A DNA stretch of 36,460 nt from Clostridia bacterium (lineage in GTDB: Bacteria > Bacillota > Clostridia > Oscillospirales > CAG-272), in assembly GCA_017545225.1 (NCBI GenBank), contig JAFWPR010000121.1, forward strand, positions 1-36,460. The letters are read 5' to 3'. This document shows positions 1 through 36,460 of this stretch, one piece after another. Position 1 is the first letter of the stretch, and each line of letters opens with the position of its first letter. The notes beneath the pieces were generated by a model. It did not search any database, was not told the origin of the DNA, and was given only the letters and a program-made list of their open reading frames with translations. Made by a program: the position numbers and the translations under genes.

Positions 1-87
1 TCCTGCAACGAGGCACGCCTCGGTCTCGTGAACAACGACTTAACGAAGAGGGCAGAAAAGCTCTTCTCTTTTTTCGGCGGCAAATAA
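1..87 (+). CDS. C-terminal tail of an unidentified protein, cut by the window edge
   Basis: The first frame is open from base 1 and ends at a TAA at 85-87, giving 28 residues that finish in KLFSFFGGK. I do not recognise the family from this short tail. It is called coding because the frame ends just before a hairpin terminator at 91-119 and converges on rsgA, as expected for a real gene end. The chance of a spurious short open frame is appreciable. Confidence 0.45.
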   Translation, partial: SCNEARLGLVNNDLTKRAEKLFSFFGGK

Positions 88-90
88 AAC

Positions 91-119
91 GAGCCCTTTT
101 TTCAGGAGGGCTCATTTTA
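91..119. terminator. Bidirectional intrinsic terminator between convergent genes
   Basis: GAGCCCT at 91-97 pairs with AGGGCTC at 107-113, with T-rich sequence after the stem on the plus strand and A-rich sequence before it, which serves the minus strand. It overlaps the rsgA stop codon (112-114), so it probably ends both the long minus-strand operon and the plus-strand gene that enters from the left. Confidence 0.75.
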
Positions 120-1140
120 TTCTTTTTGCGCGTTCTTTTTCTTCTTTTTCTCTCTTCCAATCGGGCTTCTTTCTTATCTCGTCACGGATCGCCACATAAC
201 TGTCGTGGCGGCTTTTTGCTATTTCTCCGCGTTCGATCTTTTCGATCACGGAGCACCCTTCCTCTCTGACGTGGGTGCATCCGGTGTATCTGCACTTTCC
301 GAGACAGTTCCCGAATTCCCTGAAGCATGACGGGAGGTCTTCTGCGGGGAGAAAGTTGAAGCGCGTGAAGTCGAGCATGGAAAAACCCGGCGTATCGGCG
401 AGATAGATGGTTCTGTCGCCCACGGGAACGGAGTAAAGCTCGGTGCATCTCGTCGTGTGCCGTCCCCTTTCCGTCTTGCGGCTGACCGTTCCGGTCTTCA
501 GGGACAGGGACGGGAAGAGTTTCGAGAGCAGAGTCGATTTTCCGGCTCCGGACACGCCCGCGAAAGCGGCGCGGACAGAGCCGTTTTCCTTTTCGGCTTC
601 TGCAGCCACTTCGCCGAGGAAGCGGATAAGATCGCCGCACCCCTCGCCCGTTACGGCGCTGAGCGTGAAAGATCGGTATCCGGCTTTTTCGTAAACTTCC
701 CTCAGTTCTTCGGCAGACGCGCGGTCAAGGTCGGCTTTGGTCACGACGACGACCGGTTCGATCCCCGCCGATTCGAGAATGGCGATGAGCTTGTCAGCCG
801 TGAGAAGATCGGGCCTCGGACGGCAGGACGGTATGACCGCGAACATATAAGTGAGATTGGAAAGAGGCGGTCTTATCAGGACGTTTTTTCTGTCTTTAAT
901 CCCGGTTATGACGAAACGGTCGCCGTCGGCGGCGCCCGCCTCGGTATCGGGCTCTGCCGTCACGTCGTCGCCCGGGAGAGGCGTTATCCCGTCAAGACGG
1001 AATTTTCCGCGCGCGGAGCAGAGTATTTCACCCGTCAGCGGCTCGCCGGGCGCCGGCGCGACGGAGTAAAGACCTCCGACGCCTTTCGTTATCATCCCGC
1101 GGATCGCGCGGGAGGGGATCCCGTTTTTCCCGTCCTTCAT
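112..1140 (-). CDS. rsgA: Ribosome small-subunit-dependent GTPase A
   Basis: RsgA (YloQ/CpgA) is a circularly permuted GTPase that checks late assembly of the 30S subunit. The motifs appear in permuted order: TKAD (G4, about 134-137), SAVTG (161-165), the P-loop GVSGAGKS (195-202) and DTPG (249-252). A C-terminal zinc site follows, with C283, C288, H290 and C296 as likely ligands. The 342-residue length is slightly longer than usual, and a second start at Met16 is possible. The ATG overlaps the prkC stop by four bases (ATGA), implying translational coupling. In B. subtilis PrkC phosphorylates this GTPase, so the kinase-phosphatase-target grouping at the end of the operon is functionally sensible. 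It is the last gene of the operon. Confidence 0.96.
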   Translation of the reverse strand: MKDGKNGIPSRAIRGMITKGVGGLYSVAPAPGEPLTGEILCSARGKFRLDGITPLPGDDVTAEPDTEAGAADGDRFVITGIKDRKNVLIRPPLSNLTYMFAVIPSCRPRPDLLTADKLIAILESAGIEPVVVVTKADLDRASAEELREVYEKAGYRSFTLSAVTGEGCGDLIRFLGEVAAEAEKENGSVRAAFAGVSGAGKSTLLSKLFPSLSLKTGTVSRKTERGRHTTRCTELYSVPVGDRTIYLADTPGFSMLDFTRFNFLPAEDLPSCFREFGNCLGKCRYTGCTHVREEGCSVIEKIERGEIAKSRHDSYVAIRDEIRKKPDWKREKEEKERAKRIK

Positions 1141-3074
1141 CCGTCGTCACGCTCGGGGGTTTCTTCGCCCCCGTCCGATTCGCTTTCGGTATCTTCGGTT
1201 TCCGTTTCGGATTCGCTTTCGCTTTCAATGTCGGAGGACGGTTCGTCCGATCCGGAAGAAGAGGAGGTCTTGTCGGGATCTTTGTTTTTCGTTTCAGAAG
1301 TGACGGTGATCTCGTCGATGGGAGAAAGGGTTATCGGAGTGCCTGAATCGGGCTCGCTGCCGTCGCTGTCGGAATCTCCGGAGTCGTCGTCGGCCGCGCT
1401 TCTGCCGTATTTAGGCCCTCCGCTCACGTTAAGGTCGATCGGAGTGTGAGCGGTAATCTTCGTATCCGGAAGGATGCTCTGGGAGAGAATCGTACCGGAG
1501 TCCTTGTCGGAGCGCTCGTAGATCACGTTTCCGACGGAAAGACGCATTTTGGAGAGCAGGATCAGCGCCTCCGCTTCCGTTTTGCCTACGAGATCGGGGA
1601 CGGCGATATCGCCTTCCTCGGGTCCTCGGCTGACGAAAAGAACGACCGTGTCTCCGCTTTCGACGACCGTTCCGGATTCCGGATCGGTGGCCACGACGTA
1701 TCCGATCTCGATCGAGTCGTCGTACACCTTTTCAACGGAGCAGACGAGGCCGAGAGCGCGTAGTTCTGAGACGACGAGACGGTAATCTCTCACGGAAAAA
1801 TCCCCGAGGGTGAGTTTTTGCTCACCCCCGCTGACGACAAGCTTGATTTTACACGGCTTTTTACCGCGCTGGACTTTCTTCCTCACTCCTTCCGAGGGAG
1901 ACTGCTCGATTATCGTCCCCTGCGGAACGGTCCCGCTGTATCTGTATTCGACGTCGGCTACCGTGTAATATTCGGATTTTTCGAACCATTCCTTAAGTTC
2001 GTCGGAAAAGACGGAACCCGCGAAATTTTCGACCGTTATCGTCTCGTATCCGACCTGAGAGGAACTGTTGAAAACGTTGTTGAATATAAAGAGTCCGGCG
2101 ATCACGAAGACGATCAGAAAGGACGTGAACACGCCCATTATCATGGGAAACATCGTGCGGCCTTTTTTCTTTTTGCGGAATTTGGAAGAGAAGAACTTTT
2201 TGATCTTATCCGCAGCAGACGGCTTGAAGATTATATTCGGGTTCTCTCTCAGTTTTATGAGATGGGCGAGCATCTGCGACGCGCTTTGATACCGCACGTT
2301 CGGATCCTTCTCCATCGCTTTCATGATTATCTGCTCGAGCCCTTCGGGGATGTGCGAGTTGACCTCGCGAGGGGCTGCGGGCGTGTCGTTCACCTGCATA
2401 AGCGCTACGGAGACGGGGGATTCCGCGTCGAACGGCAGGGAGCCGGTGCTCATCTCATACATCATAGCGCCGAGCGAGTAAAGGTCGGAGCGCGCGTCGA
2501 TCACCTCTCCGCTCGCCTGCTCGGGACTGATGTAGTAGACGGTACCGATCGCTTTGTCCGACATCGTCACGGTGTCCGTATTGGGCAGCTTGGCGATGCC
2601 GAAATCCATCACCTTGATAACGCCGCTCTTCAGGAGCATGATGTTCTGCGGCTTGATGTCGCGGTGGACTATCCCTTTCTGGTGCGCGTGTTCGAGCGCT
2701 TTGAGGATCTGTATCGAGTAGCCGACGACCTCTTTGAAACTGAGGACCTGACGGCGCGTGATGTAGCTCTTCAGGGTGATGCCCTCGATGTACTCCATCA
2801 CGATGTATTTTACGTTGTCCCTGACGGAGACGTCGTAAATGTTGACGATGTTGGGGTGCGAGAGCATCGCGACCGCTTTCGATTCGTTGATGAACCGCAT
2901 GACGGAAGGCTCGTCCGTCGCCATATCGTCTTTGAGGATCTTGACTGCGACGATGCGGCGCATAAGCATATCGAGCGCCTTGTAGACGACGGCCATACCG
3001 CCTACGCCTATGAGGTTTTCTATCTTATATCTGTTGTCGAATATCTGTCCGACGTACTTTTCGTAGTTTTCCAT
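1137..3074 (-). CDS. prkC: Membrane Ser/Thr protein kinase with PASTA repeats (PrkC/Stk1 type)
   Basis: This is a one-pass membrane kinase that senses muropeptides or cell-wall intermediates and phosphorylates proteins on Ser/Thr. The kinase domain spans about 13-275, with the glycine loop GVGGMA, Lys45, HRD (Asp139) and DFG (157-159). A basic juxtamembrane stretch and a membrane segment (about 309-332) follow, then three extracellular PASTA repeats (about 343-417, 422-485, 490-553). The last 90 or so residues are an acidic Ser/Asp/Glu-rich tail without domain character. I chose the ATG at 3074 because the purine-rich ribosome binding site AAGGGGGT lies just upstream; a GTG at 3086 sits inside that site. 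It lies 17 bases after the phosphatase gene prpC. Confidence 0.95.
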   Translation of the reverse strand: MENYEKYVGQIFDNRYKIENLIGVGGMAVVYKALDMLMRRIVAVKILKDDMATDEPSVMRFINESKAVAMLSHPNIVNIYDVSVRDNVKYIVMEYIEGITLKSYITRRQVLSFKEVVGYSIQILKALEHAHQKGIVHRDIKPQNIMLLKSGVIKVMDFGIAKLPNTDTVTMSDKAIGTVYYISPEQASGEVIDARSDLYSLGAMMYEMSTGSLPFDAESPVSVALMQVNDTPAAPREVNSHIPEGLEQIIMKAMEKDPNVRYQSASQMLAHLIKLRENPNIIFKPSAADKIKKFFSSKFRKKKKGRTMFPMIMGVFTSFLIVFVIAGLFIFNNVFNSSSQVGYETITVENFAGSVFSDELKEWFEKSEYYTVADVEYRYSGTVPQGTIIEQSPSEGVRKKVQRGKKPCKIKLVVSGGEQKLTLGDFSVRDYRLVVSELRALGLVCSVEKVYDDSIEIGYVVATDPESGTVVESGDTVVLFVSRGPEEGDIAVPDLVGKTEAEALILLSKMRLSVGNVIYERSDKDSGTILSQSILPDTKITAHTPIDLNVSGGPKYGRSAADDDSGDSDSDGSEPDSGTPITLSPIDEITVTSETKNKDPDKTSSSSGSDEPSSDIESESESETETEDTESESDGGEETPERDDG

Positions 3075-3091
3075 TATCAAAGCCACCCCCT

Positions 3092-3886
3092 TCAGTACGC
3101 GAGGATAACGGCCGTGATGTTGTCGGCGCCGCCTCTGTCGTTGGCAAGTTGTATGAGTCTTTCCGCCGCTTCCTTGAGCGAGTCCGAGTCAGCGGACTCT
3201 TCCAGGGCGACGATCGCCGCTATTTCTTCCGGTTCCGCCATGTTGGTAAGGCCGTCGGTGCAGAGGAGCGCGTACGTGGGTCCGCCGTCATCGGACGGTT
3301 TTCTCTCGATCCGGAAAACGTCGGCTCTGACGGTCTCTTCCGTTCCGACCGCGCGGGTGATGATGTTTTTGTTTCGCGCCGTCCGCGCTTTTCTCGGCGA
3401 GAGTCTTCCGAGGTCGATCAGGTGCTGTACGTACGAGTGGTCTCTCGTGATCTGCCTTATGCCGTTTTTGTCGATCAGATACATTCTGCTGTCGCCCACG
3501 TTGACGGCGAAAACGTATTTATCGGTTGCAAGGACCGAAACGAGCGTAGTGCCCATTCCGTTAAGTTCGGGATCCGAAACGCTCATCGCGTAAACTGCGA
3601 GGTTGGCTGCGGAGACGGCGTTCTCGAGTACCGCGGGGATCGAGATCGCGTTATCCCGCGTCCCCTCCGGTTCCGGACTCATCCCGGCGAGAACGTCGGC
3701 GTATTCGTCGATATGGTCGACAAAAGTCGAGACGGCGAGAGAGGACGCAGTCGCTCCTCCGTTCGCACCGCCCATTCCGTCGCAGACGACGGCGAGAGTC
3801 ACGTCTCCCGGGTACTCCTTTATCATAAAGGTGTCCTGGTTGGCGGTTCTCTTCTTTCCGACGTCGGTCGTTCCGTAATAAACCAT
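3092..3886 (-). CDS. prpC: PP2C-family Ser/Thr protein phosphatase (PrpC/Stp)
   Basis: This soluble metal-dependent phosphatase counteracts PrkC. The 264 residues carry the full PP2C set: ANQD (Asp18), CDGMGG (Asp36), NVGDSRMY (129-136), CTDG (Asp211) and GADNIT (Asp255), which supply the Mn/Mg-binding aspartates. The start at 3886 is fixed by a GAGGTG ribosome binding site six bases upstream. The frame is open for 73 more residues, but that extension is Pro/Arg-rich, would overlap rlmN and has no family character. It is followed directly by prkC. Confidence 0.95.
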   Translation of the reverse strand: MVYYGTTDVGKKRTANQDTFMIKEYPGDVTLAVVCDGMGGANGGATASSLAVSTFVDHIDEYADVLAGMSPEPEGTRDNAISIPAVLENAVSAANLAVYAMSVSDPELNGMGTTLVSVLATDKYVFAVNVGDSRMYLIDKNGIRQITRDHSYVQHLIDLGRLSPRKARTARNKNIITRAVGTEETVRADVFRIERKPSDDGGPTYALLCTDGLTNMAEPEEIAAIVALEESADSDSLKEAAERLIQLANDRGGADNITAVILAY

Positions 3887-3932
3887 AACTAACACCTCGC
3901 CTTCGGGTAAAAACGTTACCCTACTGCCTTGA

Positions 3933-4985
3933 TTATACCTCTTTTGCCTGTTTTTGTAAAGACCGCCGCAGCTGGCCGCAGGCGGCGTCGACGTCCGCGC
4001 CCATGCTTCTCCTGACCGTCGCGTTTTGTCCCTCGGAGCGCAGGATCGAGGCGAACCGCTCCGCGGCGGCGGGATCGGGAGGGGAGAAACCGGTCTCTTC
4101 GACACGGTTGAGCGGGATGAGATTTACGTGTGAGGCGACTCCCATCTTCTCCCTCAGAAGACTGCAGAGCCCCATAGCGTCCTCGCGGGAGTCGTTCTCC
4201 CCCGCGATCAGCGTATATTCGAACGACACTCTTCTTCCGGTCCTGTCGAAGTAAAGGCGGCAGGCGGCGAGAAGTTCGGCGAGAGAATACTTCTTTGCGA
4301 TCGGCATTATCTTCCGTCTGATTTCGTCACTGTACGCGTGGAGCGAGACGGAAAGAGTGACGGGAAGTCCCTCGCCCGCGAGTTTTTCGATCCCGGGCAC
4401 GATCCCGCACGTCGATAGGGAGACGTTGCGCAGACCGAGACCGATCCCGTCCTTGTCGTTGAGTATGCGAAGGAATTTTACGACGTTTTCGTAATTGTCG
4501 AGCGGCTCGCCGATGCCCATCAGGACGAGTTTGTCGATCCGCTCGCCCGACTCGTTTCCCGCCGCGATGATCTGTCCGAGCATCTCGGACGGGTAAAGGT
4601 CGCGCACCTTGCCGGCGAGCGTCGACGCGCAGAACCGGTATCCCATCCTGCACCCGACCTGCGACGAGATGCAGAGGGACGTTCCGTAGTCGTGACGCAT
4701 CAGCACGCACTCGACGCATTCGCCGTCGATGAGGGACAGAAGATATTTTTCGGTCAGTCCGTCGCGCGAGCGCTTTTTCGTCAGGACCGAGGGAAGTCTG
4801 AATTCCGTCTCCGCCGCGAGTTTTTCTCGCAGGGCGAGCGAAAGGGAGGTCATCCCTTCGTAATCCACGCCCCGCGACAGGAACGAGAATATCTGGTCGC
4901 CGCGATAGGGCTTCTCGCCGATCGATACGGCGTAATCCCGCAGTTCCCCGCGAGTCATTGACAAAAGATCCGGCTTTTCAGTCAT
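3933..4985 (-). CDS. rlmN: 23S rRNA (A2503-C2)/tRNA (A37-C2) methyltransferase RlmN, with an altered FeS-cluster motif
   Basis: RlmN is a radical-SAM enzyme that methylates C2 of A2503 in 23S rRNA and A37 in some tRNAs. The 350 residues span the whole family. The conserved LCISSQVGC stretch gives Cys105 (equivalent to E. coli C118) and Cys112, and the catalytic methyl-carrying cysteine is Cys336 in DAACGQL (equivalent to C355). Normally CxxxCxxC binds the 4Fe-4S cluster. Here the motif reads CRMGYRFC, so the middle cysteine is Tyr116 (codon TAC at 4640-4638). One G-to-A change from TGC would explain it. The enzyme should be inactive if this base is real; the rest of the protein looks intact. 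The start overlaps the rsmB stop as ATGA. Confidence 0.93.
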   Translation of the reverse strand: MTEKPDLLSMTRGELRDYAVSIGEKPYRGDQIFSFLSRGVDYEGMTSLSLALREKLAAETEFRLPSVLTKKRSRDGLTEKYLLSLIDGECVECVLMRHDYGTSLCISSQVGCRMGYRFCASTLAGKVRDLYPSEMLGQIIAAGNESGERIDKLVLMGIGEPLDNYENVVKFLRILNDKDGIGLGLRNVSLSTCGIVPGIEKLAGEGLPVTLSVSLHAYSDEIRRKIMPIAKKYSLAELLAACRLYFDRTGRRVSFEYTLIAGENDSREDAMGLCSLLREKMGVASHVNLIPLNRVEETGFSPPDPAAAERFASILRSEGQNATVRRSMGADVDAACGQLRRSLQKQAKEV

Positions 4986-6289
4986 TGCGTTTTCCTCCGG
5001 AACCGAGCGATGAAGAAGCCGTCTCTCGGGGACTCGCCCCCGGACGGAAACAGCGTCATCATACCGCCGTCGCTTTCTCCGATCCCCGGTATCTCAAAGT
5101 CGTACGGCTCGAAATCGGGGCGGGACGCGGAAAACGCCGCCGCGACTTCCTCGTTCTCCTTTTTGTTCAGCGTGCAGGTGGAGTAAACGAGCACTCCGCC
5201 CGGCGCGGCGTAAGGCGCGGAGGCGGCGAGCAGTTCTTTCTGTATTTCCGGCAGTCTGCCGAAGTCTTTTTCTTTTTTATAGCGGATCTCGGGCTTCTTG
5301 CCGATCACTCCGATACCTGAACACGGCGCGTCGCAGAGGACTCTTTCACACTTTCCGAAAAGATCGGGCAGCGGGTCCCTCCCGTCGCGGGCAGACGCGC
5401 GTATGATCTTTATCCCGAGTTTCTCCGCGCCGTTCTTTATGAGCGAAAGCTTGTTTTCGTGCAGATCGAACGAGTAAACGGTCCCCTCGTTCTTCATCCG
5501 CAGAGCGGTCGAGAACGATTTGCCTCCGGGTGCCGAGCAGACGTCGGCGACCGTTTCGCCGGGGACCGCGCCGAGCGCTTCCGTGCAGAGGACCGACGAG
5601 GCGTCCTGTACGAACCAGTCTCCCGCTTCAATTCCGCGCCTCACTTCGGGCGACACCGAATCCGCAAACGCCGCGATCCCGCAAAGCGGACCCTCCGCGG
5701 GACGCGCGCCTTCGGGAAGATCGGCGGATTTAAGCGTATTGAGGCGAAGGCAGACGGCCGCCTCGCCCGAGAAGGACGAGAGGATCTTCTCCGCGCGATC
5801 GGGACCGTAAGAGTCGATAAGAACTCCCGCGATATCGGGCGATACCGAATATCTGACGGAGAGATCATCCGCTTTGTTCTCGGGGAGAGCGAGCGTGTAA
5901 CCGTCTTTTTTTCTCAGGAACGAACGCAGGACCCCGTTGACGTATCCGCGGTATCTTTCGCCGACCGCTCCGACCGTCGCGTTCACGGCGGCGTGATCGG
6001 GGATCCTGTCCGAATACATTATCTGGTAAAGACCGACGCGCAGAGCCGCGCGGCATTCCGGATCGAGTTTTTCCGGCGGACGGCGCGAAAAATCCGCGGC
6101 GAAGGCGTCGAGGGTGATCTTTCGCTCGAGTACGCCGTAAACGAGGCGGGAGTAAAGGCGGCGGTCGGCTTCCGTCATTCCGGACGACTCAGCCGCCGCG
6201 TCGACCTCGAGATTTGAGTATTTTCCGCTTTTTTCGATCCTCAAAAGCGACTTTATCGCAAGGGAGCGCGGGTCGGGGCCGGTCTTCAT
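4982..6289 (-). CDS. rsmB: 16S rRNA (cytosine-967-C5)-methyltransferase RsmB
   Basis: RsmB (Sun/Fmu) methylates C967 of 16S rRNA. The 435 residues comprise an N-terminal NusB-like RNA-binding domain (about 5-135), a linker, and a Rossmann methyltransferase domain. The SAM-binding loop CSAPGGKS is at 251-258. The two catalytic cysteines of this family are present: Cys323 in DAPCSG (320-325) and the nucleophile Cys372 in STC. The length is typical. The gene begins four bases after the yugP-like gene ends on the operon strand and overlaps rlmN by ATGA. Confidence 0.95.
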   Translation of the reverse strand: MKTGPDPRSLAIKSLLRIEKSGKYSNLEVDAAAESSGMTEADRRLYSRLVYGVLERKITLDAFAADFSRRPPEKLDPECRAALRVGLYQIMYSDRIPDHAAVNATVGAVGERYRGYVNGVLRSFLRKKDGYTLALPENKADDLSVRYSVSPDIAGVLIDSYGPDRAEKILSSFSGEAAVCLRLNTLKSADLPEGARPAEGPLCGIAAFADSVSPEVRRGIEAGDWFVQDASSVLCTEALGAVPGETVADVCSAPGGKSFSTALRMKNEGTVYSFDLHENKLSLIKNGAEKLGIKIIRASARDGRDPLPDLFGKCERVLCDAPCSGIGVIGKKPEIRYKKEKDFGRLPEIQKELLAASAPYAAPGGVLVYSTCTLNKKENEEVAAAFSASRPDFEPYDFEIPGIGESDGGMMTLFPSGGESPRDGFFIARFRRKTQ

Positions 6290-6292
6290 TTT

Positions 6293-6985
6293 CTACTTCC
6301 TTCTTCCGACGATCAGAATGAGTCGGATCATATTGCCGAGCGCAACGAAAAGCGCGGCGACGTACGTCATCGCGGCGGCGGTCAGCACTTTTTTCGACGC
6401 TTTGACGCCGTCCTCCGATATCCTTCCGGACGAGGAGAGGCACTCCACGGCGCGGCGGCTCGCGTTGAATTCCACGGGGAGGGTCACGAGCTGGAACAGG
6501 ACGGCTGCTCCGAACAGGATCACGCCCGCGTAAGCGAGCGGATGCCACGATAAGAGGAGGCCTATGATGACGAGAGGCAGGGCGAGGGACGAGCCGACCT
6601 TTGAGATCGGTATGATCGCCGCGCGAAGTTTAATCGGCGAGTACCCGCGCGCGTACTGGACCGCATGGCCCGCTTCGTGAGCCGCGACTCCGACCGCCGA
6701 CGCCGTTTTCGCGGCGTACACCGGCTCGGAGAGGCGTATGACGTTATCTTTGGGATCGTAGTGGTCGGTCAGACTGCCGTTCACGGGCATGATCTGAACG
6801 TTCGTCACTCCGTTCTGCTCGAGTACCATACGCGCGGCGTCCGCTCCGGTCATCCCGCCGTCGGACGGGACGGACGAGTATTTTTTGAAAGTGGAGGATA
6901 CCTTGATCTGCGCCCAAAGCGACAGGACGATCGCGGGGATAACGAAGACAAGATAGGTCCAGTCGAATCCGTAGAAATAATGCAT
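6293..6985 (-). CDS. Membrane zinc metallopeptidase, YugP family
   Basis: This 230-residue membrane protein belongs to the neutral zinc metallopeptidase family typified by B. subtilis YugP; its substrate is unknown. The zinc site HEAGH lies at about 103-107 (chosen start), and the downstream PVEFNAS supplies the probable third ligand Glu near 172. Hydrophobic segments are seen at the N-terminus, around 135-170 and at the C-terminus. The start ATG at 6985 follows a GGAGGTG ribosome binding site; the GTG at 6994 is part of that site. Its place between fmt and rsmB is an insertion relative to the B. subtilis order. Confidence 0.9.
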   Translation of the reverse strand: MHYFYGFDWTYLVFVIPAIVLSLWAQIKVSSTFKKYSSVPSDGGMTGADAARMVLEQNGVTNVQIMPVNGSLTDHYDPKDNVIRLSEPVYAAKTASAVGVAAHEAGHAVQYARGYSPIKLRAAIIPISKVGSSLALPLVIIGLLLSWHPLAYAGVILFGAAVLFQLVTLPVEFNASRRAVECLSSSGRISEDGVKASKKVLTAAAMTYVAALFVALGNMIRLILIVGRRK

Positions 6986-6999
6986 CCCGAGCACCTCCG

Positions 7000-7950
7000 T
7001 TATTTTGCTCCGAGTTTATCTCCTGCACGGACGCCTCTGCCTCTGATGAACGAGGCTGCGTCCATTCTGCCTTTCCCCTCGGGGACGACCTCGGTCAGGT
7101 CGACCGCTCCCTCGCGGCACGCGACGCGAATCGCTCCGTCAGCCGAGATAACTTCTCCCGGTTCGCCGCGTCCTCCGTCCGAGAGCGAAGCGCCGGTGAC
7201 TTTGAGCAGCTTTCCGGACGGTAGAGTCGTGAGGGCGCCCGGGAACGGGGAGAGGCCCCTGATCAGGTCGCGCACTTCGCTCGCGGTCTTTGTAAAGTCT
7301 ATGATACAGTCTTCTTTTGCGATCTTCGAAGCGTACGTTGCTCCGTCTTCCGGCTGCGGCGTCCGCGGAACGGAACCCGAGCGGATCATATCGACGACGC
7401 GGCACATCGCGTCGCCCGCGAGGACGGCGAGTCTGTCGTGAACGGTCCCCGCCGTGTCGGACTCCTCTATAGGAGTCTTCAGCGTCAGGATGATATCGCC
7501 CGTGTCGAGTCCCTCGTCCATGTACATCGCGGTGACGCCCGTTTCACGCTCGCCGTCCATGACGGCGCGGTTGATCGGGGCGGCGCCTCTGTATTTCGGG
7601 AGTACCGACGCGTGCGCGTTCACGCAGCCGAATCTCGGATAGTTTATTATATACGGCGGCAGGATCTTTCCGTACGCCGCGACGACGATCAGATCGGGGT
7701 CGAGCGAGGAAAGCTCTTCCTCAAACGCGCCGTCCCTGAGCGTTTCCGGCTGAAAAACGGGTATGCCGAGCTCGGTCGCAAGAGATTTGACTTCGGACGG
7801 AACGAGGCGCATTCCGCGTCCCTTTTTGCGGTCCGGCTGCGTCACCGCGCCGATAACGCGCGCGCCTTCGTGGGAGCTCAGCGCGCGGAGCGTCGCAGCC
7901 GCTATCTCGGGCGTTCCCATGAAAAGGATGCGGACTTCGTTTTCGTTCAT
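7000..7950 (-). CDS. fmt: Methionyl-tRNA formyltransferase
   Basis: Fmt transfers a formyl group from 10-formyl-tetrahydrofolate to initiator Met-tRNA. The 316 residues start MNENEVRILFMGTPEIA. The catalytic triad of the family is visible: Asn111, His113 (in VNAHASVLPKYRGAAPI) and Asp149 (in DEGLDTGD). The C-terminal OB-like domain occupies about the last 100 residues. The start at 7950 overlaps the def stop as ATGA. An upstream in-frame extension of 71 Arg-rich residues lies inside def and is rejected. Fmt and Def act at opposite ends of the same formylation cycle and are coupled here. Confidence 0.97.
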   Translation of the reverse strand: MNENEVRILFMGTPEIAAATLRALSSHEGARVIGAVTQPDRKKGRGMRLVPSEVKSLATELGIPVFQPETLRDGAFEEELSSLDPDLIVVAAYGKILPPYIINYPRFGCVNAHASVLPKYRGAAPINRAVMDGERETGVTAMYMDEGLDTGDIILTLKTPIEESDTAGTVHDRLAVLAGDAMCRVVDMIRSGSVPRTPQPEDGATYASKIAKEDCIIDFTKTASEVRDLIRGLSPFPGALTTLPSGKLLKVTGASLSDGGRGEPGEVISADGAIRVACREGAVDLTEVVPEGKGRMDAASFIRGRGVRAGDKLGAK

Positions 7951-8423
7951 CCGATCAGCTCCTTGACTTCTTCGTCGGTGAGTATCTTCACGACGTCGTC
8001 TGTGAAGAGTTTTCCCGACAGATGGTCGATCTCGTGGCAGAAGGCGCGGGCGAGAAGTCCCTCGCCGGAGACGGTGAATTCTTTGCCGTTCCGGTCCGTG
8101 GCTTTCACCGTGACTTTCATGGGTCTGTGAGTGATCCCCCATACACCGGGGACGGAAAGGCACCCCTCGATCTCTTCCTGTTCTCCCTCGCGGGAGACGA
8201 TCTCGGGATTGATCAGTTCGATATATTCCCCTTCATGCTCGACGATCGCGATCCGTCTCATAACGCCGACCTGCGGTGCCGCGAGGCCTGCGCCGTCGGC
8301 GTCGATAAGCGTTTCTCTCATATCGTCGAGCAGACGGACGATCCTCGGCGTGATCTCTCCGACCGGACGGCATTCCTTTCTGAGAACGGGATCGCCTTCT
8401 TTTACGATATTAAGTATTGCCAT
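7947..8423 (-). CDS. def: Peptide deformylase
   Basis: Deformylase removes the N-formyl group from nascent proteins at the ribosome. All three family motifs are present in 158 residues: GAGLAAPQVG (44-53, with Gln51), EGCLSVPG (86-93, metal ligand Cys88) and HEIDHLSG (130-137, ligands His130 and His134, catalytic Glu131). It is short, like type I enzymes. It lies 24 bases after priA and its stop overlaps the fmt start. Confidence 0.97.
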   Translation of the reverse strand: MAILNIVKEGDPVLRKECRPVGEITPRIVRLLDDMRETLIDADGAGLAAPQVGVMRRIAIVEHEGEYIELINPEIVSREGEQEEIEGCLSVPGVWGITHRPMKVTVKATDRNGKEFTVSGEGLLARAFCHEIDHLSGKLFTDDVVKILTDEEVKELIG

Positions 8424-8447
8424 TTTTTTCGCTTCCTTTCGGGATAC

Positions 8448-11051
8448 TTACATAGATGAAGGATTGAGATCGGCGGAGATCCGGAGCGATCCGTCCGTTC
8501 TTCCTTGGCGTGAACCGCCGCGCATGAACTCGGTGAGGAGCAGGGAGATCATCTCCCTCGTCCTTTTGTCGAGGCGGCACTTTATCACGAAACGGAGGCG
8601 GCACACGTTCTGCACCTTGTAGACGGGCGCCTCAAACGGACCGAAGACCACCGTCTTTACGTCGGAGAAGTCTCCTCCGAGATGCTCTTTTATCCTTTCG
8701 GACAGCCGTTTCGCCGACGCGTTGAGGAACGCCTCGTCGGGACTCGAGAGGGTCAGAACGGCGACGTCGCAGAACGGCGGGAACGTCAGCGCTTTTCTCA
8801 TTCTTATCTCGCGCTCGTAGAACGACTTGTAGTCCTGTTTCGCGGCGAGAGTTATAACGTCGTTGTCGGGGTTGCACGTCTGGATGACGGAAATACCCGG
8901 GTCCTCTCCTCTTCCCGAACGCCCCGTGACCTGCGTCAGCATGGAGAACGTTCTCTCCGCGGCGCGGTAGTCCTCGGAGAACATCGACGAGTCGGCGTTC
9001 AGGACCCCGACCGTCGTGACGCCGGGGAAGTCGTGGCCTTTGGTCACCATCTGCGTGCCGAGAATCACGTTCGCCTCTCCCTTGCGGAAGCGTGAGAGAA
9101 GCGCGTCGTGGGCGTTTTTCGTTCCGGTCGTGTCGTGATCCATCCGGAGGACCTTCACGTCAGGGAACACCCGCATGAGGTGATCCTCGGCGAGCTGCGT
9201 TCCGCAGCCGAGGAAGAGGAAATGATCGGACGAACACTCGGGACACTTGTCGGGGACCGCCGTTCTGTAACCGCAGGTGTGGCAGGAGAGATACCCCGCT
9301 CCGCGGCGGACCTCAAGATAGTTCGAGTCCTTTCCGGCTCGCATCAGGGAGCGGTCCGTCACGTGGTACGTGAGCGACACCGAACAGTTCGGGCACAAGA
9401 CCGGCTTCCCGCACGAGCGGCAGGAGATATAGTTGTTGTATCCGCGGCGGTTGAGGAATAGGATCGACTGTTTCCCGTGCGCGAGTCCCTCGCCGACGCG
9501 GCGGATGAGAAGGCGGCTGAGCGGGGAGGTGTTCCCCGCGGAGAGTTCCGCCCTCATGTCGCATATTTCGACTTTCGGCAGACCCGCTCCGCCGTATCTC
9601 TGATTCATCTCAACGAGAGTATAGACGCCTTTTTTCGCTTTGTAGTAGGAAGTCACCGACGGCGTCGCGGACGCGAGGAGCATCATCGCGCCGTGGCGGC
9701 CGCATCTGAAGCGCGCGACGTCGTGCGCGAGGTATTTCGGAGACGTGTCCGATTTGTACGTGTGTTCGTGCTCCTCGTCGATAACGATCAGCCCGATATC
9801 CGGGATCGGAGCGAATATCGCGGAGCGCGTTCCTATCGCGACGGACGCCTCGCCGTCGCGGAGCCTTCTGTATTCGTCGTACCGCTCTCCGGCGGACAGA
9901 CCGGAGTGGATCAGGGCGACGCGGTCGCCGAATCTCGCGCGGAAGCGTCCGACGGTCTGGGCGGTAAGGGCTATCTCCGGCACGAGCATGATCACGCCCT
10001 TGCCTACGGCGAGCACGTCCTCGATCAGTTTCATTATGACGTTCGTCTTGCCTGAACCGGTGACCCCGTGAAGGAGCGCGGCTCGCGGCTCGGGATCGAA
10101 ACAGAGTTTTTTCAGCTTTTCGTAAGCCCCGCTCTGTTCGTCGGAGAGTACGTCCTCGCCTCCGTAAGCGGAGAATTCCTCCTCGTCCTGCGGAGCGGGA
10201 GTCCTCCACACCGTTCTCTTTTCGGTTTCGACGAATCCCTTTTTTGTGAGCGCGGACAGACACGTTCTGACGACTGAGAGATCGAGGCCGAGGCGTGAGG
10301 AGAGTTCCCCGTCGGTGACGCCCGGCGACGAGACTGCCTCCTTCAGGACGTCCGCTTGCCGCCTGCTTTTCATGAGCGCGGCGAATTCTTCGATATACGA
10401 ACCGTCCTCCGCCGCTTTTTCGGCGAGTTCCGCCGACGGCGTTACGACCGTCTCGTATCTTGTGTTCGAGCCTCCCTCTTTGAGGGCGGCCCGCTTTTCT
10501 ATTAGGCCGGCTTTGATGAGCGCCGGGAGGATCTCGGTGCACTCGTCGCCGAACTTAGATCTTAAATACTCTTTTGAGGCGTCCTGCTTCGCGCTTATCG
10601 CCGCAAAGACGAACGCCGCCTTTTCGCCGAGTCTCTCCGTCGCTCCCGCGACTGCGTCGTCGGCGTTTTCGGCGACCCTGTATACCTCTTCCATCCGCGC
10701 CATTGCGGCGGCGGGGACGGAGGCGCGGACCGCGTCCCCGAACGTACAGAGGGTGTAGTTTTTCAGAAACAGGCACAGGTCGAGCCCTTCTCTCTGCAGA
10801 ACGGGCGACGGAGCCGCTCCCTCGAACGGGAGCAGGGGTTTCATTTTTATTCCCGTACCGTAGGAATCGGGGTCGGCGTCGAAAGTATCAAAGACGATCG
10901 CCGCCATCCTGCGGTTCCCTCTTCCGAACGGGACCTCGGCGATGACGCCGGGGACGATCGCATCCCGCATATCGGGCGGAATGAAATAGTCGTAAGGGCG
11001 GTCCGCCTGATAAGCGGCGTCGATTATAAATACTCGGGCGGTATCAGCCAT
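8448..11051 (-). CDS. priA: Primosomal replication-restart helicase PriA
   Basis: PriA is a 3'-to-5' superfamily 2 helicase that reloads the replisome at stalled forks. The 867 residues show the N-terminal DNA-binding region, the Walker A motif GVTGSGKT (about 329-336), the DEEH box VIDEEHEHTYKS (about 423-434) and SAT (LLASATPS). The zinc-binding region has four CxxC pairs (about 544-547, 553-556, 590-593, 603-606). The helicase C-terminal motif is VTGRSGRGE (about 708-716). The spacer between the second and third cysteine pairs looks longer than usual. The ATG at 11051 is chosen because the AAAGGGGGT ribosome binding site overlaps an upstream GTG at 11060. Confidence 0.97.
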   Translation of the reverse strand: MADTARVFIIDAAYQADRPYDYFIPPDMRDAIVPGVIAEVPFGRGNRRMAAIVFDTFDADPDSYGTGIKMKPLLPFEGAAPSPVLQREGLDLCLFLKNYTLCTFGDAVRASVPAAAMARMEEVYRVAENADDAVAGATERLGEKAAFVFAAISAKQDASKEYLRSKFGDECTEILPALIKAGLIEKRAALKEGGSNTRYETVVTPSAELAEKAAEDGSYIEEFAALMKSRRQADVLKEAVSSPGVTDGELSSRLGLDLSVVRTCLSALTKKGFVETEKRTVWRTPAPQDEEEFSAYGGEDVLSDEQSGAYEKLKKLCFDPEPRAALLHGVTGSGKTNVIMKLIEDVLAVGKGVIMLVPEIALTAQTVGRFRARFGDRVALIHSGLSAGERYDEYRRLRDGEASVAIGTRSAIFAPIPDIGLIVIDEEHEHTYKSDTSPKYLAHDVARFRCGRHGAMMLLASATPSVTSYYKAKKGVYTLVEMNQRYGGAGLPKVEICDMRAELSAGNTSPLSRLLIRRVGEGLAHGKQSILFLNRRGYNNYISCRSCGKPVLCPNCSVSLTYHVTDRSLMRAGKDSNYLEVRRGAGYLSCHTCGYRTAVPDKCPECSSDHFLFLGCGTQLAEDHLMRVFPDVKVLRMDHDTTGTKNAHDALLSRFRKGEANVILGTQMVTKGHDFPGVTTVGVLNADSSMFSEDYRAAERTFSMLTQVTGRSGRGEDPGISVIQTCNPDNDVITLAAKQDYKSFYEREIRMRKALTFPPFCDVAVLTLSSPDEAFLNASAKRLSERIKEHLGGDFSDVKTVVFGPFEAPVYKVQNVCRLRFVIKCRLDKRTREMISLLLTEFMRGGSRQGRTDGSLRISADLNPSSM

Positions 11052-11093
11052 TCGGTCCACCCCCTTTCCGTGAAGTCTTGACGCGTTCCTTTA

Positions 11094-11384
11094 TTATTTG
11101 TCTTTCGACGCGGAGTTCTCGGGAAGAGTCTCTTCGACGATCCTGAACTCGCCTCCGGTCAGAAGATCTACGGCGCTCTGCACGGGTTTTTCGTCCTTGA
11201 ATTCGTCGCTTACGAGAACGGGGATCGGCTTGTCGAGGTCTCTGCCCTCGACTCTTTCCTCAAGTTCTTTCTGGAGGATGAAATCGTCGGTTATCATTCT
11301 CGCGCATTTCGCCGTTGCGATGACGAGCTCATATCTGTTGATACCCTGGTCCTCGGCGAATTTGTTGATTTCGGTGTTGTTCAT
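11094..11384 (-). CDS. rpoZ: RNA polymerase omega subunit
   Basis: Omega helps the assembly and stability of RNA polymerase. The 96-residue protein contains the family signature NRYELVIATAKCAR near residue 20 and the conserved following helix. A GAGGAG ribosome binding site precedes the ATG. Its position directly after gmk is the standard arrangement. In B. subtilis coaBC lies between rpoZ and priA; here only 42 bases separate the two genes, so coaBC is absent from this operon. Confidence 0.93.
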   Translation of the reverse strand: MNNTEINKFAEDQGINRYELVIATAKCARMITDDFILQKELEERVEGRDLDKPIPVLVSDEFKDEKPVQSAVDLLTGGEFRIVEETLPENSASKDK

Positions 11385-11408
11385 TTCTTTCTCCTCTTTC
11401 AGAATGTT

Positions 11409-12041
11409 TTATTTGAGTATCGCGTCAAGGCCGTCGATGTATTCGCTGACGTATTCGGCGCACCTTGACGATCGGTTGTACTCGGCTTCCATTATCTTCA
11501 TCACCAGCTCGGCGCACTCCTCGGCGCGGCCCGTCTCGTTGGTTACGAAGTAGTCGTATTTTCCCGCGGTTTTCAGTTCGTCTTTCGCGCGCGTCAGGCG
11601 GCGGCGTATGGATTCTTCCGTCTCGGTGCCGCGGCCGCGGAGACGTCTCTCGAGTTCGGCGGCGCCCGGTGCGGCGAGCATCACGGTAACGACTCCGTCG
11701 CCGATCAGTTTTTTGACCTGCATCGCACCCTCGACCTCGATCTCAAGGATCACGTCGCGTCCCTCGCCGGTGATGCGTTCGACCTCCGATCTCATCGTCC
11801 CGTAGAGGTTGGAACAATATTCGGTATGTTCGATTATCTCGCCCGTCGCGAGAAGCTCCTCGAACTTTTCGCGGGAGATGAAGTGATAACTGACCCCGTC
11901 GGCCTCGCCGGGGCGCGGGGACCTCGTCGTCGCCGACACCGAGACGCCTACGTTTGACGTTCGGCTTCTTATGATGTTCACGACGGTCCCCTTGCCGGAG
12001 CCCGCAGGTCCGGAAATGATGAAAATAAGTCCTTTTCTCAC
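11409..12041 (-). CDS. gmk: Guanylate kinase
   Basis: Gmk phosphorylates GMP or dGMP to the diphosphate. The P-loop SGPAGSGKGT is at about 10-19, followed by the GMP-binding segment SATTRSPRPGEADGVSYHF and the lid region ending in RLTRAKDEL. I chose the GTG at 12041 because CGGAGGG (12050-12056) sits eight bases upstream. An ATG at 12065 would add eight residues and overlap the end of remA, and cannot be excluded. The protein is 210 residues with the chosen start, normal for the family. Confidence 0.95.
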   Translation of the reverse strand: MRKGLIFIISGPAGSGKGTVVNIIRSRTSNVGVSVSATTRSPRPGEADGVSYHFISREKFEELLATGEIIEHTEYCSNLYGTMRSEVERITGEGRDVILEIEVEGAMQVKKLIGDGVVTVMLAAPGAAELERRLRGRGTETEESIRRRLTRAKDELKTAGKYDYFVTNETGRAEECAELVMKIMEAEYNRSSRCAEYVSEYIDGLDAILK

Positions 12042-12057
12042 AGTCAGATCCCTCCGG

Positions 12058-12306
12058 TCAGGCATTTTCGTCCGTGGCGTTCATCCTTCCGGCGACGGTC
12101 TCCGTCTGCATGGCCGACAGAATGACGTGGTCGCTGTCCGTGATGATCACGCATCTCGTTTTTCTTCCGCAGGTGCAGTCGATGGCGCGTCCCGCGGCGC
12201 GGGCGTCCTGGACGAGCCGCTTCGACGGAGCGGCGTCCGACGATATCACGGCGACGACCCTGTCGAAGTTCACCATATTGTTGTATCCGACGTTTATCAG
12301 TTTCAT
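12058..12306 (-). CDS. remA: RemA/DUF370 family DNA-binding regulator
   Basis: RemA is a small DNA-binding protein that activates extracellular-matrix genes in B. subtilis. The 82 residues begin MKLINVGYNNMVNFDRVVAV and contain the family segment PSKRL, followed by IDCTCGRKTRCVIITDSDHV, the usual RemA core. The start at 12306 follows AAGGGGCGG. The frame is open for 64 upstream Ser/Arg-rich residues inside yicC, which are not part of the family. Its place between yicC and gmk is conserved across Bacilli and Clostridia. It is a candidate regulator of the surface and capsule genes further along this window. Confidence 0.94.
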   Translation of the reverse strand: MKLINVGYNNMVNFDRVVAVISSDAAPSKRLVQDARAAGRAIDCTCGRKTRCVIITDSDHVILSAMQTETVAGRMNATDENA

Positions 12307-12316
12307 ATTCCGCCCC

Positions 12317-13210
12317 TTATTCGATGTTCTGGATCTGTTCTCTAATCTTTTCGAGTTCCGCCTTGACGTCGACGACGAGTTTCGCGATCTCAAGGTCGCC
12401 GGATTTCGAGCCGATCGTGTTCGTCTCCCTGTTGATCTCCTGAAGCATGAAGTCGAGCTTTCTGCCGATGGGAGCGTCGTCGCGCGCCGTCTCTTCAAAC
12501 GCGTCGAAGTGGGACGACAGTCTGACGAGTTCCTCGTCGATCGAGGCGCGGTCCGCGAAGATAGCCGCCTCGGTGAGGATGCGCTGCTCCGCGATCTCGA
12601 TATCGAAACCGTCGAGGAGCTGGCGGATCCGCTCGGTGAGTTTTTCGGGGTATTCGGCGATGTTGCGCTCGGAGAGTTCCTTTATCTTCGCCGTGACGGA
12701 GCGGAGCCCTTCGAGTTTCGATACGATATCCGCCATGAGGGCCTCACCCTCGCGCCGTCTTGCCTCGAGGAACGCGTCCGCCGCCGGCGCGAGAGCCGTG
12801 AGGAGATCCTTCCAGTCGCGGTCGGCGTCTTCCTCGGCGCGGCACACCTTGAAGAGATCCCTGTTCTGCGCAACGGTCATTACGGATATATCGTCCTTGA
12901 GACCGAATTCATCGCGCAGCGCGAACAGAGCTGAGATATACGACTTCGCCGCGCCGACGTCGAGACGTACGGACGTCTCTCTGTCCGCGATCACGTCGAG
13001 CGTCACGAAGACTTCGATCTTGCCGCGCGAGACCCCTTTCTCGGAGAGGTACGATTTGACTTTTTCCTCGAGATGCGAGAGCGATCTCGGAAGCTTGACC
13101 GAGCAGTCGAAATACCGGCTGTTCACGCTTTTTATCTCGACGGTTATATCTCTGGCTCCGTCCGGAGAAGTGCGGCGCGCGCGTCCGAACGCCGTCATGC
13201 TCTTGCTCAT
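12317..13210 (-). CDS. yicC: YicC family endoribonuclease
   Basis: YicC/YloC proteins are metal-dependent endoribonucleases linked to RNA decay. The chosen start gives 297 residues beginning MSKSMTAFGRARR, the hallmark N-terminus (usually SMTGFG). The conserved EIKSVNSRYFD lies near residues 30-40, and the C-terminal signature with GRKLDFMLQEINRETNTIGSK is present near 250-270. A frame extension of 26 residues upstream is ignored because it lacks similarity. It is the first gene of the long operon, about 100 bases from the promoter, and remA starts 10 bases after its stop. Confidence 0.93.
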   Translation of the reverse strand: MSKSMTAFGRARRTSPDGARDITVEIKSVNSRYFDCSVKLPRSLSHLEEKVKSYLSEKGVSRGKIEVFVTLDVIADRETSVRLDVGAAKSYISALFALRDEFGLKDDISVMTVAQNRDLFKVCRAEEDADRDWKDLLTALAPAADAFLEARRREGEALMADIVSKLEGLRSVTAKIKELSERNIAEYPEKLTERIRQLLDGFDIEIAEQRILTEAAIFADRASIDEELVRLSSHFDAFEETARDDAPIGRKLDFMLQEINRETNTIGSKSGDLEIAKLVVDVKAELEKIREQIQNIE

Positions 13211-13226
13211 TTCGATCACACTTTCC

Positions 13227-13249
13227 CGCCGCGTTTTTGCCCCGCGGCG
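13227..13249 (-). other. GC-rich hairpin in the yicC leader
   Basis: CGCCGCG at 13227-13233 and CGCGGCG at 13243-13249 form a seven-base-pair stem around a nine-base loop. On the transcript the stem ends directly before the purine-rich region that serves as the yicC ribosome binding site, so it could affect initiation or RNA stability. No terminator T-run follows. Confidence 0.5.
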
Positions 13250-13308
13250 ACGGCATAAATCATTAATAATTTCATAAAACAGAAACACTACACCATTTTA
13301 TCTTTATA

Positions 13309-13338
13309 ATTATACAATATCCGTTTTCGGGTTGTCAA
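13309..13338 (-). promoter_or_regulatory. Vegetative-type promoter for the yicC-to-rsgA operon
   Basis: On the minus strand TTGACA (13338-13333) is followed by an 18-base spacer and TATAAT (13314-13309). Both hexamers match the sigma-A consensus. Transcription would start near 13302, leaving a leader of about 90 bases before yicC. Confidence 0.85.
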
Positions 13339-13365
13339 GAGAGACGGGCGAATAAAAAACGGAGT

Positions 13366-13413
13366 ATGGGGGAAGATAGAGGAGAAAAACGGAGAATGAG
13401 GGAGAAAAAATGA
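13366..13413 (+). CDS. Possible 15-residue leader peptide overlapping the gpr start
   Basis: An ATG at 13366 opens a frame encoding MGEDRGEKRRMREKK and ending at the TGA at 13411-13413. That stop overlaps the gpr ATG as ATGA, the same junction used for coupling elsewhere in this window. A second in-frame ATG lies at 13396. Both ATGs sit in two copies of a 19-base near-repeat (13355-13373 and 13385-13403, 17 of 19 identical). No well-spaced ribosome binding site precedes the first ATG, so translation is uncertain. Confidence 0.25.
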   Translation: MGEDRGEKRRMREKK

Positions 13414-14138
13414 GGGAAGGTCTGTACTGTGAGTCGGGCGGGCTCGCTTCTCTGTCGCTGCCCGAGAGAGGGCCTTTTTCGCGCCGCGAAGAAAACGGCT
13501 ATACGGTCCTTTGCGGTACCGCGGACGACGGTACGGATTACGTCACCCTGACGGAATTCGACGCGGATGACGGCGGCGCGCTCGCCGAGGCGGTCGCGCG
13601 GGAATTCGGGATGTTTCTCGGCCGTGTCGGGATACCCGCACCGAGTTCCGTTCTCGTCGCGGGGATCGGCAACGCTGAGGTTGAGGCGGATTCTCTCGGC
13701 CCCCGCGTATCGGAACGGATCGCCGTCGGACGGACGGGAAACGGCACGTCCGTCTTTTCGTTTGCCGCGGGTGTACCCGAGGCGACCGGGATGGAGACCG
13801 AAAAACTCGTCCCTGCCGTCGCTCGCCTCATAGGAGCCGATCTTCTCGTGACGGTCGACTCGCTCGCCGCGCTGTCTCCCTGCCGCCTCTGCCGCACAGT
13901 GCAGATAAGCGGAGGGGCGAGGCCCGGTTCCGGCGTTGAAAGGCGCGCGGGTGCGATAGGGAGGGACGAGGCCGGGTGCCCGGTCGTCGCCCTGGGCGTA
14001 CCGACGGCGGTCAGGGGAAGGCTGTCCCGCGGAGAGGACGGAGCCGACGGCCTTTTCACGGCATGCGGGATCGGCGCGTCGGTCGTTTTTTACGCCGCTT
14101 CGCTGGCGAACGCGATAAATACGTATTTCCGGTCATAA
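13410..14138 (+). CDS. gpr: Compact GPR-type spore germination protease
   Basis: GPR (peptidase family A25) degrades the small acid-soluble DNA-protecting proteins when spores germinate. The 242 residues show the family blocks in order: VAGIGNAEVEADSLGPRV, AAGVPEATGMETE, LVTVDSLAALSPCRLCRTVQ, GARPGSGVERR and VVALGVPTAV. Typical GPRs are about 320-370 residues with an N-terminal propeptide. Here the N-terminus is short, and after the GVPT block only about 40 residues remain, so the usual C-terminal insert is missing. It lies directly before spoIIP in the same reading frame, the classical gpr-spoIIP pair. Being compact and divergent, it could be an active minimal form or one with altered activation. 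Confidence 0.87.
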   Translation: MREGLYCESGGLASLSLPERGPFSRREENGYTVLCGTADDGTDYVTLTEFDADDGGALAEAVAREFGMFLGRVGIPAPSSVLVAGIGNAEVEADSLGPRVSERIAVGRTGNGTSVFSFAAGVPEATGMETEKLVPAVARLIGADLLVTVDSLAALSPCRLCRTVQISGGARPGSGVERRAGAIGRDEAGCPVVALGVPTAVRGRLSRGEDGADGLFTACGIGASVVFYAASLANAINTYFRS

Positions 14139-14185
14139 ACCGCGCTTCTTTCGCATATATTCTTATATGACACGGAATTTGTAAG

Positions 14186-14201
14186 AAGGAGGCGGCGCGT
14201 T
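14186..14201 (+). promoter_or_regulatory. Strong ribosome binding site leading to a GTT triplet, the expected spoIIP start
   Basis: AAGGAGG at 14186-14192 is followed six bases later by GTT ACG GAC AAG, in frame with SpoIIP. No ATG, GTG or TTG occurs in this frame between the gpr stop (14136-14138) and 14520. A GTG here would be ideal, so a GTG-to-GTT change or a base-call error is likely. Confidence 0.6.
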
Positions 14202-15482
14202 ACGGACAAGCTGAAAGAAAAGGAAGAGGCTGCTCTTCCCGTCCCCGCGGAAGCGGAGAGCGCCGGCGTTTTTCCGCCGGAGAACGAAGAAGAAGAAACG
14301 GAGACGGTCACGCCGGATACCGAACCGTTCCCGGCCGGCGATCATCCGTCCGACGCGTCGGCCCTCGCGCGTCCCGCTCTGCGGGGCGGGCTCGGCAGAT
14401 ACATATTTCTTTTCGTCTGCGCCGTCCTCGGCGCGTTCGCCGTTTTCGCCGTCGCGGCGGGGCTGGGCGACGCTCTGGGCAGGACGGGTATAACGCTTCC
14501 CTCGCTTCTCTTCGGAGAAGTGGTGAACTCCGGGCTTACCGAGCTGCCGAAAAACGGCGACGGAGTCATTCTGACCGGCCGGGTCAGAGTTCCCGCCGCT
14601 CCTTCCCTGACGGAAGACGGAACGGGCGAGGAGCCCCGCGCTCTTGAAGCGGAAGGCGAGGAAGCGGAGGACGGAGCGATACCGGAGGACGGCGTGACGC
14701 TGCCGATCCGACCGGTCGATCTGTCGGCGGGAGATCCTCTCTCGGTGATAAACGAGACTGGCTTTTCGCCCGACTATGCGGCGATCGCGGAAAAAGAGAG
14801 TGCGATCCCGCCCGCCGCGGATCTGTACGCGGAATACGGCGACGGCGTGCCGCTCGTTCTGATCGTTCACACGCACGGGACGGAGAGTTATTCGCCGGAC
14901 GGCGCAAGCGAGTATTCGTCGGCGGACGCGTTCAGGTCGCTCGATCCGGAAGCGGGAGTCGTCGCCGTCGGGGAGACGGTGAGAGAAGTTCTCGCGGAGC
15001 GCGGGATCGGAGTGATCCACTGTACCTCAATGTTCGACGCCGTCGACTTTTCCTCGGCATACGCATCGTCGGGCGAGACGGCCGCGCGTATTCTGAGGGA
15101 GTATCCGTCTGTGAAATACGTTCTCGACATACACCGCGACGCCCTGATAACGGCGGAGGGGGATAATCTTCGTCCCGTGACTGAAACAGAGGTCGGCTCC
15201 GCCGCGCAGATCATGCTCGTCGTCGGAACGGACGAAGCGGGAGCGGATCACCCGGGGTGGGAGGAGAATCTATCTCTTGCTCTCAAATCGCAGCGGGGAG
15301 TCGCCGCCGTCTGCCCGGGACTGATGAGATCGGTCGACCTGAGGCGCGAGTCGTTCAATCAGCAGCTCGCCCCGGGGTCGCTTCTGATCGAGGCGGGAGC
15401 CGCCGCGAACAGCCTCGACGAGGCGAAACGCGCCGCCGCGATCTTTGCGGGCGTGTTTGCCGATATAATAAAAGGAGAATAA
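14199..15482 (+). CDS. spoIIP: Stage II sporulation protein P (peptidoglycan hydrolase), start codon atypical
   Basis: SpoIIP is a membrane-anchored amidase/endopeptidase that works with SpoIID and SpoIIM to thin septal peptidoglycan during engulfment. Read from the GTT at 14199 it has 427 residues: a charged cytoplasmic N-terminus, a membrane segment (about 69-90, starting RYIFLFVCAVLG) and a linker. The catalytic domain contains IVHTHGTESY (about 226-235), YVLDIHRDAL (near 307-316) and the C-terminal SLLIEAGAAANSLDEAK. The only canonical start is the GTG at 14520, which would remove the anchor and 107 residues. No clear promoter separates it from gpr. A terminator is not obvious before the next promoter at 15515. 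Confidence 0.85.
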   Translation, partial: VTDKLKEKEEAALPVPAEAESAGVFPPENEEEETETVTPDTEPFPAGDHPSDASALARPALRGGLGRYIFLFVCAVLGAFAVFAVAAGLGDALGRTGITLPSLLFGEVVNSGLTELPKNGDGVILTGRVRVPAAPSLTEDGTGEEPRALEAEGEEAEDGAIPEDGVTLPIRPVDLSAGDPLSVINETGFSPDYAAIAEKESAIPPAADLYAEYGDGVPLVLIVHTHGTESYSPDGASEYSSADAFRSLDPEAGVVAVGETVREVLAERGIGVIHCTSMFDAVDFSSAYASSGETAARILREYPSVKYVLDIHRDALITAEGDNLRPVTETEVGSAAQIMLVVGTDEAGADHPGWEENLSLALKSQRGVAAVCPGLMRSVDLRRESFNQQLAPGSLLIEAGAAANSLDEAKRAAAIFAGVFADIIKGE

Positions 15483-15514
15483 GGACGAAAAACGCTTTCA
15501 CGGTCCGAAACCGA

Positions 15515-15543
15515 TTGACACCGGCGGGAATATTTGGTATCAT
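15515..15543 (+). promoter_or_regulatory. Vegetative-type promoter for the nucleoside hydrolase gene
   Basis: TTGACA at 15515-15520 and TATCAT at 15538-15543 are separated by exactly 17 bases. The start codon of the next gene is about 50 bases further on. Confidence 0.8.
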
Positions 15544-15595
15544 ATTTCCGGGGACAGACGTCCCGAATAACGGTATATCACGAAAGGATCGGGAA

Positions 15596-16501
15596 ATGGA
15601 ACTTGAGAGAATACTTGAAGATCTGAAAACGAAAAGAATAAAAAAAGTTATAGTCGATTCCGACACGTTCAACGAGATGGACGACCAATACGCCATCGCG
15701 TACGCCATCGGTTCCGACAAGATGGACGTCGTCGCGCTCAACGCCGCTCCGTTTCACAACGACAGAAGCACGAGCTTCGGCGACGGAATGGAGAAGAGCT
15801 ACGAGGAGATCCTCCGCGTTCTCGATCACGTGGAGAAGGTCGGTCAGTATCCCGTCTACAAGGGTTCTCCGACAAGGATCGACGACGACCCGGAATTCCG
15901 TCCCGTGGACAGCCCCGCAGCGCGCGCGATAATCGACGCCGCTCACAAATACGATGAGATCGTTTACGTTCTCACAACCGGCGCCTGCACGAACGTCGTG
16001 TCCGCCGTGATGCTTGATCCCTCGATCAAAGAAAATATCTGCGTGATATGGCTCGGCGGTCACTGCCTTGACTTCCCGGATCTCGGCGAGTTCAACCTCG
16101 CTCAGGATTACGCCGCGGGTCAGATCCTCATCAACACCGACGTACCGCTCATCCTCCTGCCCGCTTGCGATCACGGCACGTCCGCTCTCGTCGCGCGCCT
16201 TCCCGATATGCAGGGAATTAAAGGCGACTCCCGCGCGTGCGTCTTCTTCAGAGAGACGCTCCCCGAGGAGTTCAACGGCGACTATTACGAGAACGGATGG
16301 GAGAGGGTCATCTGGGATATCGCCGCTCCCGGCGTCATAGCCGTTCCCGAGGCGTACGAATTTTCGATCATTCCCGCCCCGATCTTCGGGGATGACAGAA
16401 CGTACGCGTTCGACAGAACGAGGCATAAGATCATATATATGGATAAGGTGGACCGCGATATCGTCCTGGGCGACACTTTTGCTGCGATCGGGACGCTCTG
16501 A
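15596..16501 (+). CDS. Nucleoside hydrolase (inosine-uridine N-ribohydrolase) family protein
   Basis: Members of this family use a calcium-bound water to cleave the N-glycosidic bond of ribonucleosides. The 301 residues start with the metal-binding block VDSDTFNEMDDQYAIAYAI: Asp21, Asp23, Asp29 and Asp30. The spacing is DxDx5DD rather than the classical DxDx3DD, placing it in the NE(I/M)DD subgroup, whose substrates are poorly known. The EFNLAQDYAAGQILIN block (165-180) matches the conserved ligand-binding segment with Asn167 and Asp171. No signal peptide is seen, so it is probably cytoplasmic. The ATG at 15596 follows AAAGGATCGGG, and the longer open frame upstream overlaps spoIIP. It has its own promoter and terminator, so it is monocistronic. 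Confidence 0.88.
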   Translation: MELERILEDLKTKRIKKVIVDSDTFNEMDDQYAIAYAIGSDKMDVVALNAAPFHNDRSTSFGDGMEKSYEEILRVLDHVEKVGQYPVYKGSPTRIDDDPEFRPVDSPAARAIIDAAHKYDEIVYVLTTGACTNVVSAVMLDPSIKENICVIWLGGHCLDFPDLGEFNLAQDYAAGQILINTDVPLILLPACDHGTSALVARLPDMQGIKGDSRACVFFRETLPEEFNGDYYENGWERVIWDIAAPGVIAVPEAYEFSIIPAPIFGDDRTYAFDRTRHKIIYMDKVDRDIVLGDTFAAIGTL

Positions 16502-16515
16502 CACACGTTCTTCAA

Positions 16516-16545
16516 ACCGCCCGCGTGATGTGCGGGCGGTTTTTT
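16516..16545 (+). terminator. Intrinsic terminator after the nucleoside hydrolase gene
   Basis: ACCGCCCGC (16516-16524) pairs perfectly with GCGGGCGGT (16532-16540) around a seven-base loop, followed by a run of T. Confidence 0.92.
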
Positions 16546-16623
16546 CGTGCAGAAAAAAACGAATTTTTAACAACAGTTAACAAAAAAGAGAAGAGTTACA
16601 TTCTTTAAATCGTCGAAAAGCAG

Positions 16624-16652
16624 TTGACACGGAAAAAACGTTGTGGTATAAT
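16624..16652 (+). promoter_or_regulatory. Consensus promoter of the surface-assembly operon
   Basis: TTGACA (16624-16629) and TATAAT (16647-16652) are perfect sigma-A hexamers at the optimal 17-base spacing. Transcription would begin near 16659, giving a leader of about 105 bases. The sequence from 16546 to 16623 is AT-rich and shows nothing else clear. Confidence 0.92.
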
Positions 16653-16718
16653 CTGTAGGTGTATCGGTATGCCCATTTGAGTTTTTTAGCGGAAATTACT
16701 CTTATCTGATAACGTCTG

Positions 16719-16745
16719 CGCTTCGTCCTTTTCGAAGACGGAGCG
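16719..16745 (+). other. Hairpin in the leader of the surface-assembly operon
   Basis: CGCTTCGTC (16719-16727) pairs with GACGGAGCG (16737-16745), including one G-U pair, around a nine-base loop. It ends five bases before the GGAGG ribosome binding site (16750-16754) of the first gene. It resembles no riboswitch class that I know, and no T-run follows. Confidence 0.45.
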
Positions 16746-16763
16746 AGACGGAGGAGCGTAGTT

Positions 16764-17594
16764 TTGGACAGAAACCTGAAAAAAGAGGACATAAACGCCA
16801 TAAGCGGCGTAAAAGAAATAGATATATTCAGGATCCTCGGCGCTTTCTTAAGGCATATTTGGATTATCGCCCTCGTGGCTGTCCTTTGTGCCGCCATCGC
16901 GTTTGCTTACGCGTATTTCTTTATTACGCCGACGTATCAGTCGAGCACGATGCTGTACGTCAATAACGGATCGCTTTCTATCGGAAAATCTTTCAGCATA
17001 TCGGACCTTAACGCATCCAAGAATCTTGTGGATACTTATATCGTCATTCTGAAATCGCGAACGACCCTTGAGGCGGTCGCCGAGAGAGCGGAACTTAATA
17101 TGTCGTACAGTTCGCTCTCCCGTAAGGTTTCCGCCGCCGCCGTCAACGCGACCGAGGTGCTGCGCGTGACGGTTACGGACACCGATCCCGAGAGGGCGAC
17201 GCTTATCGCCAACGCGATAGGTGAGGTCCTCCCCGAGAGAGTTCAGACGATCATCGGAGGAAGCAAGGTCGAAGTCGTCGACAGCGCGGTGATTCCGTCC
17301 TCGAAATCAGCTCCGAGTTTCACGAGATACACGATGATCGGTTTCGTCATCGGACTGGTCGCGACGCTGGCGGTCATCGTAGTGATAGAGCTTCTGGACG
17401 ATCAGGTGAGAGACGAATCGTTCCTCACGCAGAGCTTCAATCTGCCGGTGCTGGCGTCGATCCCCGATCTCAACGCGAACGTGAGCGGAAAGGCATACAA
17501 GTACGGCAAGTACGGAAGCGCCAAGTACGGATACCGAAGAGGATCGTACTACGCCGGCGCATCGAAGGAGGGGACGGCAAATGGCGACAAATAG
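16764..17594 (+). CDS. Wzz/CapA-type chain-length regulator and tyrosine-kinase activator
   Basis: This is a polysaccharide co-polymerase (YwqC/CapA type) that sets chain length and activates the partner kinase. The 276 residues begin at a TTG preceded by GGAGG nine bases upstream. Two membrane segments (about 32-54 and 192-210) flank an extracellular domain. A Pro/Ser-rich stretch comes just before the second segment, as in the family. After it a cytoplasmic tail (211-277) contains QVRDE followed by a tyrosine-rich stretch at 244-264 with seven tyrosines, KYGKYG repeated. Such a Tyr tail is normally on the kinase, and here the neighbouring kinase has one as well. The gene overlaps the kinase gene by 14 bases. 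Confidence 0.93.
   Translation: MDRNLKKEDINAISGVKEIDIFRILGAFLRHIWIIALVAVLCAAIAFAYAYFFITPTYQSSTMLYVNNGSLSIGKSFSISDLNASKNLVDTYIVILKSRTTLEAVAERAELNMSYSSLSRKVSAAAVNATEVLRVTVTDTDPERATLIANAIGEVLPERVQTIIGGSKVEVVDSAVIPSSKSAPSFTRYTMIGFVIGLVATLAVIVVIELLDDQVRDESFLTQSFNLPVLASIPDLNANVSGKAYKYGKYGSAKYGYRRGSYYAGASKEGTANGDK
17499..17531 (+). repeat. Three copies of a 9-base KYG-coding repeat in the Wzz-type gene
   Basis: AAGTACGGN occurs at 17499-17507 and 17508-17516 in tandem and again at 17523-17531 after a six-base spacer. The same unit is repeated in the next gene at 18283-18318. Confidence 0.85.
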
Positions 17595-18390
17595 AAACGC
17601 AGCGCCGGGCACCCCCGATAACGTCGAAAAGGCCGTATTCGGCAAGAACCTCGGTTTTGCCGCGTCGGAAGCCTACAGGCTCCTCAGAACCAACATTATG
17701 TTTTCTCTCCCGACCGATGCGGAACACAAATGCCGCGTGATCGGTCTCACGAGCGCGAACGCCGGAGAGGGCAAGAGTACCACGGCGCTCAACCTCGCGT
17801 ATATGCTCGCCGAGGCGCATCAGCAGACGATCCTCGTCGAGGCGGACATGCGCCTGCCCACGATATCGAAAAGGCTCGGACTCAAGCAGTCCCCCGGTCT
17901 CTCGAACGTGCTGGTCGGACTGACGTCCAAAGTTATCGCTCAGCCCTCGGGCATCGAGGATTATCTGAAGGTCATCACGTCGGGAGATATCCCGCCGAAC
18001 CCGTCCGAACTCCTCGGATCGGCAAAGATGAAGACGTTGGTCGACGTTCTGTCGAAAAACGCGGATTTCATTGTTATCGACCTTCCTCCCATCAACGAGG
18101 TCGCCGACGCGCTCGTCGTGTCGCAGTTCGTCGACGGGATGCTCATGATCGTCAGACACAATTACGCGAGCCGCCACGCCGTCATCGACGCGATGAAGCA
18201 GCTTGATCACGCCAACGCGAAAGTCCTCGGTTTCGTCGTCACCGGCTCTGAGAACTTCATCAAGGGCAAATATAAATACAAGAAATACGGTAAGTACGGC
18301 AAGTACGGTAAGTACGGTCGAAGCCATAATTACGGTTACGCACAGGCGGTAGCCGAAGAGAATCCGGGACAGGTGGATATCGAGATATGA
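17581..18390 (+). CDS. Bacterial tyrosine kinase (CpsD/CapB/YwqD family)
   Basis: BY-kinases autophosphorylate on a C-terminal tyrosine cluster and control capsule or exopolysaccharide synthesis together with the Wzz-type partner. The 269 residues carry Walker A SANAGEGKST (58-67), Walker A' ILVEADMR (84-91) and Walker B FIVIDLPP (163-170). The tail at 231-253 has eight tyrosines, mostly as KYG units encoded by four tandem 9-base repeats. The ATG lies inside the end of the previous gene, and the TGA overlaps the next ATG (ATGA), so all three products are translationally coupled. Confidence 0.95.
   Translation: MATNRNAAPGTPDNVEKAVFGKNLGFAASEAYRLLRTNIMFSLPTDAEHKCRVIGLTSANAGEGKSTTALNLAYMLAEAHQQTILVEADMRLPTISKRLGLKQSPGLSNVLVGLTSKVIAQPSGIEDYLKVITSGDIPPNPSELLGSAKMKTLVDVLSKNADFIVIDLPPINEVADALVVSQFVDGMLMIVRHNYASRHAVIDAMKQLDHANAKVLGFVVTGSENFIKGKYKYKKYGKYGKYGKYGRSHNYGYAQAVAEENPGQVDIEI
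18283..18318 (+). repeat. Four tandem 9-base repeats encoding (KYG)4
   Basis: Units AAATACGGT, AAGTACGGC, AAGTACGGT and AAGTACGGT run head to tail from 18283 to 18318. Gain or loss of a unit would stay in frame and change the number of phosphorylatable tyrosines in the kinase tail. Confidence 0.9.
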
Positions 18391-19097
18391 TAGATTTTCA
18401 TTCTCATGTTCTGCCGGGGATCGACGACGGCAGCCGTGATACGGATGAAAGTCTCAAACTTCTGAAGATGTGCTCCGAACAGGGAGTCACAACAATTGCG
18501 GCAACCCCTCATTTTTATCCCGATTACGACACGCCCGAGAGATTTCTGAGGCGGCGGAACGAAGCGGCTCTTCATTTGAAGGAACGCCTTTTCGACGGTG
18601 CGCCGGAAATCGTACTTGGCGCGGAGGTCTATTATTTCGCAGGCATCAGTTCGAACGACGCCGTCGGAAGTCTCCGCCTCGGAGACACCGGCATCCTTCT
18701 GCTTGAAATGCCGTTCGCAAAGTGGTCCCCTTCAATGGTGTCCGAGATACTCGATCTTCACGGAAGAAACGGTATCTCCGTGATGCTGGCTCACATAGAG
18801 CGTTATATCGACTATCAGAGTCCGGACGTCTGGGATTCTCTTCTGAAACACGGCGTCATAATGCAGTCCAACGCCGGGTTCTTCACGAATCGGTGGACGA
18901 GAAGGCGCGCGCTCAAACTGCTCCGGTCCGGCAGGATCCACGTTCTCGGTTCCGACTGTCACAACGTCAAAGACAGGCCGGAGAACATAGGTAAGGCCCT
19001 CGCGGTCATGAACGGCCGGGACAGAGAGTACCTTCGGGATAATGAAGAGTACATAATCAGGATCGGCGTGAAAGAGCACGCCGCAGTCACCCCGTAA
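18387..19097 (+). CDS. PHP-type protein tyrosine phosphatase (CpsB/CapC/YwqE family)
   Basis: This metal-dependent phosphatase removes phosphate from the BY-kinase tail. The 236 residues begin MIDFHSHVLPGIDDGS, the PHP family signature (His5, His7, Asp13/14). Further metal-ligand motifs are TPHF (His42), LGAE (Glu80), LEMP (Glu108), AHIERY (His136) and SDCHN (Asp190, His192). The full set suggests an active enzyme. Its start overlaps the kinase stop as ATGA. Confidence 0.95.
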   Translation: MIDFHSHVLPGIDDGSRDTDESLKLLKMCSEQGVTTIAATPHFYPDYDTPERFLRRRNEAALHLKERLFDGAPEIVLGAEVYYFAGISSNDAVGSLRLGDTGILLLEMPFAKWSPSMVSEILDLHGRNGISVMLAHIERYIDYQSPDVWDSLLKHGVIMQSNAGFFTNRWTRRRALKLLRSGRIHVLGSDCHNVKDRPENIGKALAVMNGRDREYLRDNEEYIIRIGVKEHAAVTP

Positions 19098-19111
19098 ATT
19101 TGCTGTCGCAT

Positions 19112-19132
19112 CCGCGCGGCTCAGCCGCACGG
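19112..19132 (+). other. Hairpin upstream of the sortase-substrate gene
   Basis: CCGCGCGGC (19112-19120) pairs with GCCGCACGG (19124-19132) around a TCA loop, with one C-A mismatch. It lies between the phosphatase stop and the next ribosome binding site, with no T-run. I see no convincing promoter in 19098-19165, so it is more likely an RNA-processing or stability element. Confidence 0.45.
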
Positions 19133-19165
19133 TTTGAGATAGAATCTTGAAGAAAGGAGGAAAAT

Positions 19166-19813
19166 ATGATGAAGAGATTCATTACGGTCGCTATCGCGAT
19201 TCTCCTCGTAGCTCTTATGGTTGCTCCTGCTTTTGCAGCTGAGAAGTCTCCCGGAGGACTCCCGACGGTTCCCACGAAGAACGATCTCCCGGATCCCAAA
19301 GCAGAAGATTCTGAGGACCGTTATTTCGTCGAGGACGAAAAAGAGATCTATGTGAGAGCTGAGGACTACACCGGTGAACTCGCTTATTTCCCCGAGGACG
19401 AAGCTCCCGTGAAATATGAGCTGATCAAGAAGTTCGATCCCTGGACCAAGGGCAAAGACGGTGACGCTCTGTTTGCTTCCAATGCGCCTTTCGAAAAGTT
19501 CGATTCCGTACTTATCGATAAGAACGTCGTTGATGCAGCGAACTACACCGCAGCTTCCGGATCTACCGAGGTTACGTTCACCAAGGCTTACATGGAGACC
19601 CTCTCCGTCGGTGAGCACGAGATCGTCATCAAGTCGACTGACGGTTTCGCAAAGGGCACGTTCAAGGTTCTTGAACTCGCTCCTTCCGAGACTCCCAGAA
19701 CCGGAGACAGCTCCAACACCTTTATGTGGGTTGCCATCAGCCTCGTTTCTCTCGGCGCGATCGGCGTAGTCGCGTTTGCGCTTGCTAAGAAACGTAAGTC
19801 TGCTGAGAACTGA
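19166..19813 (+). CDS. Small secreted cell-wall protein with a TPRTG sorting signal, probable sortase B substrate
   Basis: The 215-residue protein begins with a signal peptide (MMKRFITVAIAILLVALM, probable cleavage after AFA near 24). A mature region of about 150 residues, rich in Asp, Glu, Lys and Pro, follows; it matches no family that I recognise. The C-terminus is a cell-wall sorting signal: TPRTGD (176-181), a hydrophobic segment (185-207) and the basic tail KKRK. The motif fits the (S/P/N)PxTG type used by clostridial class B sortases, and such a sortase is the next gene. AAAGGAGG lies just before the ATG; Met2 is also possible. Codon choice differs from its neighbours (many GCT, GTT, GAG, AAG), suggesting high expression. 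Confidence 0.85.
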   Translation: MMKRFITVAIAILLVALMVAPAFAAEKSPGGLPTVPTKNDLPDPKAEDSEDRYFVEDEKEIYVRAEDYTGELAYFPEDEAPVKYELIKKFDPWTKGKDGDALFASNAPFEKFDSVLIDKNVVDAANYTAASGSTEVTFTKAYMETLSVGEHEIVIKSTDGFAKGTFKVLELAPSETPRTGDSSNTFMWVAISLVSLGAIGVVAFALAKKRKSAEN

Positions 19814-19819
19814 CCAAAC

Positions 19820-19877
19820 GTTTTGAGGTGAGCTCGACTCAAAACCGCTTGGAACCCGCGGGCGCAAGCCCGCGGGT
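19820..19877 (+). other. Two consecutive hairpins between the substrate and the sortase
   Basis: The first stem is GTTTTGAG (19820-19827) with CTCAAAAC (19838-19845). The second is a perfect ten-pair stem, ACCCGCGGGC (19854-19863) with GCCCGCGGGT (19868-19877), closed by a GCAA tetraloop of the GNRA type. Neither is followed by a T-run, so full termination is unlikely. They probably stabilise the upstream mRNA or partly attenuate transcription into the sortase gene. Confidence 0.7.
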
Positions 19878-19907
19878 CCCACTAAGGTTTACCTCAAGGT
19901 GATAACG

Positions 19908-20756
19908 TTGAAAAAAAGAAAAATAATATTAACGATTTTACTCGTTTTTCTTGTGTCGGTTTTTGGTATCTCGACCTTTTTTGTTATAAGGGACGTTTAC
20001 AGGTCGAAGACGGAGGACGCGGCCAACCGCGAACTGTCTTCCATCGTCAACGATCTGAAAGACGACGCCCGCAGACACAGGTCCCGAAACGACGGTACCG
20101 ACGAAACGGAGGGAGAGACCGGCAACGGGGAAGAAGACGAAGATCCTTACACGGAGGACGGTATTCTCAAATACCTTGCCCCGATATACGAACAGAACAG
20201 CGACCTTGCCGGATGGCTGACTATTCCCGGAACTACGATCGATTATCCGGTGATGTACACTCCCGAATATATCCAGAAATATCTCAGGATGGCTTTCGAC
20301 GGGGAGTGGGCGTTGTCCGGTTCTCTTTTTCTCGGAGAGGGCTGGAGCGAAGACAACAATTATGCGATCATTTACGGACACCATATGCAGGACGGTTCGA
20401 TGTTCTGCAATCTCGTCGATTACGAGTCTCTTGAGTTCGCGAAAGAGCACCCGATCGTCGAGTTCGACACGCTGAGGGAGATGGGAGACTATGAAGTCAT
20501 GTGCGCCTGCCTTACGCAGGTGACGGGCGACCCGTCGGCGTTCCATTATTATGAATATACGGATCTTCGCGATCCTGAAATATTTGCGGAGTTTTTTGAA
20601 GGAGTCGGAACCGAAGCGCTGTACTTCACGGACGTCAAAGCCGAGTACGGCGACCGGATCCTGGTCCTGTCGACATGCAACTATCATACCGACAACGGAA
20701 GGTTCTACCTCGTCGCCGTAATGAAGGCGGAACCCACTGAGGGCGGAACCGAGTAA
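19908..20756 (+). CDS. srtB: Class B sortase
   Basis: Sortases are membrane transpeptidases that cut between Thr and Gly of a sorting motif and join the protein to the cell wall. The 282 residues have a basic N-terminus, a membrane anchor (about 6-27), a charged linker rich in Glu and Asp (about 35-85) and the catalytic domain. YGHHM holds the catalytic histidine (His158), LSTCNYHTDNGRF gives Cys257 and Arg265, and LAGWLTIPGTTIDYPV is the typical N-terminal strand block. I chose the TTG at 19908, after AAGGTGAT; the GTG at 19899 lies within that site. Placed directly after a protein with a matching signal, it is probably dedicated to it. Confidence 0.93.
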   Translation: MKKRKIILTILLVFLVSVFGISTFFVIRDVYRSKTEDAANRELSSIVNDLKDDARRHRSRNDGTDETEGETGNGEEDEDPYTEDGILKYLAPIYEQNSDLAGWLTIPGTTIDYPVMYTPEYIQKYLRMAFDGEWALSGSLFLGEGWSEDNNYAIIYGHHMQDGSMFCNLVDYESLEFAKEHPIVEFDTLREMGDYEVMCACLTQVTGDPSAFHYYEYTDLRDPEIFAEFFEGVGTEALYFTDVKAEYGDRILVLSTCNYHTDNGRFYLVAVMKAEPTEGGTE

Positions 20757-20791
20757 TCGTCGTCCTGACGGACGGCTGAAAGGAGAAACGC

Positions 20792-20811
20792 CCGGGAACG
20801 GAGATTCCCGG
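20792..20811 (+). other. Hairpin between a strong ribosome-binding sequence and the LCP gene start
   Basis: CCGGGAA (20792-20798) and TTCCCGG (20805-20811) form a seven-pair stem. A good Shine-Dalgarno-like AAAGGAG lies just upstream (about 20779-20785), but the first in-frame ATG is at 20825, beyond the hairpin, with only a weak GACGAG next to it. The stem could modulate translation of the LCP gene. Confidence 0.45.
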
Positions 20812-20824
20812 ACGAGTTCCGATC

Positions 20825-21865
20825 ATGGGATATCAGAGAACGCCGAGAGGACACGGCGTTACGGGCGGAAGTCCACGCAGCAGGATCATAGCGCTGGGGC
20901 GCATATTGTCTGTCGTCCTCATCGTAGCGGGCCTTTTTCTGCTCGTTATGGCGATAGAGAAGGCGAGAGACGACAGAAGCCCGGTCGATAACGCCGGTCA
21001 GGCCGTCGAACTTCCTGATGAAAAGAGATCGACGACCGAGTATAAGGGCTCGACGTATATGTTGAAAAAGAAACTCGAGACGACGCTCGTTATCGGCATT
21101 GACACGTTTGAAGAGAATGTGGAAGAGGGTGACCCCACCAACGTTCATCAGGCGGATCTGCTTTACTTGATCGTCACTGATAAGACGAACAACACGTATA
21201 AAACGATCCACATAAACAGGGACACCATGACGAAGATCAAGATCCTCACCACGAGCGGAAAGACGCTGAGAGAAGAGGAAAAACAGATCGCCCTGGCGTA
21301 CTCGTACGGCGCGACGTACCCGATCCAGTGCAGGAACACGGTCGACGCGGTAAGCACGCTTTTTAACGGTATAAGGATAGATCATTATATTTCCGTCACG
21401 ATGGACAGTGTCGCCGTCCTCAACGACTCGGTCGGCGGTATCACGCTCGAAATCATGGACGACATTGACGAAATGAAGGCGGGAGAGTACTTGACCCTCA
21501 CCGGAGATCAGGCGCTGAGATACGTCAGAGCGAGAAGATCGGTCGAATCCAATCCGACGAATCTCCGCCGTATGGAACGCCAGACTCAATATATCGACGA
21601 GTTCCGCCGTCAGTTTGCTCAAAAAGCTGCCGCGAGCGATTCGTTCACTCTTGAGGCCCTGACCGAGATCAGCGAATACATGCACTCCGACTGTATGATC
21701 GAGGAACTTGCCGACATCGTTAACACGGTCCTGACGTATGAATATCTCGGAGACAACAAACTCGAAGGCGAGGCCGTATCGGACGGTACGTACATAGAAT
21801 TCCGCGCGGATCCCGACAAACTGGCAGAACTATATCTCAGCGTATTCTGCGACAAGATCGACTGA
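20825..21865 (+). CDS. LytR-CpsA-Psr (LCP) family glycopolymer ligase
   Basis: LCP proteins transfer lipid-linked polysaccharides or teichoic acids to peptidoglycan or, in some lineages, to proteins. The 346 residues have a basic cytoplasmic N-terminus, one membrane segment (about 24-44) and an extracellular LCP domain. LVIGID (88-93), ADLLYLIVTD (110-119), HINRDTM (129-135, with Arg132 and Asp133), NDSVGG (200-205), GDQALRYVRAR (227-237) and NLRRMERQTQYI (246-257) are the standard blocks, including the arginines that contact the polyprenyl phosphate. It follows the sortase by 68 bases, within the same apparent transcript. Confidence 0.92.
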   Translation: MGYQRTPRGHGVTGGSPRSRIIALGRILSVVLIVAGLFLLVMAIEKARDDRSPVDNAGQAVELPDEKRSTTEYKGSTYMLKKKLETTLVIGIDTFEENVEEGDPTNVHQADLLYLIVTDKTNNTYKTIHINRDTMTKIKILTTSGKTLREEEKQIALAYSYGATYPIQCRNTVDAVSTLFNGIRIDHYISVTMDSVAVLNDSVGGITLEIMDDIDEMKAGEYLTLTGDQALRYVRARRSVESNPTNLRRMERQTQYIDEFRRQFAQKAAASDSFTLEALTEISEYMHSDCMIEELADIVNTVLTYEYLGDNKLEGEAVSDGTYIEFRADPDKLAELYLSVFCDKID

Positions 21866-21920
21866 TATAGGGCGATTATCCCGAACGATGCGCGGACAGC
21901 GCAACAACGAAGGAGCAGTT

Positions 21921-23054
21921 ATGGACAGCGAAGTGACATGCAAACTCCTCAAGATCGGCGAAGCGTTCAACATTGAGGGGCCGCTCTTCTCCTACGAAGA
22001 GTTGAATATGGGCAATATTAACCGCACGTATAAAGTGAACTATATCAGAGACGACGGGACGGGGCTTGCAAAGCTGAAGCCGTTTCTCTTTCAGAGAGTC
22101 AACACCTACGCGTTCAAAAATCCCGTGCAGCTTATGGAGAATATCGACAGAGTCACGGAATATATCAGGGAAAAGCGGCCGGACAGCGTGAACCTCCACT
22201 TCCACCACACGGGGACGGGCGAAGACCGCAGGACGTATCTGTTCGACGGAGACGAATTCTGGAGAGTCTGCAACTACGTTCCGTCCGTGACGTTTATGAC
22301 CTGCGACGACCTGAACATCATCAGAAACGCGGGTAAAGCGTTCGGCGATTTCCAGACGGTCCTTGCAGATTTCGACCCGGCGCAGCTTTATTACACGATC
22401 CCCGATTTTCACGACACGAGAAAGAGATACGAAAAACTCGAGCGCGATATCGCGGCGGATCCGTGCGGCAGGGTCGCCGGGGTGAAAGACGAGATCGACT
22501 ACATCCTTTCCGTAAAGGACAAGGCGTGTCTTCTCACAGATCTTTTCAACGAAGGAAAACTTCCGCTCCGCGTCACCCACAACGATACGAAGATAAACAA
22601 CGTTCTCTTCGACGAGGAGACGCACGACGCGCTTGTCGTCATCGACCTTGATACCGTTATGCCGGGCATCGTGGGCAGCGATTTCGGAGACGCGATTCGT
22701 TTCGCCGCCAACTACACGGAAGAGGACAGCCGCGACACGTCGAAGACGGGTATTGACCTGAACGTGTTCTGGGCGTTTGCGGAGGGTTTCCTCTCCGAGA
22801 CTGCCGACGCACTCACCGATCTCGAGATCGATACGCTCGCCGCCAGCTGTTTCTCGCTCACATGCGAGCTCGTCACTCGATTCCTGGACGACTATATCGA
22901 CGGCGACAGATACTTCAAGATCAACTCCCCCGATCACAACCTCGTCAGAACGCGATGTCAGATCGCCCTCGCACGCGATATGGAGCGCAAGATGGAGGCG
23001 ATGGACGCGATCGTCAGGGGCTGCGTGGCGAAGTACAGAAACGCGTCGAAATAA
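21921..23054 (+). CDS. Aminoglycoside-phosphotransferase-fold sugar kinase, N-acetylhexosamine 1-kinase-like
   Basis: The 377-residue cytoplasmic protein has the phosphotransferase core THNDTKINNVLFD (219-231), where Asp222 is the probable base and Asn226/227 a metal ligand, followed by VIDLDTVMPG (240-249) with the metal-binding Asp. These blocks and the N-terminal NMGNINRTYKV match NahK-type kinases, which make GlcNAc- or GalNAc-1-phosphate from free sugars in bifidobacteria. The start at 21921 follows AAGGAG; the frame opens 11 residues earlier. As the last gene of the surface operon it may feed activated amino sugars into polymer synthesis, but substrate assignment is inference. Confidence 0.82.
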   Translation: MDSEVTCKLLKIGEAFNIEGPLFSYEELNMGNINRTYKVNYIRDDGTGLAKLKPFLFQRVNTYAFKNPVQLMENIDRVTEYIREKRPDSVNLHFHHTGTGEDRRTYLFDGDEFWRVCNYVPSVTFMTCDDLNIIRNAGKAFGDFQTVLADFDPAQLYYTIPDFHDTRKRYEKLERDIAADPCGRVAGVKDEIDYILSVKDKACLLTDLFNEGKLPLRVTHNDTKINNVLFDEETHDALVVIDLDTVMPGIVGSDFGDAIRFAANYTEEDSRDTSKTGIDLNVFWAFAEGFLSETADALTDLEIDTLAASCFSLTCELVTRFLDDYIDGDRYFKINSPDHNLVRTRCQIALARDMERKMEAMDAIVRGCVAKYRNASK

Positions 23055-23070
23055 AGAAAAACGAACGATA

Positions 23071-23105
23071 AAAGCAAGCGCTTAAAAGCGTTTGCTTTCT
23101 TTTTT
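23071..23105 (+). terminator. Intrinsic terminator of the surface-assembly operon
   Basis: AAAGCAAGCGCT (23071-23082) pairs with AGCGTTTGCTTT (23087-23098), with one G-U pair and a TAAA loop, followed by a run of T. It lies 16 bases after the kinase gene. Confidence 0.9.
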
Positions 23106-23167
23106 CGGGCGGCGCGGGACAATCACGAAAAAAAGCCGAAAAAACGGGTCGATTATGTCTCAACGTC

Positions 23168-23195
23168 TTGATTTTTTTTCCGTGAGTGATATACT
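23168..23195 (+). promoter_or_regulatory. Promoter for the leucine-rich-repeat lipoprotein
   Basis: TTGATT (23168-23173) and TATACT (23190-23195) are separated by 16 bases. The gene starts about 75 bases downstream. Confidence 0.65.
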
Positions 23196-23270
23196 GTTTA
23201 AGGGCGGTGACGGACGGAGTTCCGGACGGCACGACCGCGGAGAAACTGAGAAAGGGGACGGGAACGAAAC

Positions 23271-24836
23271 GTGAAGAAATCGATCGGAAAACCGAATATT
23301 CTTCTTTTGCTGTTCCTGTCGGCAGCCTTTCTTTTATCCGCTCTCGTTTCCTGCTCGGAAAGGACCGGGCGGGAAGCCGAGACCGTGCCCCGTACGGAAG
23401 ACGGGGACCTTATCGTTTACGGGAAAGAGTATCCGCCCGATACGGCGATCCTGTCGTTCACGGGCGATGAGATAGACGGCGTCGACGGGCTCATAACCGT
23501 TTTGTCGGCGTTCCCGGATCTCGAATTCGTCGACCTCGGAACGTTCCCGGTCAGCATGGAGGACGCTGAGAGGATAAGATCGGCCGCGGGCGGTATCGAC
23601 CTGAAGTGCAGGATCTGCGAGACGCTTTACGGCAAACCGTTCTTTGCCGAGGATGAGGTCATCGACCTCAGCGGGGCGGGTATCACGGACACCGCGGAGC
23701 TTGAGCATACGCTCCGGTATCTGCCGAACGCCCGGCTCGTGAGCTGTCCGGACGGCGTCGTTTCGATAGAAGCAAAAAAACGGCTCAGGGAAGAATACCC
23801 GCACGTTGAGTTCGACATCCCGGCTCTTGCCGATGTATTCGGCGCGCAGGTGAGGGACGACGTCACTTCGCTTGATCTGAGGAGCGCTTCCGCCGGGGCG
23901 GATCTTGCCTCGGTGATCGAAATATTCCCCGACCTTGAGTCGGTCGATCTTCACGGCGTCGCCCTTTCCGCCGCAGAGCAGGACGCGCTATCCGCGCGCT
24001 TCCCGAACGTCCGGTTTTTGTGGGAGGTCGATATCAGGGGAGAAAAATACGACTCCGCGACGGACGACCTCGATCTGTCCGGCACGTACGGTCTGACGCC
24101 GGACGACGTCCGCGAGATCATCCCGAAATTCCACGGACTGAAACGGCTCGATCTGTCCGACTGCGGTATGGACAACGAGACGCTCGCCGCTCTTCGCGAC
24201 GAGTTTCCCGACACGAAGATCGTCTGGACGCTCTATATGGGCAAGTGGTCGCTGAAGACGGACGCGGTCGCGTTCTCGGTCCTCATTTACAACTATAACT
24301 ACACGCGTCTCAGAAACGAGGATATCGAGGTCCTGAAATACTGTACCGATCTGCAGGCGCTCGACCTCGGCCATCAGGCGCTGACCGATATCACGGCGAT
24401 CGCCGAGTACTGTCCCGAGCTCCGCATCCTCATCCTTGCGGACAACTCGCTGCGCGATATCGAGCCGGTCAGGAAGCTGAAGCATCTGCACTATATCGAG
24501 CTGTTCGTGAACCCGTATCTCAACGACATCACGCCGCTCGAGGACTGCAAGGAACTCGTCGACGTGAACGTGAGCCATCTGTACACGATCCACGATATCC
24601 ACGGTCTGCTCGATCTGCCGATCCTCGAGAGGCTCTGGATCGAGCACACGGCGACCACGCAGGCAGATATACAGCTTTTGAGAGACACGTACCCGAACGC
24701 CGAAGTCGTCGATCAGGGTTACGGTTCGGTCGACCAGGGATGGCGCACGCACCCGCGGTACTTCGCGATGATAAACATGTATTTTGATACAACCTACATC
24801 AGCGAAGAGTTTTCAAAATACGACGGTGCCGATTAA
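23271..24836 (+). CDS. Leucine-rich-repeat lipoprotein
   Basis: The 521-residue protein begins at a GTG (MKKSIGKPN) and has a lipoprotein signal peptide ending in LVSC, so Cys28 is the likely lipidated residue and the protein sits on the outer face of the membrane. From about residue 55 to 480 it consists of degenerate leucine-rich repeats with recurring LDLS, VDLG, FVDL and LEFVDL strands, separated by Pro- and Asp-rich loops (FPDL, FPNV, YPNAEVV). The last repeats resemble the bacterial LxxLxxLxL type. Bound ligand is unknown; LRR lipoproteins often bind proteins or glycans. It is monocistronic, with its own promoter and terminator. Confidence 0.85.
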   Translation: MKKSIGKPNILLLLFLSAAFLLSALVSCSERTGREAETVPRTEDGDLIVYGKEYPPDTAILSFTGDEIDGVDGLITVLSAFPDLEFVDLGTFPVSMEDAERIRSAAGGIDLKCRICETLYGKPFFAEDEVIDLSGAGITDTAELEHTLRYLPNARLVSCPDGVVSIEAKKRLREEYPHVEFDIPALADVFGAQVRDDVTSLDLRSASAGADLASVIEIFPDLESVDLHGVALSAAEQDALSARFPNVRFLWEVDIRGEKYDSATDDLDLSGTYGLTPDDVREIIPKFHGLKRLDLSDCGMDNETLAALRDEFPDTKIVWTLYMGKWSLKTDAVAFSVLIYNYNYTRLRNEDIEVLKYCTDLQALDLGHQALTDITAIAEYCPELRILILADNSLRDIEPVRKLKHLHYIELFVNPYLNDITPLEDCKELVDVNVSHLYTIHDIHGLLDLPILERLWIEHTATTQADIQLLRDTYPNAEVVDQGYGSVDQGWRTHPRYFAMINMYFDTTYISEEFSKYDGAD

Positions 24837-24842
24837 AGAACG

Positions 24843-24871
24843 AAACGCCCGATCTTGAAGATCGGGCGTTT
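24843..24871. terminator. Bidirectional intrinsic terminator
   Basis: AAACGCCCGATC (24843-24854) pairs perfectly with GATCGGGCGTTT (24860-24871) around TTGAA, with T following on the plus strand and A-rich sequence before it. It ends the lipoprotein gene and the convergent minus-strand operon. Confidence 0.92.
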
Positions 24872-24873
24872 TT

Positions 24874-25413
24874 CTACTGAATATATGCCGATTCCGTTTT
24901 TCTGAACGCGGAGACGATGCGAGTCGAGGCGGAGTAGACGAGCGAGACGCCGAACAGGATCTCGAGCGCCGACTCGTTTCTTATGAACGCGATACACGCG
25001 ATCCCGAGCATGATTTTGACGGCGCCGCGCGCGATCCTGAGTTTCCAGCGCGAAGAACGGAGGTATTTAGCCTCGCGCGCCATGAGAATGTCGACGATGC
25101 CGGAGAACATGAATACGCCGATCAGGTAGATCGATACGATGAACGACGACGCGTCGTACAGCGAAAGGGAAAAGAGGCCGAAGTCGAACATTATCACGCC
25201 GCGGAAGAGGATCAGCCTTCCTCCGACCATGAACCGCGCCATGGAGAAATAACGTACTATATCCTTGACGCCGGACGCCGCGAACGTGAAGCTGAGGATC
25301 AGAAGGATCACAAGCAGTCCGTTTTCCGTGCCCGGAAGAGCAAAAATGAGCGCCGCCGCGAGAAGCTGGAGCAGGCCGAGAAGGATCACGCTTATCCGTT
25401 GGAATTTACTCAT
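24874..25413 (-). CDS. DUF308/HdeD-like multi-pass membrane protein
   Basis: The 179 residues form about six hydrophobic segments arranged as short paired helices, with the pattern SFTFAASGVKDIVRYF and GVFMFSGIVDILMA that is typical of DUF308 (HdeD-like) proteins. The function of the family is not settled. The start MSKFQRIS at 25413 follows AAAGGAGG nine bases upstream and overlaps the previous gene by eight bases. It is the last gene of a five-gene unit. Confidence 0.72.
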   Translation of the reverse strand: MSKFQRISVILLGLLQLLAAALIFALPGTENGLLVILLILSFTFAASGVKDIVRYFSMARFMVGGRLILFRGVIMFDFGLFSLSLYDASSFIVSIYLIGVFMFSGIVDILMAREAKYLRSSRWKLRIARGAVKIMLGIACIAFIRNESALEILFGVSLVYSASTRIVSAFRKTESAYIQ

Positions 25414-26539
25414 TTTCACCCGCCTCCTTTCCCGCACGGCGGGCTTTTTTCTTTTTCGGTTCAACGGAGAAACCGGAGAGCGGGTTGCCCGAACGGTAGA
25501 TACTGTCGGTGACCATACTCTTCTGCGCGAGAGCGGCGGCGATGAAACGGCCGAGAAAAGTGTCCGCTTTGGCGTCCGAGTCGCGGTATTCGTCCTGATA
25601 TTTCAGGACGTCGAATTCTTCGACCTTGCCGCCCGACAGCTCTTCCCCGAGCGCGCGCCAATCGGCGGACGCGTCGGTACGTCGTTCGCCGATGATCCGG
25701 CGTATTCGGTCGGCGTAGGGCGCGACGGCGTCTTCGTCGTACGTGTCAACGGCGAATTCGGGTACGTCGCCGTGCAGATACTTCAGGGCGTAGACCATTT
25801 GGCAAAACGCGTTGAAATAATCGGACGGGTTGTCCTTAACTACCTCGCGGTAGTCTCCCCACGCGGGCAGATACCGATAGCGGGCGTAACCGTAATCGGG
25901 AAAGTGACCTGCTCTGCCGTGGCCTAGATTCATGATCGACTTTTCGGACGTCTGAAAAAGGCTGTTCGTGTAACTGCCTTTTTCGGGGTCGTCCGCTGCG
26001 AGCGGATTGTGGTTGAAGCGGATCGGCTTTTCCGGTTCGTTTTCATCATCTGTCAGTTCATAAAAGTGATAATCCGTATTGTTGATGACGAGCGACGGGG
26101 TCCCGGCGAAATATCGGTGTGCCCACGTGTCCGAGAGCGCGTGCATTGCGACGCCCGCCGCCTGCGGACCGCGGTCTTTGGCGAGGCGCACCGTGTCGGC
26201 GACGAGCGCGCCGTTCGGTCCGCATATAAGACGGAATTTGTTTTTGTATCTTTTTCCGCCCCGTCCGACCTCAGCGTAAAGGTCGCGGGGGAGAAAGTGG
26301 AAAGACGACCATATCCTCGTGATATTCTGAAGGCCCGACCGGTCCGTCCGCGCGTTGAGCAGTTCGCTCTGGAGCTGCGTCGTCGCGGCGGCCGCCGGCC
26401 CCTTGATCTTGGAAAGAAGCGTAACGGAGCACTCGTCGACGAACTGATTGCAGTACGATATCGCGAGGGAATCTCCGCGTGAAAAACCGGCGAGGATCGC
26501 GGCGCAGAACGTCGCGTAGTAGTGGAAATCTAACTGCAC
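25406..26539 (-). CDS. DUF6765-like soluble protein of unknown function
   Basis: The 377-residue protein starts at a GTG (MQLDFHYYATFCAAILAGF) and has no signal peptide. The opening block DFHYY and the segment MHALSDTWAHRYFAG (132-146) resemble DUF6765. His133, Asp137 and His141 are spaced like metal ligands of zinc-dependent phospholipase C-type folds, so a metal-dependent hydrolase is possible but unproved. The last 20 residues are Lys/Arg/Glu-rich. It overlaps the previous gene by ten bases and the next by eight, so it is tightly coupled to two membrane proteins. Confidence 0.7.
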   Translation of the reverse strand: MQLDFHYYATFCAAILAGFSRGDSLAISYCNQFVDECSVTLLSKIKGPAAAATTQLQSELLNARTDRSGLQNITRIWSSFHFLPRDLYAEVGRGGKRYKNKFRLICGPNGALVADTVRLAKDRGPQAAGVAMHALSDTWAHRYFAGTPSLVINNTDYHFYELTDDENEPEKPIRFNHNPLAADDPEKGSYTNSLFQTSEKSIMNLGHGRAGHFPDYGYARYRYLPAWGDYREVVKDNPSDYFNAFCQMVYALKYLHGDVPEFAVDTYDEDAVAPYADRIRRIIGERRTDASADWRALGEELSGGKVEEFDVLKYQDEYRDSDAKADTFLGRFIAAALAQKSMVTDSIYRSGNPLSGFSVEPKKKKARRAGKEAGENE

Positions 26540-27009
26540 GAAGGCTCACCCGCCTTTCCCGCAGAGCGTCTGACCCTCTTCGATGAGACGAGCAGATTTA
26601 TGAGCGTTGCGACCGTCGTGACGTCGACGGCGAGGATCGCGACGGAATCGAGTATCCCGCTCCTTCCGAAAGAGAGAAGGTCGAACAGTGCGCCGAGACC
26701 GTCGATCACGAGGATTATCCACGCGAGGACGATATAGAGTTTTCCGCCTTTTCCGCCTTTTCCTTCTTTGATCGCAGACCGTCCTATCGTAACACGCAGA
26801 AGAAGGGAGACTGCGCCGATCAGCGCGATAACGCAGGCCGCTATTGCTACGACGATCCCGCGGTATTCGGCCTCGAGCGTCCCCCACAGGTCTCTCAGCT
26901 GCAGAACGGCGTACATCGCCGTTTTCACTAACGTCCAGACGGCGAGGATGATGACGCCCATGCCGCTGATAACGAGGTCGCTTTGGCTTTTTATCAGTTT
27001 TTTATCCAT
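26530..27009 (-). CDS. Four-helix membrane protein of unknown function
   Basis: The 159 residues starting MDKKLIKSQSDLVISGMG contain four membrane segments (about 12-32, 48-70, 90-112, 115-138). A glycine/lysine-rich cytoplasmic loop GKGGKGGK follows the second, and the tail is basic. I do not recognise a family. The ribosome binding site is weak; the frame extends 41 residues upstream into the aldolase gene without similarity. It begins 14 bases after the threonine aldolase gene ends. Confidence 0.7.
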   Translation of the reverse strand: MDKKLIKSQSDLVISGMGVIILAVWTLVKTAMYAVLQLRDLWGTLEAEYRGIVVAIAACVIALIGAVSLLLRVTIGRSAIKEGKGGKGGKLYIVLAWIILVIDGLGALFDLLSFGRSGILDSVAILAVDVTTVATLINLLVSSKRVRRSAGKAGEPSCS

Positions 27010-27023
27010 AGTAAAGACTCTTT

Positions 27024-28058
27024 TCAGATAAGCTGTCCGACGGCTGAAACGAACGCTTCCGCTTCTTCCGCAGTCGTTCCCCATCCGGCGACGAGTCGAA
27101 CGGGGATCATCCCGTCGCGTTCCGGAGCCCACTCGTAGAAGAAGAATTCTTTTTCGAGTTCACGTACGACGGGCGCGGGGAGTATGGGAAAAACCTGATT
27201 TGTCGGGGAGTTCCCGTAAAATTTCACGCCGAGTCCGGCAAGACCGGACCGAAGGATCTCCGCCGTCACGTTCTCGCGCGCTGCGATCTTATAGTACAGC
27301 GAATTCTCTCCGCCCTCGAGGAGCGCTTCGAACTGGACGCCGATGAGGCGGCCCTTCGCGAGAAGACCGCACTGCCTTTTTATCATCCAGCGAAAGTGGT
27401 CGTCGAGCTCGTCACGAAGAATTACGAGTGCCTCTCCGAAAAGCGCGCCGTTTTTCGTTCCGCCGATATAGAACGCGTCGCAGAGACGGGCGAGATCGCG
27501 GATCGGAAGATCGTTTTCTCTGCACGTCAGCGCCGCGCCGAGGCGCGCGCCGTCGACGTAGAGGATCAGACCGAGTTTCCTGCATTTTTCGCTGAGGGCG
27601 GTCATTTCCGCCTTCGAGTAGACCGTGCCGAGTTCCGTCGGCTGTGAGATATATACGAGGCGCGGGGAAGGCGTGTGCTCGTCCTGATACTCTTCCATTG
27701 CGCGATCGATCAGAGCGGGCGTCAGCTTGCCGTCCTCGCCGTCGACGGTCACTATGCGGTGACCGGTCGCCTCGACCGCTCCGGTCTCGTGGAAATACGC
27801 GTGACCGGTCCGCGCGGCGATCACCGATTCGTACGGTCTGAGACACGCGGCGATGAAGGTCACGTTGCACGGCGTCCCTCCGACGGTCATGTGGACGTGC
27901 GCGTCGGGGACGCCTATCAGGTCGCGGACGAGATCCGCGGCGCGTTCGCAGTGACGGTCGATCCCGTATCCGTCGGTGTGCTCCGCGTTCGTCGCCAACA
28001 GCGCTTCAAGTACTTTGGGGTGCGCCCCCTGGCTGTAATCCGAGCGAAATGAGATCAT
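27024..28058 (-). CDS. Threonine aldolase family PLP-dependent enzyme
   Basis: This is a fold-type I pyridoxal-phosphate enzyme that cleaves L-threonine or L-allo-threonine to glycine and acetaldehyde, or a related beta-hydroxy amino acid. The 344 residues start MISFRSDYSQGAHP. The block YGIDRHCERA is at about 31-40, and YVDGARLGAAL (167-177) contains the PLP-ring-binding Asp169 and Arg172. Lys202 in IGGTKNGALFGE is the Schiff-base lysine. The start is preceded by GGAGGTAAT. It is cytoplasmic and follows the GNAT gene by 15 bases. Confidence 0.9.
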   Translation of the reverse strand: MISFRSDYSQGAHPKVLEALLATNAEHTDGYGIDRHCERAADLVRDLIGVPDAHVHMTVGGTPCNVTFIAACLRPYESVIAARTGHAYFHETGAVEATGHRIVTVDGEDGKLTPALIDRAMEEYQDEHTPSPRLVYISQPTELGTVYSKAEMTALSEKCRKLGLILYVDGARLGAALTCRENDLPIRDLARLCDAFYIGGTKNGALFGEALVILRDELDDHFRWMIKRQCGLLAKGRLIGVQFEALLEGGENSLYYKIAARENVTAEILRSGLAGLGVKFYGNSPTNQVFPILPAPVVRELEKEFFFYEWAPERDGMIPVRLVAGWGTTAEEAEAFVSAVGQLI

Positions 28059-28073
28059 ATTACCTCCGATAAT

Positions 28074-28631
28074 TTATCTTTTTATTTCCTTTATCATCGA
28101 GTATTCGTTGAGAAGGGTACCGTCCTTGAGGCGGATCGCGTTCGGCTTAACGCCGACGATACGGAAGCCGAGTCTTTCGTACAGCGCCCGCGCCCGGACG
28201 TTCCCCTCGATAAAGTCGAGTTCGATCTGGATCAGGTCTTCGTTTTCCTCGGCTATGCGGATCAGCTCCTCCATCAGCGCGGCGCCTATGCCGAGTCCCC
28301 AGAATTCGCGCACGACGGCGATCCCGACGGAAGCGCGGTGTTTCGTTTTTATCGCGCGGCTCCACATGATATTCGCCAGCCCGACGATCGCCCCGTCGAC
28401 GACGCAGAGAGCCGCCGCCTCGCTGTCGGACGTATTCGCTTTTTCGATAAAAGCACGCTCTCCCTCGAGCGTGTATTTGCCGCACTCCTCGGGGTATCGC
28501 ATGAGGAATTCCGTCTCGCACGCGGTGACGTAAAGATAATCGAGCAGTCCCGAGGCATCCTCCTCTCTCGGCGATCGGACGACGGCGGTCCTTCCGTCTT
28601 TCATTTTGAATTCGAATTCGCGAACGAGCAT
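28074..28631 (-). CDS. GNAT family N-acetyltransferase
   Basis: The 185 residues have a GNAT fold. The acetyl-CoA loop is at VVREFWGLGIGAALMEEL (about 106-123), and the C-terminal GNVRARALYERLGFRIVG (143-160) is the usual strand-helix end. The substrate cannot be told; Rim-like and small-molecule enzymes share these motifs. The ATG at 28631 follows GGAGGT, and the 23-residue upstream extension runs into the promoter. It is the first gene of the unit that continues to 24874. Confidence 0.88.
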   Translation of the reverse strand: MLVREFEFKMKDGRTAVVRSPREEDASGLLDYLYVTACETEFLMRYPEECGKYTLEGERAFIEKANTSDSEAAALCVVDGAIVGLANIMWSRAIKTKHRASVGIAVVREFWGLGIGAALMEELIRIAEENEDLIQIELDFIEGNVRARALYERLGFRIVGVKPNAIRLKDGTLLNEYSMIKEIKR

Positions 28632-28662
28632 TGCGTACCTCCGGGTTTTTAATATCAAATCA

Positions 28663-28691
28663 ATTCTACCATAACGCGGCGGAAAGTTCAA
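28663..28691 (-). promoter_or_regulatory. Promoter of the GNAT / threonine aldolase unit
   Basis: On the minus strand TTGAAC (28691-28686) and TAGAAT (28668-28663) are 17 bases apart. The start codon is about 30 bases downstream. Confidence 0.65.
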
Positions 28692-28704
28692 CGAGGGCAA
28701 AAAG

Positions 28705-28726
28705 AAAAACCGCCGGAGCGGTTTTT
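28705..28726 (-). terminator. Intrinsic terminator after the XRE gene
   Basis: AAAAACCGC (28705-28713) pairs with GCGGTTTTT (28718-28726) around CGGA. The symmetric A and T runs allow termination on either strand. It lies ten bases beyond the XRE stop codon. Confidence 0.88.
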
Positions 28727-28735
28727 CGGTGTAAG

Positions 28736-29500
28736 TTATCTTTTCTTGTACAGTACCAGCTCGGGGTTTTTACCGCCTTCTTCGTAGGTGCATATCAGGA
28801 TGAAGTCCATGCACGCGAGGACGCCGAAGCACAGTCCTTCGACTATTTCGCTTTCGAGCTGATTCCCGAGGTACGTCGTCCCGTCGTTCAGGAATTTCGC
28901 CTTCGCTCCGCTCGGGAGAGGGTATTCGAGATTGACGTACGAACCGACGAGCGCGTTCAGGCTTTCGAGCTTCGGCATGCCCTCGATCCCGAGGGCGTTG
29001 ATCTCTTCGATCAGCTGTTTTTTGAACTCCTCGAACTGTCCGTCGTCGCTGAGTTCATCGTATCTCTTCCAGTAGTCGAGCGTCGGCAGCACCTGCTTCA
29101 TATACTCACGCGCCTGCTCTTCGGTGAAGTTTTCGTTCACCATGTGAGCGACGCAGACGTTTATGAGGTCGTCCATATCGTGGTACGTGTACGTGCCGTC
29201 GGCGTAGCACCACTTGCAGTAGTCTTCGTTGAGCGAGCCGTCCTTCTCACGGCTTATGAGCGCGTCCTCGAGCGGCATCCCGCAGCACTGGCAGACGAGA
29301 CGGCGCGGCGCGCCGAGAAGCGTATTGATAGACACGTCGAAGAGTTTCGAGAGGAGTTTCAGCGTTTCGGTGTTCGGGACCGTTTCTCCGTTCTCCCAGC
29401 GGGACACCGCCTGACGGGTAACGAAGACCTTTTCGGCGAGTTCGTCCTGAGACAGACCGCTTTTCGTCCGCAGATCGAGTATCACGTCTTTCGTTTCCAT
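28736..29500 (-). CDS. XRE-family regulator fused to a zinc ribbon and a C-terminal domain
   Basis: The 254 residues have three parts. Residues 5-60 are an XRE/Cro helix-turn-helix (SQDELAEKVFVTRQAVSRWE). Residues 68-105 form a zinc ribbon with VCQCCGMPL (Cys70, 72, 73) and YCKWCY (Cys95, 98), similar to the putative zinc-ribbon family seen in small clostridial proteins. The last 80 residues (from about 175, ESLNALVGSYVNLEYPLPSG to the end) look like a small separate domain that I recall as a stand-alone protein in Firmicutes, though I am not sure of its name. It probably regulates its own promoter or a neighbour. The ATG follows GGAGGTGAAGTT. Confidence 0.82.
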   Translation of the reverse strand: METKDVILDLRTKSGLSQDELAEKVFVTRQAVSRWENGETVPNTETLKLLSKLFDVSINTLLGAPRRLVCQCCGMPLEDALISREKDGSLNEDYCKWCYADGTYTYHDMDDLINVCVAHMVNENFTEEQAREYMKQVLPTLDYWKRYDELSDDGQFEEFKKQLIEEINALGIEGMPKLESLNALVGSYVNLEYPLPSGAKAKFLNDGTTYLGNQLESEIVEGLCFGVLACMDFILICTYEEGGKNPELVLYKKR

Positions 29501-29526
29501 AACTTCACCTCCGTTGTGTTTTCTTC

Positions 29527-29555
29527 ATTATACATCCGCGCCGCGGGCGGCGCAA
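29527..29555 (-). promoter_or_regulatory. XRE gene promoter containing a GC-rich palindrome
   Basis: TATAAT (29532-29527 on the minus strand) lies 17 bases from TTGCGC (29555-29550). Between and overlapping them is the inverted repeat GCGCCGC-CC-GCGGCGC (29538-29553). It could be an autoregulatory operator, or a weak hairpin at the end of the upstream gene; no T-run follows. Confidence 0.5.
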
Positions 29556-29574
29556 GCAACTCGCTGTTGCCCCC

Positions 29575-30432
29575 TTATTTTTTACGGGGAAGCAGGAAGA
29601 GCATCGACGTACGTTCTTTGTATTCTTTATAGTCGGGACGGCGTTCGGCGTTGTGCTTTTCCATCATCGGTATCGAGACGATGAGGAAAAGAACGATGAT
29701 CGTGACGAACCCCGCGCCCAGATACCACCTGTCGGGACAGAGCGCCGCGTAATAGACGAACAGTCCGGTCCAAAAGCTCATTTCGCCGAGATAGTTCGGG
29801 TGGCGCGAGTATTTCCAGACCGAAACGTCGCACGTTTTCCGCTCGCCTTTATGTTCTTTCAGAAAGCCGTGGATCGCTCTGTCCGATACGAACTCGAGCG
29901 CCACCGCCGCGATCATGATCGCAAGACCGATCAGGGAGAGCGGCGAGAACGAGGACTCGCGGATCGCGAGAAGTCCGTTCACGAGACCGAGATAAACGAC
30001 GATCGTCGGTACGAAATGAAGGCCGAAAAAGCTGACCAGGAGAAACAGCGGGGTAGGAAGTTTTTCGCGGTACTGCGCGTACCGCCAGTCCTCGTTGCCT
30101 ATGCCTTTGTACGTAACGTACCAGTTTACGGTAAGGCGGACCGCCCACAGCGTCACCGCCCCGAGGATGATGAAGGAGTTGACGTTCCAAAGAGAATATT
30201 TGATCATCGCGAGCAGCAGGAGTACGGGCGGCTCGACGCTCCAGTACGGGTCGTAGACCGACACGTCTCTGAGTGCGCATGATGCGATGAATACCGCGAG
30301 CGTCGCGACGGCGGTGAAGACCGCGGAGGAGACGAGGATATCGCCGATCGCGGAGAACGGAATCGCCGCGATCCCGAAAGCGGCGAGGTAGATCGCTGCG
30401 TTGAAGAGAAGTCCTTTTCGTTTTTCGTTCAT
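29575..30432 (-). CDS. DUF1295 family membrane protein (isoprenylcysteine methyltransferase/steroid reductase-like fold)
   Basis: The 285-residue protein has about eight membrane segments and the C-terminal signature VWKYSRHPNYLGEMSFW (about 207-223), followed by IPMMEKHNAERRPDYKEYKERT, typical of DUF1295. These enzymes are related to ICMT-type methyltransferases and 5-alpha-reductases, but bacterial substrates are unclear; a lipid is likely. It begins 20 bases after the acyltransferase gene and is probably cotranscribed with it. Confidence 0.85.
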   Translation of the reverse strand: MNEKRKGLLFNAAIYLAAFGIAAIPFSAIGDILVSSAVFTAVATLAVFIASCALRDVSVYDPYWSVEPPVLLLLAMIKYSLWNVNSFIILGAVTLWAVRLTVNWYVTYKGIGNEDWRYAQYREKLPTPLFLLVSFFGLHFVPTIVVYLGLVNGLLAIRESSFSPLSLIGLAIMIAAVALEFVSDRAIHGFLKEHKGERKTCDVSVWKYSRHPNYLGEMSFWTGLFVYYAALCPDRWYLGAGFVTIIVLFLIVSIPMMEKHNAERRPDYKEYKERTSMLFLLPRKK

Positions 30433-30452
30433 AGAGCGTCCCTTTTTCTTTT

Positions 30453-31772
30453 TTATTTTGCGTCAACACCGAGTTCGCGTCCCTCGTACATCCAGTCATT
30501 CCACGGGAAATTCTTCCAGGTGTTGAAGTGCAGGCGGTGCATTTCTTCGGTTATGAGGAGCATTTTTCCGACCGATCGGCGGTCGGGAGTGAATTCGTAG
30601 AATTCGGAGTCGACGTAGAACGAGAACTTTGCGGTGCTCGTCATCACGACGAGCGAATAATAAGTTGCGTAACTCAGATCGAAGTTCCACTCCTCTCCGA
30701 GTTTCGTTCCTCTGAAATGAATGCCGGAGTGATCGAACGTCAGCTTCCCTTCGCCGCATTCCTCGCTCGTTTTCATCTTTTTCAGGTATTTGTAAGGCGG
30801 GAGATACCCCACCTTAACGTGTTCGGTGAACGAATAGTCGGGGTCGCGTCTTATCTCGTCGATGATATTCACTCGCTCGAGTTCGACCCACTTGGAGGGC
30901 GTCTTCGGGATCACGCAGTCCGCGTCGAACGGCAGCAGCTCGTAGTAATCGTTCATTTTCGCGCCGTTGCAGCATTTTTCGCACTTTATCTCGTCGCCCC
31001 CTGCGCTCATCGCGAGGTCCGCGCCGCACCGCGGGCATCTGTAGCAGATCTCGTCGAGGTGCTCGCAGCTCCTGCCGTGCATCTCCCACTTTATGTGATT
31101 CTTTATACTCCACTCGTAGTCGTCGTGGCGGAAGACCTCGTTGAGTTTTTTCTCGATCTGCTCGCCGCTCATTTCCTCGAGCTGTTCGGGGGTGAAGAGT
31201 TTGTAAAGGCGCGCTTCCGTTCTCCCTTTTCTCTCCTCGAGACAATGCTTGGTGCTCGTCAGGTACTGGCCGCGCATCTCGAGAAAGTAAACGGGGACTT
31301 TGTAGTGCTTCAAAAACTTGCCGGAACCGGGGACGACAGGCTGGTTCGTCCCGTAGATCGAACTCATCCCCTCGGGGCTCATAGCCACGGCGCCGCCCTT
31401 CGCGATCACGCTGCTTATCGCCTTAATTCCTCCGCGGTCGAGGGTGTACACCTTTTTCGGAAGGATCTGATTGAGACGGAAAACGAGGTGCAGATGGCCG
31501 CGGAAGAATTCGCTGTATCCCGCCACCATGTTGTATCTTTTCGGATAAGCCGCCTTCATCGTATAGAGGTGATCGAGGCGCGACAGGTGGTTCCAGACGA
31601 TGAAGCACGCGCCTTTTTCCTCATTGATATCGTCGATCACTTCGATATGAGGATTGTATTTGGGAAGCAGGACCGTCGAGCCTATCAGGTCGTAAAGGCC
31701 GGTCACAAATCTGCTCGGGGTCTTGTATTTTCTTCTTTTGAGTTTTTCCTGCAGCGTGAGTTTTTCTTTCAT
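30453..31772 (-). CDS. PlsC-type acyltransferase with an internal zinc ribbon
   Basis: The N-terminal half is a 1-acyl-glycerol-3-phosphate acyltransferase domain. NHLSRLD (61-67) is the HX4D catalytic motif (His62, Asp67), with FRLNQ near 98-102, LDRGG (111-115) and SPEGMSS (132-138), the variant of the phosphate-binding EGT block. Residues 241-268 form a zinc ribbon (CYRCPRCG and IKCEKC; Cys246, 249, 264, 267). A C-terminal region of about 165 residues follows, which I do not recognise. At 439 residues it is almost twice the size of a plain PlsC (about 240). The ATG at 31772 follows ACAGGTG; the GTG and ATG just upstream lie in or next to this site. It has no obvious membrane segment. Confidence 0.85.
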   Translation of the reverse strand: MKEKLTLQEKLKRRKYKTPSRFVTGLYDLIGSTVLLPKYNPHIEVIDDINEEKGACFIVWNHLSRLDHLYTMKAAYPKRYNMVAGYSEFFRGHLHLVFRLNQILPKKVYTLDRGGIKAISSVIAKGGAVAMSPEGMSSIYGTNQPVVPGSGKFLKHYKVPVYFLEMRGQYLTSTKHCLEERKGRTEARLYKLFTPEQLEEMSGEQIEKKLNEVFRHDDYEWSIKNHIKWEMHGRSCEHLDEICYRCPRCGADLAMSAGGDEIKCEKCCNGAKMNDYYELLPFDADCVIPKTPSKWVELERVNIIDEIRRDPDYSFTEHVKVGYLPPYKYLKKMKTSEECGEGKLTFDHSGIHFRGTKLGEEWNFDLSYATYYSLVVMTSTAKFSFYVDSEFYEFTPDRRSVGKMLLITEEMHRLHFNTWKNFPWNDWMYEGRELGVDAK

Positions 31773-31806
31773 TTTCATCACCTGTCGGGTCGAACGAATT
31801 TCTTAT

Positions 31807-31835
31807 ATTTTACTATAGAATCGGTCGGAAATCAA
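31807..31835 (-). promoter_or_regulatory. Promoter of the acyltransferase unit
   Basis: On the minus strand TTGATT (31835-31830) and TAAAAT (31812-31807) are 17 bases apart. It is divergent from the plus-strand promoter at 31847-31875, so the two transcription units share a 142-base intergenic region. Confidence 0.65.
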
Positions 31836-31846
31836 CAGTTAATTCC

Positions 31847-31875
31847 TTGCGTTTTGGCTCTCCGTTTGCTATAAT
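31847..31875 (+). promoter_or_regulatory. Promoter of the SLH-protein gene pair
   Basis: TTGCGT (31847-31852) and TATAAT (31870-31875) are 17 bases apart, about 40 bases before the start codon. Confidence 0.75.
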
Positions 31876-31914
31876 CTAAAATAGAATAATGTAACTTGAA
31901 GAAAGCGAAATGTT

Positions 31915-34647
31915 ATGAAAAAAACGGTCTCGGTATTGCTCATTCTGATCATAACGGTCTCCGCCTTTGTTTCTGCGATCCCGGCGTACGCGGCGAAAAT
32001 CGAATTCTCCGACGTCATGAAGGATATGTGGAGTTACGACTCGATCGTATACGCCGTTTCCGAGGGGTACATGCAGGGCGTCGGCGGCGGGAAATTCGAT
32101 CCCGAAGGGTCGCTGACCCGCGGAATGGTCGCCACCGTTCTGTGGCGTCGCGAGGGCTCCCCCGCGCCGAAAGCGGCGAGCGGATTTTCCGACGTGAAGG
32201 CGGGACAGTGGTACGCGGACGTCGTGGCGTGGGCAAAGGAGGCGGAAGTCGTCAAGGGCATCACCGATAAGACTTTCGAGCCCGACGGGCTGATCACCAG
32301 AGAGCAGCTCGCGACTATGCTTTTCCGCTATTCGTCGACCGCTCCGGTATCTGTTCCCGAGCGCGCCGACCTTGAGCCGTTCGCCGACGACGGAAAAGTG
32401 TCGGATTGGGCAACAGAGGCGCTCGAGTGGGCGGCGCAGGCGGGACTTATAAAAGGAACGGACGGGAACCGTCTCGATCCCGGCGGGTTCGCGACGCGCG
32501 AGCAGTTCGCGGCGATCGTCGAGCGATACGACTATTCGTTCAAAGTTTCATATCGAAGACCCGTTGTCCGTTCTTCATATACCAAGCCGGTTTATTCGCT
32601 CGTAACGGACGCCGATTTTTACGTGTCGACGACCGGATCGGACGAAAACGACGGGGACTTCGATCATCCTTTCGCGTCTTTTGAAAAAGCGGTCGAGGCG
32701 GTTCGCGCTCTTGATAAAACGGGTCGGAGCGGGATAACCGTGGCGTTCAAAGCGGGTGATTACGGCGCGCTCTCGATCTCGCTGACCGGAGAGGATTCCG
32801 GCACGGAGGAATGCCCGGTCACGTACTGCGCGTACGGCGACGGCGACGTCGTTTTCAACGACGGTTTCGACGTTTCGGCGTCCGAATTCGTCCCGATAAC
32901 CGAAGAAGAAAAAACTTTGTTTCCTGCAAGGGCCGCAGATAATATCAAAAAGGCGGATATCTCCGACAGACTGACAAGCTACGATCCGCGCACGCAGCTC
33001 GTAATGAACGACGAGGGTCCGCGGTTCCTCGCCCGTTTTCCCAACGTCAATTCCGACGGAACCGACGATCTGATAATCGGCGCCGGTTTCACGCCCGATA
33101 AGGATCACATCAGGATCACGACGAGACTTTTAAAAAACAAGATAGACAAATATCACAACGTTTACGATATCATCCTTTACGGGTATCTCACGACCGGATG
33201 GTACAAGGATACGCTCGAGACGGCGGGATACACCGTCGATCCCGAAAGCGGCGGGTACGATTTCCTGATCCCGCATCCCGAGACCTCGAGGGCGGGCCAT
33301 CTGCGCTTCCTCGAGCTCGACGGTTTCGACAGCGCCTTTTGGAACAAGACGGCGCTCGTGGGGATCTCGGAGGAACTCGACAGCCCGACCGAGTACTGGA
33401 TCGACGGAGAGAGTAAAGTCATGTACGCGTGCGATCCGTCCTCCGATTACCATTTCACCGCGGGCGATGCTCCGATGATAACGATGAACGGCGCTGCGTA
33501 TATCAATTTCAGCGGTCTTACCTTCAAGAACTCGAACTCCAAAGAGATCGAAGGGATGTACTGTTCGCATATTTCGCTGTACCTCTGCGATTTCAGCAGA
33601 TGCGCGGCGGAAAGCGCGGTGAGTATCGACAGATCGGACAACGTGACCGCGACGAATTGCGAATTCTCGCTCTGCGCGGGCGAGGCGCTGTATATCGCCG
33701 GCATGAAACCGGACGTCGGAGGGCGGAAATACTATATCGACAACGGCGTCAGGATCGAGAACAACCGTTTCACTCTCACGGGTCTGACGATAGGCAATAC
33801 GGCCGCGGTAAACGTGGGCAGAATGTCCGGCGCCGCGGTCTCCCACAACGAATTCAAAGACTGTCTGTGGGGCGGAGTCTGCTTTTCCGGCGCGTCGAAT
33901 ACGACGGTCGAATATAACGTCTTCGACCGTATGATGTGGAACGGAGACGACTTCGGCGCCGTCTACAACTGGGGGTACTTCGATTCCAACGGCAACGTGA
34001 TAAGATATAATCTCCTCTTTGATATCCGGGGCGGTACGAACGGCAGGATGGCGGTCTACCACGACGGTACGATCGGCAACGAGGTTTACGGCAATATCTT
34101 CTGGAACTGCGACCTTCCCGTCGTCAACAATTACGTTTCAACGTGCAACGTTTTCCGCGATAATATCGTGATAACGACCGACGAAGGCTTCGGAGGCGGT
34201 TTCGTCGTTTACAATACGGATACGACCGTACTGACCGAAGAGGCGATCGCGTCGGACGACGTAGGATCTCTCACAGGCAACGATATCTATCAGACCTGGG
34301 TCTCGATCTTCAAAGGATACGACGAACTGCCCGACGCTAAGGCGGCGCTTACGGCTAACGAGCACTGGAGGGAGATCTTCGAAAAGACGACCGACCTGTC
34401 CCGCGTTTCGGACCACGAATTCTGCCTGTACAATTCGCTCACCGAGACGGGCAACCGGATCATCAGCCCGACCGGAGCGGTGCAGGAATTCAGCGACCTC
34501 TTGAAAAAGCACTCGAAAATCGAAGACAACGTCGGTATCAAAACGGACGAAAATCCGTTTTTCATCAATCCGTCGATCGGCGATTACCGCATGCGCGACG
34601 GGATCGATTTCCCGTTCATACCCTTTGATCAGATAGGCAGAAAATGA
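31915..34647 (+). CDS. Secreted protein with three SLH domains and a right-handed beta-helix
   Basis: The 910-residue protein starts with a signal peptide (cleavage after AYA near 26). Three S-layer homology domains follow (about 30-75, 90-137, 153-200), each with the FSDV or equivalent opening and a TRGM or TREQ motif; they bind secondary cell-wall polymer. From 235 (FYVSTTGSDENDG) to the end is a right-handed parallel beta-helix of the pectate-lyase-like type with many N/D-containing turns (about 500-760), suited to binding or cutting polysaccharide. No catalytic site is certain. The next gene is a close paralogue. Only 20 bases separate them, so they are probably cotranscribed. Confidence 0.88.
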   Translation: MKKTVSVLLILIITVSAFVSAIPAYAAKIEFSDVMKDMWSYDSIVYAVSEGYMQGVGGGKFDPEGSLTRGMVATVLWRREGSPAPKAASGFSDVKAGQWYADVVAWAKEAEVVKGITDKTFEPDGLITREQLATMLFRYSSTAPVSVPERADLEPFADDGKVSDWATEALEWAAQAGLIKGTDGNRLDPGGFATREQFAAIVERYDYSFKVSYRRPVVRSSYTKPVYSLVTDADFYVSTTGSDENDGDFDHPFASFEKAVEAVRALDKTGRSGITVAFKAGDYGALSISLTGEDSGTEECPVTYCAYGDGDVVFNDGFDVSASEFVPITEEEKTLFPARAADNIKKADISDRLTSYDPRTQLVMNDEGPRFLARFPNVNSDGTDDLIIGAGFTPDKDHIRITTRLLKNKIDKYHNVYDIILYGYLTTGWYKDTLETAGYTVDPESGGYDFLIPHPETSRAGHLRFLELDGFDSAFWNKTALVGISEELDSPTEYWIDGESKVMYACDPSSDYHFTAGDAPMITMNGAAYINFSGLTFKNSNSKEIEGMYCSHISLYLCDFSRCAAESAVSIDRSDNVTATNCEFSLCAGEALYIAGMKPDVGGRKYYIDNGVRIENNRFTLTGLTIGNTAAVNVGRMSGAAVSHNEFKDCLWGGVCFSGASNTTVEYNVFDRMMWNGDDFGAVYNWGYFDSNGNVIRYNLLFDIRGGTNGRMAVYHDGTIGNEVYGNIFWNCDLPVVNNYVSTCNVFRDNIVITTDEGFGGGFVVYNTDTTVLTEEAIASDDVGSLTGNDIYQTWVSIFKGYDELPDAKAALTANEHWREIFEKTTDLSRVSDHEFCLYNSLTETGNRIISPTGAVQEFSDLLKKHSKIEDNVGIKTDENPFFINPSIGDYRMRDGIDFPFIPFDQIGRK

Positions 34648-34667
34648 TTTTTGGCAGGGAGGCAAAT

Positions 34668-36460
34668 ATGAAGAAAACACTTTCCGTTGTTCTTGCGCTC
34701 GTTATGATCGCAGCGGCGGTCGCCGCCGCGATACCCGCGGGCGCCGCCAAGGTTCTGTTCTCGGACGTGACCGAGGATATGTGGAGCTATAATTCGATCC
34801 TATACGCGGTCAAAGAGGGCTATATGAACGGCGTGGGCGGCGACCGTTTCGACCCCGAGGGACCGCTTACCCGCGCGATGGTCGCGACCGTCCTGTGGCG
34901 GCGCGAGGGCTCCCCCGCCCCGGGCGCGCCGAGCGGTTTCTCCGACGTCCCCGCGGGCGAGTGGTATACCGACGCGGTAGCGTGGGCGAAGGAGACGGGA
35001 GTCGTCAAGGGACTCACGATGACGACGTTCGGACCCGACGAATATATCACCCGCGAGCAGCTCGCGACGATGCTCTTCCGTTTTTCGTCGAACGCTCCGG
35101 TATCGGTCCCGGAACGCGCCGACCTCGAGCCGTTCTCGGACGACGAACGGGTATCGGACTGGGCGGAAGAACCGCTCGGGTGGGCGGTCGAGTCCGATCT
35201 CATCAAAGGCACGGACGGGAACCGTCTCGCGCCGGAGGGATTCGCCACGCGCGAGCAGTTTGCGGCCGTTATCGAGAGATACGACGCTTCCTTCAAACTT
35301 GCGTATACGGATCCCGTTATCCGTACTCACTTTACGGAACCGGAATATCCCCTCGTAAAGAACGCGGACGTCTACGTTTCAACGACCGGATCGGATGATA
35401 ACGACGGAACGTTTGAGCATCCTTTGGCTACGTGGAACAAAGCGGTCGAAGCGGTGCGCGAACTCAAAAAGGTCAAAACAGGCGATATCACCGTCGCTTT
35501 CATGGCCGGGAACTACGGACCGCTGTCGCTCGAGCTGACGGCTGAAGACGCCGGAAGCGAGAATCAGCGTATCACCTACTGCAAATACGGCGACGGCGAC
35601 GTCGTTTTCGACAACGGCACAAAGATAGGGGAAGACGATTTCGAACCGCTGTCCGACGCGGAAAAAGAACTGTTTTCGGACAAGGCCGCCGGCAAGATCA
35701 AAAAAGCGGACGTGACGGGGAAGCTCGATAACTTCGATATCACCGACCTCGTTCTTTCCGAGGACGGAGAGATGACCGTCGCCCGCTATCCGAACAAATA
35801 CGAAGACGGCATGGACAAGTTGATGCAGGGAGGCCACACGGTCGACGAGAGCCACATCCGCGTTTACAATCAGATCCTTCGAAACAGAATATTGAAATAC
35901 AAGTCGAGAGAAGGACTTTACCTTTACGGATACATCACGCTCGGATGGTACAAGGACTACATCGAAACCGACGAAAGCTATATCGATCCCGAGACGGGCG
36001 ATCCCGTGTTCCACGTGATCAATCTGGACAAAACGAGAGGCGGGAACCTGCGTTTCGGAGACGGGTTCGAGACGGACTTCTATCAGATGGCGGTCATCAA
36101 CGTCCCGGAAGAACTCGACTGCAAGGGTGAGTTCATCCTCTCGCGCGACAAGAACACTCTCTACGTTTACGATCCCGAGGGAGATTACGTTTTCCTGAAC
36201 GAGGGCGATATGATCAGGATGGATCACGCAGATAATATCTCCTTCGTCGGGCTGACTCTCAAAAACACGCTTTCGATGATAATCGCCGCCGAACGTTCGC
36301 ACGGGATCACGATGGACGGTTGCCGGATCAGCGGGAGCGGAGCTCACGAGGCGGTCTCTTTCAGACACTGCGACGAGGGAAGACGGTACGATATAACCGT
36401 CAGGAACTGTGAGTTTTCATTCACGGCGGCGACGGCGCTTGAGGTCAATATCGGATACGA
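34668..36460 (+). CDS. Second SLH plus beta-helix protein, paralogue of its neighbour (partial, runs off the window)
   Basis: The frame is open from the ATG at 34668, after GGGAGG, to the window edge, giving 597 residues without a stop. The layout copies the previous protein: signal peptide (AIPAGAAK), three SLH domains (about 30-200) and the FYVSTT-like start of a beta-helix (VYVSTTGSDDNDG). The first 210 residues align without gaps to the neighbour at about 155 identities by hand count; the beta-helix part is more divergent. The duplication is recent enough that base-level similarity is still visible. Confidence 0.9.
   Translation, partial: MKKTLSVVLALVMIAAAVAAAIPAGAAKVLFSDVTEDMWSYNSILYAVKEGYMNGVGGDRFDPEGPLTRAMVATVLWRREGSPAPGAPSGFSDVPAGEWYTDAVAWAKETGVVKGLTMTTFGPDEYITREQLATMLFRFSSNAPVSVPERADLEPFSDDERVSDWAEEPLGWAVESDLIKGTDGNRLAPEGFATREQFAAVIERYDASFKLAYTDPVIRTHFTEPEYPLVKNADVYVSTTGSDDNDGTFEHPLATWNKAVEAVRELKKVKTGDITVAFMAGNYGPLSLELTAEDAGSENQRITYCKYGDGDVVFDNGTKIGEDDFEPLSDAEKELFSDKAAGKIKKADVTGKLDNFDITDLVLSEDGEMTVARYPNKYEDGMDKLMQGGHTVDESHIRVYNQILRNRILKYKSREGLYLYGYITLGWYKDYIETDESYIDPETGDPVFHVINLDKTRGGNLRFGDGFETDFYQMAVINVPEELDCKGEFILSRDKNTLYVYDPEGDYVFLNEGDMIRMDHADNISFVGLTLKNTLSMIIAAERSHGITMDGCRISGSGAHEAVSFRHCDEGRRYDITVRNCEFSFTAATALEVNIGY

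Follow-up and report, generated by a model that had tools for sequence, protein, structure and literature searches.

Streptococci bring an LCP protein, a Wzz protein, a BY-kinase and a PHP phosphatase together in one capsule locus, the CpsA-B-C-D set. To our knowledge, neither a sortase nor an anchored small protein belongs to this set, and it differs from the arrangement proposed below in that the capsule is attached to peptidoglycan. Accessible review text places cps2A inside the capsule locus and gives peptidoglycan as the acceptor of the capsule LCP enzymes that it discusses, which counts against a protein acceptor. A review of LCP enzymes calls the LcpA-GspA pair of Actinomyces oris so far unique (PMC7831098). 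There, GspA, a substrate of the sortase, is glycosylated by LcpA (PMC6381275), and the LCP gene adjoins the gene of the sortase-anchored protein (PMC7831098).

Mediterraneibacter gnavus, whose capsule governs gut colonization, carries a class B sortase, an LCP and a BY-kinase/phosphatase pair in one cluster (srtB4 cluster, RGna_12030-12060). According to the available part of a 2026 paper, cells with srtB4 deleted have much less capsule, a defect that can be complemented, and mutants in the LCP or the phosphatase lose the capsule as well; no substrate of the sortase is named there, and no explanation is given of why a capsule needs a sortase, so that the role of a protein-anchoring enzyme in the sugar coat is left unexplained (PMC13121745). 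Finally, the SrtB of Clostridioides difficile is a class B sortase with SPxTG/PPxTG signals and (S/P)PxTG substrates, and the portion of the source available to us mentions no link to a capsule triad (PMC4371152).

A predicted surface operon in a rumen bacterium

The window, that is, the whole 36,460 nucleotides of DNA analyzed here, comes from a rumen bacterium. It holds seven co-oriented, tightly spaced genes (16764-23054, forward strand) that apparently regulate a coat of surface sugars and attach it to the cell: Wzz, BY-kinase, PHP phosphatase, a TPRTG protein, a class B sortase, LCP, and NahK. The initial annotation had described a seven-gene surface operon with one consensus promoter and a terminator at its end, and we could confirm the seven genes, the promoter sequence, and a terminator-like hairpin. 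The promoter (16624-16652, forward strand) is of the sigma-70 type, TTGACA-17-TATAAT with a TG before the -10 element, and matches the consensus at 12 of 12 positions. It is the best of nine promoter-like sites in 15000-25000 (shuffles gave 5.4), and its hexamers, TTGACA and TGGTATAAT, are identical across four aligned species. At the other end, a sequence scan found an intrinsic-terminator-like hairpin with a T-run (23071-23098, forward strand).

The first three genes form a triad of the CpsBCD kind: a Wzz-type activator, a BY-kinase with a Tyr-rich tail, and a PHP phosphatase share one operon. The Wzz/CpsC-type polysaccharide co-polymerase and kinase activator (16764-17594, forward strand) has a TTG start and a Tyr-rich C-terminal tail (KYGKYGSAKYGYRRGSYY), and scores 77.9 bits against PF02706 (cut-off 25.5). 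It is followed by a CpsD/CapB-type BY-kinase with a (KYG)n tail (17581-18390, forward strand; TIGR01007, 164 bits, cut-off 108), which matches the CapA-CapB structure 4jlv (E 4e-33), and by a CpsB/CapC-type PHP phosphotyrosine phosphatase (18387-19097, forward strand; PF19567, 119.5 bits, cut-off 27) that matches the YwqE and CpsB structures. By analogy with CpsBCD elsewhere, the triad would set polymer length and export through phosphotyrosine cycling.

The fourth gene encodes SUB, a small secreted protein and candidate polymer acceptor or anchor (19166-19813, forward strand), and is preceded by a strong ribosome-binding sequence, AAAGGAGG. Its parts, as read from the sequence, are a signal peptide, an Ig-like domain (residues about 82-171), TPRTGD, a hydrophobic segment, and a KKRK tail. 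Because the TPRTG anchor falls under both anchor-model cut-offs (13.6 versus 20; 14.0 versus 15.9), the anchor call rests on the combination of signal peptide, PxTG motif, hydrophobic segment, and KKRK.

The putative class B sortase (19899-20756, forward strand) conserves His, Cys, and Arg (GHHMQDG, LSTCNYHTDNGR). It scores above the general Pfam cut-off (29.5 versus 26.6) and below that of the NCBIfam class B model TIGR03064 (127.5 versus 153.75); among PDB structures SrtB fits it best (E 5e-24), and it matches the C. difficile SrtB structures 4ux7 and 5gyj. The LCP-family glycopolymer transferase (20825-21865, forward strand) belongs to an INRDTM subfamily and scores 73 bits against PF03816 (cut-off 24.6). 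Its conserved Arg/Asp residues are present, N131, R132, and D133 together with R249 and R252 are invariant in all 17 aligned sequences, and it matches the TagU, TagV, and TagT structures. The last gene (21888-23054, forward strand) encodes an APH-fold, NahK-like kinase with near-full-length homology to N-acetylhexosamine 1-kinase structures (phmmer; residues 20-377 of 388, E 8e-75). N-acetylhexosamine 1-kinase activity is predicted from this, and the enzyme would feed hexosamine 1-phosphate.

A recurring core in relatives

Conservation was surveyed in 80 named loci, the best 80 of 173, all with the LCP subfamily of the window. A triad gene lies within 5 kb upstream of the LCP gene in 76 of these 80, and in the remaining four the LCP gene is less than 600 bases from the start of the available sequence. 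Among the 76 triad-linked loci (best 80 of 173), 75 have by rule an X-type gene, coding for a small protein, X, that is secreted and usually anchored through its C-terminus; three (L071-L073) carry SUB in place of X, and discounting three doubtful cases (L091, L107, and L144) leaves 72 of 76 clear. A sortase is present in 27 of the 76. The recurring core is the triad, X, and the LCP, with the small protein as the commonest partner of the LCP besides the triad. The initial annotation had regarded the seven genes as self-contained, and a fixed set of this kind is not supported: the sortase is absent from 49 of the 76 core loci (best 80 of 173), and the complete order, NahK-like kinase included, is found only in the genus of the window, in 4 of 12 genomes. 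What does recur, within the order and in Lachnospiraceae, is the triad together with a small secreted protein, a sortase, and the LCP. NahK-like kinases are rarer but recurrent neighbors, standing beside the core or a triad in five other loci.

Could the sortase pair and the kinase be merely co-transcribed with a capsule-control triad? The restriction of the seven-gene order to a minority of genomes in one genus fits such a chance neighborhood, as does the fact that gene sets in bacterial operons can be mixed. Against it, the triad, X, and the LCP, often joined by a sortase, are linked again and again both inside the order and in a second family, and the kinases stand beside five further clusters; we regard this explanation as very improbable.

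The Lachnospiraceae set comprises 40 loci, which are among the best-scoring of 78 LCP matches listed. Although gene order is reshuffled in these 40, an X-type protein is still kept within 2.6 kb of the LCP gene in 21 of the 25 sortase loci. Where a sortase is present, 18 of 25 loci have, close to the LCP gene, a small protein with a PxT[GNSA] anchor; where it is absent, 0 of 15 do (40 loci, among the best-scoring of 78 listed). X went undetected in 10 of these 15 sortase-less loci, and two further loci (L052 and L053) have a triad and an LCP without X; the LCP can therefore do without X. When 98 relatives were searched, each of the 12 strong hits to X (E <= 9e-19) adjoined the cluster LCP, a result that is partly circular because at least two of these relatives also contributed to the alignment used (A4).

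The small protein as candidate acceptor

The sequence tests on X covered 69 of the 72 X genes assigned by the gap rule in the named loci (L091, L107, and L144 left out). PxTG occurs in 15 of 22 X loci with a sortase versus 18 of 47 without (p 0.04; Fisher values ignore relatedness), and SP[QA]T, a pattern picked after viewing the data, in 16 of 22 and 6 of 47, respectively. The 18 loci that have PxTG but no cluster sortase count against the reading given below. Roughly eight residues after the cleavage site, 65 of the 69 X proteins (best 80 of 173) share a Ser, and Ser31 is invariant in A4, an alignment of 40 proteins hand-picked from the 69. Ser is, however, frequent in N-termini of this kind, and a structural role could also explain its conservation. 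In a survey of X N-termini (L107 and L144 excluded, as were L033 and L036, duplicates of L115 and L130), a home-made rule predicted signal cleavage in 101 of 109 proteins. SP or PS stands within 15 residues in 81 of these 101 versus 28 of 249 heuristic control ORFs (of 1522); we claim no p-value for this enrichment because the X proteins are related.

We read the locus as a capsule control-and-display module. Its capsule part is well supported; for the rest, we give close to an even chance to the reading in which the LCP loads the polymer most likely onto the small secreted protein, which is held at the surface by its C-terminus. That the secreted protein might be an anchor or acceptor had been proposed at the outset and is the best-supported idea; it fits the need of M. 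gnavus for the sortase and LCP of its cluster, as far as the available text of that study goes (PMC13121745). In the best reading, the LCP would take lipid-linked polymer and load it onto the anchored protein (X, or SUB in the window), probably close to the mature N-terminus, or set it down beside this protein; the C-terminus of the protein would retain both at the surface of the cell. A class B sortase, where present, would fix the protein to peptidoglycan; elsewhere its own transmembrane tail would hold it.

Classical attachment is the alternative to which we give most weight, as a possible though less probable account: the LCP would join the polymer directly to peptidoglycan, as in the reviewed capsule systems, and the small protein would be an accessory, for example one that binds polymer or serves as a scaffold and so organizes the capsule or retains it at the wall, with the sortase fixing only that protein. 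Some small proteins at the X position measure only 71-86 aa, with little beyond signal peptide, linker, and anchor. They are too short for a binding domain, and their size is as expected of a tether. Direct ligation also predicts that the sortase is dispensable for the capsule, yet srtB4 is needed in M. gnavus, according to the same part of the paper (PMC13121745). Alternatively, the small protein could work outside the cytoplasm with the Wzz-kinase complex or the LCP, in assembly or in sensing, and tune polymer length, its anchor giving proximity only. X is indeed linked to the triad as tightly as to the LCP, and its hydrophobic tail is retained in 41 of 47 named loci without a cluster sortase (both among the best 80 of 173). 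But X-type proteins stay near the LCP gene in the reshuffled Lachnospiraceae sortase loci described above, and the domains of X vary freely, which would be odd for docking on a conserved complex; we consider this role unlikely.

For SUB itself, the acceptor reading has evidence against it. The sorting motif decays inside the genus (TPRTG, TPTTG, NHQTG, PKTDD) and is non-canonical in two of four species (NHQTG, PKTDD), though the sortase looks intact. Profile comparison shows no relationship between X and the domain of SUB (probability 0.2%), so that SUB is a functional counterpart of X by position only. With a genus-specific domain and such motifs, sortase processing of SUB in the window is uncertain.

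The likeness to LcpA-GspA would be one of gene arrangement and putative LCP role, GspA sequence aside: an anchored small protein lies near the LCP in many relatives, but in the genus of the window the sorting motif is canonical in only two of four species and the sortase gene stands between SUB and LCP. A. oris differs in being an actinobacterium with a housekeeping SrtA and an LcpA with a disulfide, and the available texts mention no CpsBCD triad. The M. gnavus cluster was compared by the gene roles given in the accessible text (PMC13121745); it adjoins sugar and glycosyltransferase genes, whereas none were found near the module of the window.

Many related bacteria of the gut do have a counterpart of the small secreted protein next to this LCP, and the module offers a concrete, testable answer to why a capsule might need a sortase: a small anchored protein beside the LCP. 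Tentatively, and with rather less than even confidence, we suggest that capsules linked to protein are made by many Clostridia of gut and rumen: a dedicated LCP subfamily, of INRDTM type, would attach the polymer to a Ser close to the N-terminus of a small, purpose-made carrier, which a dedicated class B sortase fixes to the wall or a membrane tail holds. If so, Gram-positive cells would have, in addition to direct ligation to peptidoglycan, another way to keep their capsule in place, with a freely exchangeable carrier domain; and if X is an acceptor, linkage of polymers to proteins would be widespread among the bacteria of gut and rumen.

Polymer supply and an RNA element

No polysaccharide biosynthesis genes were found among the 10 scanned window genes (14520-24836), and the initial annotation saw none elsewhere in the window, whereas such genes are linked to the module in all four scanned relatives (L034, L041, L042, and L046). 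Another contig of the same genome, C81, carries an unlinked polymer locus with Bac_transf, three glycosyltransferases, Wzy_C, and a flippase. The polymer had been expected to be made elsewhere, and probably it is, with this Wzx/Wzy locus as its likely supplier.

Overlooked earlier was a conserved two-hairpin RNA element between the SUB and sortase genes (19820-19881, forward strand; predicted, z -4.4). Hairpin 1 pairs GUUUUGAG with CUCAAAAC across a loop, and hairpin 2 has a GC-rich stem. A U-tract is absent from the element, and the GC-rich hairpin has GNRA-type loops in three of four species.

Linkage of the LCP gene to a small secreted protein

Relatives of the window carry, in the position of its small secreted TPRTG protein (SUB; 19166-19813, + strand), a small secreted and usually C-terminally anchored protein that we call X. 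Eighty named loci were taken from the LCP alignment (the best 80 of 173). A gene of the triad (Wzz, BY-kinase, PHP phosphatase) lies within 5 kb upstream of LCP in 76 of them; in the other four, LCP is no more than 600 bases from the start of the sequence stretch examined. All three triad genes are present in 67 of these best 80 loci, a sortase in 27 and, by rule, an X-type gene in 75. Three of the 75 are of the SUB type and three are doubtful (L091 is truncated; L107 and L144 have no clear tail), which leaves 72 clear cases. X is not universal: no X gene was found in L148 beside Wzz and kinase, nor, outside the named set, in L052 and L053 beside triad and LCP.

Other families of the order also have this recurring core (Wzz, kinase, phosphatase, X, and LCP, with or without sortase), and so does the family of L127 (Coprococcus catus; Lachnospiraceae by NCBI), in which 71 of 250 genomes hold an LCP of this type (E ≤ 1e-30). 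Gene order is reshuffled in the 40 Lachnospiraceae loci read. Of the 25 with a sortase, 21 have a small protein, X-type or anchored, no farther than 2.6 kb from LCP; of the 15 without, only 5 do. A Pfam scan of the relatives L034, L041, L042, and L046 found polysaccharide genes 3' of LCP, namely CapD-like, priming transferase, glycosyltransferase, and aminotransferase genes. In L043, L047, L048, and L050 the sortase gene directly abuts a more distant LCP gene and no triad gene was detected in the fetched stretch, which suggests that sortase-LCP coupling exists outside capsule control as well.

Closer to the window, syntenic orthologues of BY-kinase, small protein, sortase, LCP, and NahK occur in 4 of the 12 genomes of its genus searched (G001, G003, G007, and the window's own). 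A fifth member, G004, has another version of the cluster: Wzz, kinase, sortase, an 81-residue APQTG protein, LCP, phosphatase, and a CapD-like gene.

Most X proteins run to about 195-305 residues, and they carry a signal peptide; 61/69 have a C-terminal hydrophobic segment, some have PxTG, and family models gave no consistent match. One serine, Ser31 in L111 numbering and roughly the eighth residue after signal-peptide removal, is conserved in 65/69 and invariant in an aligned selection of 40. The model of the L111 protein (9183-9848; pLDDT 89) combines a helical hairpin with a ZU5/GAIN-like sandwich, here predicted in a secreted bacterial protein; structure matches are weak only, the top one being the GAIN/HormR structure of BAI3 (E 0.008). 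SUB is instead modeled with an Ig-like domain (pLDDT 77 overall, >90 over most of residues 31-170), has no detected relation to X beyond signal peptide and anchor, and is encoded upstream rather than downstream of the sortase gene (19899-20756). The carrier domain therefore appears to have been exchanged in the window's genus. Versions of only 71-86 residues, assigned by position and anchor, not homology, amount to a signal peptide, linker, and anchor with little else.

Sortase, sorting motif, and the carrier reading

A PxT[GNSA]-anchored small protein lies near LCP in 18/25 Lachnospiraceae loci with a sortase and 0/15 without (Fisher p 6e-6, uncorrected for kinship). In the named loci PxTG occurs in 15/22 with a cluster sortase versus 18/47 without (p 0.04); the latter may use a sortase encoded elsewhere. 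The X of genome G027 has a plain transmembrane tail, and a search of that genome found no sortase match. Within the window's genus the SUB motif varies among the four orthologues (TPRTG, TPTTG, NHQTG, PKTDD) and the sortase catalytic residues are intact in all four, a pattern that counts against a simple sortase-motif story.

There are precedents. In M. gnavus the class B sortase gene srtB4 is clustered with LCP and kinase/phosphatase genes. In srtB4 mutants the capsule halo and most of the acid polysaccharide are lost, a defect reversed by complementation, and mutation of LCP, phosphatase, glycosyltransferase, or nucleotide-sugar genes likewise impairs the capsule (PMC13121745). In the parts of that article consulted, direct capsule synthesis by the sortase is considered unlikely, and candidate targets near sortase genes are mentioned, none by name (PMC13121745). 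In A. oris the sortase substrate GspA is glycosylated by LcpA (PMC6381275), a case described as so far unique (PMC7831098). A term search of a 2025 review of capsule attachment did not return the word "sortase" (PMC12220298), and the titles and abstract openings listed by literature searches of openly licensed PMC papers described neither the X family nor a link between it and LCP.

Loading of capsule polymer by LCP onto X or SUB, which would hold it at the cell surface, best explains three observations: the M. gnavus phenotype, the existence of very small versions of X, and the apparent exchange of the domain. The covalent step is our inference. The recurrent X-LCP pair is our most valuable result, as it makes an unexplained sortase phenotype testable by a one-gene knockout.

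The operon as a probable capsule module

The case for the operon (16764-23054, + strand) as a capsule module is strong. Gene calls and domain scans bear out the seven genes of the initial annotation, all co-oriented and the first three overlapping. The promoter matches consensus at 12/12 positions, with both hexamers unchanged across the four operon-bearing species; the 3' end is a terminator-like hairpin, and promoter-like matches within the operon are weak only. A leucine-rich-repeat protein gene (23271-24836) follows immediately and adjoins the operon in G001 and G003 too. The window is one entire contig of a 2.33 Mb genome that is 86.6% complete; the named relatives that come closest in the LCP search are Clostridia MAGs recovered from the rumen and omasum of goats and sheep.

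The C-terminal tail of the Wzz-type protein itself (16764-17594) is Tyr-rich, as in relatives. At least three Tyr fall in the last 35 residues in 60 of 70 X-bearing named loci, and across 73 Wzz proteins Tyr averages 12.5% in tails against 4.3% in the body; Lachnospiraceae tails have 0-2 Tyr in 23/26. Tyr phosphorylation is known for one Wzz-type modulator, Wzd of L. rhamnosus (PMC4340800).

No glycosyltransferase, polymerase, or flippase was found among the 10 window genes scanned. The genome's one priming phosphoglycosyltransferase match (PF02397) is on another contig, C81, whose scanned genes include three glycosyltransferases, two of acyltransferase type, Wzy_C, a flippase, and a nucleotidyltransferase-sugar kinase fusion. 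This Wzx/Wzy polysaccharide locus (L151) also contains an alanine racemase gene (11232-12455). A BY-kinase search of the genome gave three matches, those besides the window's own being worse than 4e-5. The window's triad thus has the sole BY-kinase clearly detected in the genome, which is incomplete, and it would be the natural partner for the C81 locus.

NahK-like kinase and RNA signals

NahK-like kinases of relatives are mostly unlinked to the cluster. Of the 162 loci fetched, five from outside the genus have such a kinase near the cluster, against roughly one expected in 2.4 Mb, and this excess supports the original inclusion of NahK, as a recurrent precursor-supply gene. In four of the five (L135, L163, L062, L069) the kinase is on the same strand and directly adjoins Wzz or BY-kinase. 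The L163 match lies within a longer 542-residue frame (4508-6136) overlapping Wzz, possibly a kinase fused to another enzyme. The window's genome has a second NahK homologue on contig C86.

Two RNA hairpins are predicted between the SUB and sortase genes (19820-19881). The predicted fold of the 90-nt stretch containing them is 4.4 standard deviations better than that of shuffled sequences. Mean column identity of the region is 90% across four species, with SUB proteins as little as 61% identical; the region itself varies too little for a covariation analysis. The first hairpin has a 24-nt core that does not change among the four and, at up to three mismatches, occurs in only 4/98 genomes, exactly those with the operon; GCAA, GAAA, and GUAA loops cap the second hairpin in three species. 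Because no U-tract follows the hairpins, a stabilizer or processing element that would raise carrier over enzyme mRNA seems likelier than a terminator. The SUB gene leader (19095-19168) is also conserved in four species, reading AGATAGAAT, then AAGAAAGGAGGA; it holds a strong ribosome-binding site and possibly a processing site or promoter.
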